In this document: one piece after another, positions 1 to 64,000 of the stretch
Layout of the letters: each line of letters begins with the position of its first letter
How positions within the stretch are numbered: the stretch's first letter is position 1
From: Phytoamicus setariae
GTDB lineage: Bacteria > Pseudomonadota > Alphaproteobacteria > Rhizobiales > Rhizobiaceae
NCBI RefSeq assembly: GCF_016722925.1
Contig: NZ_JAEQNC010000014.1
Span: 62,001-126,000, forward strand
Direction of reading: 5' to 3'
Length of the DNA: 64,000 nt
Translations under genes and position numbers: made by a program
Notes under the pieces: model-generated
What the model saw: the letters and a program-made list of their open reading frames with translations, nothing else
Database searches by the model: none
What the model was told of the DNA's origin: nothing

Positions 1-41
1 CTACAGCCATGCCTGCCCGGCCATCGGGCGCCGATGCGAGG

Positions 42-58
42 GACGATCGCAGATCGTC
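42..58. promoter_or_regulatory. Perfect 7-bp inverted repeat upstream of the first gene
   Basis: GACGATC and GATCGTC are separated by GCA, about 20 bases before the Shine-Dalgarno AGGAGG (78-83) of the aminotransferase gene. It could be an operator or a small leader hairpin. No factor can be assigned. Confidence 0.25.
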
Positions 59-90
59 GCGCGCCGTGACATCAATAGGAGGAGCACGTG

Positions 91-1296
91 ATGAAGAATG
101 GAACGACACATCTTTTTGTACCCGGTCCGACCAATATTCCGGAGGCCGTCCGCCGCGCCATGAACGTGTCGATGCAGGACATGCGGGCGCCGGATTTCCC
201 GGAACTCGTCCTGCCATTGTTTGCGGACCTGAAGCGCATCTTCAAGACCGACACCGGCACCGTCTTCATCTTTCCCGGTTCGGGCACCGGCGCCTGGGAA
301 GCGGCCATATCCAATACGCTCAATCGCGGCGACCGGGTGCTGATGTCGCGTTTCGGCCAGTTTTCGCATCTGTGGGTGGATATGGCCCAGCGGCTCGGGC
401 TTGATGTCGAGTGCATCGATGTCGAGTGGGGCGAGGGCGTGCCGGTCGAGGAATATCAGCGCCGCTTGAGCGACGACAAGGGTCACAAGATCAAGGCGGT
501 GTTCGTTACCCATAACGAAACCGCGACAGGCGTGACGTCGGATGTCGCCGGCGTGCGCGCGGCACTCGACAGCACCGGCCACGACGCGTTGCTGTTCGTC
601 GATGGCGTCAGTTCGATTGGCTCGATCGATTTCCGCATGGATGCGTGGGGCGTCGATCTCGCCATTACAGGTTCGCAAAAGGGGCTGATGCTGCCGGCAG
701 GACTTGGTATCCTTGCGGCGAGCGAAAAGGCGCTGGAGGCGCACAAGCAATCTCGTATGGAGCGCTGCTATTTCAGCTTCGAGGATATGAAGGCGCCATC
801 GGCGACCGGCTACTTCCCCTACACCCCGCCAACCCAGTTGTTGCATGGCCTCAGGGCCTCGCTCGATCTGATCTTCGCCGAGGGCCTGGATAACGTCATT
901 GCCCGCCATCACCGCCTTGCCGAGGGCGTGCGCCGCGGCGTGCATGCCTGGGGCCTGAGGCTCTGTGCCAAGGAGGAGAAGTGGTGGTCTGATACGGTTT
1001 CGGCGATCGTCGTTCCCGAAAACATCGACGCCCGCCATGTCATCGCCAATGGCTATGCCCGATACCGCACCTCGTTCGGGGCTGGTCTCAGCAAGGTTGC
1101 GGGCCGGGTGTTCCGGATCGGCCATCTGGGTGACCTCAACGAGGTCATGTGCCTGGCTGCTCTGGCCTCGGCGGAAATGTCGCTCCGTGACGCCGGTTCG
1201 CGCATTGAAGCCGGCTCCGGTGTCGCTGCGGCGCAGGAATGGTACCGGTCCGAGATCGCTCGAAACGAACAGATGCTTCGCGACCGCGCGGCTTGA
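91..1296 (+). CDS. sgaA: Serine-glyoxylate aminotransferase (class V, PLP)
   Basis: A PLP-dependent class V aminotransferase of 401 residues in the alanine/serine-glyoxylate family. It would convert serine plus glyoxylate to hydroxypyruvate plus glycine in the cytoplasm. The PLP lysine is K197 in SQKG, D171 in VDGVSS should contact the ring nitrogen, and the N-terminus has the family block VPGPTNIP. The ATG at 91 sits 7 bases after AGGAGG, better placed than the in-frame GTG at 88. Hydroxypyruvate reductase and SHMT follow on the same strand, so the trio is laid out like the front of a serine cycle. In this purine-degrading island it could instead be a ureidoglycine-glyoxylate aminotransferase (PucG type), which belongs to the same family; sequence reading alone does not separate the two. 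Confidence 0.85.
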   Translation: MKNGTTHLFVPGPTNIPEAVRRAMNVSMQDMRAPDFPELVLPLFADLKRIFKTDTGTVFIFPGSGTGAWEAAISNTLNRGDRVLMSRFGQFSHLWVDMAQRLGLDVECIDVEWGEGVPVEEYQRRLSDDKGHKIKAVFVTHNETATGVTSDVAGVRAALDSTGHDALLFVDGVSSIGSIDFRMDAWGVDLAITGSQKGLMLPAGLGILAASEKALEAHKQSRMERCYFSFEDMKAPSATGYFPYTPPTQLLHGLRASLDLIFAEGLDNVIARHHRLAEGVRRGVHAWGLRLCAKEEKWWSDTVSAIVVPENIDARHVIANGYARYRTSFGAGLSKVAGRVFRIGHLGDLNEVMCLAALASAEMSLRDAGSRIEAGSGVAAAQEWYRSEIARNEQMLRDRAA

Positions 1297-1308
1297 GGGG
1301 ACAAATTG

Positions 1309-2268
1309 ATGACAAAGCCAAAGGTAATCGTAACGCGGCGTTGGCCGCGCGAGGTGGAAGCCCGTCTCGCCGATATGTTTGATGTAACACTCAACGAAGC
1401 CGACCGCCCCTACGGCCAACAGGAGCTTCGCGAGGCACTGCGCCAGGCGGATGCTGTGTTGCCCACGGTGACCGACAAGCTCGGCGCCGACATTCTGGCA
1501 GCCGGTATGCGCACGAAGATACTCGGCAACTTCGGTGTCGGTTTCAATCATATCGACATTCCGGCGGCGCGGTCGGCGGGATTGGTCGTGACCAACACCC
1601 CGGCGGTGCTGACGGACGCGACGGCGGATCTGGCGATGACGCTGCTGCTGATGTGTGCACGGCGTGCGGGGGAGGGCGAACGGGAACTACGCTCGGGCGC
1701 CTGGAGTGGCTGGAGGCCGACACATCTGTGCGGGACGCAGGTCACGGGAAAGACGATCGGTATTATCGGAATGGGTCGTATCGGCCAGGCGATGGCACGG
1801 CGCTGCCATTTTGGCTTCGGCATGGATGTGGTGTTTTTCGACAGCTATCCGGTCGCCAATCCGGGTGTACCGGCGCGCCAGCTGGCAACGGTCGAAGAGG
1901 TTCTGGCCGCAGCCGATTTCGTGTCGCTGCATTGCCCGGGCGGCGGTGAGAACCATAACCTGATCAATCAGCAACGCCTTGCCTGCATGAAGTCGACGGC
2001 CATTCTCATCAACACCGCGCGCGGCGATGTGGTTGACGAGGAGGCATTGGTGCAGGCCCTGGACAAGGGCCTCATAAAAGGGGCGGGACTGGACGTGTTC
2101 AAGAGCGAGCCGGTCGTGCCGAGCACGCTGACGGATCGTCAGGATGTCGTGTTGCTGCCGCATCTCGGAAGCGCCACCAGCGAGACACGCATCGCCATGG
2201 GCATGCGGGTGATCGACAATCTGTCGGCGTTCTTCGAGGGACGCACCCCGCCGGACATGGTGACCTAA
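1309..2268 (+). CDS. hprA: Hydroxypyruvate/glyoxylate reductase (D-glycerate dehydrogenase)
   Basis: A 319-residue D-isomer-specific 2-hydroxyacid dehydrogenase that would reduce hydroxypyruvate to D-glycerate with NAD(P)H. The Rossmann glycine motif is GIIGMGRIG (151-159). The catalytic triad of the family is present: R238 in INTARGD, E267 in DVFKSEP and H285 in LLPHLGSAT. The ATG at 1309 is preceded by GAGGGG that overlaps the end of the aminotransferase gene; only 12 bases separate the two, so they are almost certainly co-transcribed. Its product is the substrate of the glycerate kinase at 27475-28743, at the other end of the island. GC-rich inverted repeats (about 2309-2330) lie between it and glyA. 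Confidence 0.88.
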
Positions 2269-2353
2269 GCACACGACTATCAGTCCAATCACAACGACAG
2301 ACAACGGGCGGACGCCAATTTGCGTCCGTCATTCTTGCCAGGAGACAAACAGA

Positions 2354-3613
2354 ATGTCCGGCTTCTTCCAACGAAACCTCGAGCGTCAGGACCCTGTGAT
2401 TGCCAGCGCGATTGCGCGGGAAATGCAGCGCCAGCGGTCAGAGATCGAATTGATCGCTTCCGAAAACATAGTCTCGCCCGCCGTGCTGGCGGCGCAAGGC
2501 TCGGTGATGACCAACAAATATGCAGAAGGCTATCCCGGCCATCGCTATTATGGCGGTTGCCAGTTTGTCGACGAAGCCGAAGCGGCGGCGATCGACCGTG
2601 CCAAGCAATTGTTCGGCGCCGCTTATGTCAATGTTCAGCCGCATTCCGGCGCCCAGGCTAATGGTGCTGTCATGCTGGCGATGCTGAAGCCGGGCGATAC
2701 CTTCATGGGCCTGTCGCTTGCTGCCGGCGGCCATCTTACCCACGGCGCAAGGCCTACGCTTTCCGGCAAGTGGTTCAACGCAGTCCAGTATGGCGTGCGC
2801 CAGGACAATTGCCTGATCGATTATGAGGAACTGGAGGTCAAGGCGCGTGAATGCCAGCCGAAACTGATCATCGCCGGCGGCTCTGCCTATCCGCGCGTCA
2901 TCGATTTTAAGCGCATCCGGGCGATCGCCGATGCCGTCGGTGCGCTGATGATGGTCGACATGGCGCATTTCGCCGGCCTGGTTGCCGGTGGCGTCCATCC
3001 CAATCCGGTGGAGATCGCCGATATCGTCACCACCACGACGCACAAGACGCTGCGCGGTCCGCGCGGCGGCATGATCCTCACCAACAATCCGGACCTTGCC
3101 AAGAAACTGAATTCGGCAGTGTTTCCCGGTTTGCAGGGCGGGCCGCTGATGCATGTCATCGCCGCCAAGGCGGTTGCGCTGGGCGAGGCGCTTGAGGACG
3201 GTTTCAAGGATTATGCTCGGCAAATGGTCGCCAATGCGCGCGCACTGGCCTCCACGCTCACCGAGCGCGGCTTCGATATCGTTTCCGGCGGAACAGACAC
3301 GCATCTGCTGCTGGTCGACCTGCGCAGCAAGGGCATATCCGGCAAGGACGCCGAGGAAGCGCTTGGGCGTGCGGGATTGACCTGCAACAAGAACGGCATT
3401 CCTTTTGATCCGGCACCGCCGGCGGTGACATCGGGCATTCGGCTCGGAACGCCTGCGGCCACCACCAGGGGGTTCCGTGAAACGGAGTTCGTCCAGGTGG
3501 GAACGTTAATTGCGGATGTGCTCGATGCCGTGGGCAAGGATAGCGCCGCCGAGCAGCAGCGTGCGGCGCACGTGCTGGCGAAAGCGCTTTGTGCGGCGTT
3601 CCCGATCTATTGA
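2354..3613 (+). CDS. glyA: Serine hydroxymethyltransferase
   Basis: A full-length SHMT (419 residues), PLP- and tetrahydrofolate-dependent, interconverting glycine plus methylene-THF with serine. The PLP lysine is K231 in the signature [14 protein letters not shown], and the N-terminal ELIASEN block and YAEGYPG are intact. The start is the ATG after CAGGAGAC. Core biosynthesis normally has its own glyA, so this copy inside a demethylation island is more likely dedicated to capturing C1 units: formaldehyde entering methylene-THF would be added to the glycine made by the preceding aminotransferase. That role is inference; whether a second glyA exists elsewhere cannot be seen here. Confidence 0.93.
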
Positions 3614-3761
3614 TTGATTGCCAAGCCCGGTGCTGCGGGAAATGCCGCGCCGGGCACTTGCATCCGCATGTCTTTGCTCTGATGATTGTTTTGCGAAGCG
3701 AGGGTTGAACGCGATATGATATTGGCCCTGCGAGTTTCGCAGCCCGAGAATTGAAAGTGAC

Positions 3762-4556
3762 ATGATGCGCCTGCCCCCGATCGATCTAGGCCGCGAGAAT
3801 ACGTTTGGCGAATTGACCTATGAAAACGGCGGCGAATACGGCCCGATAAAAGGCGATTATCTCGCCTTCATGATCGTCCATATCGGATCGGTTACGATCG
3901 AGGCGGATTCGACGATCACGACGTTGGAGGCGGGGCAATGCGCGCTGTCTCTGACGCGTGAGCATTACACTTGCACGGCCACTCCCGGAATTTTGACACA
4001 TACCAGCTGGTGCGACAGTCGCCCGGAAAATGCAAGCTGGCTATATCAGGAACATAAGAACATAGCAGCAAGCATCGCCACATCGCGACAGGTGCAAACC
4101 ATCGTGCAGCTGGGCGTCGATCTCGGTCTCGGTGATCAGGACAGCCGCAGCGGGCTTCGTGAAGCGCTCACGAATGCCCTGCTTAATGCGTACATTTATG
4201 AGGCCGAGGTTGTCGAGGCCGAACGCCCGATCCCACAGACCATCCTTCAGGCGCGTCGTTTCCTGGACGAGAATTTTGCCGCCGACATTTCAATCGAGAA
4301 GGTGGCGCGGCAGGTGCGTGTCAGCCCTCAATACCTGGTATCGGCGTTCAAGAAGCACCTGGGGGTGACGCCGGCCAGATATCTCTGGCGCTGTCGCCTC
4401 GATTATGGCGCCCATTTGTTGCAGCGATCCGGGTTGACGATCAGCGAGATTGCCTACCAGGTGGGCTACAAGAACCCCTATCATTTTTCCCGTCAGGTAA
4501 AGCTTGCCTTCAACTGCTCGCCAACCGAACTGCGCGAGCAAAAGCGCGAGGGCTAG
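3762..4556 (+). CDS. AraC-family transcriptional regulator
   Basis: 264 residues with a C-terminal double helix-turn-helix of AraC type (about 165-262, with ISIEKVARQVRVSPQYL and ISEIAYQVGYKNPYHFSRQVK). The N-terminal half reads as a beta-rich cupin-like sensor. AraC proteins with this layout are usually ligand-responsive activators. It lies 148 bases after glyA and 260 bases before the first Rieske-less oxygenase, same strand, so it is the best candidate for sensing a methylxanthine or intermediate and switching on the demethylase and transport genes. The ligand is not deducible. Two adjacent ATGs (3762, 3765) are possible starts. Confidence 0.85.
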   Translation: MMRLPPIDLGRENTFGELTYENGGEYGPIKGDYLAFMIVHIGSVTIEADSTITTLEAGQCALSLTREHYTCTATPGILTHTSWCDSRPENASWLYQEHKNIAASIATSRQVQTIVQLGVDLGLGDQDSRSGLREALTNALLNAYIYEAEVVEAERPIPQTILQARRFLDENFAADISIEKVARQVRVSPQYLVSAFKKHLGVTPARYLWRCRLDYGAHLLQRSGLTISEIAYQVGYKNPYHFSRQVKLAFNCSPTELREQKREG

Positions 4557-4816
4557 AGCCGACAAACGGCCCGCCTCCCTGGGAAGGTTTCCCGCACCGC
4601 CCATGCGCAGGTGAATTGGCGGTATGTCTTCTCCAAGGGCAGGCATGGTTCTTTCCCGGCCGCGCCACGACAATCCCACCAGTCCGAATGCAGCCAGACG
4701 CGAAACACCAAGCCATCGCGTTTGAGCCCCGCATCCCGACAGACCGAACATTGCCCGCCGATCTCCTGTGTTCGCTTGCAGACAGGTCGCGAGCCAAGCA
4801 TTAGCTGGATGGCACG

Positions 4817-5725
4817 ATGGAAAACCTCTCCCAAATCGATCACATCGCTCTCGACGAATGGCACGTTGTCGGCTCGCTGAATGAGCTGCCGAGCGAGGGT
4901 TTGCACCTGACCATTCTGTTGGGTGAGCGGATTCTGGTCGGGCGGCACGATAACAGGCTCGGTGTCTGGCGACGCTGTTCCAGCGACAAGGCGGGGAACG
5001 ATGCGCTCGTCCCTGGGGATGAGCTGCGCATGATCCAGCGTTTCGGCTACATCTGGACGACGCTGGGAAATCCGACGCGCGATCTCTTCGAGATTGTCGA
5101 GTTTAACGAGCCGGACCGGAACTCGGTGGTCCAGGGCGTGACACGCGTCAGCGTTTCCGCACCGCGTGCGGTCGAAAACTTTCTGGACATGGGGCATTTC
5201 CCGTTTGTCCATACGGGATTTCTGGGCGAAGAGCCGCACACGGAGGTCAAGCCGTACAAGGTCAACGTGTATTCCGAGCCGCCGGAAATTCTGATCACCG
5301 AGTGCGAGTTTTACCAGCCGCAGGCCAATGCGGATTCAGACACCGGTGCCGATACCGAATATGTCTACCGCATCCCGCATCCGTTCTGCGCCGTTCTCTA
5401 CAAGACCGGTTCGACGATTGCAGAGCGCCGTGACGTCATCGCACTGTTCGGTCAGCCCGTCGATGAAGATTGCGTGCTCGTGCACATCGTCATCTGCCTG
5501 GCCACCGAAATCAACGATCTGGCGTCGATGCGAAAGTTTCACCAAACCATCCTCGGTCAGGACAAGCCCATCCTGGAAAACCAGGTGCCGAAGCGCCTGC
5601 CGCTGGATTCGCGTTCGGAGGTTCCGATCCGCGCCGATGCGGCTTCGGCGGCCTATCGGCGCTGGCTGAAGGAACGTGGCCTCCGCTATGGCGTGGTGAT
5701 CGGAACGCATGCTCAAGCGATGTGA
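4817..5725 (+). CDS. Rieske-less terminal oxygenase, NdmC-like N-demethylase 1
   Basis: A 302-residue homologue of Rieske non-haem iron oxygenase alpha subunits. The catalytic half is intact: NFLDMGHFPFVH supplies the bridging D124 and iron ligands H127 and H132, and the QDKPILENQ block near residue 250 probably holds the third, carboxylate ligand. The N-terminal half keeps outer strands of the Rieske fold (WHVVGSLNEL, GERILVGRHDNRLGVW, RFGYIWTTLG), but the CxH...CxxH cluster segment is missing, so it cannot receive electrons by itself. NdmC of Pseudomonas putida CBB5 (N7-demethylase) has the same defect and borrows the Rieske cluster of NdmD. The partner here would be the protein at 12715-14481. 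Substrate is inferred to be an N-methylpurine; which N-methyl is unknown. The next genes encode the importer. Confidence 0.82.
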   Translation: MENLSQIDHIALDEWHVVGSLNELPSEGLHLTILLGERILVGRHDNRLGVWRRCSSDKAGNDALVPGDELRMIQRFGYIWTTLGNPTRDLFEIVEFNEPDRNSVVQGVTRVSVSAPRAVENFLDMGHFPFVHTGFLGEEPHTEVKPYKVNVYSEPPEILITECEFYQPQANADSDTGADTEYVYRIPHPFCAVLYKTGSTIAERRDVIALFGQPVDEDCVLVHIVICLATEINDLASMRKFHQTILGQDKPILENQVPKRLPLDSRSEVPIRADAASAAYRRWLKERGLRYGVVIGTHAQAM

Positions 5726-5963
5726 TGGGCTATTTTTTGCCTGATTAACTGGAGATATGAAGAGCCGGAATATTAGCCATTGTTGCCGTGCATCGTTCAT
5801 GAAAGCCTCGGCAACAGATTGGATACCTCTGTCAGCGACGACAAGAAAACCAAAGGGGAAGTCGTTGGCGTGAAAATCCGGTTTGTCCGAACGTCGTTCG
5901 CATGGAGTTGCGGAGCCTGGCGTTGCGGCAACCGGCCGTGAATTGAAACTGAGAGGAAATGAT

Positions 5964-6983
5964 ATGGTAATGACCCTTACACGTCGCGCCACACTGCTTG
6001 GAGCAACGGGCGCACTCTTCCTGTCCTCCTTTTCGCGGCCTATGGCCGCTGAACCGCAAAAGCTGAAAATTGCGATCATCATGGAGAGCAACCTTGATGT
6101 CGGCTGGTCAAGCACGCTGATCGAATCGCTCAACAAGATCAAAGCGCAATTGGCCGGCACAATTGATGTTTCCTGGGAGCATACCGACCCAATGTGGGGC
6201 GATGATGCCGAGAATGCGATGCGGTTTTACGCCGAGAGCGGCGAATACGACATCATCTGGGGACATGGTCGCTATTCGGACCAGGTCAAGAAACTCAATG
6301 CCGAGTTTCCCGACACCATGTTCGTGGTCGCTGGCTCCGGCAACCTGCCGCTAGGCGGCAACCAGTACTGGCTTTACAAACGGCAGTACGAGTCCTCCTA
6401 CCTGCTCGGTATGCTCGCCGGCCGTACTACCAAGACAGGCGTTATCGGACTGGTTGGCACCTTCGCGGCGGACGACGTCAACGACGAGATCAACGCGTAT
6501 TTCGACGGTGCACGTTCGGTGCGGCCGGAAATAATGCACCGGCTATCCTTTATCGGCTCATGGTCAGACAATGCGTTGGCGGCAGAACATGCCAATGTCC
6601 AGATCGCCGCAGGCGCCGATGTCGTGTTCATGTTGACCGACAACTTCAAACCCTGCCAGGAGCACAAGATCATGTGCTTTGCCAATATCACCGACCAGAG
6701 CAAGAGTGCTCCTGATGCAATTGCCTCGAGCGCGATCATCGACTGGCAGCCCGATCTTACATGGCTCATCGAAGAGTGGCAGAAGCACAAGGCGGGCGTG
6801 GCCTTTAACGGTAACATCGAACCGAAATGGTTCTCCATGGCGCAGGGCGGCGTCGATATCGCTCCCTTCCACGAATTCGATACGAAGTTGCCGGACGCAG
6901 TCAAATTGGAACTCGCAACAATGCGGCAGAAGATTATCTCCGGAGAATTCGTCGTTCCCATGAACACGGCCGAGCCGAAGTAA
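5964..6983 (+). CDS. BMP/PnrA-family substrate-binding protein of a purine-type ABC importer
   Basis: A 339-residue periplasmic binding protein of the basic membrane protein (BMP) family, whose characterised members bind nucleosides and purines. The N-terminus TRRATLLGATGALF followed by SRPMAA is a signal peptide with a twin-arginine; there is no lipobox cysteine, so it should be soluble in the periplasm. The ATG at 5964 follows GAGAGGAAAT and starts directly before the signal peptide; an upstream in-frame ATG (5883) would add 27 unlikely residues. ATPase and two permease genes follow at once. In this context it probably delivers methylxanthines or related purines; that specificity is inference. 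Confidence 0.86.
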   Translation: MVMTLTRRATLLGATGALFLSSFSRPMAAEPQKLKIAIIMESNLDVGWSSTLIESLNKIKAQLAGTIDVSWEHTDPMWGDDAENAMRFYAESGEYDIIWGHGRYSDQVKKLNAEFPDTMFVVAGSGNLPLGGNQYWLYKRQYESSYLLGMLAGRTTKTGVIGLVGTFAADDVNDEINAYFDGARSVRPEIMHRLSFIGSWSDNALAAEHANVQIAAGADVVFMLTDNFKPCQEHKIMCFANITDQSKSAPDAIASSAIIDWQPDLTWLIEEWQKHKAGVAFNGNIEPKWFSMAQGGVDIAPFHEFDTKLPDAVKLELATMRQKIISGEFVVPMNTAEPK

Positions 6984-7012
6984 GACAGACTGAAGGCGGC
7001 CGGTACGATCGA

Positions 7013-8536
7013 ATGGAAAATCTTCTCAGCGTCCAAAATCTTACAAAGCGATTTGGCCCCGTCATCGCCAATGACGGTGTCAACCTGGAGGTACGAAAGG
7101 GCGAAATTCACTGTCTTTTCGGGGAAAACGGGGCTGGAAAGTCGACCCTGTCGTCCTGTCTATACGGCTATTATCGTGCCGACAGCGGCGTGATCCGTTT
7201 CAAGGGCGAAGTTGCGGAGCTGAATTCGCCAGCCGACGCGCTTCGCCTGGGGATCGGCATGGTGCACCAGCATTTCGTGCTGGTAGCCAATTTCACTGTC
7301 CTCGAGAACATCATCGTCGGCAGTGCCGATGCTGGCATGTTTCTGACGAAGTCCAAAGCTCGCCAGAAGATTGGCGAGCTTTGCGACGCCTGCGGAATCA
7401 AGATCGATCTCGATCGTGAAATCTGGCAACTTTCGGTTGGTGAGCAGCAGTGGGTCGAAATCCTCAAGGCGCTTTACTTCGGTGCCGAACTGCTCATCCT
7501 TGATGAGCCGACGGCGGTCCTCACACCGCAACAATCAGACCAGTTGTTCCGCATCCTCGATGGTATGCGCCGCCGTGGCCTGTCGATCATTCTGATCAGC
7601 CACAAGCTGCGCGAGGTCATGCAATCAGATCGGGTGACGATCCTGCGCAAGGGCAAGGCCATCGCCACGGTGGAAACGTCGCAGACCACCGCGGAAGCAA
7701 TCACCTCGCTGATGGTTGGCCACAAGGTCAGCAAGCATGTGAAGGACAGGTCTGTCCAGCCGAGCGGCGAGGTTCTCGCCGTTGATCGCGCCTGCGCGAC
7801 CGGCGATTGGGGCGAAGATCTTCTCAAAGATGTGAGCTTCAACATCGGGCGCCATGAAATTCTGGGACTCGCCGGCGTTGCTGGCAACGGCCAGAAGGAA
7901 TTGTTCGAAGCTTTGATGGGGGTTCGTACCCTGAGCTCCGGCACGTTTTCGCTCGAAGGGGAGGTGATTGCCAAACCGACAGCGCGGGAGATGCTGGACA
8001 GAGGTGTGGGTTTCGTGCCGGATGACCGGTTCCTTGAAGGGTTGATACCGGAATTCGGCACCGCCGAAAACCTGATCCTCGGATGGCAGCGCGCGCGGGA
8101 CTACTGTCGCGGTCCGTTTCTCGATCGGCGCAAGATGGAAGACCTGGCGCGCCGGAAAATCGAGGAGTTCAAGGTGGTCACCGCATCGCCCGAGTTGCCG
8201 GTAGAGCGGCTTTCGGGCGGAAACGCCCAACGCGTCATTCTGGCGCGCGAGTTCCTGCATTCCAGAGGTCTGTTGCTTGCCAACCAGCCCACACGCGGGC
8301 TCGACGTCGCGGCGTCGGAATTCGTCTATGAAAAGATCCTCGAGAAACGTTCAGCCGGTTTTGCGGTGCTGCTTGCATCCGAAGAGCTGGACGATCTCTT
8401 GCGCCTGTGTGACCGCATCGCCGTTATCTTCAAGGGACGGATCATGGGCATTGTGCGGCCTGAGGAAACTACGCTCCTCGAGCTTGGAATGATGATGGCG
8501 GGTGACGCCAAAGACCTGCAACGGACAGTTCAATGA
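7013..8536 (+). CDS. Double-domain sugar/nucleoside-type ABC transporter ATPase
   Basis: 507 residues with two tandem ABC domains as in RbsA- and NupA-type ATPases. Domain 1 has Walker A GENGAGKST and Walker B LLILDEPTAVLT, with a non-canonical signature LSVGEQQ. Domain 2 has a degenerate P-loop (GVAGNGQKE), a good signature LSGGNAQR, and ANQPTRGLD in the Walker B position. One strong and one degenerate nucleotide site is usual in this family. The ATG at 7013 is chosen because the protein then begins with a typical ABC domain (MENLLSVQNLTKRFG). It overlaps the first permease gene by the ATGA tetranucleotide at 8533, so translation is probably coupled. Confidence 0.92.
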   Translation: MENLLSVQNLTKRFGPVIANDGVNLEVRKGEIHCLFGENGAGKSTLSSCLYGYYRADSGVIRFKGEVAELNSPADALRLGIGMVHQHFVLVANFTVLENIIVGSADAGMFLTKSKARQKIGELCDACGIKIDLDREIWQLSVGEQQWVEILKALYFGAELLILDEPTAVLTPQQSDQLFRILDGMRRRGLSIILISHKLREVMQSDRVTILRKGKAIATVETSQTTAEAITSLMVGHKVSKHVKDRSVQPSGEVLAVDRACATGDWGEDLLKDVSFNIGRHEILGLAGVAGNGQKELFEALMGVRTLSSGTFSLEGEVIAKPTAREMLDRGVGFVPDDRFLEGLIPEFGTAENLILGWQRARDYCRGPFLDRRKMEDLARRKIEEFKVVTASPELPVERLSGGNAQRVILAREFLHSRGLLLANQPTRGLDVAASEFVYEKILEKRSAGFAVLLASEELDDLLRLCDRIAVIFKGRIMGIVRPEETTLLELGMMMAGDAKDLQRTVQ

Positions 8537-9609
8537 TTTCGATTCAAAGACGCTCGGGCAACAGTCCGGGATGGAACGCTGCCTGCTATTCGGCAGCACT
8601 GCTGGGTGCCCTCCTGTCTTCCGCATTGTTGCTTGCCTTGTCGGGCGGCGATCCGGCGAAGGCGTTCTCGGCGCTTCTGGTTGGCGCCTTCGGAAGTCAG
8701 AATGCCCTGCTTGGTTCGCTTTCGAAGGCGACACCGCTGCTTCTGGTCGGCCTTGGAACGGTCATCGCCTTTCGTGCGAAGATCTGGAATATCGGTCAGG
8801 AAGGCCAGGTGTTTGCCGGGGCGATGATGGCCTATTGGGCAAGCCTCATGGTTGGGGGCCTGCCTTACTGGATGGCGCTTGGTGTCATTGCACTGGCCGG
8901 ATTATTGGGCGGTGCCGCCCTCGGTATGCTCGCCGGTTACCTGAAGACCCGGTTCGCCACCAGCGAGGTCATCTCGACGGTCATGCTGAACTACATCGTT
9001 ATCTTCTTTCTCGCCTACCTCCTGGACGGTGGGCCGTGGATGGAAACCGGCGTTACCGTCGCCTACCACCAATCGCCGCCCGTCAATCCGGCGCTGGAGT
9101 GGCCTGTCCTGTTCGGTCAGGGCGCTGGCAAGCTGCATATCGGCTTTCTATTCGCACTAGCCGCTTCGGTTTTCTGCGCCGTCCTGATCGAGCGGACGTC
9201 GCTTGGCTATGAAATCCGGGCCTTCGGCTCGAACCCGACGGCGCTGCGTTTTCGTGGCACCAACATTCGCCGGCTGTTGCTGGTGGTGATGTTGATGTCC
9301 GGCGCGCTTGCCGGGCTTGCAGGGGCGGGGGATCTGTTCGGCACATCCCATCGTTTGCGTGCCGAGACGTTGTTGGGCATCGGCAGCTCCGGCATTGTAG
9401 TTGCCATGGTCGGCGGCCTGCGCCCGACCGGCGTCATGCTCGCGGCCCTGTTTTTCGGGGCGCTCAAGGCCGGCGCCATCTACATGCGGCTGCAAAGCGG
9501 AACCCCGGCTGGACTAGTGTCTGCCATGGAAGGGCTGGTTCTGCTGTTCTTCCTGTGCGCCGCGGTGGCTACCAAATTCAAGATTGTAAGGAACCACGTA
9601 CATGCTTGA
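8533..9609 (+). CDS. ABC transporter permease 1 (nucleoside/purine type)
   Basis: A 358-residue polytopic inner-membrane protein of the BPD_transp_2 (LivH/RbsC-like) family that pairs with BMP binding proteins. About nine hydrophobic segments are visible, and the conserved cytoplasmic loop includes FRAKIWNIGQEGQ and GYEIRAFGSNPTALRFRG, as in nucleoside permeases. Its start overlaps the ATPase stop (ATGA) and its end overlaps the second permease by 8 bases, so the four transporter genes form one tight operon. It would form half of the heterodimeric channel. Confidence 0.9.
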   Translation: MISIQRRSGNSPGWNAACYSAALLGALLSSALLLALSGGDPAKAFSALLVGAFGSQNALLGSLSKATPLLLVGLGTVIAFRAKIWNIGQEGQVFAGAMMAYWASLMVGGLPYWMALGVIALAGLLGGAALGMLAGYLKTRFATSEVISTVMLNYIVIFFLAYLLDGGPWMETGVTVAYHQSPPVNPALEWPVLFGQGAGKLHIGFLFALAASVFCAVLIERTSLGYEIRAFGSNPTALRFRGTNIRRLLLVVMLMSGALAGLAGAGDLFGTSHRLRAETLLGIGSSGIVVAMVGGLRPTGVMLAALFFGALKAGAIYMRLQSGTPAGLVSAMEGLVLLFFLCAAVATKFKIVRNHVHA

Positions 9610-10534
9610 ACTCCTGCAAGGCCCTATGCTCGTCAGTATTCTGGCTGCCATGGTCCGAATTGCAACTCCGTTGCTATTTTCTGCGATGGGGGAACTCGTG
9701 ACACAGCGAGCCGGCATCTGGAACATTTCCGTCGAAGGCACCATGCTGCTCGGCGCAGTGGTGGCCTATGTGGTCGCCTCGACGACCGGTTCGCCATGGC
9801 TTGCGCTGCTGGTCGCCATTCTTGCCTGCGCGCTGATCAGCCTGATCATGTCGTTTGTGACCATTGTTCTCAAAGCCGAGCAGTTCGTTGCCGGCCTGGC
9901 ATTGAACCTTCTCGCATCCGGCCTCACCCTGTTTTGGTTCCAGAACTACGTAATTGGCCGCGAGCCGCCGAAATTCGCCGGCTTCGAACAGGTCGATATC
10001 CCCTATCTCTCCGACATCCCGGTTCTGGGACCGGTGCTGTTTTCCCAGCGTCTGCTGACCTATGTCAGCTTTCTCCTGCCGGTGCTGGTGTGGTTTTTTC
10101 TCTATCGGACCAGGTACGGTTTGGAAATCAGATGTGTCGGCGAAAACCCCAAGGCGCTTGACGTCAAAGGCCTTGGCGTCGGTCGCCGCCAGTGTCTGGC
10201 AATCATGTTCGGCAGCCTGATGTCCGGCTTCGGTGGTGCCTTCCTCATGCTCGGTTATTCCGACCGGTTCGTGCCGGACCTGATTGCCGGCCGTGGATGG
10301 CTGGTGGTTGTTGCGATCATCGCCGGCAACTGGATGCCGTTCCGGATCGTGGGGGCGATCTTCATTTTCGCCCTGCTCGAGGCGGTGGGCATCCATGCGC
10401 AGGTTGTCGGTGTTGCCATACCCCATCATTTCTTTCTAGTCCTGCCCTACGTCGCCTCGCTGATATTGCTTGCCGGCCTGCGTTCGCGCACGCATCAACC
10501 CGTGGGGCTTGGTGTGCCCTACAGTCGCGAATGA
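9602..10534 (+). CDS. ABC transporter permease 2 (nucleoside/purine type)
   Basis: A 310-residue membrane protein of the same BPD_transp_2 family as its upstream partner, with about eight to nine hydrophobic stretches, the block QRAGIWNISVEGTMLLGA, and the cytoplasmic loop YGLEIRCVGENPKALDVKG typical of the second permease in BMP/PnrA-type systems. The start overlaps the end of permease 1 by 8 bases. It ends the transporter operon; a 322-base gap then separates it from the second oxygenase gene. Confidence 0.9.
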   Translation: MLELLQGPMLVSILAAMVRIATPLLFSAMGELVTQRAGIWNISVEGTMLLGAVVAYVVASTTGSPWLALLVAILACALISLIMSFVTIVLKAEQFVAGLALNLLASGLTLFWFQNYVIGREPPKFAGFEQVDIPYLSDIPVLGPVLFSQRLLTYVSFLLPVLVWFFLYRTRYGLEIRCVGENPKALDVKGLGVGRRQCLAIMFGSLMSGFGGAFLMLGYSDRFVPDLIAGRGWLVVVAIIAGNWMPFRIVGAIFIFALLEAVGIHAQVVGVAIPHHFFLVLPYVASLILLAGLRSRTHQPVGLGVPYSRE

Positions 10535-10856
10535 TGCGATGTGAATTGCCGGCATGTCATGCCGGTTCCTTCCGAACCGGCCGTGCGAGCATGCATGGCC
10601 GGTTTTGACGTTTGTGCGCTTTTCCTAAAGCTTTGATATTGCAGTATCTGATCGCTTTGCGTCAGAGCGAGGACTGATGGTGCTCGTTGAGCGACCTCCA
10701 CCGGATCGTTGAATTTCAACCTTAACTGCGGGCATCCGCGAGGCAATGATAGACATTCTACTCTGAACTCGGGTGTGGGACGGTAGCTTGAGACTGAAGC
10801 ACGCCTGCTGCCTGGAGCCGATTACACATGTCGGCCGTTGTGACGGAGAGAACTCC
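10535..10856. other. Intergenic region before the second oxygenase, with a perfect hairpin
   Basis: No gene is seen in these 322 bases. GCCGGTTC (10561-10568) and GAACCGGC (10574-10581) form a perfect 8-bp stem with a CTTCC loop just after the permease gene. No U-tract follows directly, so it is a weak terminator or an RNA-stabilising hairpin. The remainder probably carries the promoter of the oxygenase-reductase operon; ACGGAGAG at 10843-10850 is the ribosome binding site of the next gene. Confidence 0.45.
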
Positions 10857-11720
10857 ATGATGGTACAACCTTGTAACGACCGCATTCTGCTCAATGACTG
10901 GCATGTCGTGGCTGATTGCTCAATGCTGGTTCCGGACGTGCCCTTTTCAACCCGGCTGATGGGGGTCGATCTCACCATCACGCGCAATGGCTGCGAAAGG
11001 GTCAGGATAGTACGCACCGATACGGGTGACGAGGTGTGTGCCGAGAAGCGATATGGTTTTACCTGGGCATGTCTTGGCAAGCCCGAGCGGGATCCACATT
11101 ACGTCAGGGAGTCGGATGAGAGCGACCGTCATCTGGTCAGCGGCGGCTCCATCGCGGTCAAGGTGTCGGGGCTTCGCCTGGTCGAGAACTTCCTTGATAT
11201 GGGGCACTTCCCGTTCGTCCATACCGGCTGGCTGGGCGAGGAGCCGCATACCGAGGTGTTGCCCTACAATGTCTCGGTCACCGAGGAAGACGAAATTCTC
11301 GCAACCGAATGCAGGTTCTATCAACCGATAGCGTCGCCGACTGCCACCGAAGGCATGCTGGTGGACTACACCTACAAGGTTATCCGGCCCTATACGGTCG
11401 CGCTCTACAAAAGCAACCCGGTCGATCCGGCGCGCAAGGATGTTATCGTGCTCTTCGTCCAGCCGGTCGACGAGGACAATTGCGTCGCGCATTCCTACCT
11501 CTGCTACCTGAAGGATGGCATGGACGCGGCAACGGTGCGCAGCTTCATGCAGCTGATCTTCGCGCAGGACAAGCCGATCCTCGAAAATCAAGTTCCCGGA
11601 CGCCTGCCGCTCAACCCGCGCGCCGAAACGCCGATCCGCGCCGATGTCGTTTCTGTTCACTATCGCCGCTGGTTGCGCGAGCGGGGTGTCACTTACGGCG
11701 CGATCCCGTTGCACGCCTGA
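10857..11720 (+). CDS. Rieske-less terminal oxygenase, NdmC-like N-demethylase 2
   Basis: A 287-residue paralogue of the enzyme at 4817-5725. It has the same catalytic block NFLDMGHFPFVHTG (bridging D114, iron ligands H117 and H122), the downstream GEEPHTEV segment and the QDKPILENQ block. The N-terminus (LNDWHVVADCS...RYGFTWACLGKP) again keeps the edges of the Rieske fold while the cluster-binding segment is absent. The start is one of two adjacent ATGs (10857, 10860) after ACGGAGAG; a longer reading frame to 10773 adds residues that do not look like this family. Only 33 bases separate it from the third paralogue, and the reductase follows. A positional specialisation (N1, N3 or N7) different from its paralogues is expected but not decidable. 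Confidence 0.82.
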   Translation: MMVQPCNDRILLNDWHVVADCSMLVPDVPFSTRLMGVDLTITRNGCERVRIVRTDTGDEVCAEKRYGFTWACLGKPERDPHYVRESDESDRHLVSGGSIAVKVSGLRLVENFLDMGHFPFVHTGWLGEEPHTEVLPYNVSVTEEDEILATECRFYQPIASPTATEGMLVDYTYKVIRPYTVALYKSNPVDPARKDVIVLFVQPVDEDNCVAHSYLCYLKDGMDAATVRSFMQLIFAQDKPILENQVPGRLPLNPRAETPIRADVVSVHYRRWLRERGVTYGAIPLHA

Positions 11721-11753
11721 TCGGGACCCGGCGTCAAACGCCCGAATTGAAGG

Positions 11754-12671
11754 ATGAAAAAGATGAAACAGCAAAAGACGTGTTCGGACCCTGTCGTGCT
11801 GAACCTCTGGCACCCCCTGGGTGCGGTGGATGAAGTGCCTGTTGGTATCGTGGTCGATACTGTTCTGCTGGAAGTGCGGGTCAGCTTTTCGGTTGACGCC
11901 GATGGCGCGGTTTTCGTCTGGCGCAGCTGTGCCGGTCTGCGATCGGGCGACCGGTTCGTCCCGTCGGCTATCGATGCCGCCCTGCCTGCCAAAAGCGCCT
12001 ATGGCTATGTGTGGACGTCGCTTGGTATCCCGACGGACGACATTTTCCCGATCCCTGAATATGCCGAAGCCGATCGGCGCAAGCTCAATGCCGCCACTTT
12101 CGGCGTCAATGTCTCCGCACCCCGCGCCATCGAGAACTTCCTCGACATGGGGCACTTTCCCTATGTGCACACCGATATCCTCGGCGTCGAACCGCACACC
12201 GAGGTGAAGGAATACGACGTCGAGATTTCCGTCGACCGCGACGAAATTATCGCAACCCGATGCCGCTTCTATCAGCCTATGGCCTCGATCGCGTCGGGCG
12301 GCGGTGCGGATGTGGACTATGTCTATCGTGTGCCGCATCCCTATTGCGCGGTGCTCTACAAATCGAGCCCGCTCGACGAGACGCGGATGGATGTCATCGC
12401 CGTGTTCCTGCAGCCGCTCGATGAGGAGCGCATTCGTGCGCATATGATGCTGTGCGTGCTGGACGACACGAATGCGGACAAGATCATAAAGCGCTTCCAG
12501 CAGACGATTTTCGGTCAGGACAAGCCCATTCTGGAGAACCAATTCCCGAAGCGGCTGCCGCTCGACCCACGGGCGGAAACGCCGATCCGCGCCGACAAAT
12601 CCGCCATCGCCTACCGTCGTTGGCTCAGCCAGAAGGGACTGACCTACGGGGTCATTCCGGCTGCGAATTGA
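11754..12671 (+). CDS. Rieske-less terminal oxygenase, NdmC-like N-demethylase 3
   Basis: A 305-residue paralogue of the two preceding oxygenases. NFLDMGHFPYVHTD gives bridging D131 and iron ligands H134 and H139; LGVEPHTEVKEYDVE and FGQDKPILENQ are shared with the first copy. No CxH or CxxH Rieske motif exists in the N-terminal 110 residues, although the flanking strands (LNLWHPLGAVDEVP, GAVFVWRSC, AYGYVWTSLG) remain. It lies 43 bases upstream of the NdmD-like reductase and should be co-expressed with it. A second in-frame ATG at 11763 is an alternative start. A fully intact Rieske oxygenase is absent from the window, so all three copies must rely on an outside cluster. Confidence 0.82.
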   Translation: MKKMKQQKTCSDPVVLNLWHPLGAVDEVPVGIVVDTVLLEVRVSFSVDADGAVFVWRSCAGLRSGDRFVPSAIDAALPAKSAYGYVWTSLGIPTDDIFPIPEYAEADRRKLNAATFGVNVSAPRAIENFLDMGHFPYVHTDILGVEPHTEVKEYDVEISVDRDEIIATRCRFYQPMASIASGGGADVDYVYRVPHPYCAVLYKSSPLDETRMDVIAVFLQPLDEERIRAHMMLCVLDDTNADKIIKRFQQTIFGQDKPILENQFPKRLPLDPRAETPIRADKSAIAYRRWLSQKGLTYGVIPAAN

Positions 12672-12714
12672 GCGACGACCATTGCCGAACCTTGATAGTG
12701 AATTGGAGAAACAG

Positions 12715-14481
12715 ATGCAGAATGACACTCGGAGCGAATGGCATCCGATTGCCGCGACGACCGATCTACCGCTGCGCCACGTGTTCCATGGCCAGCTTTT
12801 CGGCAGGGAATTCGCCGTCTGGCGTGCCGACGACGGTTTCGTCAATATCTGGGAGAACCGCTGTCTACATCGCGGCGTCCGGTTGTCGATCGGGATCAAC
12901 GACGGGCGCGAGCTGAAGTGCCAGTATCACGGTTGGCGCTACTCGAACCGCACTGCCGGCTGCACCTACATCCCTGCCCATCCCGCCGATGCGCCAGCCC
13001 GCACGATCACCAACCGCACATTCCCGGCCGTCGAACGCTACGGGCTGGTATGGTCGTCAGAGCAAGCCGTCGGCGAAAGTCCCGTTGTTGGCGGCCTTGA
13101 CGAGGCAAATGTGCTTGCCTTGCGTGCCATTCCGGTCAATGCGCCCGCCGCGCGGGTCGTCGAGGCGCTTCGCTCCTATCGCTTCCAGCCAAGCGCACGG
13201 ATTGATGGAGCGGATGCCGAGGTTTCGGTGGAAACCGCGTCGGCAACAGCAGTTGCACTGCGAGCCCGCGCTGATGGCGCCGAAACGTTCGGAGTATTCT
13301 TCGTCCAGCCGGTCGATTCCAACCGTTCTGTGATCCGCGGCGTTTTGGATGGGCAGATGGAGGGCGCGCAGCGTGCCGCCGTTCTGCGCCACCACAACGA
13401 ACATCTGTCGGCACTGCGTGTTGCTGTCGAACGCAAGGCCTCGTCGATGCCGGCACCGGCACCGATCGAACCGGTCTTCGAACCGGTCTCGGAAGAGCTT
13501 GCGTCCATGCCTGAGCTGACGGCCCATGGCCGCAAGGCGGGCATTCGGGTCCAGGTCGCCAGGAAATGGCCGGCGGCCGATGGCATCATGGGTTTTGAAC
13601 TCCGGCCGCTCAAAGGCCTGCTGCCGACCTTCCAGCCCGGCGCCCATATCGACGTGCACATGCCGAACGGCGATATCAGGCAATATTCGATCATCAACGG
13701 CCCCGGCGAGACGGATTCCTTCACCATCGGGGTCAAGCTCGAGCGGGATTCGAAGGGCGGCTCCATATGCATGCACGAAATCGTGCGCGAGGGCGACGTT
13801 CTGGCGATTTCGGAGCCGCGCAACAATTTCCCGCTGCGCCGCGATGCGCTGAACACCATCTTCGTTGCCGGCGGCATCGGTATCACGCCGCTGCTGGCAA
13901 TGGCCCAGGCGCTCAAGAACCAGAATTTGACACATGAGTTGCACTACTTTGCTCAGAACGAAGGCCAACTCGCCTTCCCGGAGCGGATGAAATATCTCGG
14001 TGAGACCGTCAAGCCGCATCTCGGCCTGTCGCCGGACACCACTGTCGAGCAACTGCGCACGCTGTTGACGCCTTATCGCCGCGACACGCATCTCTATGTC
14101 TGCGGCCCGGGCCCGATGCTGGAAGCCACGCGTGCTGTGGCAGCTGAAGCCGGCTGGCCCGAGGAAGCCGTGCATTTCGAATACTTCAAGAATACCAAAC
14201 CCATCGACGACAGTTCGAGCTTCGAAGTGGCGCTGGCGCGCTCTTGCCTGACGCTCAAGGTGCCGGCGGGGAAGACTATTCTCGAGGTTATGCGCGAGGC
14301 CGGGATCGATATGCCGTCCTCCTGCGAGCAGGGGGCATGCGGCACCTGCCTGGCAACTGTCATCGAGGGCGAGCCCGATCACCAGGACGTCTTTCTGAGC
14401 GCGTCGGAGCGGGCGTCTGGAACCAAGATCATGACTTGCGTTTCCCGCAGCAAATCGGCCCGCCTCGTGCTCGATATCTAA
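12715..14481 (+). CDS. ndmD: NdmD-like Rieske/flavin/ferredoxin reductase
   Basis: A 588-residue multidomain redox protein. Residues 1-110 are a complete Rieske domain, with ligands C50, H52, C69 and H72 (CLH...CQYH). Residues about 130-240 look like a shrunken oxygenase catalytic domain: FFVQPVDSNRSVI matches FLQPLDEER of the paralogues, but the iron-binding D/H/H are gone. An FNR-type flavin/NAD module follows (RQYSIING, GGIGITPLLAM, CGPGPMLEATR), then a plant-type ferredoxin with C537, C542, C545 and C575. This is the NdmD architecture; it would pass electrons from NADH through flavin, ferredoxin and its own Rieske cluster to the three Rieske-less oxygenases. The ATG at 12715 follows TTGGAGAAAC; the TTG at 12682 is less likely. 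Confidence 0.87.
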   Translation: MQNDTRSEWHPIAATTDLPLRHVFHGQLFGREFAVWRADDGFVNIWENRCLHRGVRLSIGINDGRELKCQYHGWRYSNRTAGCTYIPAHPADAPARTITNRTFPAVERYGLVWSSEQAVGESPVVGGLDEANVLALRAIPVNAPAARVVEALRSYRFQPSARIDGADAEVSVETASATAVALRARADGAETFGVFFVQPVDSNRSVIRGVLDGQMEGAQRAAVLRHHNEHLSALRVAVERKASSMPAPAPIEPVFEPVSEELASMPELTAHGRKAGIRVQVARKWPAADGIMGFELRPLKGLLPTFQPGAHIDVHMPNGDIRQYSIINGPGETDSFTIGVKLERDSKGGSICMHEIVREGDVLAISEPRNNFPLRRDALNTIFVAGGIGITPLLAMAQALKNQNLTHELHYFAQNEGQLAFPERMKYLGETVKPHLGLSPDTTVEQLRTLLTPYRRDTHLYVCGPGPMLEATRAVAAEAGWPEEAVHFEYFKNTKPIDDSSSFEVALARSCLTLKVPAGKTILEVMREAGIDMPSSCEQGACGTCLATVIEGEPDHQDVFLSASERASGTKIMTCVSRSKSARLVLDI

Positions 14482-14488
14482 GGAAGAA

Positions 14489-15139
14489 ATGATGATTACC
14501 CTTTACGATTACGAATTGTCGGGCAATTGCTACAAGCTCCGCCTGCTGATGGGCTTTCTCGGTATCGATCCCAAGATTGTGCCCGTCGATTTCTATCCCG
14601 GCCGCGAGCACAAGTCGGATTGGTTCCTGAAGCTCAACCCGCTCGGCCAGTTGCCGGTGCTTGAGGACGACGGCCTGCTGCTGCGCGACGCTCAGGCAAT
14701 CCTGGTCTATCTCGCAGCCAAATATGACAAATCCAACAGCTGGTATCCGCTGGGCAATCCGGCTCTGCTCGGCGAGATCAGCCAGTGGCTGGCCTTTGCT
14801 GATGGCATCACCGGCACCGCATCCGCCGCACGCCTACATGATGCGCTGTTTTATGATTTCGATATCGAGGCGGCGCGTGCGGGTGCGCACCGGCTGTTTC
14901 GCATCCTCGACGAGCATCTATGGTTCGGCGAGCAGGAGGGACGCGACTGGATCTGTTCGGCCCGGCAGCCGACCTTGGCGGATATCGCCTGCTTCCCTTA
15001 CGTCATGCTGTCGGAGGAAGGGGGCATTCCGCGCCAGGACTATCCGGCGATCCGGCGCTGGTGCGATCGTTTCAAACGCATCAGCGGTTTTACCGTCATG
15101 TCCGGTGTCTTTCCCGCTGGTCCCGCCCAGGCCGCATGA
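14489..15139 (+). CDS. GST-fold protein, NdmE-like
   Basis: 216 residues with a thioredoxin-like N-terminal half (LYDYELSGNCYKLRLLM, LNPLGQLPVLEDDGLLLRDAQAILVYLA) and an alpha-helical C-terminal half, the standard glutathione S-transferase layout. It starts 7 bases after the reductase gene. In the caffeine-degrading strain CBB5 a GST-like protein, NdmE, is required structurally in the NdmC-NdmD complex, and the gene order reductase-GST here supports that reading. Alternatively it could work with the next gene, glutathione-dependent formaldehyde dehydrogenase. The N-terminal SGNCYK is where a GST catalytic residue would lie; activity is not assured. Confidence 0.8.
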   Translation: MMITLYDYELSGNCYKLRLLMGFLGIDPKIVPVDFYPGREHKSDWFLKLNPLGQLPVLEDDGLLLRDAQAILVYLAAKYDKSNSWYPLGNPALLGEISQWLAFADGITGTASAARLHDALFYDFDIEAARAGAHRLFRILDEHLWFGEQEGRDWICSARQPTLADIACFPYVMLSEEGGIPRQDYPAIRRWCDRFKRISGFTVMSGVFPAGPAQAA

Positions 15140-15196
15140 ACAAGCAAAGGCCAGGCGCCTCGCCAGGCAATCTCGATTTGAATTTGGAGAAGAAAA

Positions 15197-16324
<1,128 letters not shown>

Positions 16325-16380
16325 TCGAGCATTTGCCTTTGATCCTGCTGGGGCGTGATCATGCCCGGGACACATCTGAT

Positions 16381-16409
16381 CGGCCGGACCGCTGCTTGCG
16401 GTTCGGCCG
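16381..16409 (+). terminator. Rho-independent terminator after frmA
   Basis: A 12-bp GC-rich stem with one mismatched pair (CGGCCGGACCGC / GCGGTTCGGCCG), a TGCTT loop, then TTTCACTTT. It lies 57 bases after the frmA stop and would end the demethylase operon. Confidence 0.6.
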
Positions 16410-16447
16410 TTTCACTTTGAAGACCATGCCATAGTGCCGCAACGAAC

Positions 16448-16480
16448 GAGGCCGGCCATGTTCGGGCCGGCCTCTATTTT
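16448..16480. terminator. Terminator between convergent frmA and allA
   Basis: A perfect 10-bp stem (GAGGCCGGCC / GGCCGGCCTC) with a 7-base loop, followed by TATTTT on the plus strand. It lies between convergent genes, 20 bases before the allA stop, and backs up the hairpin at 16381-16409. Confidence 0.6.
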
Positions 16481-16499
16481 CGGAAACCCCTGATAAGCG

Positions 16500-16985
16500 T
16501 CACTTGATCAGGTAGGGCTTTTCGTAAAAATGCTCCTCGAGGTTGAGGCCTTCGCCGCCGCGATCAACCACGGCGAAGTCGGAGGTGGCGTCGAGAGGGG
16601 TGAGAATTCCGTGCCAGATATTGCGGCCGATATTGACGCCTTGACCGGGAGCGGTCCTGAAGGCGATCGGTTCGCCGGGGCCTTGATCAGTCTCTTCGGC
16701 CACGACCACCAGAAACGGATTACTGCTCAGTGGAATAAACGCCTGGCTGCCGAACGGGTGCCGCTCGACCATCGTCAGTTCCAGCGGTAAAGCGTAATGC
16801 TCGGCGCGCAGCAGGCTGATCATCGGGCGTGCTTTTTCGCCCGTTGCCTCGATCCTGGCGAGGTCGTGATAACGCATGCATTTTCCCGCATTGATGGAGA
16901 AGCTTGCTGCGCCTTCGGTTTCGAGGACCTCGCCGAAGGGGGCGAATGCTTCGCGGGTCAGCGGCCGGATGGGAATCGTCTTCAT
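16500..16985 (-). CDS. allA: Ureidoglycolate lyase
   Basis: A 161-residue cupin-fold enzyme of the AllA family that splits ureidoglycolate into glyoxylate and urea. Family blocks ERHPFGSQAFIPL, PGQGVNIGRNIWHG and VVDRGGEG are clear and the length is typical. It closes the purine ring pathway inside the window, and the glyoxylate it releases can serve as amino acceptor for the aminotransferase at 91-1296. It is on the minus strand, 126 bases downstream of the PuuE-UraD gene, probably in the same transcript. The enzyme before it, allantoicase or allantoate amidohydrolase, is not in the window. Confidence 0.9.
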   Translation of the reverse strand: MKTIPIRPLTREAFAPFGEVLETEGAASFSINAGKCMRYHDLARIEATGEKARPMISLLRAEHYALPLELTMVERHPFGSQAFIPLSSNPFLVVVAEETDQGPGEPIAFRTAPGQGVNIGRNIWHGILTPLDATSDFAVVDRGGEGLNLEEHFYEKPYLIK

Positions 16986-17111
16986 GGGGTGTTTCCTTCA
17001 TCAATGGGGCAGGTTCGTCTTCATGCATTCGCAACAGGGGGAGCCCGTTTGAAGCGAGATTGATCGTGTTGCGTACAAAATCCGGCAGGGCGTCCGTAAC
17101 GGGGCATCTCC

Positions 17112-18530
17112 TCACCATGGCAACATCTCGGACAGGCGCAAAAGCGCGATCCTCTCCACCTGCCGGCAGGCGGCGTTGAACTCGGTCTCGCGGTCGTTGC
17201 CGACGCGGCTTTCGAAGGAGGTCAGGATATCGCCCTTGCTCAATCCCCGGACCGCGATGATGAAGGGAAACCCGAAAATTTCGACGTAGCGGCTGTTGAG
17301 CGCGTCAAAGCGTGCCCGTTCGGCATCGGTCAGGGCATCGAGACCGGCCGAGGCCTGTTCGCTGGTCGAGCTTTCGGTCAGGCGTCTGGCCTGCGCGAGC
17401 TTGCCGGCAAGGTCGGGGTGGGCTTTGAGTACGCCGAGACGCTCGGTTTCGTCGGCGCTGCGAAAAACTGCCGTCAACGCTGCGTGCAAGCCGATTGCGG
17501 TGTCGTTGGCGGGCCCGAGTTCATCGGCGAACGCGCGTCGGGCAATCCAGTCCGAGTGTTCGAACACGCCACCGAAGCGGCAGACGAAAGCCTCTTCGGT
17601 GAGCCGTGACGGGCGATCCTTGCCCGCCTGAAAGGGATGGGTTTGAGCCCAATGGCTGGCGATGTCGATCCGGCGTGCAAGCCAGACCCTGTCGTGGCTC
17701 TTGACGTAGTCGATGAACCGGCCAAGCGCGGCAATGCGCCCCGGCCGTCCGGCAAGCCGGCAATGCAAGCCGATATTCATCATTTTCGGTGCCCCGGCGC
17801 GCCCTTCGGCATAGAGCACGTCGAACGTATCCTTGAGGTAGCTGAAAAACTGGTCGCCACTGTTGAAACCCTGCGCGGTGGCGAAGCGCATGTCGTTGGT
17901 GTCAAGCGTGTAGGGAATGACGAGCTGGTGCTTGCCGTTGTGTTCGTGCCAGTAGGGCAGGTCGTCGGCATAGCTGTCGGAAACATAGGCAAAGCCGCCG
18001 TCCTCGGTGATGAGATCGACAGTGTTTTCCGAACAGCGGCCGGTATACCAGCCGAGTGGGCGCTCGCCGGTGACGATTTCGTGCAGCTGGATTGCTTCTG
18101 TGATCTGCCGGCGCTCTTCGTCTGGGTCCATGTCCTTGTGCTCGACCCATTTCAATCCGTGCGAGGCGAGTTCCCAGCCGGCCGCCTGCATGGCCGCGAC
18201 CTGCGCCGGCGAGCGCTTCAGCGCCGTTGCCACGCCATAGACCGTCGCCGGTGCAGCGTTTTCCGTCAGCAACCGGTGCAACCGCCAGAAGCCGGCACGC
18301 GCACCATAGTCGTAGATCGATTCCATGTTCCAATGGCGCTTGCCGGGCCAGGGCTGCGCGCCGACGATCTCGGACAGAAAAGCCTCCGAGGCGGCATCGC
18401 CATGCAAAACGCAGTTTTCGCCACCCTCTTCGTAGTTGACGACGAATTGCACGGCGATATGCGCCCCACCGGGCCAGACGGCATCCGGCGGGGTTGCGCC
18501 ATAGCCGTGCAGATCTCGGGGATATCTCAT
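17112..18530 (-). CDS. puuE: PuuE allantoinase fused to OHCU decarboxylase (UraD)
   Basis: A 472-residue fusion. Residues about 1-305 are a NodB-like polysaccharide-deacetylase domain of the PuuE type (allantoin to allantoate), with NYEEGGEN, ASHGLKWVEHKDMD and PYTLDTNDMRF. Residues about 315-472 are an OHCU decarboxylase that turns 2-oxo-4-hydroxy-4-carboxy-5-ureidoimidazoline into S-allantoin, with the catalytic histidine block LKAHPDLAGKL and SRYVEIFGFPFIIAVRG. The two domains catalyse consecutive reactions, in reverse order along the chain. The ATG at 18530 begins MRYPRDLHGYG, the usual PuuE start; the frame runs open to 18860 without family resemblance. It diverges from the uraH-xdh operon. 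Confidence 0.9.
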   Translation of the reverse strand: MRYPRDLHGYGATPPDAVWPGGAHIAVQFVVNYEEGGENCVLHGDAASEAFLSEIVGAQPWPGKRHWNMESIYDYGARAGFWRLHRLLTENAAPATVYGVATALKRSPAQVAAMQAAGWELASHGLKWVEHKDMDPDEERRQITEAIQLHEIVTGERPLGWYTGRCSENTVDLITEDGGFAYVSDSYADDLPYWHEHNGKHQLVIPYTLDTNDMRFATAQGFNSGDQFFSYLKDTFDVLYAEGRAGAPKMMNIGLHCRLAGRPGRIAALGRFIDYVKSHDRVWLARRIDIASHWAQTHPFQAGKDRPSRLTEEAFVCRFGGVFEHSDWIARRAFADELGPANDTAIGLHAALTAVFRSADETERLGVLKAHPDLAGKLAQARRLTESSTSEQASAGLDALTDAERARFDALNSRYVEIFGFPFIIAVRGLSKGDILTSFESRVGNDRETEFNAACRQVERIALLRLSEMLPW

Positions 18531-18694
18531 GCGGCCGCTCCTCCCTAAGCTTGCGATTGGCCGATTCCTACCCAGAAAACGTGTCCACCATTCCCCTCGA
18601 AATATTTGAAAGTCTCGAACGATCAGCCCGCTACTCAAGGGAAGTCGGCTCAAGGATAGTGGATGGATGAATGCAGTCCCGGGGAGGTGAAACC

Positions 18695-19060
18695 ATGCAA
18701 ACGCAAGCGGCAAATGGCGGTCGGCTGACGACCCATGTGCTCGACGTCGCGCGCGGCAAACCGGCAGAGAACCTGCATATCGAACTTTTCCGCATCCAGG
18801 GCGGACTGGCCGAACCGCTGGATTCGGCCAAGACCAACGACGACGGCCGCTGCGATGCACCGCTGCTCAGCGGCGAGCGGATGAAGCCAGGTGTCTACGA
18901 GCTCAGGTTTCATGCTGGAAATTACCTCGGCCGCACCACCGGTGGCGTGCCGTTCCTCGACGTCATCCCCATTCGCTTCGGCATCGCCGACGCGACGGCG
19001 CATTATCACGTGCCGCTGCTGCTTTCGCCCTACAGCTATTCGACCTATCGCGGGAGCTGA
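18695..19060 (+). CDS. uraH: 5-hydroxyisourate hydrolase
   Basis: A 121-residue transthyretin-like protein that hydrolyses 5-hydroxyisourate, the product of PuuD, to OHCU. The N-terminal block [14 protein letters not shown] and the C-terminal signature YRGS are intact, and the length fits the cytosolic form. The start at 18695 has an excellent Shine-Dalgarno, GGGGAGGTGA (18681-18690). It lies 3 bases before xdhA and diverges from the PuuE-UraD gene, so the two intermediate-handling enzymes share the 164-base promoter region 18531-18694. Confidence 0.94.
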
Positions 19061-19063
19061 ACC

Positions 19064-20545
19064 ATGGCTGCTGACACTCGCAACATCATCCGCTTCCTGC
19101 TCAACCACCGGCTTGTCGAGCTGTCCGCCGTCTCGCCGGTTCAGACGCTTCTCGATTTCCTGCGCATCGACCGCAATCTGCGCGGAACCAAAGAAGGTTG
19201 CGCCGAGGGGGATTGCGGCGCCTGCACGGTGCTGGTTGGCCGCTTGCTGGACGGGCGGCTGAAATACGAATCGGTGAATGCCTGTATCCGGTTCGTCGGC
19301 TCGCTCGATGGCTGCCACGTCGTGACAGTGGATTCGCTCGCCGCCGCCAATGGCCCGCTGCATCCGGTGCAGCAGGCCATGGTCGAGACGCACGGTTCGC
19401 AATGCGGCTTTTGCACTCCGGGCTTCGTCATGTCGCTCTATGGGCTCTGGATGGAAAACCCCAAGCCATCGGTCAATGAGATCGAGAAGGCGCTTCAGGG
19501 CAATCTCTGTCGCTGCACCGGCTATGCCGCCATCGTCCGCGCCGCCCAGGCGGTTTCGGTCATCGGCGACCTCGATCAAGACCCCCTGGTGCGCGAGCGA
19601 GCAGAAATCAGCCGGCGGCTGGCCGCACTGAAGGACGGCAGGCGCGTGGTGATTGGCGAAGGCGCCGAACGCATTATCCTGCCGGCGTCCGTCGATGATC
19701 TCGCCACGGTGTTTGAGGCCGAACCCAAGGCGCGGATCGTCGCCGGCTCGACCGATGTCGGCCTGTGGGTGACGAAGTTCATGCGCGACATTGCGCCGGT
19801 CATCCATCTCGCCCATCTCGACGCGTTGCGCGGCATCGCGCTGGACGAAACCGGCGTCACGCTCGGTGCAGGCGTCAGCTACACCGAGGCCTATCCGGTC
19901 ATATCAAAACATTTTCCGCAAATGCGCGAGCTTTGGGACCGCATCGGCGGCCAGCAGGTGCGCAATATGGGCACGATCGGCGGTAATATCGCCAATGGCT
20001 CGCCGATCGGCGACACGCCACCCCCCCTGATCGCGCTTGGCGCTTCTGTCGTCTTGCGCAAAGGCGGTGTGCGCAGGACCGTGCCACTCGAACACTACTT
20101 CATCGAGTATGGCAGGCAGGATCGGCAGCCCGGCGAGTTCGTCGAGGCCGTGCGCATTCCCTTTCTTGATAAGGCAACCTGCTTCGCCGTCTACAAGATC
20201 ACCAAGCGGCGGGATGAGGATATTTCCGCGGTCTGCGGGGCTTTCCGCGTCGCGTTCGACGGGCAAGGCATGGTCGCCAGTGCGGTCATCGCATTCGGCG
20301 GCATGGCCGGCACGCCCAAGCGTGCTGCAAATGTCGAAGCCATACTGGCCGGCGGCGCCTGGAACGATGCGACGATCGAGGCAGCGGCGGCGGCATTGGG
20401 CGAGGATTATTCGCCGCTCACCGACTGGCGGGCCTCGGCAGACTATCGGCTTCTGGTGGCAAAAAACCTTTTGCGCCGCTTCTATCTGGAAACGCAGGAT
20501 GAAAAGCTTGTGCGGCTGGATCACAAGACGACGCTGACGGTGTGA
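19064..20545 (+). CDS. xdhA: Xanthine dehydrogenase small subunit (2Fe-2S and FAD)
   Basis: 493 residues. The plant-type [2Fe-2S] site has C46, C51, C54 and C74; the second, helical [2Fe-2S] domain has C114, C117, C149 and C151 (CGFC...CRC). The C-terminal part (about 190-480) is the FAD-binding and CO-dehydrogenase flavoprotein-like domain, with GSTDVGLWVTK and IGGNIANGSPIGDT. With XdhB it oxidises hypoxanthine and xanthine to urate, reducing NAD+. In this island it receives xanthine from the demethylases and from guanine deaminase. The uraH-xdhA-xdhB-xdhC order with gaps of 3, 12 and 5 bases indicates one operon. Confidence 0.95.
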   Translation: MAADTRNIIRFLLNHRLVELSAVSPVQTLLDFLRIDRNLRGTKEGCAEGDCGACTVLVGRLLDGRLKYESVNACIRFVGSLDGCHVVTVDSLAAANGPLHPVQQAMVETHGSQCGFCTPGFVMSLYGLWMENPKPSVNEIEKALQGNLCRCTGYAAIVRAAQAVSVIGDLDQDPLVRERAEISRRLAALKDGRRVVIGEGAERIILPASVDDLATVFEAEPKARIVAGSTDVGLWVTKFMRDIAPVIHLAHLDALRGIALDETGVTLGAGVSYTEAYPVISKHFPQMRELWDRIGGQQVRNMGTIGGNIANGSPIGDTPPPLIALGASVVLRKGGVRRTVPLEHYFIEYGRQDRQPGEFVEAVRIPFLDKATCFAVYKITKRRDEDISAVCGAFRVAFDGQGMVASAVIAFGGMAGTPKRAANVEAILAGGAWNDATIEAAAAALGEDYSPLTDWRASADYRLLVAKNLLRRFYLETQDEKLVRLDHKTTLTV

Positions 20546-20557
20546 GGAGATGACACA

Positions 20558-22891
20558 ATGAACCTGATGCAGCCCATCGATCGCATCCGCGGCGGCGTGC
20601 ATGAAAATGAACGCCACGAATCCGGCCACAAGCATGTGACGGGCACTGCCGAATATATCGACGACATTCCGGAGCCGGCCGGTACGCTGCATGCCTATCT
20701 GGGCCTGTCGCAACGTGCCCATGCTGATATCCTGTCGGTGAACTTCGACGCGGTTCGAGCGTCCCCCGATGTTATTGGCGTCCTGACCGCGGACGACATT
20801 CCCGGCGAAAACGATGTCAGCCCGGCGCATAAACATGATGATCCGGTCTTCGCCCGCAACAGGGTCGAGTTTCATGGTCAGCCGATTTTCGCCGTCATCG
20901 CCACCACCCGCGATGCTGCCCGGCGCGCGGCAGCGAAGGTAAGGATCGAATACCAGGATCTTCCGCATGTGACCGATGTCCTCGAGGCGGCGGCGGCCAG
21001 TTATCCGCTGGTTATCGATCCGCTGAAGCTGCAGCGCGGCGATATCGCCGCCGGTTTCGCCAGGGCGAAGCACATCATCGAAGGCGAGATGCGCATCGGC
21101 GGGCAGGATCATTTCTATCTCGAAGGCCAGATCTCCTTTGCCATTCCCGGGGAAGATGACGAGATCACGATCTACTCTTCGACCCAGCATCCGAGCGAGA
21201 CGCAGCATATGGTCGGCCAGGTGCTGGGCGTTCCGTCCAATGCCGTGACGATCAATGTGCGGCGGATGGGCGGGGCTTTCGGCGGCAAGGAAACGCAGGC
21301 AAACCTGTTTGCCGCTGTCGCTGCGGTCGCTGCCAGGAAATATCGCTGCGCGGTCAAGATCCGCCCCGACCGTGACGACGACATGACCGCGACCGGCAAA
21401 CGCCATGATTTCCATGTCGGCTACAAGGTTGGCTTCGACACCGATGGAAGGATCGAGGCGGTGGATGCGGTGTTTTCGGCGCGTTGCGGGTTTTCGGCCG
21501 ACCTCTCCGGTCCCGTTACCGACCGGGCGCTGTTTCACGCCGACAACTGCTATTTCTATCCGCATGTCCGGCTGCGGTCGCGGCCGCTCAAGACCAACAC
21601 GGTTTCCAACACGGCGTTCCGTGGTTTTGGCGGTCCGCAGGGCATGGTCGGCGGCGAGCGGATGATCGAGGATATCGCCTATACCCTGGGCAAGGATCCA
21701 CTCGAAATCCGCAAGCTCAATTTCTACGGCGGCGAGGGGCGCAATCTGACGCCCTACCACCAGACCGTCGAGGACAACATCATCGGGCGCATCATCGCGG
21801 AGCTGGAAACCTCCTGCGATTATGCCGCGCGACGCAAGGAAATTCTCGCCTTCAACGGCAAGAGCCGGATCATCAAGCGCGGCATAGCGCTGACGCCGGT
21901 GAAATTCGGGATCTCCTTCACCAAGACGGAATACAATCAGGCCGGCGCGCTGGTGCATGCCTATGCGGATGGTTCGATCCATCTGAACCATGGCGGCACC
22001 GAAATGGGGCAGGGGCTCTATACCAAGGTGGCGCAGGTGGTTGCAGACGAGTTCCAGGTCGATCTCGACAGGATCAAGGTGACGGCGACGACCACGGGCA
22101 AGGTGCCGAACACCTCGGCGACCGCTGCTTCCTCCGGCTCGGACCTCAACGGCATGGCGGCGGCCAATGCTGTCCAGCAGATCAAGGCGCGGCTGGTGGC
22201 TTTCGCCGCCGAGCGTTACGGTGTCAGCGAGGCGGATATCGCCTTTGAGCCGAACACCGTTCGCGTCGGCACTCAGCGTTTTAGCTTCGCCGATTTCATC
22301 AAGATTGCTTATGGCGCGCGGATACAGCTTTCGGCGGCGGGCTTCTACAAGACGCCGAAGATCCACTGGAACCGCGCCGAGGGTTGGGGCAGGCCTTTCT
22401 TCTACTATGCCTATGGCGCGTCCTGCTCCGAAGTCAGCGTCGATACATTGACAGGCGAATACCGGGTCGAACGCGCCGATATCCTGCACGATGTCGGCCG
22501 GTCGCTCAATCCGGTGCTCGACATCGGCCAGATCGAAGGTGCGTTTGTGCAGGGCATGGGATGGCTGACGACGGAAGAACTCTGGTGGGATGCCAAGGGC
22601 AAGCTCAGGACCCATGCGCCATCGACCTACAAGATCCCGCTTGCCTCCGACCGGCCGCGCATATTCAACGTCAACCTAGCCGAATGGTCGGTTAATCCGG
22701 AGGAAACGATCCGCCGGTCCAAGGCGGTCGGCGAGCCTCCCTTCATGCTGCCGATTTCGGTGCTCGAGGCGATATCGATGGCGGCGGCGAGCGTTGCGGA
22801 CTATCTGATGCCGCCACGCATCGATGCGCCGGCGACGCCGGAGCGGGTGCTGATGGCGGTCGAACGGCTGCGGGCTGCGGCCAGGGGGTAA
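20558..22891 (+). CDS. xdhB: Xanthine dehydrogenase large (molybdopterin) subunit
   Basis: A 777-residue molybdenum-binding subunit. The N-terminal Ald_Xan_dh a/b hammerhead (ESGHKHVTGTAEYIDD) is followed by molybdopterin-binding domains with RRMGGAFGGKE, FRGFGGPQGM, HGGTEMGQGL and, near the C-terminus, the KAVGEPPFML block that carries the catalytic glutamate in this family. Length and order match bacterial XdhB. It hydroxylates xanthine to urate. Methylxanthines could also be oxidised to methylurates by some xanthine dehydrogenases, but nothing in the sequence shows that here. Confidence 0.95.
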   Translation: MNLMQPIDRIRGGVHENERHESGHKHVTGTAEYIDDIPEPAGTLHAYLGLSQRAHADILSVNFDAVRASPDVIGVLTADDIPGENDVSPAHKHDDPVFARNRVEFHGQPIFAVIATTRDAARRAAAKVRIEYQDLPHVTDVLEAAAASYPLVIDPLKLQRGDIAAGFARAKHIIEGEMRIGGQDHFYLEGQISFAIPGEDDEITIYSSTQHPSETQHMVGQVLGVPSNAVTINVRRMGGAFGGKETQANLFAAVAAVAARKYRCAVKIRPDRDDDMTATGKRHDFHVGYKVGFDTDGRIEAVDAVFSARCGFSADLSGPVTDRALFHADNCYFYPHVRLRSRPLKTNTVSNTAFRGFGGPQGMVGGERMIEDIAYTLGKDPLEIRKLNFYGGEGRNLTPYHQTVEDNIIGRIIAELETSCDYAARRKEILAFNGKSRIIKRGIALTPVKFGISFTKTEYNQAGALVHAYADGSIHLNHGGTEMGQGLYTKVAQVVADEFQVDLDRIKVTATTTGKVPNTSATAASSGSDLNGMAAANAVQQIKARLVAFAAERYGVSEADIAFEPNTVRVGTQRFSFADFIKIAYGARIQLSAAGFYKTPKIHWNRAEGWGRPFFYYAYGASCSEVSVDTLTGEYRVERADILHDVGRSLNPVLDIGQIEGAFVQGMGWLTTEELWWDAKGKLRTHAPSTYKIPLASDRPRIFNVNLAEWSVNPEETIRRSKAVGEPPFMLPISVLEAISMAAASVADYLMPPRIDAPATPERVLMAVERLRAAARG

Positions 22892-22896
22892 ATTCG

Positions 22897-23763
22897 ATGG
22901 CGGGGCTGCGAGAGGATATCAGGAGCTTCCTGCGCCGAAACCAGCAATGCATGCTGGTCGAGGTGACGGATGCTGCCGGTTCCACCCCGCGCGACACCGA
23001 TGCCTGGATGCTGGTGGCAGCAGATGGTATCTTCGGTACGATCGGGGGTGGCCAGCTCGAATATATGGCCATCGATCAGGCTCGACGCGCGCTCAGGCAA
23101 GCGCGACCGGCTGACGCGATGAGCGTCCCGCTGGGACCTGAAATCGGCCAATGTTGCGGCGGTCGCGTCGGTCTGTCATTTGTCGCAATGAACCCCGAAC
23201 TGGCGACACGTCTCATCGTGCGCAGCGACAGGGAATTGGCCGCGCGTCCGCATGTCTATGTGTTCGGCGCGGGTCATGTCGGCAATGCGCTTGCCATGGC
23301 CCTGTCGCTGGTCCCTCTGCGGATCATCCTCGTGGACACGCGGGAAGAAGAACTTTCGACCTCAAACGTTCCTGGCATCGAAACCTGTCTGACGGCGATG
23401 CCGGAAGCAGTGGTGCGTACCGCACCGAAGGGCAGTTCCTTCGTCATCCTCACCCATGACCACGCGCTCGATTTTCTGATCGCGGCGGAAGCACTGGGCC
23501 GGATGGATGCCGCATATGTCGGCATGATCGGCTCGAGAACCAAGCGTGCGACGTTCAGGAACTGGCTTTCGCGTGAGGTCGGCAATCCCGAGCGTTTCGA
23601 CCGGCTGACCTGTCCGATTGGCGGCGCTGAAGTGAAGGACAAGCGCCCGGCAGTGATCGCCGTTTTGGCGGCTGCCGAAATCACGGCAGCAGCGCTGGGC
23701 TACAAACCATCGCGGGTTGATGGCGTCCGCAGCCGAAGTTTGAAGGAAATGAGAACGAGCTAG
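22897..23763 (+). CDS. xdhC: XdhC, molybdenum cofactor insertion chaperone
   Basis: A 288-residue XdhC-family protein that binds and matures the molybdenum cofactor for insertion into XdhB. It has the N-terminal XdhC domain (VEVTDAAGSTPRDTDAWMLV, GTIGGGQLEY) and a C-terminal Rossmann domain beginning YVFGAGHVGNALAM. It starts 5 bases after xdhB and ends 2 bases before the stop of the opposing LysR gene. Confidence 0.94.
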   Translation: MAGLREDIRSFLRRNQQCMLVEVTDAAGSTPRDTDAWMLVAADGIFGTIGGGQLEYMAIDQARRALRQARPADAMSVPLGPEIGQCCGGRVGLSFVAMNPELATRLIVRSDRELAARPHVYVFGAGHVGNALAMALSLVPLRIILVDTREEELSTSNVPGIETCLTAMPEAVVRTAPKGSSFVILTHDHALDFLIAAEALGRMDAAYVGMIGSRTKRATFRNWLSREVGNPERFDRLTCPIGGAEVKDKRPAVIAVLAAAEITAAALGYKPSRVDGVRSRSLKEMRTS

Positions 23764-23765
23764 GG

Positions 23766-24680
23766 TTATTCCAGCATCTTGCCGATCATCCGCTGGCAGC
23801 GCTCGGCCATGAAGTCGATCATCAAGCGGACTTTGGGATCCTGAAAGCGCTTGTGCGGATAGATGGCCGCAAGCTGCACGCTTGTCGGCGGCGTATCCTC
23901 CAATATTTCCACCAGCGTGCCGTCGTTCAGATAGCTCTTCACTTCGAAAAGTGGCTTGTTGATGATGCCGCGTCCCTCGAGCGCCCATTGGGTCAGTACG
24001 TCGCCATCGTCGGAATCATAGGGGCCGCCGATCTCGAACTTGCGGGTTCCCTCCGGCGTCTGCAGGTTCCAGTAATATTCCTTGGAACCGGGATAGCGCA
24101 ACAGCAGACAATCGTGCTTGTCGTCGATCAACGCATCGGGCGTTTGTGGAATACCGCGCTTCTCTAGATAGGCGGGGCCTGCGCAGACGACCCGCTGGCA
24201 GTTCAGGATACCGCGCATGCGCAGGTTGGAATCCTCCAGAACGCCGAGCTTGAAGGCTACATCGACGCCTTCGCTGAGAATATCGACATTGTGGTCGGAG
24301 AGGCGTAGGCGCACCTCGATATCGGGATACCTGTCGTGAAATTCCGGGATGCCCGACGCGACCAGCCGCCGTCCGATGCCGAGCGGCGCGGTGATCCGCA
24401 GCGATCCCTTGGGATTGTGCGAGAGATCGGCGATGGCGCTTTCGGCCTCGTCCACCGCCTCGATGATCTTGACAGCACCCTGATAGAAGACATGCCCATG
24501 CTCGGTGGGCGAAAGCTTGCGCGTGGTGCGGTTGAACAGGCGTACCCCGAGATGCCGCTCCAGCTCCTTGATGCGATTGCTGGCAACGGCAGGTGTGACC
24601 CGCTGGTCGCGGCCGGCCGAGGAAAGTGTGCCGAGTTCGACGACCCGGACGAAGACGCGCACATTATCGAGATAGGACAT
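23766..24680 (-). CDS. LysR-family transcriptional regulator
   Basis: 304 residues with an N-terminal winged helix-turn-helix (residues 1-60, with SSAGRDQRVTPAVASNRIKELERHLGVRLFNRTTR) and a C-terminal substrate-binding domain. It is transcribed away from puuD, with about 136 bases between the two starts, the usual layout for a LysR protein controlling a divergent target. It probably regulates puuD-guaD and perhaps the adjacent xdh operon in response to a purine intermediate; the inducer cannot be deduced. Confidence 0.9.
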   Translation of the reverse strand: MSYLDNVRVFVRVVELGTLSSAGRDQRVTPAVASNRIKELERHLGVRLFNRTTRKLSPTEHGHVFYQGAVKIIEAVDEAESAIADLSHNPKGSLRITAPLGIGRRLVASGIPEFHDRYPDIEVRLRLSDHNVDILSEGVDVAFKLGVLEDSNLRMRGILNCQRVVCAGPAYLEKRGIPQTPDALIDDKHDCLLLRYPGSKEYYWNLQTPEGTRKFEIGGPYDSDDGDVLTQWALEGRGIINKPLFEVKSYLNDGTLVEILEDTPPTSVQLAAIYPHKRFQDPKVRLMIDFMAERCQRMIGKMLE

Positions 24681-24816
24681 GAAATTCTCTTACCACACCG
24701 CAAAGCGAACCACAGCTGGATCGATCTTATAGATTTTTTTGAAAGTGTTGAGGATTAACCGGCATTTCGGAGAAGATCGCCTGATGGCAGAAGTCTCCCG
24801 AACAGGGGGAGCCAAC

Positions 24817-26052
24817 ATGTATGATTACGCCATTGCCTGGGACTGGCTGACTTTCGCCGTCCGTTGGCTCCACGTCATCACAGCCGTCGCCTGGATCGGC
24901 TCGTCATTCTATTTCGTCGCGCTTGACCTTGGTTTGCGCAAGCGACCGGATTTGCCTGCTGGAGCGTATGGTGAGGAATGGCAGGTGCATGGCGGCGGTT
25001 TCTATCACATCCAGAAATATCTGGTGGCGCCGGCCAACATGCCCGAGCACCTCATCTGGTTCAAATGGGAATCCTACGTCACCTGGCTTTCCGGCTTCGG
25101 CATGCTCTGTCTGGTCTATTATGCCGGTGCCGACCTTTATCTGATCGACCCGGCCGTGCTCGATGTCTCCAAGCCGATGGCGATTGCCATCTCGCTGGCT
25201 TCCATCGGCTTCGGCTGGATCATCTATGACCTGATCTGCAAGTCGCCATTGGGGCGCGACAACACGCGACTGATGGTGCTGCTCTATTTCATCCTGGTCG
25301 GCATGGCCTGGGGGTACACGCAGCTATTCACCGGTCGCGCAGCGTTCGTGCATCTTGGCGCTTTCACCGCGACGATCATGTCGGCCAACGTCTTCTTCAT
25401 CATCATCCCGAACCAGAAGATCGTGGTGGCCGACCTCATCGCCGGCCGCACGCCGGACCCCAAATACGGCCGGATCGCCAAGCAGCGCTCGACGCATAAC
25501 AACTACCTGACGCTGCCCGTGTTGTTCCTGATGCTGTCCAACCATTATCCGCTCGCATTCGGAACCGAGTTCAACTGGATCATCGCGTCGCTAGTCTTCC
25601 TGATGGGCGTTACCATCCGGCACTATTTCAACACACGCCATGCCAATGCCGGCAACCCGACATGGACCTGGCTGGCCACCGTGCTGCTGTTCATCGTCAT
25701 CATGTGGCTGTCGACCGTGCCCAAGGCACTGACCGGAGAACCGGAACGGGTAACGGAGGCACAGCATCGTTTCATCACCGCGCAAGCATTTCCCAAGGTG
25801 CGCGACACGGTGCTCGGACGATGTTCCATGTGTCATGCCAGGGAACCGGGTTGGGAAGGCATCGTGGTCGCGCCCAAGGGCGTGATGCTGGAGAGCGACG
25901 CCGAGATCGCCGCGCACGCCCGGGAAATCTATCTGCAGGCGGGGCGCTCGCATGCCATGCCGCCAGCCAATGTCACCGCCATTTCGGCCGAGGAGCGCCA
26001 GTTGCTGGTCGCCTGGTATGAAGCGGCCGTAAAGGGAGGAAACCCTGAATGA
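24817..26052 (+). CDS. puuD: Membrane urate hydroxylase PuuD with C-terminal cytochrome c domain
   Basis: A 411-residue integral-membrane urate oxidase of the PuuD type, turning urate into 5-hydroxyisourate. The first about 310 residues hold eight or so membrane helices (starting WLHVITAVAWIGSSFYFVA). The C-terminal part is a c-type cytochrome with C336, C339, H340 (CSMCH) and a likely axial methionine in HAMPPANV. Electrons would therefore pass to the respiratory chain rather than directly to H2O2. The ATG at 24817 is preceded by AGGGGGA; the upstream ATGs at 24739 and 24784 add a non-conserved leader. The stop overlaps the guaD start (ATGA). Confidence 0.92.
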   Translation: MYDYAIAWDWLTFAVRWLHVITAVAWIGSSFYFVALDLGLRKRPDLPAGAYGEEWQVHGGGFYHIQKYLVAPANMPEHLIWFKWESYVTWLSGFGMLCLVYYAGADLYLIDPAVLDVSKPMAIAISLASIGFGWIIYDLICKSPLGRDNTRLMVLLYFILVGMAWGYTQLFTGRAAFVHLGAFTATIMSANVFFIIIPNQKIVVADLIAGRTPDPKYGRIAKQRSTHNNYLTLPVLFLMLSNHYPLAFGTEFNWIIASLVFLMGVTIRHYFNTRHANAGNPTWTWLATVLLFIVIMWLSTVPKALTGEPERVTEAQHRFITAQAFPKVRDTVLGRCSMCHAREPGWEGIVVAPKGVMLESDAEIAAHAREIYLQAGRSHAMPPANVTAISAEERQLLVAWYEAAVKGGNPE

Positions 26053-27404
26053 ACGAGTTGTTGATCCGCGGGCGTGTGCTCACTTTCGTTGACGAGCCGC
26101 AAGGCATCGATGACACCGCCTCCTATCGCTATTTCGAGGATGGCGCCGTTTTTGTCCGGACCGGCAAGGTCGCAGCGATCGGTGACTATTCCGATGTCCG
26201 CAAACACCTGGCCGCAGACGTGAAGATCGCCGACCATCGGCCGCACCTCGTACTCCCGGGCCTGATCGACACGCATCTGCACTACCCGCAGACACAGGCG
26301 ATCGCCTCTTACGGCGCGCAACTGCTCGAATGGTTGAACACCTATATCTTCGTCGAGGAGCAGAAATTAGCAGGGCCGGAGCATGCTGCCTTCATAGCAG
26401 GGCGGTTCATGGACGAGTTGCTGTCGAACGGTACGACGACGGCTGTCGCCTATTGCTCCGTTCACACCCAAAGCGTCGATGCCTATTTCACCGCCGCCGA
26501 ACAGCGCGGCATGCTGATGGTTGGTGGCAAGGTGATGATGGATCGCAATGCGCCGGAAGCGCTGCGGGACACGCCTCTGCAGGGTTATGACGAGACGAAG
26601 CGGCTGATCGACAAATGGCATGGCAGGGGCAGGGCGCTTTATGCCATCAGCCCGCGCTTTGCCATCACCTCGACACCGGAGCAGATGGATATGAGCCGAG
26701 CGCTCGTGCGCGAGCATCCCGATTGCTACGTCCAGACCCATCTTTCCGAAAACAAGGACGAGATCGCCTTCGCGACATCGCTCTATCCGGACGCCAAGGA
26801 TTACACCGACATCTACGCCCGCTATGACCTGCTGGGCCGCAAGACGCTGCTGGGACATTGCATCTATCTGAGCGACCGGGAGATCTCCGTTCTGGCCGAA
26901 ACCGGCTCCGTCGGTGTCTTCTGCCCGACATCCAACCTCTTTCTCGGTTCAGGACTGTTTGACCGCGATCGTTTTGATCGGCTCGGCGCGCGCTGGTCGG
27001 TGGCCACCGATGTCGGTGCCGGCACAAGTTTTTCGATGCTGGAGACGATGGATGAGGCCTACAAGGTGCTGCATCTGCAGGGCCAGCGGCTGTCGCCACT
27101 CAACAGTTTTTACCGGATGACGCTGGGCAATGCGCGTGCGCTCGATCTGGAGGATCGCATCGGTTCACTGCATGCCGGTGCCGATGCCGATATCGTCGTT
27201 CTCGACAGCAACGGCAAATCGGCGATGGAGCTTCGGATGCGAACGGCGAAATCCCTGGCCGAGGAGTTGTTCATCCTGCAAACCATGGGTGATGACCGCT
27301 GCGTTGCCGAGGTCTATGTCGCGGGCACGCCGATGAAGGGAAGGATCGGTACAGTGGCAGCGGCTGACGGTTCCATCGTCGGAATTCAGCGGGAAACGGC
27401 CTGA
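26049..27404 (+). CDS. guaD: Guanine deaminase
   Basis: A 451-residue amidohydrolase that deaminates guanine to xanthine. Zinc and catalytic motifs are visible in order: LIDTHLHYPQTQ (HxH), VQTHLSENKDEI, LGHCIYLSD and VATDVGAGTSFSML (metal-binding Asp). Its start overlaps the puuD stop. It feeds a second purine into the xanthine branch and would also allow use of guanine released from methylguanines if the demethylases accept them. Confidence 0.94.
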   Translation: MNELLIRGRVLTFVDEPQGIDDTASYRYFEDGAVFVRTGKVAAIGDYSDVRKHLAADVKIADHRPHLVLPGLIDTHLHYPQTQAIASYGAQLLEWLNTYIFVEEQKLAGPEHAAFIAGRFMDELLSNGTTTAVAYCSVHTQSVDAYFTAAEQRGMLMVGGKVMMDRNAPEALRDTPLQGYDETKRLIDKWHGRGRALYAISPRFAITSTPEQMDMSRALVREHPDCYVQTHLSENKDEIAFATSLYPDAKDYTDIYARYDLLGRKTLLGHCIYLSDREISVLAETGSVGVFCPTSNLFLGSGLFDRDRFDRLGARWSVATDVGAGTSFSMLETMDEAYKVLHLQGQRLSPLNSFYRMTLGNARALDLEDRIGSLHAGADADIVVLDSNGKSAMELRMRTAKSLAEELFILQTMGDDRCVAEVYVAGTPMKGRIGTVAAADGSIVGIQRETA

Positions 27405-27474
27405 CGCCGTCGCTTGTCCTTATCCCATCTGGGAGGGGGATCCGCCTATTTTCTAATGACGGAAGGATTGAGAC

Positions 27475-28743
27475 ATGCAGGCAATTGCGAATCCGAAAGC
27501 GTTTCTTGAAACGCTGTTTTACACGGCGGTCTCTGCCGCCGATCCAGCCAAAGTTCTGGCGGCCAGCCTGCCTGAAAAACCCCGAGGCCATACGGTCGTG
27601 ATCGGTGCCGGCAAGGGGGCCGCCCAGATGGCGCAGGTCTTCGAACGGCTGTGGGACGGACCGCTTTCTGGGACCGTGGTGACGCGCTACGGCTATGCCG
27701 TGGATTGCGAGCGCATCACGGTCCTGGAAGCATCCCATCCGCTGCCCGACAACAACGGGCTCCTGGCTTCGAGGCGTTTGCTGGATGAAGTTGCCGGGCT
27801 CAACGAGGACGATCTTGTCGTCGCGTTGATCTGCGGCGGCGGCTCGGCGCTCATGCCGATGCCGGCCGGTACCCTGACGCTGGAAGACGAAATCGCTGTC
27901 AACAGGGCATTGCTCGATTCAGGCGCGCCGATCAGCGCAATGAATGCTGTGCGCAAGCATGTCTCGCTGATCAAGGGCGGGCGGTTAGCGGAGGCCGCTT
28001 ATCCTGCAAAAGTCGTCTCGCTGGTCGTCTCCGATATTCCCGGCGACGATCCGGCGCTTGTCGCGTCAGGGCCGACCATCGCCGACAACAGCACGCGCGA
28101 GGATGCGCTGAAAGTTATCGCGCGTTACCGGCTGCCTCTTTCCGACAAGGTGATGGAGTTCATCCGCAGCGACGCTTCAGGTGCACCTTTGCCGACCGAC
28201 CCACGGTTTTCGCGCAATACCGTGCATCTGGTCGCGTCGGCGGCCGTCTCGCTCGAAGCGGCGGCGGCCAGCGCGCGCGCGGCGGGCATCGAAGCCGTCA
28301 TTCTATCGGATGCCATTGAAGGCGAGGCGCGCGAAGTCGGGCGCGTGCATGCCGCGATCGCCCGCGAAGTCGCGGCGAAAAACAGGCCTTTCCGCAAGCC
28401 GGTCGTCATTCTCTCCGGCGGCGAAACGACCGTGACGATCAAAGGCAAGGGCAAGGGCGGGCGCAACAGCGAGTTTCTGCTGTCGCTCGCGCTGGGCATC
28501 GACGGCATCGAAGGCGTGTCGGCACTTGCCGCCGATACCGATGGCATCGATGGCTCCGAAGACAATGCCGGCGTGTTCGCCGACGAGACGACCGTCGCCC
28601 GCCTTGTCGCGCATAATCTCGATACAGCGGCCTTTCTCGACAGCAATGACAGCTGGTCTGCCTTCGCGGCAATCGGCGATATTTTCAAGCCAGGCCCGAC
28701 CGGAACCAATGTCAACGACTTCCGGGCGATCCTCATTCAATGA
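27475..28743 (+). CDS. gckA: Glycerate 2-kinase (MOFRL/GckA family)
   Basis: A 422-residue glycerate kinase of the GckA/TtuD type, phosphorylating D-glycerate to 2-phosphoglycerate. Family blocks include VVIGAGKGAAQMA, LICGGGSALMPMP, RKHVSLIKGGRLA and, in the MOFRL domain, GKGGRNSEFLLSLA and ALAADTDGIDGSEDNAG. It completes the route begun by the aminotransferase, hydroxypyruvate reductase and SHMT at the other end of the island, delivering carbon to lower glycolysis. It is 70 bases after guaD, with GGAAGGATTGAG before the start. It is the last intact gene before mobile-element debris. Confidence 0.93.
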   Translation: MQAIANPKAFLETLFYTAVSAADPAKVLAASLPEKPRGHTVVIGAGKGAAQMAQVFERLWDGPLSGTVVTRYGYAVDCERITVLEASHPLPDNNGLLASRRLLDEVAGLNEDDLVVALICGGGSALMPMPAGTLTLEDEIAVNRALLDSGAPISAMNAVRKHVSLIKGGRLAEAAYPAKVVSLVVSDIPGDDPALVASGPTIADNSTREDALKVIARYRLPLSDKVMEFIRSDASGAPLPTDPRFSRNTVHLVASAAVSLEAAAASARAAGIEAVILSDAIEGEAREVGRVHAAIAREVAAKNRPFRKPVVILSGGETTVTIKGKGKGGRNSEFLLSLALGIDGIEGVSALAADTDGIDGSEDNAGVFADETTVARLVAHNLDTAAFLDSNDSWSAFAAIGDIFKPGPTGTNVNDFRAILIQ

Positions 28744-28861
28744 AAGAGTCGATAAACGGATGCCGGTGGTATGAGCGCCTACTCAGCGACGTTTGCGCGG
28801 TATTTTGCTACGGAATTTGCTATGGTTTCATGTTTCTACGAGAATAAATATGTATTTAAAA

Positions 28862-29080
28862 TCAAATGTTTGTTTTGAATTTACGCGCAAGATGGCGGGT
28901 GTCGGGTGCGCCATTTCCGTTCAAAACTGCGAACACCCGGCCAAAAATCTTGCTGCCTGTGACTGCGTGGTGAATGGCAGCCCCGATAATCCTGATCTGT
29001 TTGTCGCCGACTTCAACTTCATCGACGATCGCCTGGATATACGCCTTGCGGAAGGGAATGTCGCCGGAGTGAATAGCCCC
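28862..29080 (-). pseudogene. Serine-recombinase C-terminal remnant
   Basis: On the minus strand an open stretch ends at a TGA (28864-28862) and reads, in part, HSGDIPFRKAYIQAIVDEV followed by EVGDKQIRIIG. This matches the C-terminal tail of large rhizobial serine recombinases (resolvase/invertase family). The catalytic N-terminal domain is absent and the frame is cut by the left end of the IS at 29070. The rest of 28744-29069 shows no gene. Confidence 0.6.
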
Positions 29081-29096
29081 TAGAATTGTAGACCCC
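29070..29096 (+). repeat. IS left terminal inverted repeat
   Basis: Starts TGAATAGCCCC and contains GTAGACCCC; pairs with the right end at 30260-30286, 22 of 27 identical. Confidence 0.85.
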
Positions 29097-29128
29097 TTCT
29101 TTCCTAAATTTGAGGCAAGAAGAGCATC

Positions 29129-29398
29129 ATGAGCAAATCGAATTTCAGCGAAGAGTTTAAGCGTGACGCGGCGTCAGATCACCGAGCGGGGCTATCCGGT
29201 TTCGGAGGTTTCGCAGCGCTGGGTGTGAGCCAGCATTCTCTCTACGAGTGGAAGAAGAAGTTTTCTTCGACGCCCGGCGACCAAGGCAACGACCAGGCCG
29301 AGGAGATCAGGCGGCTCAAGAAAGAGCTGGCGCGTGTCACCGAGGAACGCGGCATATTGAAAAAAGCCACCGCGTATTTCGCCAGGGATGCAAAGTGA
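29129..29398 (+). pseudogene. IS3 transposase orfA with compensated internal frameshifts
   Basis: The frame reads MSKSNFSEEFKRDA, then an unlikely stretch, then GVSQHSLYEWKKKF and a C-terminal coiled coil ending KKATAYFARDAK. In the middle (about 29172-29218) the family-like peptide RQITERGYPVSEVSQR is found in another frame. This implies a two-base loss followed by a one-base loss that restores the frame, replacing about 15 residues of the helix-turn-helix with nonsense. The protein could be made but its DNA-binding domain is damaged. Confidence 0.75.
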
Positions 29399-30253
29399 AG
29401 TACGCGTTTGTCGCCGAGCATCGACAGCAGTTTTCGGTGCGGGCGATGTGCCGGTTGTTGCGCATCCACCCCAGCGGATTCTATGCCTGGCTCCAGACGC
29501 CGTTGAGCAAGCGGGCTTGCGAAGACAAGCGACAAATTGATCTGCTTCGGAAAGCCTGGGAGGAAAGTGGCAAGGTCTACGGCTAACGCAAGCTTCACGA
29601 CGACTTGCTCGACCATGGTGAGACATGCTGCCCCAACCGGGTTGCCCGCCTGACGCGGATTGCCGGGATAAGGGCTCAGATCGGTTACAAGCGTCGTCCT
29701 GGAATTTATGGCGGCAGGCCTTCCGTTGTCATCGACAACACGCTGGATCGGCAATTTGACGTCGAGGCTCCGGACAAAGCCTGGTTCACAGACATCACCT
29801 ACATCCGAACCGGTGAAGGCTTCGCCTATCTGGCCGTCGTCATCGACCTCTATTCCCGCCGTGTCATCGGCTGGTCGCTGCGGAGCCGTCAGACCACCGA
29901 TGTCGTGCTGCAGGCGTTGCTGATGGCTGTCTGGCGGCGAAAGCCAAAGGAACAGGTTCTGGTCCATTCCGATCAAGGCTCACAATTCACCAGCATGGAC
30001 TGGGCAGCGTTCCTGAAGCACCACAATCTGGTTCATTCGATGAGCCGACGGGAACTGCCACGACAATGCAGTTGCTGAAAGCTTCTTCAATCTGCTGAAG
30101 CGAGAGCGGATACGCCGAAAGGTCTACCCCCAAAGGGACGAAGCCAGGCAGGATGTGTTCGACTACATCGAGATGTTCTACAATCCGAAACGCAAGCATG
30201 TCAGAAACGGAATGCTGTCGCCCGTCGAGTTCGAAAAGCGGCAGAAAACGTAA
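29395..30253 (+). pseudogene. IS3 transposase orfB, nonsense and frameshift mutated
   Basis: The DDE transposase begins KYAFVAEHRQQFSVRAMCRL next to the orfA stop. A TAA at 29584-29586 interrupts what should read VYGYRKLHDDLL. The frame stays open to 30078 with the catalytic-core blocks WFTDITYIRTGEGF and HSDQGSQFTS. Near 30050 two bases are missing, so the conserved RGNCHDNA-AESFFNLLK end, which carries the catalytic Glu, moves to another frame and runs to the TAA at 30251-30253. At least two lesions make it inactive. Confidence 0.88.
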
Positions 30254-30259
30254 CCTGAG

Positions 30260-30286
30260 GGTGTCTACGAAACTCGGGGCTATTCA
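30260..30286 (-). repeat. IS right terminal inverted repeat
   Basis: Read on the minus strand it starts TGAATAGCCCC and contains CGTAGACACC, pairing with the left end at 29070. Confidence 0.85.
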
Positions 30287-30676
30287 GGTCAGGAAATTCG
30301 AACCCGCGCCATGGTCGTCCAGCAAAAGACCGGTCGTCCGGTACAGTTCGAGATCACGACCGAAGTCAGGGCAAGCCTGCTTGCATGGCTTGAACGGAGA
30401 GGCGGAACAATTGACGACTACGCCTTTCCCAGTCGAGTCGATCATGCCGATCATCTCAGCACTCGCCAGTATGCCCGATTGGTCGATGAGTGGGTGACTG
30501 CATGGGCTAAGACGCGAGGACTACGGCACACACTTGCTTCGACGCACGAAGGCCGCGATGATCTACAAAGTGACGGGCAATCTTCTGCAATCCAGATCCT
30601 GCTCGGGCGAAAACACAGTCAGGTACCTTGGTGTGGACATCGAGGACGCGCTGGAACCAGCGGTACAGAGATTTGA
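30287..30676 (+). pseudogene. Tyrosine-recombinase (phage-type integrase) C-terminal fragment, frameshifted
   Basis: The first frame reads IRTRAMVVQQKTGRPVQFEI and ...STRQYARLVDEW, typical of the catalytic domain of a rhizobial site-specific integrase. The continuation appears in alternating frames: LRRTKAAMIYKVTGNL (30534 onward), AIQILLG, then NTVRYLGVDIEDALE, which contains the catalytic tyrosine. At least three indels separate these pieces. The N-terminal part of the gene is missing, ending at the IS. Non-functional. Confidence 0.75.
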
Positions 30677-31085
30677 GCGAGTGCAGCCCCGCACCCAGCT
30701 GCTGAATTGGAATTTACTTGCCAGGGGACGCGGATCATCGTGCCCCACGCGGTTTGAACCGACGACATTGCCAGCGCAACTTCAGTTGCCGCGTAACAAG
30801 GCCACTGCCGCATTTCCATCATCTCCAGTTCTTGGGACTATTGCAGACACACCAGTGCCGCATTCTCGTGAGAGGGACGCGCTGCCGGGCGCTGGGGACC
30901 ACCACCCGCCACATTCCTTCCAGAGATCGAGGCACCGTTTAAGATTTGTTGACCATATTTCTTCATGCTTTGCCCGTTCGGCGCAGTTGCGGGAGTCATC
31001 GCTCCGCACTCCGTTGGCAGCGTAACGACCTGCGGACAGTGTTTTCACGGCCGCGTCGCGTAACGAGTATCGGGTAACTTTAGTC
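30677..31085. other. Non-coding stretch after the integrase remnant
   Basis: No convincing gene, RNA or repeat is seen in these 409 bases. Open frames here lack any recognisable motif. It presumably includes the promoter of the DUF2778 gene and more debris of the mobile region. Confidence 0.4.
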
Positions 31086-32273
31086 ATGGCGTCTCAGAAT
31101 AGGTCCGCGCATTCCGCGTCGAAATCCCGCCGAGGTCGTTCCCTCAGTATCGCTGTCAGCGCCTTGCTTTCCTGCAGCGTTATCGCTGGATCCGCTTGGG
31201 GCATCGCTTCCACGCTCAGTGTAATGCACGAGGCGGCTCGCACATTGTCCGAAAACATGAGCCTCGCCACTCCTCTCCATCTCAAGGTGGTGGTGGCTGA
31301 CGACCACCGCCGCGAGCGCAGGCTGAAAGTCGCTAAATTTTCACGCCTTTCGAAACCCTCCGAAAGCGAGATCCGGCGGAAGCAGCTGACTGTCGCGGCA
31401 ATCCGGATGGCGTACCATCGCAGCGTTGCTGCCCAACTCGCCTTTGCGGAAGAAAACAAGAAAGCCGAGAAAGCAAAGATCGTGGCGGCCTTTGCGCTTG
31501 CTAAAAGTTCGGTGGAACAAGAGGAGAAGATCAGCGGCAAGCCAACTTTGGTAACTGCACTCGTGGAAGATGTTCCTGCCCACGACCTCCAGCCCTTCGG
31601 CCTTGTGCTGGCGAAGCCCGAAACAGAAGAAGACGTGGCTCTTCCCAGACAGATTCCGCTGCCTGAAGCCAGACCATTGATTGAGACGGTCGTTATTGAG
31701 CAAAAGCCAGCCGACGAAAAACCTGTCGCGCGCAGAAACCTCGACAACAAGGACGACAAGGAAGACGTCGCCTATGCAAAACCCGAGCGCTCGCTGTTCG
31801 GCGATCTGTTCAAGAGCAAGGCCAGCGACACCGCCTGGCCGGCAAAGGTCACGAAAGTCGCGATCTATGACGTTTCCAACGCGACCGTCTACCTGCCCGA
31901 TGGAACCAAGCTGCGCGCCCATTCCGGCATAGGCGGAATGCGCGACAATCCGCGCTACGAGCACGTTACAATGAGAGGCCCGACGCCCGCCGGTATCTAT
32001 CGCCTGTCGATGCGCGAGAAGCGTTTTTACGGCGTGGAGGCAATTCGTATGACGTCAATCGACGGGCGCGACCCGAAGAACCGAACCGGACTCCTGACGC
32101 ATACCAATTTGCTGCGCGGGCAGAAGGGCTCGCACGGCTGTGTTGCCTTCCAGAACTATCAACCATTCCTCAGAGCCTTCAAACGCGGTCAGATTACAAT
32201 GTTGGTCGTGGTGCCAGAGCTACCGTCATCACGTACGCAACTCGCCGCGCTCTATCGCAAGGCTGGCGCCTGA
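31086..32273 (+). CDS. DUF2778 (L,D-transpeptidase-like) membrane-anchored protein
   Basis: 395 residues. A basic N-terminus and one hydrophobic segment (about 20-45) form a signal anchor. A long charged Lys/Glu/Pro-rich linker leads to a C-terminal DUF2778 domain (about 255-385), with YLPDGTKLRAHSGIGGMRDNP and the active-site-like block KGSHGCVAF, the SHGC motif of L,D-transpeptidases. It probably acts on peptidoglycan or muropeptides in the periplasm. DUF2778 is also found in Tlde1-type antibacterial effectors, but there are no type VI secretion genes here, so a housekeeping cell-wall role is more likely. The region may have been brought in with the mobile debris upstream. Confidence 0.8.
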   Translation: MASQNRSAHSASKSRRGRSLSIAVSALLSCSVIAGSAWGIASTLSVMHEAARTLSENMSLATPLHLKVVVADDHRRERRLKVAKFSRLSKPSESEIRRKQLTVAAIRMAYHRSVAAQLAFAEENKKAEKAKIVAAFALAKSSVEQEEKISGKPTLVTALVEDVPAHDLQPFGLVLAKPETEEDVALPRQIPLPEARPLIETVVIEQKPADEKPVARRNLDNKDDKEDVAYAKPERSLFGDLFKSKASDTAWPAKVTKVAIYDVSNATVYLPDGTKLRAHSGIGGMRDNPRYEHVTMRGPTPAGIYRLSMREKRFYGVEAIRMTSIDGRDPKNRTGLLTHTNLLRGQKGSHGCVAFQNYQPFLRAFKRGQITMLVVVPELPSSRTQLAALYRKAGA

Positions 32274-32397
32274 TCGGTCTCTAAGCACGGCCTTTACTCT
32301 CGCGAAAGCAGCTCTGCGCCTCCTATTCGGCCATAGCGGTAGGCTTTTCCCCTTGGCTTCGATGGTTTGGTGATTTTCGAGTGATGAGAACTCACCT

Positions 32398-34008
32398 TCA
32401 GCTAAGCGCGAGCCAAATATGGCCCGCCTCCTCGCGCCAGGGGATGAGCTGAAGCGGCGCGCGGTTTTTCGAGATGTCCCCTAGCATTGGCATCTGTGGG
32501 GACACTCCGTCATCATTGAGCGCCTCACACCAGCCGACGATTTCACCGGACGTCAGATCGAAGCAGCTCTCATGCCAGCGGCATTTGATGGTCCCTTCGT
32601 CACCAATGCGGCTGGCAGGCGGAGTCGGGCCAGCGACCGCGGCCTCGAAAAATGGTAACTTCAGATGCGGGCAGGCATTGTTGAAAGCGAAGATCTGTTC
32701 GCCTTTCCTCACGACCACCGCATAAAGGCTTGGGAAACCCAGCACCTTCGGCTCACCCTCGACAAGAGAATCAATAGGTATGGCCTTGTGCCAAGTTTTG
32801 CCGCCGTGGTGTACTGTGTCGCGTGCGGAGACAGCGTTCAACGCACGTTCTGCCTCGGGGCGGAGGTTCGCGATTTCATAAAGCGTAATGCGATCTGAGG
32901 TGCCGGGGAGCCGCACACGGACGAAATCGGTCATCTCGACATCGTCTTTGACGCGATTGTATAGCGCCTCGGAGACGAGGAGCCGAGTGCCGGCTTCCTT
33001 GTTGGCCGCCTCAACGCGGCTTGCGACATTAACGGTGTCGCCAATCGCAGTAAGGCGCTCGTGACCGGGTGAGCCGATCGAGCCGATGACCGCGTCACCC
33101 AAATGCAAGCCGATACGGATGTCGAACTCTATCCCGTACATCGACGCAAAGAAGGGCTTCATCCGGTCGACAGCGGCAAGCGTCTGCAGTGCTGCGTTGA
33201 CCGCGCGGATCGGCGCATCGAGCTGGCCGTCGACGCCAAATATCGCCATCAGTCCATCACCGACGAACTTGTCGATATAGCCGTTGTTCCGTTCGATCAG
33301 TTCGCCAACCTGCGCGAAATACCGGTTAAGGAGATACATAACGTCATAAGGTGTCAGCGTCTCCGAGAAATGGGTGAAACCAGCGACGTCGGAGAAAAAG
33401 AGAACAACGGATTTCAGCTCGCCGGACTTTGTGGCTGCGCCCCGCTGCAATTGGTTTGCGATCAGGAGATCCGTCTCGTCGAGCACGAGGCGACGGAAAA
33501 CGACATCGCCGGTTGGGCGTAGCTGGCAGGCCAGGCGGATCTCTTCGGTCAGACGCAGTCGGCCGGTTAGATCGCGCTCTAGTTCGCCCTGTGCTGGACA
33601 AGCTTCGACGCCATTCAGGATCCAAATACGGCAAGTGGAGCATTTTGCCTTGCCGCCGCACGCATGAGTGATAGGGAGATGCGCGCGCCGCGCAGCCTCA
33701 AGGATCGACTCGCCGGTGGCGCAATCGATTGCTATGTTGTCTGGCAGAGAACGAAGAGTCGGCATGACCTGAGCGGCTCCACTGATTGGTCCGGGGGTAG
33801 ATCTTGGGCCCTGTGACAGCGCCGCAAAGGTCTCGCCCGCACCTGGAATCGACCCGGATAGGCTTGGCAGATATGGCTTTCGACAGCGCGCTGCTTGCCG
33901 ATCCTCATCGCTAACAGCATCATATCTAGGCCCCATGGTTTCGGCAAGGTCCTCCGGCGAAATGCTTCGGAAGCCCCGCGGTGACGCAGCCTGAGCGAAC
34001 GATGGCAT
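32398..34008 (-). CDS. Class III adenylate/guanylate cyclase with N-terminal ferredoxin and C-terminal Rieske domains
   Basis: 536 residues. Residues about 82-180 form a [2Fe-2S] ferredoxin domain with C117, C123, C126 and C161. Residues about 198-370 are a class III cyclase domain with metal aspartates in FFSDVAGFTHFSE and DKFVGDGLMAIFG and the block AIGDTVNVASRVEAA. Residues about 400-536 are a Rieske-type domain with CPH and CRWH in the right spacing (NACPHLKLPFFE, IKCRWHESCFDL). Ferredoxin-cyclase proteins are known; adding a Rieske domain gives two redox centres around one cyclase. A redox-controlled cyclase is inference. The first about 80 residues are low-complexity, and a start at 33765 (MPTLRSLPDN) is equally possible. 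Confidence 0.88.
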   Translation of the reverse strand: MPSFAQAASPRGFRSISPEDLAETMGPRYDAVSDEDRQAARCRKPYLPSLSGSIPGAGETFAALSQGPRSTPGPISGAAQVMPTLRSLPDNIAIDCATGESILEAARRAHLPITHACGGKAKCSTCRIWILNGVEACPAQGELERDLTGRLRLTEEIRLACQLRPTGDVVFRRLVLDETDLLIANQLQRGAATKSGELKSVVLFFSDVAGFTHFSETLTPYDVMYLLNRYFAQVGELIERNNGYIDKFVGDGLMAIFGVDGQLDAPIRAVNAALQTLAAVDRMKPFFASMYGIEFDIRIGLHLGDAVIGSIGSPGHERLTAIGDTVNVASRVEAANKEAGTRLLVSEALYNRVKDDVEMTDFVRVRLPGTSDRITLYEIANLRPEAERALNAVSARDTVHHGGKTWHKAIPIDSLVEGEPKVLGFPSLYAVVVRKGEQIFAFNNACPHLKLPFFEAAVAGPTPPASRIGDEGTIKCRWHESCFDLTSGEIVGWCEALNDDGVSPQMPMLGDISKNRAPLQLIPWREEAGHIWLALS

Positions 34009-34481
34009 ATGACCTGGCGTGCCGAGAGGCGTCGCGTCCTCCTACAAAGAGCTTGATTGTGTTGCGGCGCACCGAGGATGTATGTGCAATATCTGCTCCT
34101 TCTGGTTTTGAATCCAGAAGCTGCCAGTCCGCTTGCGGCCCCAAGTCGGTCGTCTATCGCGGGCGCGTGGACGTCCGCGTACAGCGCCAAGCTGCCGTGA
34201 TGCGGCGGCTGTTGGCCCAAAGCAATCACTCCTGTGAAGCATGCGGCATCTCTGAGCCGCGTCACTCACGTTGGCCTGTGCTTCTCTAAGCTGACTCCTG
34301 CCGCCTCGCTCTTCTCCTGTGACAAGCTGTGTCGTCGCCTTGCCTGATAATCAAGTGAGTATCTTCCTGAGAACATTTCGGCGCAGGCACGGGATATTCT
34401 CCAGTTCCAATCCGAAGTTCAATTCGCTCGTTGATGTAGCTTTTTGATTGATTTTCGCGCCATGGTGGTGTTGAATGGGGT
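34009..34481. other. Divergent promoter region between two cyclase genes
   Basis: 473 bases between divergently transcribed cyclases. Short frames occur on both strands but none has motifs or ribosome binding sites worth calling. It should contain both promoters; AT content rises near 34370-34470. Confidence 0.4.
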
Positions 34482-37400
34482 ATGACAAGCGGTGACGGCC
34501 AAGAGAAATTGCGACATTGCTTGCATGCCTCTCTGGAGGCTTGGCTCGCGCAGTATCAGTTGTCGCATCTCGCTCCCATTTTCAGGGAGAACGCCATCGA
34601 CATCGATGTGATCAACGATCTGTCTGCTGAAGATCTCGTGGAAATGGGGCTGTCGCTAGGCGATCGAAAACGCATCCTGAAGGCTATCGGGGTCAGCCCG
34701 ACCAAGGCACCAGACCCGGGGGCCATTGCACCAGCGGCGGCGGACCAGCCGTTCGCAGCGGAACGACGACAGATCACTGTCGTCTTTTGCGACCTTGTTG
34801 GATCATCCCGTCTCATTGCGTCGCTCGATCCCGAGGAGTCGCGAGAAATCATCCGAACCTACCGTGGAATTGTCGCCGCAAGTATCACAACTCTTGATGG
34901 CTACGTCGCGCAGTATCTCGGCGATGGAGTGCTGGCCTATTTTGGCTGGCCCACAGCACATGAGAATTCAGCGATACGCGCTGCAACTGCCGCTCTGAAT
35001 GCGGCAGGCGCCGTGGCAGGATACAAGCCGGAACACGCGAGCCAACTTTCAGTGCGGATCGGCATTGCCACGGGCCTTGCCGTCATTGGCGCAAGCGAGT
35101 CAAACCCGGAGACCGAGGATTTCACCGCGGTCGGTGATGTGGTCAACATCGCGGCTCGGCTGCAGCAGTTGGCGGAGCCAGGATCGGTGATGATTGCGGA
35201 GTCCACGCGTTCGCTTCTGGGCTCCCATTTCCGTGTTACTGAGATCGGCGAGCGCGAGCTGAAGGGCGTGGGACGGATAAATGTATTTCAGGTTACGGAA
35301 CCGGATGGCCAGTCCGGGCCTCCGACGGTCCCATCTCCTACGCGCGCGCCGACGCTCCTCGGTCGAGAAGGCGAGTTTCAGCAGGTCATGTTGCGCTGGA
35401 AGCAGGCGCAACGCGCCTCCGGCCAGGCCGTTCTGGTCACAGGCGAAGCTGGCATTGGCAAGTCGCATCTTACGGGTGCTCTGGTGCAGGCGATCGCCGA
35501 GACTGGCGCTTTTGTAACGCGGTATTTCTGCTCGCCCTTTCAAATGAGCGCCGCCCTCCACCCCATCATCCAGGAGCTTCGCGCCACAGCGGGCATTTCG
35601 ATAGGCGAGGAGCCGTCATCAAGCCTTGCCAGGCTGGAAAAACTGGTTGTCGGTGAAGGGGGCGAGCCGTCAGAATGCATGGCCTATCTCGCACGGCTCC
35701 TTAGCTTGCCGACCGAGAAGTTTCCGGAGCCCGAGGGCGTAACCCCGATGATCCGCAAGGCGCGCACCTTCGCGGCTCTCACGGCCCTGATTTCGGCCCG
35801 CACGCGCCGGTCGCCAGTGCTTATCGTGTTTGAAGATGCACATTGGATCGACCCCACGACACTGGAGTTTATCGACCAGTTGATTGCCAGTTCACGTGCT
35901 TTGCCGGTTATGGTGGTCATAAATGGACGGCTTGATTTTCATCCTCCATGGTCGGGGTGGGTAAACTTTACCTCTATCCCGTTGCAGCGATTGCAAGACG
36001 ACCAGGTGAAAGCCGTCATCGAGCGGGTCAGCAGAGGGCATCCGTTGCCAGATGTAATCGCGCAGCGTATCGCCGAACGCAGCGACGGCATTCCGCTGTT
36101 TGTCGAAGAGCTGACGAAAGCGGTGATAGAGTCGGGTCAGACTACCGAGATCGGCGGCCTCCTCGAACTGGAGAATCCGACAGCAGCTTCTTCCGTGCCG
36201 TTTAGTCTGCGTGACACCCTGATGGCGCGGCTGGACCGTCATCCCGAAGCGCGAGAAATCGCGCAGGTTGCCGCCTGCATCGGCCGCGAATGTGACTACG
36301 AGATACTGTCGGCAGTCGTTGGCAAGAATTCCGACAAGCTAGACGAAGCGCTGGCGAAGCTGAGTAAGTCGGAAATCCTTTTCGAGGAGGGGGAGCCGCC
36401 TCAGTCCACTTATACCTTCAAGCACGCGCTGGTTCAGGAGGCGGCTCGCGAAAGCCTGCTGAATTCGAGGAAGCGCCAGATCCATCTCCAGATAGCGAAT
36501 TTCCTGGAAACCCAACGTCAGGATATTGTCCAGGCGCGGCCCGAATTGATGGCACATCACTTCACCGAAGCGCAGGTCTACGAGCAGGCCATCGCCTACC
36601 GGCAGAAGGCGGCCAATCTGGCACTGGCGTCGTCCGGCAATCTCGAGGCTATTGGCGAACTCAAGGCGGCACTGGAGCTCATCACGTTGCTGCCACCGTC
36701 GGAAGCCCGGGACCGAGCCGAGCTCGATATCCTCATCACCCAGGCCATCCCCTATACACTTACAAAGGGCTATGCAGCGCCCGAAGTCGAGACCGTCTAC
36801 CGGCGGGCGATGGAGACGTGTTCAAGACTGGCTGAGAACACACAGAGCTTTGCCGTCATCTACGGCTTCTGGCGCTTTTACCTGCTGCGCGCCGACTATG
36901 AAAATGCCCTCAACCTCAGTGAGCAGCTTGTCCGCATGGCATCTGACAGCGGCGACCTGGCAGAGACCGTTACGTGTAACCGCGCCGCCGGTGCGACGCG
37001 TTTTTACACGGGCCGGTTTGGCGACGCTCTTGATCATCTCGGGCAGACGGCCCGCATCGAGCCGGCGAGCGACCTGCGCAAGGCAATTCTCGCCTACGAC
37101 GTCGTCGATCCGTGGGTCGTGAACCACGCCTATTCGGGGCTTGTCATGTGGATTGCAGGCAGGCCGGAAGAAGCCTGTCAGGAGAGTGATCTGGCCATCA
37201 GCCTGGCTCGAGAAGTCAACCACCCTTTCACGCTGGCGCTGGCATTGTGTTTTGCTCAATGGACTTACCAGTTCTGCGGCAACTCCGAACGCGTGAAGGA
37301 GCTCGCCAGCGAGGCCCTCGCCCTGTCGGACCGGTACGGCTTTACCTTCTGGACCGGCTGGGCAGAAATACTCCTTGCCTCGGCGGAGACCGGATCCGAT

Positions 37401-37901
37401 GAAGCTGAAACGCGCCGCCGCATGCGGGCGGGCCTTGCGACCTGGCAATCAACGGGTTCGGAGCTTGGCCTGAGTTACTTCCAGTGTCTTCTTGCCGAAC
37501 ACTCGAGCGGTACCGATGCGCAGTCGCTGCTCGATGCGGCCGAACACTTTGCGCACGAGCGCGACGAGATGTTCTGGCTCCCCGAAATTCATCGCCTGCG
37601 CGGGCGACTGGCGCTTGGCGAAGACTTGGTTGGGGGTGCTGTCCAAGCCGAATCGTCATTCAGAACGGCGCTGGCACAGGCCGACGCTCTCGGCGCCAAG
37701 TCGCTTGCGCTGAGGACTGCCCTCGATCTCGCGCGCCTGCTTGAGCGTCGCGGCGATCGCAGCGCGGCTTCGGAAGCGCTGACGCAGCGTATCGCTCCGT
37801 TCGCCGGAGCCGGCAGTTTTGCCGATCTCGATGCCGCTCGCGCTGCTCTGGCCCGGGCGGAGCAGGGCCGTTCACTGTTCGAAGACGAGGACGCAACATG
37901 A
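34482..37901 (+). CDS. SAM-class III cyclase-ATPase-TPR signalling protein
   Basis: 1139 residues in four parts. A SAM domain (about 15-70: LEAWLAQYQLSHLAPIF, LSAEDLVEMGLSLGDRKRIL) is followed by a class III cyclase domain (about 92-265) with metal aspartates D104 (VVFCDLVGSS) and D148 (YLGDGVLAYFG). Then comes a large STAND-like ATPase with Walker A GEAGIGKS (321-328), Walker B VLIVFEDAHWID and a winged-helix region. The last about 450 residues are helical TPR-like repeats. This is a well-known rhizobial architecture; the ATPase and TPRs probably gate cyclase output by protein-protein contacts. The ligand is unknown. The upstream cyclase is divergent. Confidence 0.88.
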   Translation: MTSGDGQEKLRHCLHASLEAWLAQYQLSHLAPIFRENAIDIDVINDLSAEDLVEMGLSLGDRKRILKAIGVSPTKAPDPGAIAPAAADQPFAAERRQITVVFCDLVGSSRLIASLDPEESREIIRTYRGIVAASITTLDGYVAQYLGDGVLAYFGWPTAHENSAIRAATAALNAAGAVAGYKPEHASQLSVRIGIATGLAVIGASESNPETEDFTAVGDVVNIAARLQQLAEPGSVMIAESTRSLLGSHFRVTEIGERELKGVGRINVFQVTEPDGQSGPPTVPSPTRAPTLLGREGEFQQVMLRWKQAQRASGQAVLVTGEAGIGKSHLTGALVQAIAETGAFVTRYFCSPFQMSAALHPIIQELRATAGISIGEEPSSSLARLEKLVVGEGGEPSECMAYLARLLSLPTEKFPEPEGVTPMIRKARTFAALTALISARTRRSPVLIVFEDAHWIDPTTLEFIDQLIASSRALPVMVVINGRLDFHPPWSGWVNFTSIPLQRLQDDQVKAVIERVSRGHPLPDVIAQRIAERSDGIPLFVEELTKAVIESGQTTEIGGLLELENPTAASSVPFSLRDTLMARLDRHPEAREIAQVAACIGRECDYEILSAVVGKNSDKLDEALAKLSKSEILFEEGEPPQSTYTFKHALVQEAARESLLNSRKRQIHLQIANFLETQRQDIVQARPELMAHHFTEAQVYEQAIAYRQKAANLALASSGNLEAIGELKAALELITLLPPSEARDRAELDILITQAIPYTLTKGYAAPEVETVYRRAMETCSRLAENTQSFAVIYGFWRFYLLRADYENALNLSEQLVRMASDSGDLAETVTCNRAAGATRFYTGRFGDALDHLGQTARIEPASDLRKAILAYDVVDPWVVNHAYSGLVMWIAGRPEEACQESDLAISLAREVNHPFTLALALCFAQWTYQFCGNSERVKELASEALALSDRYGFTFWTGWAEILLASAETGSDEAETRRRMRAGLATWQSTGSELGLSYFQCLLAEHSSGTDAQSLLDAAEHFAHERDEMFWLPEIHRLRGRLALGEDLVGGAVQAESSFRTALAQADALGAKSLALRTALDLARLLERRGDRSAASEALTQRIAPFAGAGSFADLDAARAALARAEQGRSLFEDEDAT

Positions 37902-37958
37902 CGCGGCCATCAATGTAAGGAAGCGATTTTCGGTCTTACCGTTACCCAGGAGAGCAGC

Positions 37959-38930
37959 ATGAGCCCTGCAGCAGCCAATGTCATGCCCCCCTTCAATCCG
38001 CCGTTCTGGTACGGTTCGTTTGCGGGTCTTTGGGTCTACTATGTAGTCGATGTCAACAAGCTGAACTCCGCGCTGGCAAGCCAGACCACCAGCTTCCGCG
38101 CCTTTGACTTCGGAGGCGGCAAGGGCCTCGTGAACATCAACTTCATGACTTACGCCGGCCATTCGGGCGAGAACGACCCGCAGGCCTACATTGACATCTT
38201 GAAGAAGCCCGAAGATCCTTTAAATCCAAGCGCCTCATCACCTCCGAGCCTTGGCGTAGAGGCCAGCAACGAATGCGAGTTCAGCATCGTGTGCTACCCG
38301 CAGGCGCGCCAGGCCCAGGTTCCGTTCGGGCTCAGCGTTGCCGACTTCATTGCTGGCAACGATCACACCAAGACGCTCGGCAGTTATCGGATGGCCGTGC
38401 CTTGCGACGACCGCATCGCGGTTTACTGGGGCAAGAAAAACTTTGGCGAGACCAAAGTGATGACACACCCGTTTCTCTACAATGTCCCGACGCCGAACAA
38501 CACGCCTGCAGGAGGTCAGGTAGGCCAGACAGCATGGCTATTCACGGTTCCCGGCACGGTCGATGAAGGGTTCGAGTTCAATTCTAAAAACTTCACCTGC
38601 GCTCCCTTCATGTTCTCGCTCAATCTGGATTGCTCGACCTCGCCGTCCTTCCCATGCAACGCGTCCGAAATCGTCAACTACAGCACGTATCCCGATACGA
38701 CGTCCGGACGACCGGTAGGTTCGCGACGAAACATGTTCGGCAGCTTCGTCGGGTTTGATTTCAGCACGAATCCGCCAACCGCTGCGCAGCTCACGATCGG
38801 CAACAGCACACACCCGCTCGGCCGCCTGATGAGAGGCTTGCTTGGCTCGGCCCCGAGCCCTGTCGCCGCACAGGTGTTCCAGTCGCAGCCGGTGATTGCC
38901 GAGAGCTCGCCCTACTATGTCGACCTCTAG
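37959..38930 (+). CDS. Protein of unknown function preceding a GMC dehydrogenase set
   Basis: 323 residues not recognised with confidence. There is no signal peptide or membrane segment. The start of the chain (PPFWYGSFAGLWVYYVVDVNKLNSAL) and the middle block YRMAVPCDDRIAVYWGKKNF recall the acetoacetate-decarboxylase fold, but catalytic residues cannot be confirmed. The central part is rich in Cys, Pro and Asn. It lies 57 bases after the large cyclase and 7 bases before the haem-c gene, and so belongs to an operon with the dehydrogenase genes. A role in handling the substrate or product of the GMC enzyme is possible. Confidence 0.6.
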   Translation: MSPAAANVMPPFNPPFWYGSFAGLWVYYVVDVNKLNSALASQTTSFRAFDFGGGKGLVNINFMTYAGHSGENDPQAYIDILKKPEDPLNPSASSPPSLGVEASNECEFSIVCYPQARQAQVPFGLSVADFIAGNDHTKTLGSYRMAVPCDDRIAVYWGKKNFGETKVMTHPFLYNVPTPNNTPAGGQVGQTAWLFTVPGTVDEGFEFNSKNFTCAPFMFSLNLDCSTSPSFPCNASEIVNYSTYPDTTSGRPVGSRRNMFGSFVGFDFSTNPPTAAQLTIGNSTHPLGRLMRGLLGSAPSPVAAQVFQSQPVIAESSPYYVDL

Positions 38931-38937
38931 GCGGAAG

Positions 38938-40194
38938 ATGACATCAGGGGCAACGGCGATCGTTTTCGCCGCCGCCGCGGCGTGGCTCGTCGGGTACGGG
39001 GGGAATGACGGAGTGACGGCGGCGGGGTCACTGCCGTCACTCAGCGCGACGATTCCGGGCGATGTGGCGCCGGGCGCAAACGCCTCCGACATCGATAACT
39101 TCTCCTGGCAAAGTTTTGTGGCGGTGAACTGGCCCGCAAACGGTAACGAAAAAATCGGTGCGAACGGTGACAACGTCGCGGTCTGGCAATTCTGGAAGCA
39201 GGACGCGGACGTTCTGGTGCCAGACGGGCAGGTTCCCAAGCCGTGGACCGCTCCGCCAACCATCCCGCCGTATTGCACCCAGAAGGCGCCGGCTGGTACC
39301 CGCATTCTCACCCACTACACCAAGGGCGGAGAGCTGGGTGATTTCCTGACGCCGGGCAATGGCCCGCTGATCGACCAGAACGGCGAATATGTGCGCTTCG
39401 AGATTCTGGTGAACGAAGCCATGTACGACTTCATCCTTACCAACAAGCTCTATTCGAAGGCCGGGCAGGCAGCCTACAATCCTGGTGGCGTCGTGGCCTT
39501 TCCGTCCGGCCAGAAGGGCGGTGCGCCCGGCGCGATCATGCTTAAAGTCGCATGGAAGATCCTGGGTCCCGGCGACGACCCGAAACGTTTCCACACGGCG
39601 CTGGCATATATCTACGATCCAGGACCGACACCCAGTTGCAAGCTCGAGCAGGTGGGACTGGTGGGGCTGCACATCAGCCACAAGACGACGAACGCGCCGC
39701 AATGGATCTGGTCGACCTTCGAGCATATCGACAATGCGCCGTTGGTGGGCAACATGGTGCCGGCGCACTACAACTTCAATAATGGCAAGGATTGCGAATC
39801 CGCCGGCCTGTGCAATGTCGTGCCCGTGGGCGCGTGGAATCCGAACTCCGGCGTAAAAACACCAGTGCAGGTCGCACGGCTTGATGATTTCACCCCTAGT
39901 GCCAAATTGCAGAACGACGCCTATTCGCAGGCCCTGGCTGCGGTCAATCCCAACTCAGTCTTTGCCAACTACCGTCTGGTCGGCACGCAATTTCCGAGCG
40001 ACGTGACGAGCAAAAGCGCGCCATCCGGCGTTCCCATACCGCGCTTTCTCGCCAACACGACCATGGAAACCTATTTGCAGGGACAGGTCCCGATCGTGTC
40101 CTCGAATTGCGCTGGTTGCCACTATCAGGCCACGATGTCCGACCAGCGGCTCAGTGACTTTTCCTTCATTCTTGCCCGCGTGAGCTCACCGTGA
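38938..40194 (+). CDS. Secreted protein with a single C-terminal haem-c motif
   Basis: 418 residues. The N-terminus (SGATAIVFAAAAAWLVGYGG) is a signal peptide, giving a periplasmic protein. Only one haem-binding motif is present, CAGCH, about 30 residues from the C-terminus (VSSNCAGCHYQATMSDQRLS). The rest has no family that can be named; it is rich in Asn, Gly and Pro. The ATG at 38938, after GGCGGAAG, is preferred over 38896, which overlaps the upstream gene. Next to a dehydrogenase small subunit and a GMC flavoprotein, it most likely accepts electrons from them. A single haem at the extreme C-terminus is unlike the tri-haem subunits of gluconate or fructose dehydrogenases. Confidence 0.72.
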   Translation: MTSGATAIVFAAAAAWLVGYGGNDGVTAAGSLPSLSATIPGDVAPGANASDIDNFSWQSFVAVNWPANGNEKIGANGDNVAVWQFWKQDADVLVPDGQVPKPWTAPPTIPPYCTQKAPAGTRILTHYTKGGELGDFLTPGNGPLIDQNGEYVRFEILVNEAMYDFILTNKLYSKAGQAAYNPGGVVAFPSGQKGGAPGAIMLKVAWKILGPGDDPKRFHTALAYIYDPGPTPSCKLEQVGLVGLHISHKTTNAPQWIWSTFEHIDNAPLVGNMVPAHYNFNNGKDCESAGLCNVVPVGAWNPNSGVKTPVQVARLDDFTPSAKLQNDAYSQALAAVNPNSVFANYRLVGTQFPSDVTSKSAPSGVPIPRFLANTTMETYLQGQVPIVSSNCAGCHYQATMSDQRLSDFSFILARVSSP

Positions 40195-40202
40195 GGACGG
40201 CC

Positions 40203-40685
40203 ATGGATTCCAGCACCCGCCTGCAAACATTCATCGATCTGGTTTCCGCTCTGACGGGCGTCTCCGCCCGGGTCGCAGGCCAAGCAGAGGCCGCTGCCCA
40301 ATATCTGGAAAACTATACGCATGCGGCCGACGGCATTGCCGGGGCCGGCGCCACGGATGCCCTGCTTGGTGTCTTTGCGGCGGGACGCCAGAAGCTGCCA
40401 CCTGAAAAAGTTGCCAAAATGCTGTTCTACAAGGAACTTGATGGCTCGTCGCCGGACCCGGCATGGCCCTTTTCCGCCATGACTAGAAATCTCATGAAGT
40501 TCGTGCTGCTCGGCGTCTGGTACGATCCCAACAAACCCGGTGACGACGGGACAATCCCCACGGCCGCGTCCTATTCGGAAGGCCTCGTCTGGCTGATAGC
40601 CCAGGCGCATCCCGTCGGCGCCAGCCAGCTCGCCTATGGCTACTGGGCCAATCCACCGCCATCTCTCAAGGACCTGATCGGATAG
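40203..40685 (+). CDS. Small subunit of a membrane-type FAD sugar/alcohol dehydrogenase
   Basis: 160 residues resembling the small (gamma) subunits of sorbitol, fructose or gluconate dehydrogenases (FSAMTRNLMKFVLLGVWYDP, YSEGLVWLIAQAHPVGASQLAYGYW). Those subunits hold the GMC flavoprotein and help its export. Here no clear twin-arginine signal is seen at the N-terminus. The ATG at 40203 follows GAGGACGGCC; an in-frame GTG at 40191 overlaps the upstream stop. The GMC gene begins 4 bases after its stop, so the pair is translationally linked. Confidence 0.72.
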   Translation: MDSSTRLQTFIDLVSALTGVSARVAGQAEAAAQYLENYTHAADGIAGAGATDALLGVFAAGRQKLPPEKVAKMLFYKELDGSSPDPAWPFSAMTRNLMKFVLLGVWYDPNKPGDDGTIPTAASYSEGLVWLIAQAHPVGASQLAYGYWANPPPSLKDLIG

Positions 40686-40689
40686 CACT

Positions 40690-42537
40690 ATGGCAGACTA
40701 TGATGTGATCATTGTCGGCGCAGGCATTTCGGGAGCCATCATGGCCCTGGAGCTGGGCAAGCAAAACAAGCGCGTGCTGGTGCTCGATGCCGGGCCGGCT
40801 GATCCGAACTCGCGCAAGGATTTTCAGGACCAGTTCCTTCGGTCCGTCATCAAGCTGCCGGAATGCCCCTATCCGCCCTATGAGGACGATCCGGCACAGC
40901 AAAATGCGCCGCGCGCCAACAGCCACATGCTATTCAAGTGGCCGGGTTACAAGAACCCGGACCGAAAAGGCCAGATCGACAAATTCAATGCAACGAGCCA
41001 TCTGACGGTGTCGCCAGCCTCGGAAATTCCCTTCCTCAGCACCTATGAAAGGGTGGTCGGCGGCACGACGTGGCATTGGCTGGGCACCTGTCTGCGCCTG
41101 CTTCCCAACGACTTCCGGATGAACTCCATGTACGGACGCGGCATCGATTGGCCAATCGGCTACGACGACCTCGTCGAGGACTATGGCAGGGCCGAACACG
41201 AGATCGGTGTTTCGGCCAGTGTAGATGAACAGGAAAAACTCGGTATCGCGTTTCCGCCCGGCTACAGCTATCCCATGCCGCGCATCGCGCCGACCTATTC
41301 GGACGTGCAACTCGACGCATGGATGGCGGGATTGAAGCTGTCGTGGCTCAACAACCAGATGCCCCGCATGACCAACACGCCACAGGCACGCAATTCCATC
41401 TTCCATGACGGGCGCCGTGCCTGCGCCGGGAACACGTCGTGCATCCCGATGTGCCCGATCCAGGCCAAATACGACGCCACCATCACGCTGCAAAAGGCGA
41501 TAAATACGAATTATGTGATCGTTCAGGCCCAAAGCGTCGTGAAGAAAGTCAATGTCGATGCTGAGACCCATAAGGTCACGTCCGTCGATGTGGTTCGCTA
41601 CGACAGCACAGCCGGCGGAACCCATAAATGTGAGACACTTACAGCGACGGCTTTCGTAATTGCCGCCCATGCCATCGAAACGCCGCGCCTGCTGCTGAAC
41701 TCCAAGTCCGACACCACGCCCAAAGGCGTCGCCAACAAGAGCGGTCAGGTCGGGCATAACCTCATGGACCACATCGTCTACCTCGGCTGGGGATTGAGCC
41801 CAGAGCCCGTCTATCCCAATCGCGGGCCGCGCTCGTCCGGCGGCATCGAGACGCTCCGCGATGGACCTTTCAGGAAAGACTTCGCGGCGTTCCGCGTCGA
41901 TGTCGGCAATGAAGGGTGGGGCTGGGCCGATGGCGATCCCAACACCATCACCAACGACTTCATCGACGGGACGAACAACTCAGGCACAAATCCCGACGGC
42001 GCGACCCTTTGTGGCGATGCGCTGGTGAAAGAACTCAATGACAGGCTCACGCGCATGGTGCGCTTCTGCTATCTGGTGGAACAGCTACCCTGCCATAAGA
42101 ACAAGATTGCGCTTTCGGGAACTGAAAACGATGGCCTCGGCATTCCACGGCCCGAGATTACCTATAACCTGGATGACTACACCTTTGCCGGACTTGCCAG
42201 TGCGGCGAAAGCCACCAGCGTGATCTTTGAAAAATGCGGTATCACCAACTACACCCGGCTGCGCGACTACGCTCATGACGGCAACGGATATCCCACGGCG
42301 GTCGATTCATCGGGCACGCCCTACAATGTCTACGGTGCGGGCCATATTGCCGGCACCTACCGAATGGGCAGCAATCCGGATGAATCCGTCGTGAACGACC
42401 GCCTACAGAGCCACGATCACAGCAATCTCTTCCTGCTCGGCAGCGGCGTTTTCCCGACGATTGCCACGGGCAATCCGACATTGACGATCGCGGCCCTAAC
42501 CTATCGCGCGAGTCGCGAACTGCTGAAGCAGCTCTAG
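40690..42537 (+). CDS. GMC-family FAD-dependent oxidoreductase
   Basis: A 615-residue flavoprotein of the glucose-methanol-choline family. The N-terminal FAD motif is VIIVGAGISGAIMALELG with VLVLDAGP. The substrate loop region includes YERVVGGTTWHWLGTCLRL, and the C-terminal active-site region has GHIAGTYRMGSNPDESVVN, then LLGSGVFPTIATGNPTLTIAAL. It is of the large-subunit type used in membrane sugar-alcohol dehydrogenases, matching the small subunit just upstream. Substrate unknown. Its stop lies 2 bases from the stop of the convergent SulP gene. Confidence 0.88.
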   Translation: MADYDVIIVGAGISGAIMALELGKQNKRVLVLDAGPADPNSRKDFQDQFLRSVIKLPECPYPPYEDDPAQQNAPRANSHMLFKWPGYKNPDRKGQIDKFNATSHLTVSPASEIPFLSTYERVVGGTTWHWLGTCLRLLPNDFRMNSMYGRGIDWPIGYDDLVEDYGRAEHEIGVSASVDEQEKLGIAFPPGYSYPMPRIAPTYSDVQLDAWMAGLKLSWLNNQMPRMTNTPQARNSIFHDGRRACAGNTSCIPMCPIQAKYDATITLQKAINTNYVIVQAQSVVKKVNVDAETHKVTSVDVVRYDSTAGGTHKCETLTATAFVIAAHAIETPRLLLNSKSDTTPKGVANKSGQVGHNLMDHIVYLGWGLSPEPVYPNRGPRSSGGIETLRDGPFRKDFAAFRVDVGNEGWGWADGDPNTITNDFIDGTNNSGTNPDGATLCGDALVKELNDRLTRMVRFCYLVEQLPCHKNKIALSGTENDGLGIPRPEITYNLDDYTFAGLASAAKATSVIFEKCGITNYTRLRDYAHDGNGYPTAVDSSGTPYNVYGAGHIAGTYRMGSNPDESVVNDRLQSHDHSNLFLLGSGVFPTIATGNPTLTIAALTYRASRELLKQL

Positions 42538-42539
42538 CG

Positions 42540-44771
42540 CTACGTCACATGCTCGGTCATCCGGTTGGCAATGAGCACTTTTTCGGCCAGCGCCCGGCTG
42601 ACCAGCTGGTTGAAGAGGATCGCAAGTGGCTGGTTCTCCCGAGCCAAACGCTCGGCCTGCTCTGACGACATGCGGAGCAGGACGACCTCCGTCTCAGCCT
42701 CAACATCCGCTGTCCGCAGCATACCGAGGCTATAGGCCAGCTCCCCGAGTACGGCGCCAGCGGTCATGGTGCGTAGCCGCTTGCGGCTAGTATCCTGTGC
42801 GGAGCGGAAGATAACCGCGCGACCCGTTTCCAGGAAGAAGATATCTTTCGCTTCTGCCCCGGCCTTGATGATTATATCGCCGGGCGCATACACCTCGCGT
42901 GCCATTGCGGCGAACAGCTGATCGAGTTGCCTTTCATGTTCCGGCGACTTGGCGAAGTGGCCTGCGAGAGACTTTCCGTTCATGCCGTGGCCGACCGATT
43001 GCAGAATGTCTTCTTCAGCCTTCTCGAGGGCGAGGTCGAGATTGTCGTAGACGGGAATGCGCCCGCCCAGGCCCATGTCGAGTCCCGAGCGGAGCAGAGC
43101 CTCCGTGATCTTCGGGTTAAGCGCGCAGAACGTCAATGCGAAGCCGCTTGCCTCGGCCAGGTTCTGGATCCGCTTGAAGGCGTTTGCCGAGGCGCTGTCG
43201 AGGTCGGTGGCGCGCGAGAAATCGATGATAACTGAGCGAAGCGGCATCGCGGCATCGGCCGCGACGGCGTGGCGCACTTTGTCGACGACCTGTTCCGAGG
43301 TGCCGAAAAACAGGAAGCCCTGCAGCTGGATCACATGCACGGCTTTGCCCTGGTTGGCCAGCTTCGTCATTTCCCCCGGCGCCCGTTCCGTCGTGCTCGG
43401 TAGCCGGGCGAGCGAGGTGACGTTCCTGATCACTGGCGCATGGGAATAGCTGTAGGCGAACAGCACGGTCGCGATGAGGAAGCCGGCGAGGATCGCGACC
43501 AGGAAGCTGTAGAAAAGCGATATCGCGACAATGGCGACAACGACGCTCCACTCCCGCAAGCTGAAGGTCTTTCGCGTGGCGACGAGCCAGTCATGCACGA
43601 GGTCGAATCCGTAGTAGAGTACGAGGCCGGCTGACAGGAAAAAGGGTACAAGGCTGACGACCTGTGGGGCAAAGACCAGGCCCAGCAACCCCACCAGCGC
43701 TACGAGAAACCCGGCGCCGCGGGCCGTGACGCCGCTCTTGTTCAGAAGTTGCGTGGTCGCAAGATCAGGATAGCCTGGCGGCGCGCCCATGCCGCTGACC
43801 AGGGCATTGACTGCCCCTGTCAGCCTGAGTTCGCGGTTGACGTCTAGCTCCTTGCCGGTTGCCAGTTCCAGCGCAGAGATGTTCATCATGGCGGCAAAGA
43901 GACTGAGCAGTGCAGCGGTGCCTATCACTGGCGCAGCCGCGACGACGGCCGGCCAATCGACCAGTGGCAGCAGGTCGGGAAAGGGGAGCTGCAGGGATTG
44001 TGACGCAGGGACCGAGGGAAGCAGGCCAAGGGCCGCTGCATCCGCCGTGGTCATACCGGCCATCCAAAGCCAGCCATGGAAGAGGAACGCTGCCCCGACG
44101 AGATTGGCCAGCACGACGAAGGGTTTTCTCAAATGGGCCATGGCAAGGTAGATCAGTCCCGCCAGCAGCACGGCCGGCATCATGTTCAGCATTTGAGACG
44201 GCTTGACCGACAGGACGCCGTGCAGGCTTGGCTCAACATGGCAGACCATGGCGATCCCGCCCATAAGCAGCAGACATCCTGTCGCGGCCATGAAACCCGC
44301 CAGCACTTCAAGCGGAAAGAAGCGTACGAGGCGCCCGGCTCGGAAGAAGCCGGTGGCGAAAATAATGATTCCTGTTGCGAGCGTTGCAGTGGCGACAATG
44401 GCAAAGGCCGTTGCCAACTTTGAATCCGGCGAGACGGTGGATACCGCGCCAACGAGAGACGCAGCGAGGATTGCCGCACCGACATCCTGGGCGCAGGCCA
44501 TATTGATCTTGAGCTGGCTGCGCCACCCGACGAGGAATGACAAGAGTATCGTGCAGCCCAGCGCGCCCGTGACCGCCATGCCGAGGCCTTGCGACAGCTC
44601 TCCGGCAAACAACAATGTTGCAAGCGCGATGGCGAAGCCGATGCCATCGAGGCCAATGACCACGGATAAAGGGATCAGGCGCGGCAATTGCCGCATCAGA
44701 CTGGTCGCTTGCGCTCTTGCAAACGGCCGCGCGTCGAGTGCCGGTGCGATGTCGCCAATGCTGTCCTCCAT
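42540..44771 (-). CDS. SulP-family anion transporter with STAS and cyclic-nucleotide-binding domains
   Basis: 743 residues. Residues about 25-430 form the SLC26/SulP transmembrane unit with about 12-14 hydrophobic segments. A STAS domain follows (about 475-580, VIQLQGFLFFGTSEQVVDKV and IIDFSRATDLDSASANAF). The C-terminus (about 625-730) is a CRP-like cyclic-nucleotide-binding domain (YAPGDIIIKAGAEAKDIFFLETG, GAVLGELAYSLGMLRTADVEAE). Transport of sulfate, bicarbonate or another anion is expected and would be gated by a cyclic nucleotide. Two class III cyclases lie within 10 kb upstream and a third 4 kb downstream, suggesting a local signalling module. Confidence 0.9.
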   Translation of the reverse strand: MEDSIGDIAPALDARPFARAQATSLMRQLPRLIPLSVVIGLDGIGFAIALATLLFAGELSQGLGMAVTGALGCTILLSFLVGWRSQLKINMACAQDVGAAILAASLVGAVSTVSPDSKLATAFAIVATATLATGIIIFATGFFRAGRLVRFFPLEVLAGFMAATGCLLLMGGIAMVCHVEPSLHGVLSVKPSQMLNMMPAVLLAGLIYLAMAHLRKPFVVLANLVGAAFLFHGWLWMAGMTTADAAALGLLPSVPASQSLQLPFPDLLPLVDWPAVVAAAPVIGTAALLSLFAAMMNISALELATGKELDVNRELRLTGAVNALVSGMGAPPGYPDLATTQLLNKSGVTARGAGFLVALVGLLGLVFAPQVVSLVPFFLSAGLVLYYGFDLVHDWLVATRKTFSLREWSVVVAIVAISLFYSFLVAILAGFLIATVLFAYSYSHAPVIRNVTSLARLPSTTERAPGEMTKLANQGKAVHVIQLQGFLFFGTSEQVVDKVRHAVAADAAMPLRSVIIDFSRATDLDSASANAFKRIQNLAEASGFALTFCALNPKITEALLRSGLDMGLGGRIPVYDNLDLALEKAEEDILQSVGHGMNGKSLAGHFAKSPEHERQLDQLFAAMAREVYAPGDIIIKAGAEAKDIFFLETGRAVIFRSAQDTSRKRLRTMTAGAVLGELAYSLGMLRTADVEAETEVVLLRMSSEQAERLARENQPLAILFNQLVSRALAEKVLIANRMTEHVT

Positions 44772-45384
44772 ACTGCGTTCCCCCTGAGCCTTATGCGACG
44801 ATGCAAAAAGTCATTTCGGCAATCAAAAAGCAGCTTATTGTTATCGGCGACCTCGCGCTATGGTAGTCAAGTAACCTTGGAGTAGATGCGGACTGGAGTC
44901 CAGATCGACTAACAAGTTGTCAGCCGGCCTCCGATGGAGTTTTGTCATCAATGCTCACCGGAGGGCGGTCCCTTCTTGGCGCGTTGGCGACCATCGGCTT
45001 TTGATCGTAGTCACGTTTTCACAGCTCGATCTGCTCTGCTAGCGGACACGGTAGTGAAGATCGTGAACGTCTAGGGATTTTCGCGGGCGAGCGCAAATGC
45101 CAGTAGGCCGATGATATCAAGGACTATCGGCTTGCGGAAAATGCCAAACAGAAGTGCAAAGAAAATGCCATGATTGATGTATGGGGTGCGCTGGAGCGGA
45201 CACAAACGCGATGCGAACTTCCGTTTCGTCCACCTCGAGCTGATCGACAACTGCGCGGATACAGGGACGGCGGAATGGCGCGGGCTTCCAGAGCATTGCG
45301 AACCGTACTTCGACAAGACGGCGATCTTCTCCCTGCGAGAGGTGGGCGTCCGGTCGCAATTCTGCGCCCACCTCTTCGCGTCGA
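44772..45384. other. Intergenic stretch, possible decayed membrane gene
   Basis: 613 bases with no gene that can be supported. On the minus strand 45074-45180 reads GIFFALLFGIFRKPIVLDII followed by GLLAFALAREN, a natural-looking hydrophobic C-terminus, but it has no plausible start or upstream continuation in frame. It may be the remnant of a small membrane protein. The right-most part near 44800-44880 is AT-richer and probably holds the SulP promoter. Confidence 0.35.
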
Positions 45385-45597
45385 CTAGCAGTAATAGACG
45401 CCAACGGCACAACGCCGTGCCGTGCGCCGCGCGACGCCGGCCACGCTGACCGGCGTCAGCGGTCTGCCGACTCTGGCGCTCGCGTCGGACACGAAGCTGG
45501 GGATCGGAACCAAGGACTGGTTGCTCGCCAGATCGCCGACAATAAGCAGGGCCGCCCAAGCGACGCAGATGATTCCCATGCGCTTTAGAAGGGTCAT
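45385..45597 (-). CDS. Small exported protein, 70 residues
   Basis: Not recognised. Residues 5-25 (KRMGIICVAWAALLIVGDLA) form a signal peptide or anchor; the remainder ends in a basic stretch, VARRTARRCAVGVYYC. Its start overlaps the stop of the upstream OmpA-family gene (ATGA at 45594-45597), strong evidence that it is translated and co-expressed with it. This start-stop coupling is the main reason for calling it. Confidence 0.6.
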   Translation of the reverse strand: MTLLKRMGIICVAWAALLIVGDLASNQSLVPIPSFVSDASARVGRPLTPVSVAGVARRTARRCAVGVYYC

Positions 45598-46901
45598 TTT
45601 CCATCTCCTACTACGAAGTTCTCGGGCAGTTCGTTCAGGCTGTGCTTGAGGTCTTCCACGTCGATCTTTTCGGCCTTTGATGTGTTCTTGAAGTCATAGT
45701 CGTCGTGCATGACCGCGTCTCCAGTTTTCCAATCCCTGATCTGGACGCTGTATTCCGGCCCCCCCACGACCATTGTGGACGTAATCACCATGCGGCAAGG
45801 ATAAGGTTGTTCCCCCTGAGCGACCCAGATCTGAAAATCCACATCGTCCTTGCGGAAGGCGAGAGAGTCGCACTCCTTCCCATTGACGATACCGCTTCCC
45901 AGGTCCTTGGCATCGTAGACACCCTGCATCAGTTCGTCATATGCATTGGTCAGCAACAAATCTGCCGCGGGCAACGGCAGTCCGTACTTGTCCTTCAACG
46001 CGTCGATCAGATGATCGACCGTGCCGGGGATCTCGACTTGCGTATATTTGTTGACGTTCTTTCCCAGAAGGGTGAGCGTTTTACCGTCGAACAGTGACTC
46101 CACATCGACAAAGCCGCCGGAACGGGTCGCATGCACCTTGTCAGGCCGGCTGAGGCTGACGGTTCCCGAACTTGCCAATCCAAGCCTTTGACCGCTGTTG
46201 GTCACGATCTGCAGACTGGCATCGTAAGCGAACGATATGGCCTTCTGGGCCGCGAGGTAATCGGACATGGCCTTGAGGAGCTTACGGGCTTCGGCCGAGT
46301 CTGTGAACCTCATGAGTTCGACGCGCCGATTGAGAGTTCTTCCTTCATCTGTGTCGTTGCTGGCAATCGGCCGGTCCTGTCCCGCGCCCGCCGCAAGTAA
46401 CCTGTTGGGATCAATCCCTCGCTCGACCAGCGCCGCCTTGATGGTGTTGGCGCGCTCAAGCGAAAGCTTTGCATTGGCTTCTTGGCTGCCGCTTGCATCG
46501 GTATGGCCGACAATTCTGAGGCCCCAATCGGGGAGGTTCTTCAGCGCCGTCGCGATGTCATCGAGCAGCGTTTTCGCACCGGAACCAAGCGTTGATTTGC
46601 CGATGTCGAAATGTAGGCCATAGACATCGTACCGCTCTTTGGTTTGCAGCGCCTGCTGCATGGCTTCCTTGCTGTACTGCGGAGGCGGGCCATCCATATC
46701 GGCTGACCAGGATGGAGCATTCGCCATTGCCACGAGGGCAACCGTTGCAAATATTTTTAGAGTTATTGCCTTGTTCCCGCGCGTATTTTTTCGAAATACA
46801 CGCCAAGCTGAAGCGCATTCGTTGTACTTCAGAAGATTTATACGGCTGTATAACATTGAGATCATCCTCCACGCTGGCTTGTGCAATTCATTGCAGAGCA
46901 A
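45594..46901 (-). CDS. OmpA-domain protein with C-terminal DUF2092-like domain
   Basis: Up to 435 residues. After a signal peptide (ITLKIFATVALVAMANAPSWSA) comes an OmpA-like peptidoglycan-binding domain (about 90-200: LHFDIGKSTLGSGA, GLRIVGHTDASGSQEAN, NRRVELMRF). The C-terminal half (about 205-420) resembles DUF2092, a lipid-carrier LolA-like fold: KLLKAMSDYLAAQKAISFAYDA, then a run of beta strands. OmpA domains usually sit at the C-terminus, so this order is unusual. It is probably a periplasmic or envelope protein tethered to the cell wall. The true start may be internal (for example 46865 or 46853), since the first about 45 residues precede the hydrophobic stretch. Confidence 0.8.
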   Translation of the reverse strand: MLCNELHKPAWRMISMLYSRINLLKYNECASAWRVFRKNTRGNKAITLKIFATVALVAMANAPSWSADMDGPPPQYSKEAMQQALQTKERYDVYGLHFDIGKSTLGSGAKTLLDDIATALKNLPDWGLRIVGHTDASGSQEANAKLSLERANTIKAALVERGIDPNRLLAAGAGQDRPIASNDTDEGRTLNRRVELMRFTDSAEARKLLKAMSDYLAAQKAISFAYDASLQIVTNSGQRLGLASSGTVSLSRPDKVHATRSGGFVDVESLFDGKTLTLLGKNVNKYTQVEIPGTVDHLIDALKDKYGLPLPAADLLLTNAYDELMQGVYDAKDLGSGIVNGKECDSLAFRKDDVDFQIWVAQGEQPYPCRMVITSTMVVGGPEYSVQIRDWKTGDAVMHDDYDFKNTSKAEKIDVEDLKHSLNELPENFVVGDGK

Positions 46902-47090
46902 TGCATTCTTTAGTCTTGATCACTAAATGCTGGGGAAGGCGAAGTAACTGTAACAGGTCCGTATCAGAAAGTGTAGGTCAGATTTTCGGGCGAAACTGCC
47001 CACACAATGTGCATTCGCACGACCTGCGCGGTATGCTTATGGTGCCGAAGGGCGGTCATCGAATTGATCCCGACAGGCGACCAATGCCAC

Positions 47091-48188
47091 CTATTCACCG
47101 ACCGGACGAATGCTCGCAATCGCCGCCACAAAATCCGCTTGTCTTGACATTCCGGACTTCGACAAGATCGCCTTGACATGGCTGCGGACGGTTTCTGCAC
47201 TCAGCGACAGCCGGTTCGCCGTTGCAGAAACGTCGCTTCCAGCAGCTATCGAACGGGCAACGCGGGCCTCTGCCGGCGAAAGGTCGAACAGGCCTTGTAT
47301 GACCTCGGCGCTTGGAACGCGTGAGCGGTCGACAGGCGTTACAATGAGGAAATAGGCGGCCCGGACAAAGATATCGCGGGCGCTTCCCCGCACAGGCACG
47401 AGATGGACGATAGCCGGTGCTGCGTTTTGGTGCTGCGGCAGAGGAAACGAGTGGCTGGCGTGAGCCATTTGCATCGGGTTAGCTTGCGCCCGGGAGATCG
47501 CATTTGCCAGAAGCGCGTTGCCTGCAGAATGCACACAACGGATCTGATCTCGTGCACCGATGGCGACCTGCTGCGAAAAATTCTCGAAGAGTTGGTTGCT
47601 CGCAAGTACCTTTCCATCAAACCCAAGCACTGCCGAAGGCAGTCCTGTCAGCTGAAGCGCCTCGATCGCTGCATTCATGCGCTCGAACTCCAGGCGGCTC
47701 GACATCAGCGCGGCTCGAGCAAGATGTGGGCGCAATTGGTCCAGGTAGTCGATCGACCCTCTATCCACCGGTCCCTTGACCTTCTTCTTCTCGATGGAGA
47801 AGATCAGCCTGTCGCCGCTGGGCAGCTGGATCGCAGTTGCCGCGCCAAAGCCGAAGCCATTCGGCCTCAGGAAGTCCTTGTACATGGGTTCTTCGGACAT
47901 CTCGTCCTGGGTAAACAAATCGCCATCATTGAGAAAACCCTCATGGCATGCTGCAAACAAACGCGCTGCCCTGATATTGCGTGAAGACCACTTCTGCTCG
48001 TTGAATTTGTCAACCAGATCCACAATTCCATCTGAGACGAGTGAACGGCTGGTGCTGTCGGTGGCGCAAAACAGCAGCGTTCCCTCAGCGTCAATCGAAC
48101 GCGCCATTCTATCCAAGACGGAGTACCAGTTTTCAGGGACAAATGCCGCTTCGTAAATCCGGTCGATGGTTTGTGCTGTGTCAGTCAT
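47091..48188 (-). CDS. LuxR-type helix-turn-helix regulator
   Basis: 365 residues. The C-terminal 65 residues form a GerE/LuxR-type DNA-binding domain (LSPAEARVARSIAAGSDVSATANRLSL, ETVRSHVKAILSKSGMSRQADFV). The N-terminal about 290 residues carry no recognised autoinducer or PAS signature but have the size of a sensor domain. Target genes and ligand are unknown; the gene lies about 190 bases upstream of the OmpA-family gene on the same strand and might control it. Confidence 0.87.
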   Translation of the reverse strand: MTDTAQTIDRIYEAAFVPENWYSVLDRMARSIDAEGTLLFCATDSTSRSLVSDGIVDLVDKFNEQKWSSRNIRAARLFAACHEGFLNDGDLFTQDEMSEEPMYKDFLRPNGFGFGAATAIQLPSGDRLIFSIEKKKVKGPVDRGSIDYLDQLRPHLARAALMSSRLEFERMNAAIEALQLTGLPSAVLGFDGKVLASNQLFENFSQQVAIGARDQIRCVHSAGNALLANAISRAQANPMQMAHASHSFPLPQHQNAAPAIVHLVPVRGSARDIFVRAAYFLIVTPVDRSRVPSAEVIQGLFDLSPAEARVARSIAAGSDVSATANRLSLSAETVRSHVKAILSKSGMSRQADFVAAIASIRPVGE

Positions 48189-48395
48189 AATATTTTTGAA
48201 GCTTATCGAATATTGAAAATGGCACTCAACTAACTCAAAGGTCGTTGGTTGATGATTTGTTGAAACCTATGCCTGTATTTATGCGTTTAGCAACATGCAG
48301 ATAGGCGTTGCACCTGCTTAAGTAGCGTCGAATGGTGCTGACGGCAGATATTCAAGCTCGTAGAATGCTCGCCTGTCTGACCCCAGGCCCCATCG

Positions 48396-49154
48396 TCAGT
48401 CGCGAGTGATCAGCACATGCGCCGGCACCGCGTGATCGATGCCCTTCGGTGTCAGCATGCGCAAATCAGCGCCGGACATCATGTCCGGAGCCGCCGCTGC
48501 GGCTTCTTGCGAGACCAGGATCTCTTTTGCTGCTGCCAGCGATTCAAGCCTTGCCGCAAGATTTACCGTGCCGCCGATCGCAGTAAAGTCGCTTCGAAAG
48601 GTCGAGAATTCGCCAATTTCCACCTGGCCGGTATGTACTCCGACTCCAACGCCGAGCGCTTCGATCAATGGCTCGTCGAAGCGAGATGTCAGATTGTTCA
48701 ATGCCCGAGCGCATCGCCGCTGGATGTCCATGGCGGCTGATATAGCGGCATCGGCATGACGAACAATCTTGATCGGAAAATTGAAAATCGCCATCAGACC
48801 GTCGCCCATCTGCTTGTTGACGATCCCGTCATGGGCCCAGATGGCTTGTGCACATTGATCCTGGAAGATGCTGACGATCTCGCTCAGGATGACCGGGTCT
48901 ATGCGTTCAGACAGGCGGGTATATCCTCGGATGTCGGCGAACAGGATCGTGGCGGTGGCGGTAATGCGCCGCTGTTTCTTGACATACTGAAACGAGCGCT
49001 CGCAGATCGTGCAAATGTTCGGGTTCATCTTGCTTCGGGCAATGCCACAAACGCGAAACGGGATCGAGAGCGGCCCGCGAATAGGAATGGGCATGTGCAT
49101 CTGGTCCCAACACCCGCGGCAGATGAGCGCGTGGGAGTTTGCGGTCGGTTCCAT
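48396..49154 (-). CDS. Class III cyclase with N-terminal four-cysteine motif
   Basis: 252 residues. The N-terminal 55 residues contain two CxxC pairs, C12-C15 and C48-C51, likely to bind a metal (zinc or an Fe-S cluster). The rest is a class III cyclase domain with metal aspartates in ILFADIRGYTRLSERID and QMGDGLMAIFNFP and the block AIGGTVNLAARLESLA. There is no membrane segment, so it is cytoplasmic. It is the third cyclase in an 17-kb stretch. A metal- or redox-sensing role for the N-terminus is inference. Confidence 0.85.
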   Translation of the reverse strand: MEPTANSHALICRGCWDQMHMPIPIRGPLSIPFRVCGIARSKMNPNICTICERSFQYVKKQRRITATATILFADIRGYTRLSERIDPVILSEIVSIFQDQCAQAIWAHDGIVNKQMGDGLMAIFNFPIKIVRHADAAISAAMDIQRRCARALNNLTSRFDEPLIEALGVGVGVHTGQVEIGEFSTFRSDFTAIGGTVNLAARLESLAAAKEILVSQEAAAAAPDMMSGADLRMLTPKGIDHAVPAHVLITRD

Positions 49155-49286
49155 CCTTCGATACCTTGGCCTGTTCGGCAGTTCGTGTTGCCTAAGTCAG
49201 CTTGTCGGGCACTTTGTGATGGCTAGCTTCGCGTGTTCAATGGCGTTTGGCAATACCAACCTGGCAGGCTGGCTTCCCCGAAACAT

Positions 49287-50168
49287 CTAGCCATGCGCCG
49301 TGGACTTTCGACGTGTCACGGCTTCGCGCCAGATGGTAAACAGCCCGGCGCTCACGACGATGATCGAGCCGACGACGACATTGATATGCAGCGTCTCGCC
49401 GAAAACCAGCACCCCGACGAAGGAACTCAATACCAGTTGCAGGTAGCCGAAGGGCTGTACCAGGACCGCATCAAGGTGATCGTAGGCCTTGATCAGGCAG
49501 AAGTGGCTGACGATCCCCGTCGCACAGAGCAGCGCCATCCAGATCCAGTCGGAAGGCGCCATGTTGGTCCAGTAGAACGGCCCGATAACAAGCATGGCGA
49601 TCGCACCGGCGACGCCGGTATAGAAGAAGCTGGTCATGGTGGTGTCGGTGCGGCTGGCAAGCCGTGTTGCAATGGAATAGACAGCCATCATGCACGACGA
49701 CAGGACCGGGATGAGTAGCACCTTGTCGAAGCTTGCAGGTTCCGGATTGAGAATGATCAGCACACCGATCATGCCGACACAGATCGCCGTCCAGCGTCGC
49801 CATCCCACCGCTTCGCCAAGGATTGGTACAGAGAGCATGGCGACGATCAGCGGTTGGGCGGAAAAGATCGCCTGCGAATGAATGAGGCCCGCCATCTTGA
49901 ACGACGTTATTGTTACCACGATTTGCAGCGCCAGTAGCACGCCGCGAAAAACCTGCAGGTATGGTCGGTTGCTGTTTGCGACGCCCCCGACACCAAGTTT
50001 CGAACGCCCCGCCAGAATGATGGCAAACGTGCCGAATGCCCAGTAGCGGATCATGGTGATGAGGATCGGCGGATAGCTTTCGGATAGATGTTTCGAAAGC
50101 GCATCCTGTGTCGTGAAAATCACAAAGGCGAGCAGGGCGAAGAGGTAACCGGTCTGGTGAGATTTCAT
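49287..50168 (-). CDS. EamA/DMT-family transporter
   Basis: 293 residues, two tandem EamA repeats with ten hydrophobic helices (first LFALLAFVIFTTQDALSKHL, second repeat starting near AVYSIATRLASRTDTTMTSF). It is a drug/metabolite transporter, probably an exporter of small metabolites; the substrate is unknown. It lies alone between the cyclase and the pabC-like gene on the same strand, 118 bases after an intergenic gap without features. Confidence 0.88.
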   Translation of the reverse strand: MKSHQTGYLFALLAFVIFTTQDALSKHLSESYPPILITMIRYWAFGTFAIILAGRSKLGVGGVANSNRPYLQVFRGVLLALQIVVTITSFKMAGLIHSQAIFSAQPLIVAMLSVPILGEAVGWRRWTAICVGMIGVLIILNPEPASFDKVLLIPVLSSCMMAVYSIATRLASRTDTTMTSFFYTGVAGAIAMLVIGPFYWTNMAPSDWIWMALLCATGIVSHFCLIKAYDHLDAVLVQPFGYLQLVLSSFVGVLVFGETLHINVVVGSIIVVSAGLFTIWREAVTRRKSTAHG

Positions 50169-50311
50169 GGCGAACTGTTCGTATCATGTGCCGAAGCGGC
50201 GGAAGGCATCGAGCGATACAAGATCTTTCCCGCGCCGTGGTCCTTAGCGCCTGAGTCGCGCCGATGCGGCAAGGGCAGCCAAGGCGAAATCGGCCTTGCA
50301 CTCTCTATTTA

Positions 50312-50947
50312 TTAGCGTCTTGTGAGAAGTGTGCCGCGTATCAGCCCGCGTAGGGAATTGCCGAGATAGAAAGGGTAGCGCTCAAGCATGTCGGGTGTGA
50401 TCCGTTCGACGGTCGCTTTCTTGGCGCAAATCAGCGAAGTCCGGAGCACACCGGCGAGGCAACCGGACGAAAGCGCTGGTGTCAGCAACTTGCCGCCGCC
50501 GGCATCCACGAACACATTGGTTATCGTGCCTTCGCAGATTTCATCCTTCTCATTAAGCAGCAGAACCTCGTCGCATTCCTGTCGGGAATATTCCGATCGG
50601 GCCTGCTCGTAAGCCTGACGCTCCGATGTCTTGTGGCGCAACAGCGGCTCGGAAGAGCTCAGGTGGGCAGACTTGGCAACGCCGACCGCCCACACGGTGT
50701 CTTCGGGAAGCGGCGCAAACGGAGAGGTCACAATCTCGCACCGACCGTCGCGAAAGAGCTCAAGCCGTATGCGACACGTCTCCGCAAGGCTTGCAACGGT
50801 TGCCTCCAGGCCGGATCTGGCCTGATCAAAGCCCGCAAAACCCAGCTTGCGGGTGGAATTGCCAAGCCGCGCCATGTGAAGGTTGAGGCGAACAATGCCT
50901 TGACCGGGCTCATAGCGCATCGTCTCGATCAGTGAAAAATTGATCAT
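50312..50947 (-). CDS. pabC: Class IV aminotransferase, aminodeoxychorismate lyase-like
   Basis: 211 residues of the branched-chain aminotransferase/ADC-lyase fold, PLP-dependent. Visible blocks are RHKTSERQAYEQA (PLP-lysine region) and the signature CDEVLLLNEKDEICEGTITN-V followed by SGCLAGVLR. It would release pyruvate from 4-amino-4-deoxychorismate to give p-aminobenzoate for folate. The start at 50947 overlaps the pabB stop (ATGA), so the pair is translationally coupled; frames extending to 50995 are not needed. It is shorter than many PabC proteins, but the family assignment is well supported by the neighbour. Confidence 0.83.
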   Translation of the reverse strand: MINFSLIETMRYEPGQGIVRLNLHMARLGNSTRKLGFAGFDQARSGLEATVASLAETCRIRLELFRDGRCEIVTSPFAPLPEDTVWAVGVAKSAHLSSSEPLLRHKTSERQAYEQARSEYSRQECDEVLLLNEKDEICEGTITNVFVDAGGGKLLTPALSSGCLAGVLRTSLICAKKATVERITPDMLERYPFYLGNSLRGLIRGTLLTRR

Positions 50948-52107
50948 CGGCCGATCGCTTCCTCGCCGATGGCGAAACGCGCCTTGAGAAGGCACTCGGC
51001 ATATTCATCCTCAGCGCGGGAATCGAAGACAATGCCGCCGCCGACATTGAAGACCGCCTTGCCGTCCTCGAACAGTGAAATCGTCCGGATCGCCACGTTG
51101 AAGCACATCTGTCCGTCAGGGGCGATGTAACCGATCGAGCCGCAATAGGCGTCTCGAGGACCGGTCTCGAGCTGATGGATGATCTCCATCGCCCGCATTT
51201 TCGGCGCGCCGGTGATCGAGCCACAGGGAAACAGTGCGGCGAAGATGTCGGCAAGCGTCAGATCCGGCAGCAACTTTGCCCGTACATGCGACACCATCTG
51301 GTGAACCGTGGGATAGGTCTCGACATCGAAGAGCACGGGAACCGACAGAGTGCCGACTTCGGTGATGTGGGAAATGTCGTTACGCAACAGGTCGACGATC
51401 ATGCGGTTCTCGGCCTGCGTCTTCTCGTCTGCCTTCATGTTGGCGATGATGGCACGATCCTCGTCCGGTGAGTGGCCGCGCGCCGCCGTGCCCTTCATCG
51501 GGTGCGTCTCGATCCAGCCGTCCTTGTCGACATTGAAGAACAGTTCCGGCGAACGCGACAGCAGCACTGGGCCGCCAAGATTGACGAGTGCGCCGTATCG
51601 GACCGGCTGGCGCTCGATCAATGACCAGAAAGCGGCGATCGGGTCACCGCTCCACTCGGCCCGTACAGGCATGGTCAGGTTTGCCTGATAGCAGTCGCCC
51701 TGACGCAGATGCCAGTGCAGGCGATCGAAGCGCTCCCGGTAATCGGCAAAGCTCCAGTCCGGGCGGGCACCTTTCAGCAACGGTTCGTTTTCGGTCCGCT
51801 GGCGCGGCACGGCGAGCGGATGGTCTTCGACCGGCCGGTCGAAGACGCCGAAAGCCATCAGCGGCGTTTCACGTTTGATACCGGCAGAAGGGGCCAGCTT
51901 TTCCTCGAAAAGGTAGCCTGCCTCATAGGACATGAAGCCGACGATCCATTTTCCCTGACCGCGAAGTAGCTCCAGACGCTCAAGGCCGACGCGAAAACTC
52001 GCTGCGTCATAAGCCCGCACAAGTTCGCTCGGTTCGGCAAAGACAAGCGTGCTGTCCGCCGGGTCGTCCCTGAGCAGTATGAAAGGATGGTCTGGCTGCA
52101 TGCGCAT
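50944..52107 (-). CDS. pabB: Aminodeoxychorismate synthase component I
   Basis: 387 residues, a chorismate-binding enzyme. Signature blocks are LRQGDCYQANLTMPV, the family P-x-KGT-x-x-R loop in HPMKGTAARG, ENRMIVDLLRNDIS, and ALFPCGSITGAPKMRAMEII, all typical of PabB. It aminates chorismate for p-aminobenzoate and folate synthesis, normally with a glutaminase (PabA) encoded elsewhere. It is followed by the pabC-like gene with overlapping start and stop codons. Increased folate would also serve C1 transfer, but it lies 20 kb from the methylpurine island and is most likely ordinary housekeeping. Confidence 0.92.
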   Translation of the reverse strand: MRMQPDHPFILLRDDPADSTLVFAEPSELVRAYDAASFRVGLERLELLRGQGKWIVGFMSYEAGYLFEEKLAPSAGIKRETPLMAFGVFDRPVEDHPLAVPRQRTENEPLLKGARPDWSFADYRERFDRLHWHLRQGDCYQANLTMPVRAEWSGDPIAAFWSLIERQPVRYGALVNLGGPVLLSRSPELFFNVDKDGWIETHPMKGTAARGHSPDEDRAIIANMKADEKTQAENRMIVDLLRNDISHITEVGTLSVPVLFDVETYPTVHQMVSHVRAKLLPDLTLADIFAALFPCGSITGAPKMRAMEIIHQLETGPRDAYCGSIGYIAPDGQMCFNVAIRTISLFEDGKAVFNVGGGIVFDSRAEDEYAECLLKARFAIGEEAIGR

Positions 52108-52121
52108 TTTCCTGGCCGGTA

Positions 52122-54008
52122 TCAGTCAGCCTTATCAAGCGCCTCCAGTTCGTCAATAAGCCCTTCGATCATCGACAGGCCCTTGTCCCAGAACGACGGG
52201 TCAGTGGCGTCCAGTCCGAAAGGCTTGAGAAGCTCGGCGTAGTGCTTGGTTCCACCGGCCTTGAGTAGCTCGAAATATTTCTGTTGGAAGCCTTCGGCGG
52301 CATTCTGGTAGACGGCGTAGAGCGAATTTACCAGGCAATCGCCGAATGCATAGGCATAGACATAGAACGGCGAATGGATGAAGTGGGGGATGTAGGCCCA
52401 CCAGCATTCGTAACCTTCCGAGATCCGGATCGCAGGGCCGAGGCTTTCCTGCTGCACTGAAAGCCAGAGTTCACCAATCTGCTCCGATGTCAGTTCGCCG
52501 TCCTTGCGGGCGGTGTGCAGCTTGCGTTCGAATTCATAGAAGGCGATCTGGCGGACGACCGTGTTGATCATGTCCTCCACCTTCTGGGCGAGCATCGCCT
52601 TGCGCTCGGCCTTGTCCTTGGTCTTGGCAAGCAGCGCGCGGAAAGTCAGCATCTCGCCGAAGACCGATGCGGTCTCGGCGAGGGTCAGCGGGGTCGAGCA
52701 CATCAATGCACCCTGCTTGCCGGCCAGCACCTGGTGCACGCCGTGGCCAAGTTCGTGGGCAAGCGTCATGACGTCACGCGGCTTGCCCAGGTAGTTGACC
52801 AGAACGTAGGGGTGGGCTGATGGGACGGTCGGGTGTGCAAAGGCGCCCGGTGCCTTGCCGGCGCGGGTCGGTGCATCGATCCAGTTCTTGTCGAAGAAGT
52901 CCTGGGTGATCGCGGCCATTTCCGGCGCGAAATCCTGATAGGCCGAAAGCACGATCTGGCGTGCCTCTTCCCAAGGTACCAGCTGGGCCGGGGTCTCCGG
53001 CAGCGGCGCGTTGCGATCCCAGTAGTTGAGCTGATCCATACCGAGCCAGCGCGCCTTCATCTTGTAATAGCGGTGCGAGAGCCGGGGGTAGGCGGCCTTG
53101 ACGGCTGAAGCGAGCGCGTCGACCACTTCGCCTTCGACGCGATTGGAAAGGTGGCGGCTATCGGCAATATCCTTGAAGCCACGCCAGCGGTCGGAGATTT
53201 CCTTGTCCTTGGCGAGCGTGTTGGTGATCTGCGTGAAGATACGGATATTGTCCTTGAATACCTTGCCGATCGTTGCCGCTACGGTCCGGCGGGTCTCGGG
53301 ATCGGGTTCTTGCAGCTTGTCGAGCGCGGCTTCCAACGGAACCTCTTCGCCGTCGACCGGAAAGCGGAGCGATGCGATGGTTTCGTTGAACAGGCGGTTC
53401 CAGGCGGCTGCCCCAGTCTGCGACTTCTCAAGGAAAAGCTGCTCGATACGATCGTCCAGCTGGAACGGTTTTTCCTTGCGCAGGTCTTCGATCCATGGAC
53501 GAAAATGACCGGCGGCCGCATCCTGTTGCATCGCGCTTTCCAGCAGATTGTCCTCGACGCGATTGAGTTCCAGTCCGAAGAACAGCAGATTGGCTGCAAT
53601 ATCCGTGATGGCCGCACTGATGTCGGCAAAGAACTTGCCCTTTGCCGGGTCGGTCATGTCGCCGTAATAGGTCAGTCCGGCATAGGATCCGATCCTGCCG
53701 ATCAGGTCTTCCAAACCTTCGAATTCATGCAGCGCCTGGCCGAGGCCCGTCGCGCCCGTCTGCGTGCAGGCAGCTTCAAGCTTGCCCTTCCACTTATCCT
53801 GGAAGCTTGCAGCTTCGACCTTTGCTTTTTCGAGATCGCCGAGGAATTCGGGACCGTTCTGCGAGGGATAAAGGTCGGCGAGGTTCCAGTTGGGCAGTTC
53901 ACCGAGCCTGCTGTCATGGCTTGCCGCATCGCCGGCGGAATGGGCGATTCCTCCGAAAACAAGGTCACTCTTGGAGAAATGGATCGGTGTCATCGCAGGT
54001 ATCCTCAC
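52122..54008 (-). CDS. pepF: M3-family oligoendopeptidase F
   Basis: 628 residues, a cytoplasmic zinc metallopeptidase of family M3B that degrades oligopeptides. The zinc motif HELGH lies in TLAHELGHGVHQVLAG, and the downstream AETASVFGEM supplies the third ligand Glu. N-terminal helical parts are typical for the family. An internal ATG five codons in is an alternative start. It is convergent to nothing and divergent from the response regulator gene at 54133. Confidence 0.93.
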   Translation of the reverse strand: MRIPAMTPIHFSKSDLVFGGIAHSAGDAASHDSRLGELPNWNLADLYPSQNGPEFLGDLEKAKVEAASFQDKWKGKLEAACTQTGATGLGQALHEFEGLEDLIGRIGSYAGLTYYGDMTDPAKGKFFADISAAITDIAANLLFFGLELNRVEDNLLESAMQQDAAAGHFRPWIEDLRKEKPFQLDDRIEQLFLEKSQTGAAAWNRLFNETIASLRFPVDGEEVPLEAALDKLQEPDPETRRTVAATIGKVFKDNIRIFTQITNTLAKDKEISDRWRGFKDIADSRHLSNRVEGEVVDALASAVKAAYPRLSHRYYKMKARWLGMDQLNYWDRNAPLPETPAQLVPWEEARQIVLSAYQDFAPEMAAITQDFFDKNWIDAPTRAGKAPGAFAHPTVPSAHPYVLVNYLGKPRDVMTLAHELGHGVHQVLAGKQGALMCSTPLTLAETASVFGEMLTFRALLAKTKDKAERKAMLAQKVEDMINTVVRQIAFYEFERKLHTARKDGELTSEQIGELWLSVQQESLGPAIRISEGYECWWAYIPHFIHSPFYVYAYAFGDCLVNSLYAVYQNAAEGFQQKYFELLKAGGTKHYAELLKPFGLDATDPSFWDKGLSMIEGLIDELEALDKAD

Positions 54009-54132
54009 AAATCATACGGCCCGCTTTGTTTGATGCGCCGATGATTAAAATGCAAGTCTTTCTCAAAACGGGATTTTCAAGCCTGCGTGTCAGATTGGCG
54101 GAAATAGACCAAGAACCACAGGGAGACAGCCC

Positions 54133-55728
54133 GTGAACACGCACATTCTTCTGATCGATGACGATCCGGTGCAGCGACGGCTCCTCAGGCATGCCGTCGA
54201 GCGTATCGGGCATGTTGCCCACATTGCTGAAAACGGCAAGCAGGGCCTTGAGGCGCTTGCGCGGCATGGAGACAAGATCGGTATCATCATCCTCGACCTG
54301 ATGATGCCCGAGATGAACGGCATTGCCTTCCTCAATGCGATGCGCGACCAGGGGATCGATACCCCGGTGATCGTCCAGACGGGACAGGGCGGCATCGAAA
54401 CAGTTGTCATGGCGATGCGCGCCGGGGCTTTTGACTTCGTCGTCAAGCCAGTGAGCCCCGAGAGGATCGGCTCGGCAATCACCAACGCGCTGAAGGTCGA
54501 CCGCAGCGGCGCTGCACGTTCCCCTTCCAAGGCACGCTCCGGCGCCATACGGTTTGGCGACATCGTTGCGGTCAGCCCATCCATGACACGTGTCATGGAT
54601 CTTGCACGCCGCGCCGCGCAGTCTGACATTCCGGTGGTTCTCGAAGGCGAATCCGGCGTCGGCAAGGAAATGGTTGCCCGTGCGATCCAGTCCGGCAGTG
54701 ACCGCGCCAACAAGCCCTTTATCACTGTCAACTGCGGCGCCATTCCCAACAATCTGGTCGAAAGTATCCTGTTCGGTCATGAGAAGGGGGCGTTTACCGG
54801 TGCTACGGAAAAACATGCCGGCAAATTCGTTGAGGCCGACGGCGGCACGCTGTTTCTCGATGAAATCGGCGAACTGCCGCTCGATGTGCAGGTCAAGCTC
54901 CTGCGTGCCATCCAGCATGGCGAGATCGAGACGATCGGCGCGCGCAGGACCCAGAAGGTCGATGTGCGGCTGATCTCGGCGACCAACAAGGACCTGATTG
55001 CCGCGGTCAAGGCGGGCGAGTTTCGCGAAGACCTCTATTATCGTCTGAATGTGTTTCCGATCACCATTCCCGCACTCCGCCGCCGCAAGGAGGATATCCC
55101 GGTGCTCGCGCGTGCCTTCGTCGAGCGGTTTGCCGCGACCCAGAAGCTCGATCACGTGCCGGAACTGACGCCGCCGGCCATGGCGCTGCTGACGGCCTTC
55201 GACTGGCCGGGCAATATCAGGCAGCTGGAAAACACGATCTTCCGTGCGATTGTGCTGGCGCAAGGTCCGCAGCTCGATATCGAGGACTTTACCCAGATCG
55301 CGGCCCAGATCCCTGGATATATATCGGCGGACGGCGAAAGCATATTCTCGGGCATTCGCGATGTCGTGCAGGTTCCCAGCCTGTCGGCTGCAGATATGCC
55401 GGGCGCCTATGCCGAATTCTCGAGCGACAGCCCGGCGCGCTTCGACGAACGGCCGGTTGCGAGAAATCATGCTGCAAGCCATGCGGTAAATTCCGGCAAC
55501 TCAAGCGAGAACATTTCCTGTCTGGGCCCGGACGGTGGCGTCAGGACGATCGCGGCAGTCGAGGAGGAGCTTATTCGTTTCGCCCTCAGATTCTATCGCG
55601 GCCAAATGAGCGAAGTCGCGCGCAGGTTGGGAATTGGACGTTCCACACTTTACCGCAAACTCAAGGATTACGGGATCGATCCTGACGATCCGCTCAAGCA
55701 CCAGGTGCTGGAAGACGCTGGAATCTGA
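54133..55728 (+). CDS. NtrC-type sigma-54-dependent response regulator
   Basis: 531 residues. The receiver domain (1-120) has phosphorylation site D55 (IILDLMMPE) and acidic D9-D10. The AAA+ domain (about 145-390) has Walker A GESGVGKE and the sigma-54 contact loop GAFTGA. The C-terminal Fis-type helix-turn-helix (about 480-525) has [20 protein letters not shown]. It would activate sigma-54 promoters when phosphorylated. No histidine kinase gene is adjacent, so the partner is encoded elsewhere. It diverges from pepF. Confidence 0.93.
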
Positions 55729-56116
55729 TGGTCCGCGCCAATTTTTTTCGACTGATTTGCCCGCCGAACGATATCGGCGGGCTTTGTGCTGTTGGTGGAT
55801 GTTCGCGGTCAATGAAATCAATCAATTGCCATCAAGGTGAGTCGCGAAATTTTTCGCGCCAATTCGTTTGCGGAACAGAAAATTCGTTCACAAATCGTTG
55901 CCAATTTGCAAGGCTGAAGAAAAAAGTATTGGAAAAACTCGATAAAATGGGCATAAAGCGGCCTCTTGGTAAAAATACCTGGTTGGCGTTTATTCCTTGT
56001 TAGTGCATCGTTCACTATAGTTTTGGATATAACGTTAAGTATCGCATTCGCCATCGTCTGACCGTATTCAACCTTCAAAAGGGCGTTCGGACGGTGACCA
56101 GTGGACGGGGATAGAG
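55729..56116. other. Intergenic region with terminator and AT-rich promoter stretch
   Basis: 388 bases with no gene. After the terminator at 55759-55782 there is a near-palindrome CGCGAAAT/TTTTCGCG (55843-55858) and then an AT-rich stretch (about 55900-56050) likely to contain the promoter of the DUF882 gene. Confidence 0.45.
55759..55785 (+). terminator. Terminator of the response regulator gene
   Basis: GCCCGCCG and CGGCGGGC form a perfect 8-bp stem 30 bases after the stop codon, followed by TTT. Confidence 0.6.
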
Positions 56117-57976
56117 TTGTATCAAACGAGAGAAACCAAAAACCGGCTTCACAAAGCCCTGGTTGGTTTGGCTGCACTCATGCGCAAGTCCGGCGCCGGG
56201 ATCAAGCTCGCCATTCCGACTTTCGCGCTTGCCGCGACGCTTTTGACGTCAGGTGTTGCAGAAGCGGGACAGACCCGCGCGTTGAAGATCTATCACGTTC
56301 ACTCGCATGAGAAGGCGACCATCGTTTTCAAGCGCAATGGCCGCTATGATGCCGCCGGCCTGAAGAAGCTCAACGTTATCCTGCAGGATTGGCGCCGCAA
56401 GGAGCCGACCCGCATGGATCCTCGGCTCTTCGACCTTATCTGGGAAGTCTACCAGAAGTCCGGTTCGCGCGACTACATCCACGTCATCGGCGGCTATCGT
56501 GCGCCTGAGACCAATGCCATGCTCCGTTCGCGCTCCAAGGGTGTGGCCGAAAAGAGCCAGCACGTCCTCGGCAAGGCGATGGATTTCTATATTCCCGACG
56601 TTTCACTGCGCAAGGTGCGTGAAATCGGCGTGAAATTCCAGGTCGGTGGTGTTGGTTTCTATCCGACATCAGGTTCGCCGTTCGTGCATATGGATGTCGG
56701 CGGCGTTCGCGCCTGGCCGCGCCTGCCGCGCCGCGAACTGGCCCGCCTGTTCCCCGACGGCAAGACGCTTCATCGGCCGGCCGAAGGTGGCCAGATGCCG
56801 GGCTATGCGGCCGCTGTTGCCGACTACAAGCGTCGTGTCGATTCTGACTCGATCATGATTGCCGGCGTGCCCTCCAAGAATTCCGATTCCGATAACGGCC
56901 GGCGCAAAAGCCTGCTTGCCGCGCTGTTCTCCTCCGGAGACGAGGACGAGGGCGAAATCGTCGAGGCGCAGACCCAGATGGCTGCGGCCAAGCCGGACCG
57001 CCGCGCCAAGGCGGTCGAGGAGCAGCCAATTCTGACGGCTGCCGCCGATGACCAGACGCAGATTAATGCTCCTGTTCCAAAGGTTCGCCCTGCTTTCAGC
57101 GGAGATGATCAGCAGACATTTGAGACGGCGCTACTGTCGCCGAAGAAGGATGCCGCTGCCGAGGCTATCAACGCTGCGCTCGTACCGCAGCCGGGTGATG
57201 CCGCCGCGAACGCACAAGAACAGTCAGCCGAATTCACCAATCTTGCGCAGTACCGCATTCCGGTTCCGCAGCTTCTCGGTGCCCGCAAGCGTCCTGGCGA
57301 CAGCGAAGGCGACTTGATGACCGCATCGCTCGATCCAAACAGCGTAGCCGCGCTGGCCGCCGTTCCCGTGCCGGGTGCTCGGCCCGAGGTGAAGGTTGCC
57401 GATGCCGAGGATGTCGTCGTCCCGGCCGGAAACCTGAAGCCGGAAGAGATTGCGGCGCTGGCAGCCGAAACCGGTGATTCCCATGACGACGGGTCCACGG
57501 ACGAAGATGAAGTCGCTGGCATTCTCGACAGCCTCGATAACGCCGATGCCAAGGACGATCAGAGCAAGCTTGCTGAAATGGCGTCGCTTGACATTTCGAA
57601 GGACACGGCAACCCGTTCGTTCGAACTTCCGGCAGGAACCGTTGTCGGCGACACCCGGCCCGTGGTGGAGAAAGCCGTCAAGGGTGGCCGTCCGAAGAAG
57701 GGTGATACCCATACGGCGTCCATCGACGACAGCATCCGTACCGAGCCGAAGCTGACGAAGAACCTGATCGCACAGTGGGCGATTACCAAGGGACGCGTCG
57801 AAGAGCTTTCCAAGCCGGTCAAGGCTCCCCGTTTCGTCAGCCGGACCATGCGCGTCCAGCCGACGGAGGTTTACTCCGATGGCTTCACGCCCAACAAGGT
57901 GAAGGTCGATCCGGCCCGCTTTTCCGGCGCTGCCGTAAACTTCCTTGCTGTGAAGAAGTTTGCCCAGTCCAACTGA
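56117..57976 (+). CDS. DUF882 (peptidase M15-like) exported protein with long C-terminal extension
   Basis: Up to 619 residues. A signal peptide (KLAIPTFALAATLLTSGVAEA) leads to a DUF882/YcbK domain, a zinc-dependent M15-type peptidase fold (about 55-200), with YIHVIGGYRAPETNAMLR, SQHVLGKAMDFYIPD and SPFVHMDVGGVRAWPR supplying His and Asp ligands. It probably cleaves peptidoglycan cross-links. The last about 350 residues form an acidic, Ala/Asp/Lys-rich disordered tail of unknown role, common in rhizobial orthologues. The longest frame begins with TTG at 56117; the ATG at 56180, right before the signal peptide, is an equally good start. Confidence 0.83.
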   Translation: MYQTRETKNRLHKALVGLAALMRKSGAGIKLAIPTFALAATLLTSGVAEAGQTRALKIYHVHSHEKATIVFKRNGRYDAAGLKKLNVILQDWRRKEPTRMDPRLFDLIWEVYQKSGSRDYIHVIGGYRAPETNAMLRSRSKGVAEKSQHVLGKAMDFYIPDVSLRKVREIGVKFQVGGVGFYPTSGSPFVHMDVGGVRAWPRLPRRELARLFPDGKTLHRPAEGGQMPGYAAAVADYKRRVDSDSIMIAGVPSKNSDSDNGRRKSLLAALFSSGDEDEGEIVEAQTQMAAAKPDRRAKAVEEQPILTAAADDQTQINAPVPKVRPAFSGDDQQTFETALLSPKKDAAAEAINAALVPQPGDAAANAQEQSAEFTNLAQYRIPVPQLLGARKRPGDSEGDLMTASLDPNSVAALAAVPVPGARPEVKVADAEDVVVPAGNLKPEEIAALAAETGDSHDDGSTDEDEVAGILDSLDNADAKDDQSKLAEMASLDISKDTATRSFELPAGTVVGDTRPVVEKAVKGGRPKKGDTHTASIDDSIRTEPKLTKNLIAQWAITKGRVEELSKPVKAPRFVSRTMRVQPTEVYSDGFTPNKVKVDPARFSGAAVNFLAVKKFAQSN

Positions 57977-58007
57977 GCCAGTCCAACCGAGTTTGTAACT
58001 CAGTCAC

Positions 58008-58046
58008 AAAAAAAGCCGCCAGATCGAAGATCGGGCGGCTTTTTTG
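58008..58046. terminator. Bidirectional terminator between DUF882 gene and gapR
   Basis: A stem of GCCGCC and GGCGGC extended by A-tract and T-tract pairing (AAAAAAAGCCGCC ... GGCGGCTTTTTTT), with an inner GATC/GATC stem. It lies between convergent genes and has poly-T on both strands. Confidence 0.85.
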
Positions 58047-58075
58047 TTGTCGTGACGCCGGCGTGGCGTGACGTC

Positions 58076-58342
58076 TCATTCCGCTTCCGGAGCAGTCTCC
58101 AGCATTCCGAGCGCCAGCAGATAGGTCTCGAGGATGGCTTCCTGTTCCATCCGTTCGTCCTTGTCCTGCTTGCGAATGGAAATGACCTTCTTGAGGATCT
58201 TGGTGTCGAAGCCTGTGCCCTTGGCTTCGCCGTACACGTCCTTGATGTCGTCCGCGATCGTCTTCTTTTCTTCTTCCAGCCGTTCGATCCGCTCAATGAA
58301 TGACCTGAGCTGGTCGCGGGCCACGCCATGTGCATCTGACAT
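58076..58342 (-). CDS. gapR: DUF2312 protein, GapR-type nucleoid-associated factor
   Basis: 88 residues, basic-acidic and predicted helical and coiled-coil, with the family core [36 protein letters not shown]. In Caulobacter GapR binds overtwisted DNA ahead of polymerases and is essential; orthologues are universal in Alphaproteobacteria. The start at 58342 gives [11 protein letters not shown], the usual N-terminus; the open frame continues to 58375 without support. Confidence 0.92.
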
Positions 58343-58441
58343 GTGTCTGCTCCTTCGATGATTCCGTGGTTTCAAAACCCCGCGGTTCAGGTGCCGCGAA
58401 AGGCTTTCGACGTCAAGTGGAATCGGTATCTTGCTCGCGCG

Positions 58442-58747
58442 CTATTGCTTGGGCTTGCTGGCTTCGAAGGCTGCTTTCTGGCTGTCGGTGGCCTCGCCCT
58501 GGTGAAGTTGTTTCCAGTCTTCATAGGGCATGCCGTAGATCAGTTCACGCGACTCTTCCCTGGTAAGAGGCGCGCCGGCTGCGTTGGCGGCGTCGAGATA
58601 CCAGTTGGAGAGGCAATTACGGCAGAAGCCTGCGAGGTTCATCAGGTCGATGTTCTGGACATCGGTGCGTTCACGCAGATGGTTCACCAGCCTGCGGAAT
58701 GCCGCTGCCTCAAACTCTGTCTGCTGCTCTTTGCTCAAATTGGTCAT
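58442..58747 (-). CDS. DUF1244 family protein
   Basis: 101 residues with the DUF1244 core RLVNHLRERTDVQNIDLMNL and FCRNCLSNWY, and LIYGMPYEDWK near the C-terminus. The FCRNC pair of cysteines could bind a metal. Function is unknown; the family is conserved in Proteobacteria. The start at 58747 (MTNLSKEQQ) follows a GCGAC-rich leader; one more ATG lies four codons upstream. It is followed by gapR and preceded by the N-formylglutamate amidohydrolase-like gene on the same strand. Confidence 0.88.
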   Translation of the reverse strand: MTNLSKEQQTEFEAAAFRRLVNHLRERTDVQNIDLMNLAGFCRNCLSNWYLDAANAAGAPLTREESRELIYGMPYEDWKQLHQGEATDSQKAAFEASKPKQ

Positions 58748-58767
58748 TGTCGCCTCCATGGGGTGCG

Positions 58768-59580
58768 TCAGCTCTCATAGGGGCCGGTTCGCGAGGTGTG
58801 TATCTCATACTTATGAAGTGCGGGATCGCCGTTCAATGCGGCAAAAACGGGTGCCAGCCTATCCGCCCACGCCGCCACTCCGGCTTCGTCGCCAATGAGG
58901 TCCTGGCGAACCTCCAGCAGCAGATGCGGAATGCCCTTGCGCATGCAGTGGCGGTACATCGTGTCGCCTTTGAGTGCGCCGTCATAAGGCTCATTGTCGC
59001 CGATCACGATATCGTCCATCCTGCCGAGCGCATCGAGAAGAGAGATCGGCGCACGGGGGTCGGCATCCCAGAGCACGCTTGCGTGCCAGGGGCGGGCAAC
59101 GCCCTTCCAGAATGGGGTAAAGGAATGCAGCGAGATCACCAGCGGTGCCGAACCGCAGCTTTCCGCGACCGAACCGATCACTTCGGAAACGGCATCATGA
59201 TAGGGCCGATGGTAGGAGCGGATCCGCCTTTGCCATTCCTGGCTGCTGATCGGGTGATTGCCGGGGACAATCGCTCCGTCCGAAATCTTCATGATCAGGG
59301 TGGGATCATCCTCGCCACGGTTCGGATCGATGAGCAGGCGCGAGAATCGGCTCATGACTGCTGGCACACCCAGCCGATCGGCCAGCGCCCGTGTCAGAGT
59401 TTCAATGCCGATGTCGTAGGCGATATGGCGTTTGAAGGATTCTGGGGCAAGTCCAAGAGAGCCATATTCGGGCGGCAAATGATTGGTGGCGTGGTCAGCC
59501 AGCAAGACGCAACCTGTCTTCAGGTCGCCAGAAATGATTTCGAAGGGGGCAAAGTCCTGCATCGGCACACTTTTTGACAT
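58768..59580 (-). CDS. N-formylglutamate amidohydrolase-family protein
   Basis: 270 residues of the FGase family (HutG-like, zinc carboxypeptidase fold). Conserved blocks are LLADHATNHLPPEYG, SRLLIDPNRGEDDPTLI, YHRPYHDAV, LVISLHSFTPFW and LLLEVRQDLI, which carry the metal-binding His and Glu. It would hydrolyse an N-formyl amino acid; there are no other histidine-utilisation genes nearby, so the natural substrate is uncertain. It lies 20 bases upstream of the DUF1244 gene. Confidence 0.87.
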   Translation of the reverse strand: MSKSVPMQDFAPFEIISGDLKTGCVLLADHATNHLPPEYGSLGLAPESFKRHIAYDIGIETLTRALADRLGVPAVMSRFSRLLIDPNRGEDDPTLIMKISDGAIVPGNHPISSQEWQRRIRSYHRPYHDAVSEVIGSVAESCGSAPLVISLHSFTPFWKGVARPWHASVLWDADPRAPISLLDALGRMDDIVIGDNEPYDGALKGDTMYRHCMRKGIPHLLLEVRQDLIGDEAGVAAWADRLAPVFAALNGDPALHKYEIHTSRTGPYES

Positions 59581-59929
59581 TTTTATCCTGTCTTTGCATG
59601 GAGAGCGCCTCCTTTCAAGGTTGCTGTTATTGAGAGTTTGCCTCAGGACGCATATGAGTATGATTCAGCACACGCGAAGCGCAGGAGCGGTTCGCGTCAG
59701 CCGGATGCATCGGCGGCGGCAATGTCCGGATCGAATGTCCGGACGTGGTCGCAATGTGTAATATAATCGATTGAAAATGCGTTGACATTCGTTCCGGATC
59801 AACGCACAAGAGCCTCATGGCAGGTGGGAGCCAGCTGACGTCATGCTCGTAAAATCAATGACCCGTAAAGTCGACACTGCCCGAAACATCCTGTCCGGAT
59901 CCTACGGGCGGCCTCCAAAGGGAATTTGG
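59581..59929. other. Intergenic region with a direct repeat, between divergent genes
   Basis: 349 bases without a clear gene. AATGTCCGGA occurs twice (59721-59730, 59734-59743), 13 bases apart, each with the palindrome TCCGGA. These could be sites for a dimeric regulator. Promoters for the amidohydrolase-like gene and the DUF1036-pyk pair must lie here. Confidence 0.45.
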
Positions 59930-60370
59930 ATGCGAAATTCTATTCTGGCTGGTCTTTTCGTGCTCACCTCGGCCGTTTCCCTTTCCTTCGCGGCGCCTGC
60001 GCAGGCAGAGTTCCGCGTTTGCAACGCGACACAGAACCTGGTTGGCGTGGCCATCGGCTATCGTGCGAAGGAAGGCTGGATTTCGGAAGGCTGGTGGCAG
60101 ATACCGGCCACCACCTGCGCTACCCTCATCGAGGGACAGCTGCAATCGCGCTACTACTATCTCTATGCCGAAGATGCCGCCCGCGGCGGCCGCTGGGCTG
60201 GCGGCGTCAACATGTGCGTCGCCGAAAACGAGTTCAAGATTACCGGTGTACAGGATTGCTATGCGCGCGGCTTCCAGCAGTTCGGTTTCAAGGAATACGA
60301 CACGGGGCGACAGGGTAGCTGGATGGTTCAGCTGACTGATACGCCCGCATCGCAAGAAAGTCAGAATTGA
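59930..60370 (+). CDS. DUF1036 exported protein
   Basis: 146 residues from the ATG at 59930. The signal peptide is NSILAGLFVLTSAVSLSFAA with cleavage after AQA. The mature part is a DUF1036 domain (FRVCNATQNLVGVAIGYRAK, WISEGWWQIPATTCATL, YYLYAEDA), a Cys-containing secreted domain of unknown function often next to pyk in rhizobia. The frame is open from 59843, but the start at the signal peptide is preferred. Its stop TGA (60368-60370) overlaps the pyk start ATG, so translation is probably coupled. Confidence 0.88.
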   Translation: MRNSILAGLFVLTSAVSLSFAAPAQAEFRVCNATQNLVGVAIGYRAKEGWISEGWWQIPATTCATLIEGQLQSRYYYLYAEDAARGGRWAGGVNMCVAENEFKITGVQDCYARGFQQFGFKEYDTGRQGSWMVQLTDTPASQESQN

Positions 60371-61809
60371 TGAAGCGGAATAGGAAAGTCAAAATCCTGG
60401 CCACACTCGGCCCGGCGTCGGCCGAAGAGCATATGATCGAAAAGCTGCATCGTGCAGGGGCAGATGTCTTTCGCATCAATATGAGCCATGCAAGCCATGA
60501 CATGATGCGCACGCTTATTGGCCGCATCCGCGCTGTGGAGGCACGTTCCGGCCGGCCGATCGGCATTCTCGCCGACCTTCAGGGTCCAAAGCTTCGCGTC
60601 GGCAAGTTCGCCAATGGGTCGGTGGAGCTCAAGGCGGGACAGACTTTCACGCTTGATAACAACGAAGAACCGGGCGACGAAAACCGGGTATACCTTCCGC
60701 ATCCGGAAATCCTCGAAGCTGTCAAACCCGGTCATCGGCTTTTGATCGATGACGGCAAGCTGCACCTCAGAGCAGAGGAGTGCAACGGCACGAGCATCGT
60801 CACGACAGTCGTTGCGGGAAACAAGATTTCCGACAAGAAGGGTGTGAGCCTGCCCGACACGCTGCTGGCCATCGGTGCGCTGACGGAGAAGGATAGGGTC
60901 GACCTCGATGCGGTGCTGGCGACCGGCAGCGTCGACTGGGTTGCACTCTCCTTCGTGCAGCGGCCGGAAGATCTGGCTGAAGTCCGCAAGATTTCCAAAA
61001 ACCGCGTCGGCCTGATGTCGAAGATCGAAAAGCCCCAGGCTATCGAGCGGATCGATGAGATTATCGAGCTTTCCGATGCGCTGATGGTGGCGCGCGGAGA
61101 TCTCGGCGTGGAAATGCCGCTCGAGGCCGTGCCTGGCATCCAGAAGCAGTTGACCCGTGCCTGCCGCCGCGTCGGCAAGCCGGTGGTCGTTGCCACCCAG
61201 ATGCTTGAATCGATGATCTCAGCCGCGGTGCCAACCCGCGCCGAGGTTTCCGACGTCGCGACAGCGGTGTTTGAAGGTGCTGATGCGATCATGCTGTCGG
61301 CCGAATCCGCATCCGGTCAGTACCCGATCGAAGCGGTGACCACGATGGCGTCCATTGCCAGCACGGTCGAGCGCGATCCCTACTATTCCAACATCATCCA
61401 TGCGCAGCGGCCGCAGCCGGAAGCGACGGGCGCAGATGCCATCTCGCTTGCCGCGCGCGAAATTGCCGAGACGCTGAAGCTGTCGGCAATCGTCTGTTAC
61501 ACGGGGTCGGGCAACACCGGCCTGCGCGCGGCGCGCGAACGTCCCGAGGTGCCGGTGCTGGCGTTGTCGCCGATCATCGAGACGGCCCGTCGTCTGTCTG
61601 TTGTCTGGGGCCTGCATTGTGTCGTCACTGAAGATGCCTCCGACCTCGACGATATGGTCAACCGCGCCTGCCGCATCGTGCACAATGAAGGATTTGGCAA
61701 GCCGGGTGATCGCCTGATCATCACCGCTGGCGTTCCGCTCGGCACGCCGGGCGCCACCAACATGCTGCGCATCGCGTTTATCGGCTCGGACGGCCAAAGC
61801 GGCATCTGA
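60370..61809 (+). CDS. pyk: Pyruvate kinase
   Basis: 479 residues from the ATG at 60370. It converts phosphoenolpyruvate and ADP to pyruvate and ATP. Signature blocks are KILATLGPAS, FRINMSHAS, MSKIEKPQAIERI, VARGDLGVEMPLE (metal-binding) and PVVVATQMLESMI. Domain order (A-B-A-C) is complete. It is downstream of the island's glycerate kinase in metabolism, but genomically part of the conserved core. An intrinsic terminator follows. Confidence 0.96.
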   Translation: MKRNRKVKILATLGPASAEEHMIEKLHRAGADVFRINMSHASHDMMRTLIGRIRAVEARSGRPIGILADLQGPKLRVGKFANGSVELKAGQTFTLDNNEEPGDENRVYLPHPEILEAVKPGHRLLIDDGKLHLRAEECNGTSIVTTVVAGNKISDKKGVSLPDTLLAIGALTEKDRVDLDAVLATGSVDWVALSFVQRPEDLAEVRKISKNRVGLMSKIEKPQAIERIDEIIELSDALMVARGDLGVEMPLEAVPGIQKQLTRACRRVGKPVVVATQMLESMISAAVPTRAEVSDVATAVFEGADAIMLSAESASGQYPIEAVTTMASIASTVERDPYYSNIIHAQRPQPEATGADAISLAAREIAETLKLSAIVCYTGSGNTGLRAARERPEVPVLALSPIIETARRLSVVWGLHCVVTEDASDLDDMVNRACRIVHNEGFGKPGDRLIITAGVPLGTPGATNMLRIAFIGSDGQSGI

Positions 61810-62014
61810 TCATTTGCGAGCAATGCGTCTTTCGACGGCGTGTGCCAGACTTTCGAGATCGCGGGGTTTTCCCGCGATCTTTTCTATTGCGGCAATCGCA
61901 AGATCGCGCGTAGTCCGGCTTGTGGCCGAGATAGCGGATCCAGTAGAGCTTGGATCCCGGAACATCGTGCTTGAGACCGGGAGAATGCGCGCCGGATGAT
62001 CGCCCCTCAGCCAC
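61810..62014 (-). pseudogene. Possible small gene with a frameshift, downstream of the TPR gene
   Basis: Two overlapping minus-strand frames each look coding over part of their length: from 62014 VPGSKLYWIRYLGHKPDYAR with strong GC-rich third positions, and from about 61905 onwards LAIAAIEKIAGKPRDLESLA to a stop at 61810. Joining them needs a one-base shift near 61905. It may be a broken gene or a sequencing slip. Against it, the pyk terminator lies within the second part. Confidence 0.3.
61856..61883 (+). terminator. Terminator of pyk
   Basis: AGATCGCGGG and CCCGCGATCT form a perfect 10-bp stem with a 5-base loop (GTTTT), then TTT; 46 bases after the pyk stop. Confidence 0.85.
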
Positions 62015-62050
62015 CCTGCCGGGTATCTTCTGCCCGTCTCCACGGGGGGG

Positions 62051-62674
62051 TCAGGTCTTCTGGCCGGCCAGCTTGTTGATGAGATCGAGTGCTTCTTTCT
62101 GGGCGTCCCGGTCGGCGGGATAGTATTCGAGATACTGTTGCCATGCCAACAGCGACTGTGCGTCGCGACCGCCGTCATTGAGCATGCCCGCAAGCCCGGC
62201 CAAGGCGCCGATGTGGCGCGGCTCCAGCGCCAGCACGTGGGCGGTATCGGCCATCGCCTTCGGTATATTGCCCATGAGGTAGTGGACCGTGGCGCGCCTG
62301 TTCCAGCCTTCGGCGTACTCCGGATCGATCAGCGTGACGAGATCAAGGAAATCGAGTGCGGCGCCGTAGCGCTTTGCATCGATGGACTTGGTCGCGTTGG
62401 ACATCAGCAGATCGACTGTTGGGCTGCCGGAGCGGGTCAGCGCTTGGCGGATCTCTTCCGCGATTATGCTGGCCGCTTCCGGATTCCGCTCTTTCTTCAA
62501 CTGGGTATAAAGTCTGCCCAGCCGAGCATCGTCGGGGGCGAGGGGCCCAAGCGGCATCTCCGCGGACTTATCGATTGTCGCTGATGTCAGGGCACGGTCA
62601 ACCTGGCCGGCGAGCGCGGGGCCGGCTACAAGCACAAAGGATATCAGGTATGTAGAAAAGCGCATGGCGGACAT
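62051..62674 (-). CDS. Exported TPR-repeat protein
   Basis: 207 residues from the ATG at 62674 (a further in-frame ATG at 62704 and one at 62665 are alternatives). A signal peptide (MRFSTYLISFVLVAGPALA) precedes about four helical TPR-like units (RYGAALDFLDLVTLIDPEYAEGWNRRA, GNIPKAMADTAHVLALEPRH). It is probably periplasmic and acts in protein contacts; no partner is evident. Orthologues are common next to rpmJ or pyk in rhizobia. Confidence 0.82.
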   Translation of the reverse strand: MSAMRFSTYLISFVLVAGPALAGQVDRALTSATIDKSAEMPLGPLAPDDARLGRLYTQLKKERNPEAASIIAEEIRQALTRSGSPTVDLLMSNATKSIDAKRYGAALDFLDLVTLIDPEYAEGWNRRATVHYLMGNIPKAMADTAHVLALEPRHIGALAGLAGMLNDGGRDAQSLLAWQQYLEYYPADRDAQKEALDLINKLAGQKT

Positions 62675-62733
62675 CGTAGCCCGCCATTGCAAATATTCAA
62701 CCATAAACTCGACCTGCGTCGGTACGCGGGCAA

Positions 62734-62859
62734 TCAGCCCTGGCGTGCCTTGTAGCGCGGGTTGAGCTTGTTGATGATGTAGACGCGGCCCTTGCGGCGG
62801 ACCAGGCGGTTTTCACGATGGCGTGCCATGAGCGCTTTAAGCGAATTTTTGATCTTCAT
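62734..62859 (-). CDS. rpmJ: 50S ribosomal protein L36
   Basis: 41 residues, [20 protein letters not shown] then [21 protein letters not shown], matching bacterial L36 of the zinc-free (C-minus) form: the usual Cys/His zinc ligands are absent. It is too short for most gene finders and sits alone, as usual for this form in Alphaproteobacteria. The short basic sequence leaves no doubt. Confidence 0.95.
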
Positions 62860-63026
62860 TGTATTGATCCGCGAGGGTTGGCGGGTTGCCCCGATGTGAC
62901 TGACAATCATAGGCGTGCTGTCTTACAAGAGCGCGCCCGAAGTTGAGGTGGGATGTAACGACAGATATAATTCATGTCAACCGCTACAAGCAGCTATTTC
63001 GCCGCGATACCCTGTTAAATCAGCAC

Positions 63027-63052
63027 AAAAGCCGCCTTTCGGGCGGCTTTTG
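63027..63052 (-). terminator. Terminator of rcdA
   Basis: AAAAGCCGCC and GGCGGCTTTT form a stem with a short TTTCG loop, 20 bases after the rcdA stop on the minus strand, with T-tract in either direction. Confidence 0.8.
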
Positions 63053-63071
63053 AACCAATCTGCCGATACGT

Positions 63072-63590
63072 TCAGTGTACGCCGAAAGCCGTCTTCAGCA
63101 GTGAAAGCTGCGCCTGAACCGAGTTCTGGTTGTTGGCGGTGATCGACGGTGCTTCGCTCGGGCGGTAGATCTCGCGATCCAGTACCGCAACGCGATTCTG
63201 CAGGCGAACAGACTTTTCCACGAGGTCCTGGAACTCTTCGGGCAGGTCCATCCAGCCTGGGGCAGTATGGTCTACATTGAATGTATCGAGGCGAACCTTC
63301 TTCTTTTCAGACATCACCTGATCGCGGGTCATCTCGCCATTGTTGATGGCGCGCTGCAGCAGCAGCCAGGATGCTACCTGCATGAGCCGCGTGGTCAGGC
63401 GCATTGATTCTGCAGCATAAAGGACGGATGCCATCCGCGGTAGGCTCTTCGACGCCAGGCGTCCGGCACCATCGAGGTAGGACGCGGTCTCCTCGACCAG
63501 CGACATACCTTCGGCATAGAGGCCTTTAAACTGTGCGGATGATGCCGCATGGCCGGCGAAGCTGATCGTATTGGCTCCGGATTCAAGCAT
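63072..63590 (-). CDS. rcdA: RcdA, regulator of CtrA degradation (DUF1465)
   Basis: 172 residues. It matches the alphaproteobacterial DUF1465/RcdA family, an all-helical ClpXP adaptor that helps degrade the cell-cycle regulator CtrA. Family blocks are SLVEETASYLDGAGR, RLTTRLMQVASWLLLQRAI and RLQNRVAVLDREIYRP. The Shine-Dalgarno is AGGGAACG, 8 bases upstream of the ATG at 63590. It is a strong marker that the organism is an alphaproteobacterium. Confidence 0.9.
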   Translation of the reverse strand: MLESGANTISFAGHAASSAQFKGLYAEGMSLVEETASYLDGAGRLASKSLPRMASVLYAAESMRLTTRLMQVASWLLLQRAINNGEMTRDQVMSEKKKVRLDTFNVDHTAPGWMDLPEEFQDLVEKSVRLQNRVAVLDREIYRPSEAPSITANNQNSVQAQLSLLKTAFGVH

Positions 63591-64000
63591 TTTCGTTCCC
63601 TGTTATACGCATGACAGTAAAAGGATCCCGAAGGACTAAGTCTTGATAACAGGATGATGCCGCCTGTTTAGTCCTAGCGCAAGATGATTCTTAAGGAAGG
63701 GTTAATCTCCACAGATTGCATAAAATTCTCGTAAACTTCAGGCGATCCAGAACGTAAAAAAAGAGCCGCGAAGAGCGGCTCTCAAGGTAAAACAGGGAGA
63801 AAAATCAGAACCGGTCCCGTGTGGAAACTGTCTGAGTCCAGAAGCTCTGGATAACAATAGTAATACGCTGGAAAGGTTAATATTGAGTATAGTGATGCGC
63901 GCCAAGGCGGCTTGCCGGCACGAAGCTGTCTCCTTTTGCAGCATCCGGCGCACTGTGGAGCTGATGCGCCTGAAACTCGCCTCTTCAATTCGGCGCAATC
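63591..64000. other. Non-coding end of the window
   Basis: 410 bases with the rcdA promoter and an unassigned terminator. Between 63783 and 64000 there is no convincing gene; short minus-strand frames read through AT-rich sequence and lack family features. It may carry a small RNA or the 3' end of a gene beyond the window. Confidence 0.4.
63755..63782 (-). terminator. Strong minus-strand terminator without an assigned gene
   Basis: AGAGCCGC (63762-63769) and GCGGCTCT (63775-63782) form a perfect 8-bp stem. The A-run 63756-63762 becomes a U-tract on the minus strand. It therefore ends a minus-strand transcript coming from the right. Confidence 0.8.

Follow-up and report, generated by a model that had tools for sequence, protein, structure and literature searches.

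A candidate NdmCDE-type split system with three Rieske-less oxygenases and one Rieske-bearing reductase inside a purine-catabolism island

The analysed window, a 64-kb stretch of DNA from a soil bacterium, contains at positions 4817-15139 what is, judged by sequence, a split oxygenase of the NdmCDE type, composed of three oxygenases (Ox1, Ox2 and Ox3), a reductase (RedR) and a GST, all encoded on the plus strand. Ox1 (4817-5725, 302 aa) is preceded by an AraC-type regulator from the list of open reading frames (3762-4556, plus strand), an order that is kept in the loci L013, L049, L072, L084 and L091. Between Ox1 and Ox2, on the same strand, lie the transporter genes, which encode a BMP/PnrA-like ABC substrate-binding protein (5964-6983; PF02608, E 3.8e-24 for a run on 5967-6983), an ABC transporter ATPase (7013-8536; open reading frame list, with annotated homologues at the equivalent position in L014, L015 and L069) and two ABC permeases (8533-9609 and 9602-10534; open reading frame list and locus comparison). 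Ox2 (10857-11720, 287 aa) and Ox3 (11754-12671, 305 aa) stand 33-43 bp 5' of RedR (12715-14481, 588 aa counted from an ATG), which is followed by the GST gene (14489-15139, 216 aa). The product of the latter matches GST_N and GST_C and is 64% identical to NdmE of Pseudomonas putida MT178, in agreement with the preliminary description, which had placed a GST-fold gene after the reductase. A further Rieske domain in the window is encoded far from the operon, at 32398-34008 on the minus strand.

The oxygenase, reductase and GST genes are located inside an island for the conversion of purines to glyoxylate. A gene for a zinc alcohol dehydrogenase (15197-16324, plus strand; ADH_N and ADH_zinc_N) lies 3' of the GST gene and is of the class III or S-(hydroxymethyl)glutathione dehydrogenase type, as its homologues in L066 and L068 are annotated, i.e. 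a glutathione-dependent formaldehyde dehydrogenase. The island further comprises allantoinase PuuE fused to OHCU decarboxylase (17112-18860, minus strand; TIGR03212 and TIGR03164), xdhA and xdhB of xanthine dehydrogenase with the accessory xdhC (19064-23763, plus strand; TIGR02963, TIGR02965 and TIGR02964), urate oxidase (24739-26052, plus strand; Urate_ox_N, PF06181, E 1.2e-138) and guanine deaminase (26049-27404, plus strand; TIGR02967), where all TIGR matches are above cut-off. Considering these neighbours and the homologies described below, the substrates of Ox1-3 are probably N-methylated, caffeine-like purines. Among 51 loci with complete flanks, a formaldehyde dehydrogenase was found nearby in only 7 and a BMP gene in 27, which counts against the model proposed below.

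Each of the three oxygenases matches Pfam VanA_C, and none of them matches a Pfam Rieske model at E <= 0.01. The segment ENFLDMGHFP[FY]VH, which holds the motif N-x2-D-x2-H-x4-H, is present in each (N121, D124, H127 and H132 in Ox1; N128, D131, H134 and H139 in Ox3), and an extra iron carboxylate, missing from the preliminary description, resides in QDKPILENQ (D249 in Ox1, D256 in Ox3). Motif searches and Pfam thus agree with the earlier claim that three paralogues keep the mononuclear-iron motif while they lack CxH/CxxH. Over 137 distinct members of the oxygenase family (the three of the window and 134 from related loci) the N, D, H, H and D are kept in 136, the remaining one having R for the first H, and a CxH...CxxH pattern within the first 150 residues occurs in none. 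A longer true N-terminus with a Rieske motif was looked for and not found; the in-frame 5' extension of Ox2 (open reading frame from 10773) has none. Neither can Ox1-3 be taken for degenerate pseudogenes, as the matched frames are without stops and every ligand is kept. The AlphaFold2 model of Ox3 (mean pLDDT 89.2) led Foldseek to SxtT/GxtA and NdmA. SxtT/GxtA and NdmA/NdmB have the catalytic fold and the iron ligands in common with Ox1-3 but, unlike these, possess their own Rieske cluster. Residues 12-98 of Ox3 correspond to a Rieske-type base minus the cluster-binding part, and a comparison of the Ox N-terminus with the RedR Rieske profile by hhalign gave 98.5% (E 3.4e-14), with a gap over the same part. 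These data suggest that the N-termini of the oxygenases are dead Rieske domains.

The Ndm proteins were taken from plasmid pTmex-577K of P. putida MT178 (L066), whose cluster is near-identical to that of CBB5. The search against them, proposed earlier as a check, characterised the oxygenases as NdmC-like (43-46% identity), the reductase as NdmD-like (37%) and the GST as NdmE-like; orthology of Ox1-3 to NdmA/NdmB was rejected on basis of an identity of only 24-28% and the missing Rieske cluster. NdmCDE of P. putida CBB5, a 7-methylxanthine N7-demethylase complex, shares with the window a Rieske-less catalytic subunit, a reductase that combines an N-terminal Rieske domain with flavin/NAD and plant-type [2Fe-2S] domains, a GST-like partner and a purine context. 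The window differs in that it has three catalytic subunits per reductase, an operon without an NdmA/NdmB-like Rieske-bearing partner, and a BMP/ABC transporter and AraC regulator versus a purine permease and GntR in CBB5.

Oxygenase frames shorter than 270 aa, sequences falling outside 260-330 aa after trimming, and duplicate frames were dropped, and the oxygenase tree also leaves out rows at >=96% identity. The Rieske-less rows form one group in this tree (131 of 136 rows, SH-aLRT 94), and the loss of the Rieske domain therefore looks old and shared. Ox1 (a clade of 6 rows, support 100), Ox2 (26 rows, support 99) and Ox3 represent separate lineages, and a recent tandem duplication was rejected as their source for this reason. 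NdmC of L066 and a Klebsiella relative constitute a separate pair (support 100) outside these three clades; its weak join with the Ox2 clade was flagged by the program as a long-branch one. The proposed tree with NdmC unites the Rieske-less proteins, and any orthologue of NdmC among Ox1-3 would be tentative. Since the genome has one full-length RedR, all three oxygenases would depend on it if they work like NdmC. In this respect a dependence on the shared reductase, as claimed earlier, would hold, but a change to it at this very locus is not supported.

The set of three oxygenases and one RedR recurs in five loci, in which all three stand next to the same RedR; apart from the window, its carriers include Sinorhizobium meliloti 1021, isolate R129_N and two strains of Ensifer. 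On pSymA of S. meliloti 1021 (L013) the gene families, the number of oxygenases and the gene order are those of the window, and genes with generic annotations on this symbiotic plasmid thereby gain a likely function. Loci with two oxygenases and the same gene families occur in Mesorhizobium, Aminobacter, Labrys and relatives, and most loci have one or two oxygenases. A fused RedR is present in 69 of the 80 fetched loci, accompanied by one, two and three oxygenases in 45, 21 and 3 loci, respectively; these counts are lower bounds, because open reading frames were called mechanically and some are merged, loci are cut at contig ends, and an over-long RedR frame has probably swallowed an oxygenase (e.g. 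in L083 and L086). Overall, the Rieske split was found in four gene architectures, in Pseudomonadota as well as Actinomycetota.

The preliminary description regarded a fully NdmC-type set in a rhizobial genome as a would-be new variant of the pathway. This can not be upheld, because a 2015 review (PMC4408171) already reports that a BLAST search of 2013 had detected related ndmCDE clusters in 18 organisms, which apart from three close ones were mainly Sinorhizobium and Mesorhizobium, and pSymA shows the same synteny. What we consider new is the recurrence in five loci, the separation seen in the relative G207 (see below), the four architectures with their GST linkage and the proposed domain relics in RedR and Ox. 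Literature searches, with subscription papers such as Summers 2013 and Kim 2019 outside their scope, yielded no description of a three-oxygenase set or of a dead oxygenase domain in NdmD; a search with S. meliloti locus tags guessed from position retrieved no paper.

In G207 the genes for AraC, Ox1, BMP and the ABC permeases form a separate module, 400 kb from Ox2/Ox3 and from the only full-length RedR of that genome, an arrangement that also counts in favour of a shared RedR. The earlier suggestion of one oxygenase per N-methyl position (N1, N3, N7) finds no support in the present data. An Ox1 that has a regulator and a transporter to itself would fit a division of labour in which the oxygenases do not attack N1, N3 and N7 of one alkaloid, and in which Ox1 acts on one N-methyl compound and the common Ox2/Ox3 pair on another, for instance methylguanines or the methylated nucleobases that RNA turnover releases. 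The separate lineages, the guanine deaminase of the island and the amidohydrolase genes near related split systems point in the same direction, but the presence of all three oxygenases beside the same RedR in five loci speaks against it, and we regard such a division as plausible while leaning slightly the other way.

A GST was found within 6 kb in 45 of the 51 loci with complete flanks (phmmer, >40 bits) versus 1 of 20 loci of ordinary, intact Rieske oxygenases (profile, >20 bits; controls hand-picked from listed open frames of 376-546 aa, some mutually orthologous). Five of the six loci without a nearby GST are also without a Rieske protein, and these six weigh against the model. As the D-A pair at GST positions 67-68 is mixed (at 68, 56 of 88 rows have A and 26 have S), no loss of glutathione-binding residues is claimed.

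RedR matches the Pfam domains Rieske, NAD_binding_1 and Fer2, and consists of a Rieske domain, a middle domain, an FMN/NAD reductase and a plant-type [2Fe-2S] domain. The Rieske ligands are C50, H52, C69 and H72 when counted from the ATG at 12715, as was correctly given earlier for the only Rieske cluster of the operon, and C61, H63, C80 and H83 from a TTG at 12682 (599 aa); 588 aa is a common length among relatives. The Rieske C, H, C and H are kept in 80 of 80 RedR sequences and the four plant-type cysteines in 77, the other three being gapped there. The middle domain (about residues 128-262, TTG numbering) is without iron ligands. Compared by hhalign with the Ox profile it scored 93.2% (E 2.9e-7), versus 9.0% for the best of 60 column shuffles and 0.14% for the reversed control, and 0.03-0.31% was obtained with GST, reductase and Rieske profiles. 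Moreover, Rieske and middle domain together are colinear with intact oxygenases over 208 columns. With the AlphaFold2 model of RedR (pLDDT 87.2) Foldseek retrieved whole SxtT/GxtA chains (E about 1e-16 to 1e-17, TM 0.57-0.62 by target; 273-305 columns, chain lengths 311-329 residues). As the search gives no aligned ranges, it is the column counts that point to the middle domain being covered. The middle domain thus resembles a truncated oxygenase catalytic domain that has lost its iron ligands and is presumably dead, and RedR appears to be what is left of such an oxygenase. Two histidines, H237 and H238, recur in 55 and 57 of the 80 sequences, respectively, and the middle domain may therefore have another role.

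Taken together, we think it likely that the operon encodes an NdmCDE-type split system, that Ox1-3 share RedR, and that RedR and Ox are complementary relics within a GST-clamped ring that oxidises N-methylpurines. The missing Rieske cluster and kept iron ligands of Ox1-3, the intact Rieske and plant-type ligands of RedR, the GST linkage, the shared reductase and the pathway context are established at the level of sequence. Electrons would flow from NADH via the flavin and plant-type [2Fe-2S] of RedR to the protein's own Rieske cluster. From there they would cross a protein-protein interface and reach the mononuclear iron in one of Ox1, Ox2 and Ox3, which, going by neighbours and homology, would oxidise the N-methyl groups of methylated purines. 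The formaldehyde released may go to the adjoining glutathione-dependent dehydrogenase, and guanine deaminase, xanthine dehydrogenase, urate oxidase and PuuE/UraD may process the demethylated purine. Because RedR seems to carry a dead catalytic domain and Ox a dead Rieske domain, the two would descend from a duplicated oxygenase alpha subunit and assemble as a ring with each RedR Rieske facing an Ox iron and with GST as structural clamp. This fits the 3:3:3 NdmCDE complex of about 360 kDa described in a review (PMC10380055), according to which NdmC alone is insoluble and NdmD alone <5% soluble; a dead oxygenase half in RedR, if true, would explain the insolubility of the partners when apart. 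The model offers a concrete, testable picture of the RedR/Ox interface, and one redox partner serving three specificities would be useful for making or degrading methylxanthines. As a more tentative extension, possible rather than probable, the system would be an obligate alpha/alpha-prime enzyme in which RedR/NdmD has a working Rieske half and a dead catalytic half, Ox/NdmC is its mirror image, catalysis takes place only at the GST-clamped interface, and Ox1-3 are mixed in one 3:3:3 ring that removes several methyls in place.

In the review literature NdmCDE is the first reported system whose Rieske domain has been split off and joined to a reductase, and the role of its GST is called puzzling. 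A simple transfer of the Rieske domain from oxygenase to reductase, with an unrelated linker or GST-docking domain in between and three separate complexes, would match such an account (PMC4408171), and indeed, compared with a profile of 11 intact oxygenases, the middle domain by itself reaches no more than 4.4-4.8%. Nevertheless, the score with the Ox profile relative to the shuffles, the colinearity and the Foldseek matches to whole oxygenase chains make this unlikely.

Sets of Rhizobium, such as that of Rhizobium sp. N324 (L069), and a second locus of the window genome (L046) also combine a Rieske-less oxygenase with a separate Rieske source, a GST and a BMP/ABC transporter. Unlike in the window, the Rieske protein (about 217 aa) is unfused to a reductase, none of which was found in the called neighbourhood of these sets, and an amidohydrolase is a neighbour. 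The C-half of these unfused Rieske proteins scores 95.9% with the RedR middle domain, but its scores of 10.3% with the catalytic domain of Ox and 0.4% with intact oxygenases are no matches, which weighs against the relic model. The second set (C36) could provide another electron donor for at least one of Ox1-3, or one of these could be non-functional, but both are improbable considering that every iron-motif residue is kept in all three, that Ox2 and Ox3 are so close to RedR and that Ox1 orthologues are conserved in six rows.

The genome that carries the window (G000, contig C6:62001-126000) is of rhizobial type. Ox1 (4817-5725), Ox2 (10857-11720) and Ox3 (11754-12671) match the Pfam model VanA_C and no Rieske model, and are 47-50% identical to one another across much of their length, whereas the reductase RedR (12715-14481, or from a TTG start at 12682) matches Rieske, NAD-binding and Fer2 models. 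The preliminary description, which put three oxygenases without Rieske cluster next to a reductase that has one, is thereby borne out. An AraC regulator precedes Ox1, Ox1 and Ox2 are separated by a BMP/ABC transporter, the NdmE-like GST gene (14489-15139) begins 7 bp after RedR, and a glutathione-dependent formaldehyde dehydrogenase follows 57 bp after GST. The reported ligand pattern, with mononuclear-iron ligands and no CxH/CxxH, was likewise recovered when Ox1-3 were aligned with 134 oxygenases from related loci, giving 137 distinct Rieske-less sequences: every one retains N, D, the second H and the carboxylate D, 136 retain the first H, and none shows a Rieske motif within its first 150 residues. 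All 80 RedR-type proteins (the window's and 79 others) retain the four Rieske ligands, and 77 retain all four plant-type cysteines; the remaining 3 have gaps there. The observed split system is real.

For comparison with the ndm cluster of P. putida CBB5 we used the plasmid cluster of P. putida MT178 (L066). It is a fair stand-in, since its NdmA and NdmB match their solved CBB5 counterparts (E 1e-229 and 1e-235) and the ferredoxin domain of its NdmD matches 6icm_D. Ox1-3 are 43-46% identical to NdmC versus 24-28% to NdmA and NdmB, which answers positively the question of NdmC-type homology raised earlier; RedR is 37% identical to NdmD and the GST 64% to NdmE. The supposed novelty of ndmCDE in rhizobia is not supported, as ndmCDE homologues of Sinorhizobium and Mesorhizobium are already in print (excerpts of PMC4408171). 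Searches of an open-access library turned up no publication that describes a three-oxygenase set or a dead oxygenase domain within NdmD.

The profile alignments suggest that RedR and the oxygenases could be degenerate paralogues derived from a single alpha subunit, each providing the half that the other has lost. Against the RedR Rieske profile the oxygenase N-terminus (Ox3 12-98) scored 98.5% (E 3.4e-14), with a gap falling on the cluster-binding part, and against the GST and reductase profiles <1%. RedR 128-262 (counted from the TTG start) matched the oxygenase profile at 93.2% (E 2.9e-7, 72 columns), where 60 column shuffles never exceeded 9.0% and reversing the alignment gave 0.14%; against the GST profile it reached 0.31%, and RedR 128-288 reached 0.03-0.25% against the GST, reductase and Rieske profiles. 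The Rieske and middle domains together matched intact oxygenases at 99.9% across 208 columns, with VNAPAARVVEAL of RedR aligned to the ENFLD-x2-H motif region. In a helix alignment read by eye, the carboxylate ligand D256 of Ox3 aligns with L245 of RedR (L in 71/80), and the two have in common a QP-x-D motif and, further on, an E. Two results speak against an oxygenase origin: the middle domain alone reached only 4.4-4.8% against 11 intact oxygenases, and the C-terminal half of the stand-alone Rieske proteins matched it at 95.9% but the oxygenase catalytic domain at 10.3%. With AlphaFold2 models (pLDDT 89.2 for Ox3, 87.2 for RedR), Foldseek placed SxtT first for Ox3 (E 6e-21; NdmA, E 1e-13). 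For RedR it returned reductases and then whole SxtT/GxtA chains (E about 1e-16 to 1e-17), over 273-305 columns of 311-329-residue chains with TM 0.57-0.62 by target; judged from these column counts, without aligned ranges, the modelled similarity could not come from a Rieske domain alone (about 110 residues).

In ordinary oxygenases about 12 A separate the Rieske cluster from the iron of the neighbouring subunit (excerpts of PMC12445004). According to excerpts of PMC10380055, three copies of each subunit make up the NdmCDE complex of about 360 kDa, NdmC by itself forms inclusion bodies and NdmD by itself is <5% soluble; N7-demethylation requires NdmE (excerpts of PMC13237722). In the proposed arrangement GST would clamp RedR and oxygenase together, and mixed rings from three oxygenase types and one RedR are possible. 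This structural idea is testable and would extend to NdmCDE itself. In the Acidimicrobiia an intact, Rieske-bearing 325-aa oxygenase (L142 2100-3077, L146 10206-11183, L135 15543-16520) has a very similar catalytic motif, adjoins a Rieske-less one at two of these loci (L142 and L146), and is possibly a near relative of the unsplit ancestor.

Four gene architectures were found. The window and most loci have oxygenase(s), a Rieske-reductase fusion and GST; L046, L061, L062 and L069 have a stand-alone Rieske protein (216-217 aa), oxygenase, GST and amidohydrolase; L063 and L064 combine stand-alone Rieske, oxygenase and GST with a separate reductase (the L064 Rieske match sits in a different frame of an over-called ORF); and on the Variovorax paradoxus VAI-C plasmid (L070, 7307-10454) the fusion is swapped, a stand-alone Rieske being followed by an oxygenase-reductase fusion and GST. 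L046 (G000:C36:246000-262000) is a second split set of the source genome, with a 216-aa Rieske protein, a 279-aa oxygenase, GST, amidohydrolase and BMP/ABC transporter; no adjoining reductase was called. A Rieske-domain tree of 59 rows unites the fused and stand-alone Rieske sequences in a 28-row clade (support 96/94), within which that of Variovorax clusters with the fused ones, a result compatible with the split having arisen once.

Scanning named genomes yielded at least 518 relatives among at least 586 pattern matches, and the best 80, retained as loci, include Alphaproteobacteria, Gammaproteobacteria and Actinomycetota. In the 51 of these with 6 kb of flank on both sides, a Rieske protein lies within 6 kb in 46 and GST in 45, versus 1/20 loci of intact oxygenases for GST. 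All 5 loci that lack a Rieske protein nearby belong to genomes (n=4) with RedR elsewhere. A genome search for RedR gave a match in 5/6 genomes, that of the L093 genome spanning only the Rieske and middle domains; the L145 genome gave none, and its locus ends at a contig edge. A search with an alignment of Ox1-3 gave matches in 58/247 genomes of the family (E <= 1e-30), and one with a wider alignment in 23/398 of the phylum (E <= 1e-40); in 8 of the latter (frames of 329-400 aa) the match starts only at about position 53, and these are possibly relatives that bear a Rieske domain. A set of three oxygenases and a single fused RedR was called in 3 of the best 80 loci (L072, L084, L091), in S. meliloti 1021 pSymA and in the window, all five in the order AraC-Ox1-BMP-ABC-Ox2-Ox3-RedR-GST-dehydrogenase; pSymA and the window also have upstream aminotransferase, reductase and glyA genes in common. 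In a relative's genome (G207) an AraC-Ox1-BMP-ABC-permeases module that lacks RedR and GST stands at C1:1.07 Mb and Ox2-Ox3-RedR-GST-dehydrogenase at 1.47 Mb, so that the window seems to unite two modules. One RedR match in G207 is full-length, four further matches spanning only the reductase part, and the Ox1 of G207, if dependent on RedR as proposed, can be served only from a distance.

The oxygenase tree (136 rows; built by a quick method, with long branches flagged by the program) splits 131 Rieske-less rows from 5 Rieske-bearing rows (support 94). Ox1 (6 rows) and Ox2 (26 rows) form clades with support 100 and 99, and the Ox3 clade (25 rows, support 95) is nested in an 80-row group (support 86). 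NdmC of MT178 makes a separate pair with a Klebsiella relative (support 100), and this pair joins the Ox2 clade weakly, in a join flagged as long-branch. On the Klebsiella pneumoniae KSB2_1B plasmid (L067) a Rieske-bearing oxygenase and NdmC-, NdmD- and NdmE-like genes are flanked by IS elements, with a purine permease nearby. The ndm-like cluster of the Cupriavidus sp. EM10 plasmid (L068) also lies near IS elements and several of its genes are seemingly interrupted, the oxygenase being unannotated and GST in pieces.

The operon lies within a purine-to-glyoxylate island with xdhA, xdhB, xdhC, PuuE-UraD and guanine deaminase (above NCBIfam cut-offs), urate oxidase, a glycerate 2-kinase-like gene and a BhcA-like glyoxylate aminotransferase (below the BhcA cut-off). 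This context supports a methylated purine of some kind as substrate of Ox1-3. Among the 51 full-flank loci of the best 80, a BMP protein is present in 27 and formaldehyde dehydrogenase in only 7. Elsewhere in the window, a 536-aa chain (32398-34008, minus strand) combines plant-type [2Fe-2S] ferredoxin, adenylate/guanylate cyclase and Rieske domains; both cluster motifs (CPH...CRWH with a long spacer, and CGGKAKCSTC) look intact by eye, and it may be a redox-sensing cyclase. It adjoins a second cyclase (34482-37901, 1139 aa) with SAM-domain, guanylate cyclase, AAA ATPase and TPR.
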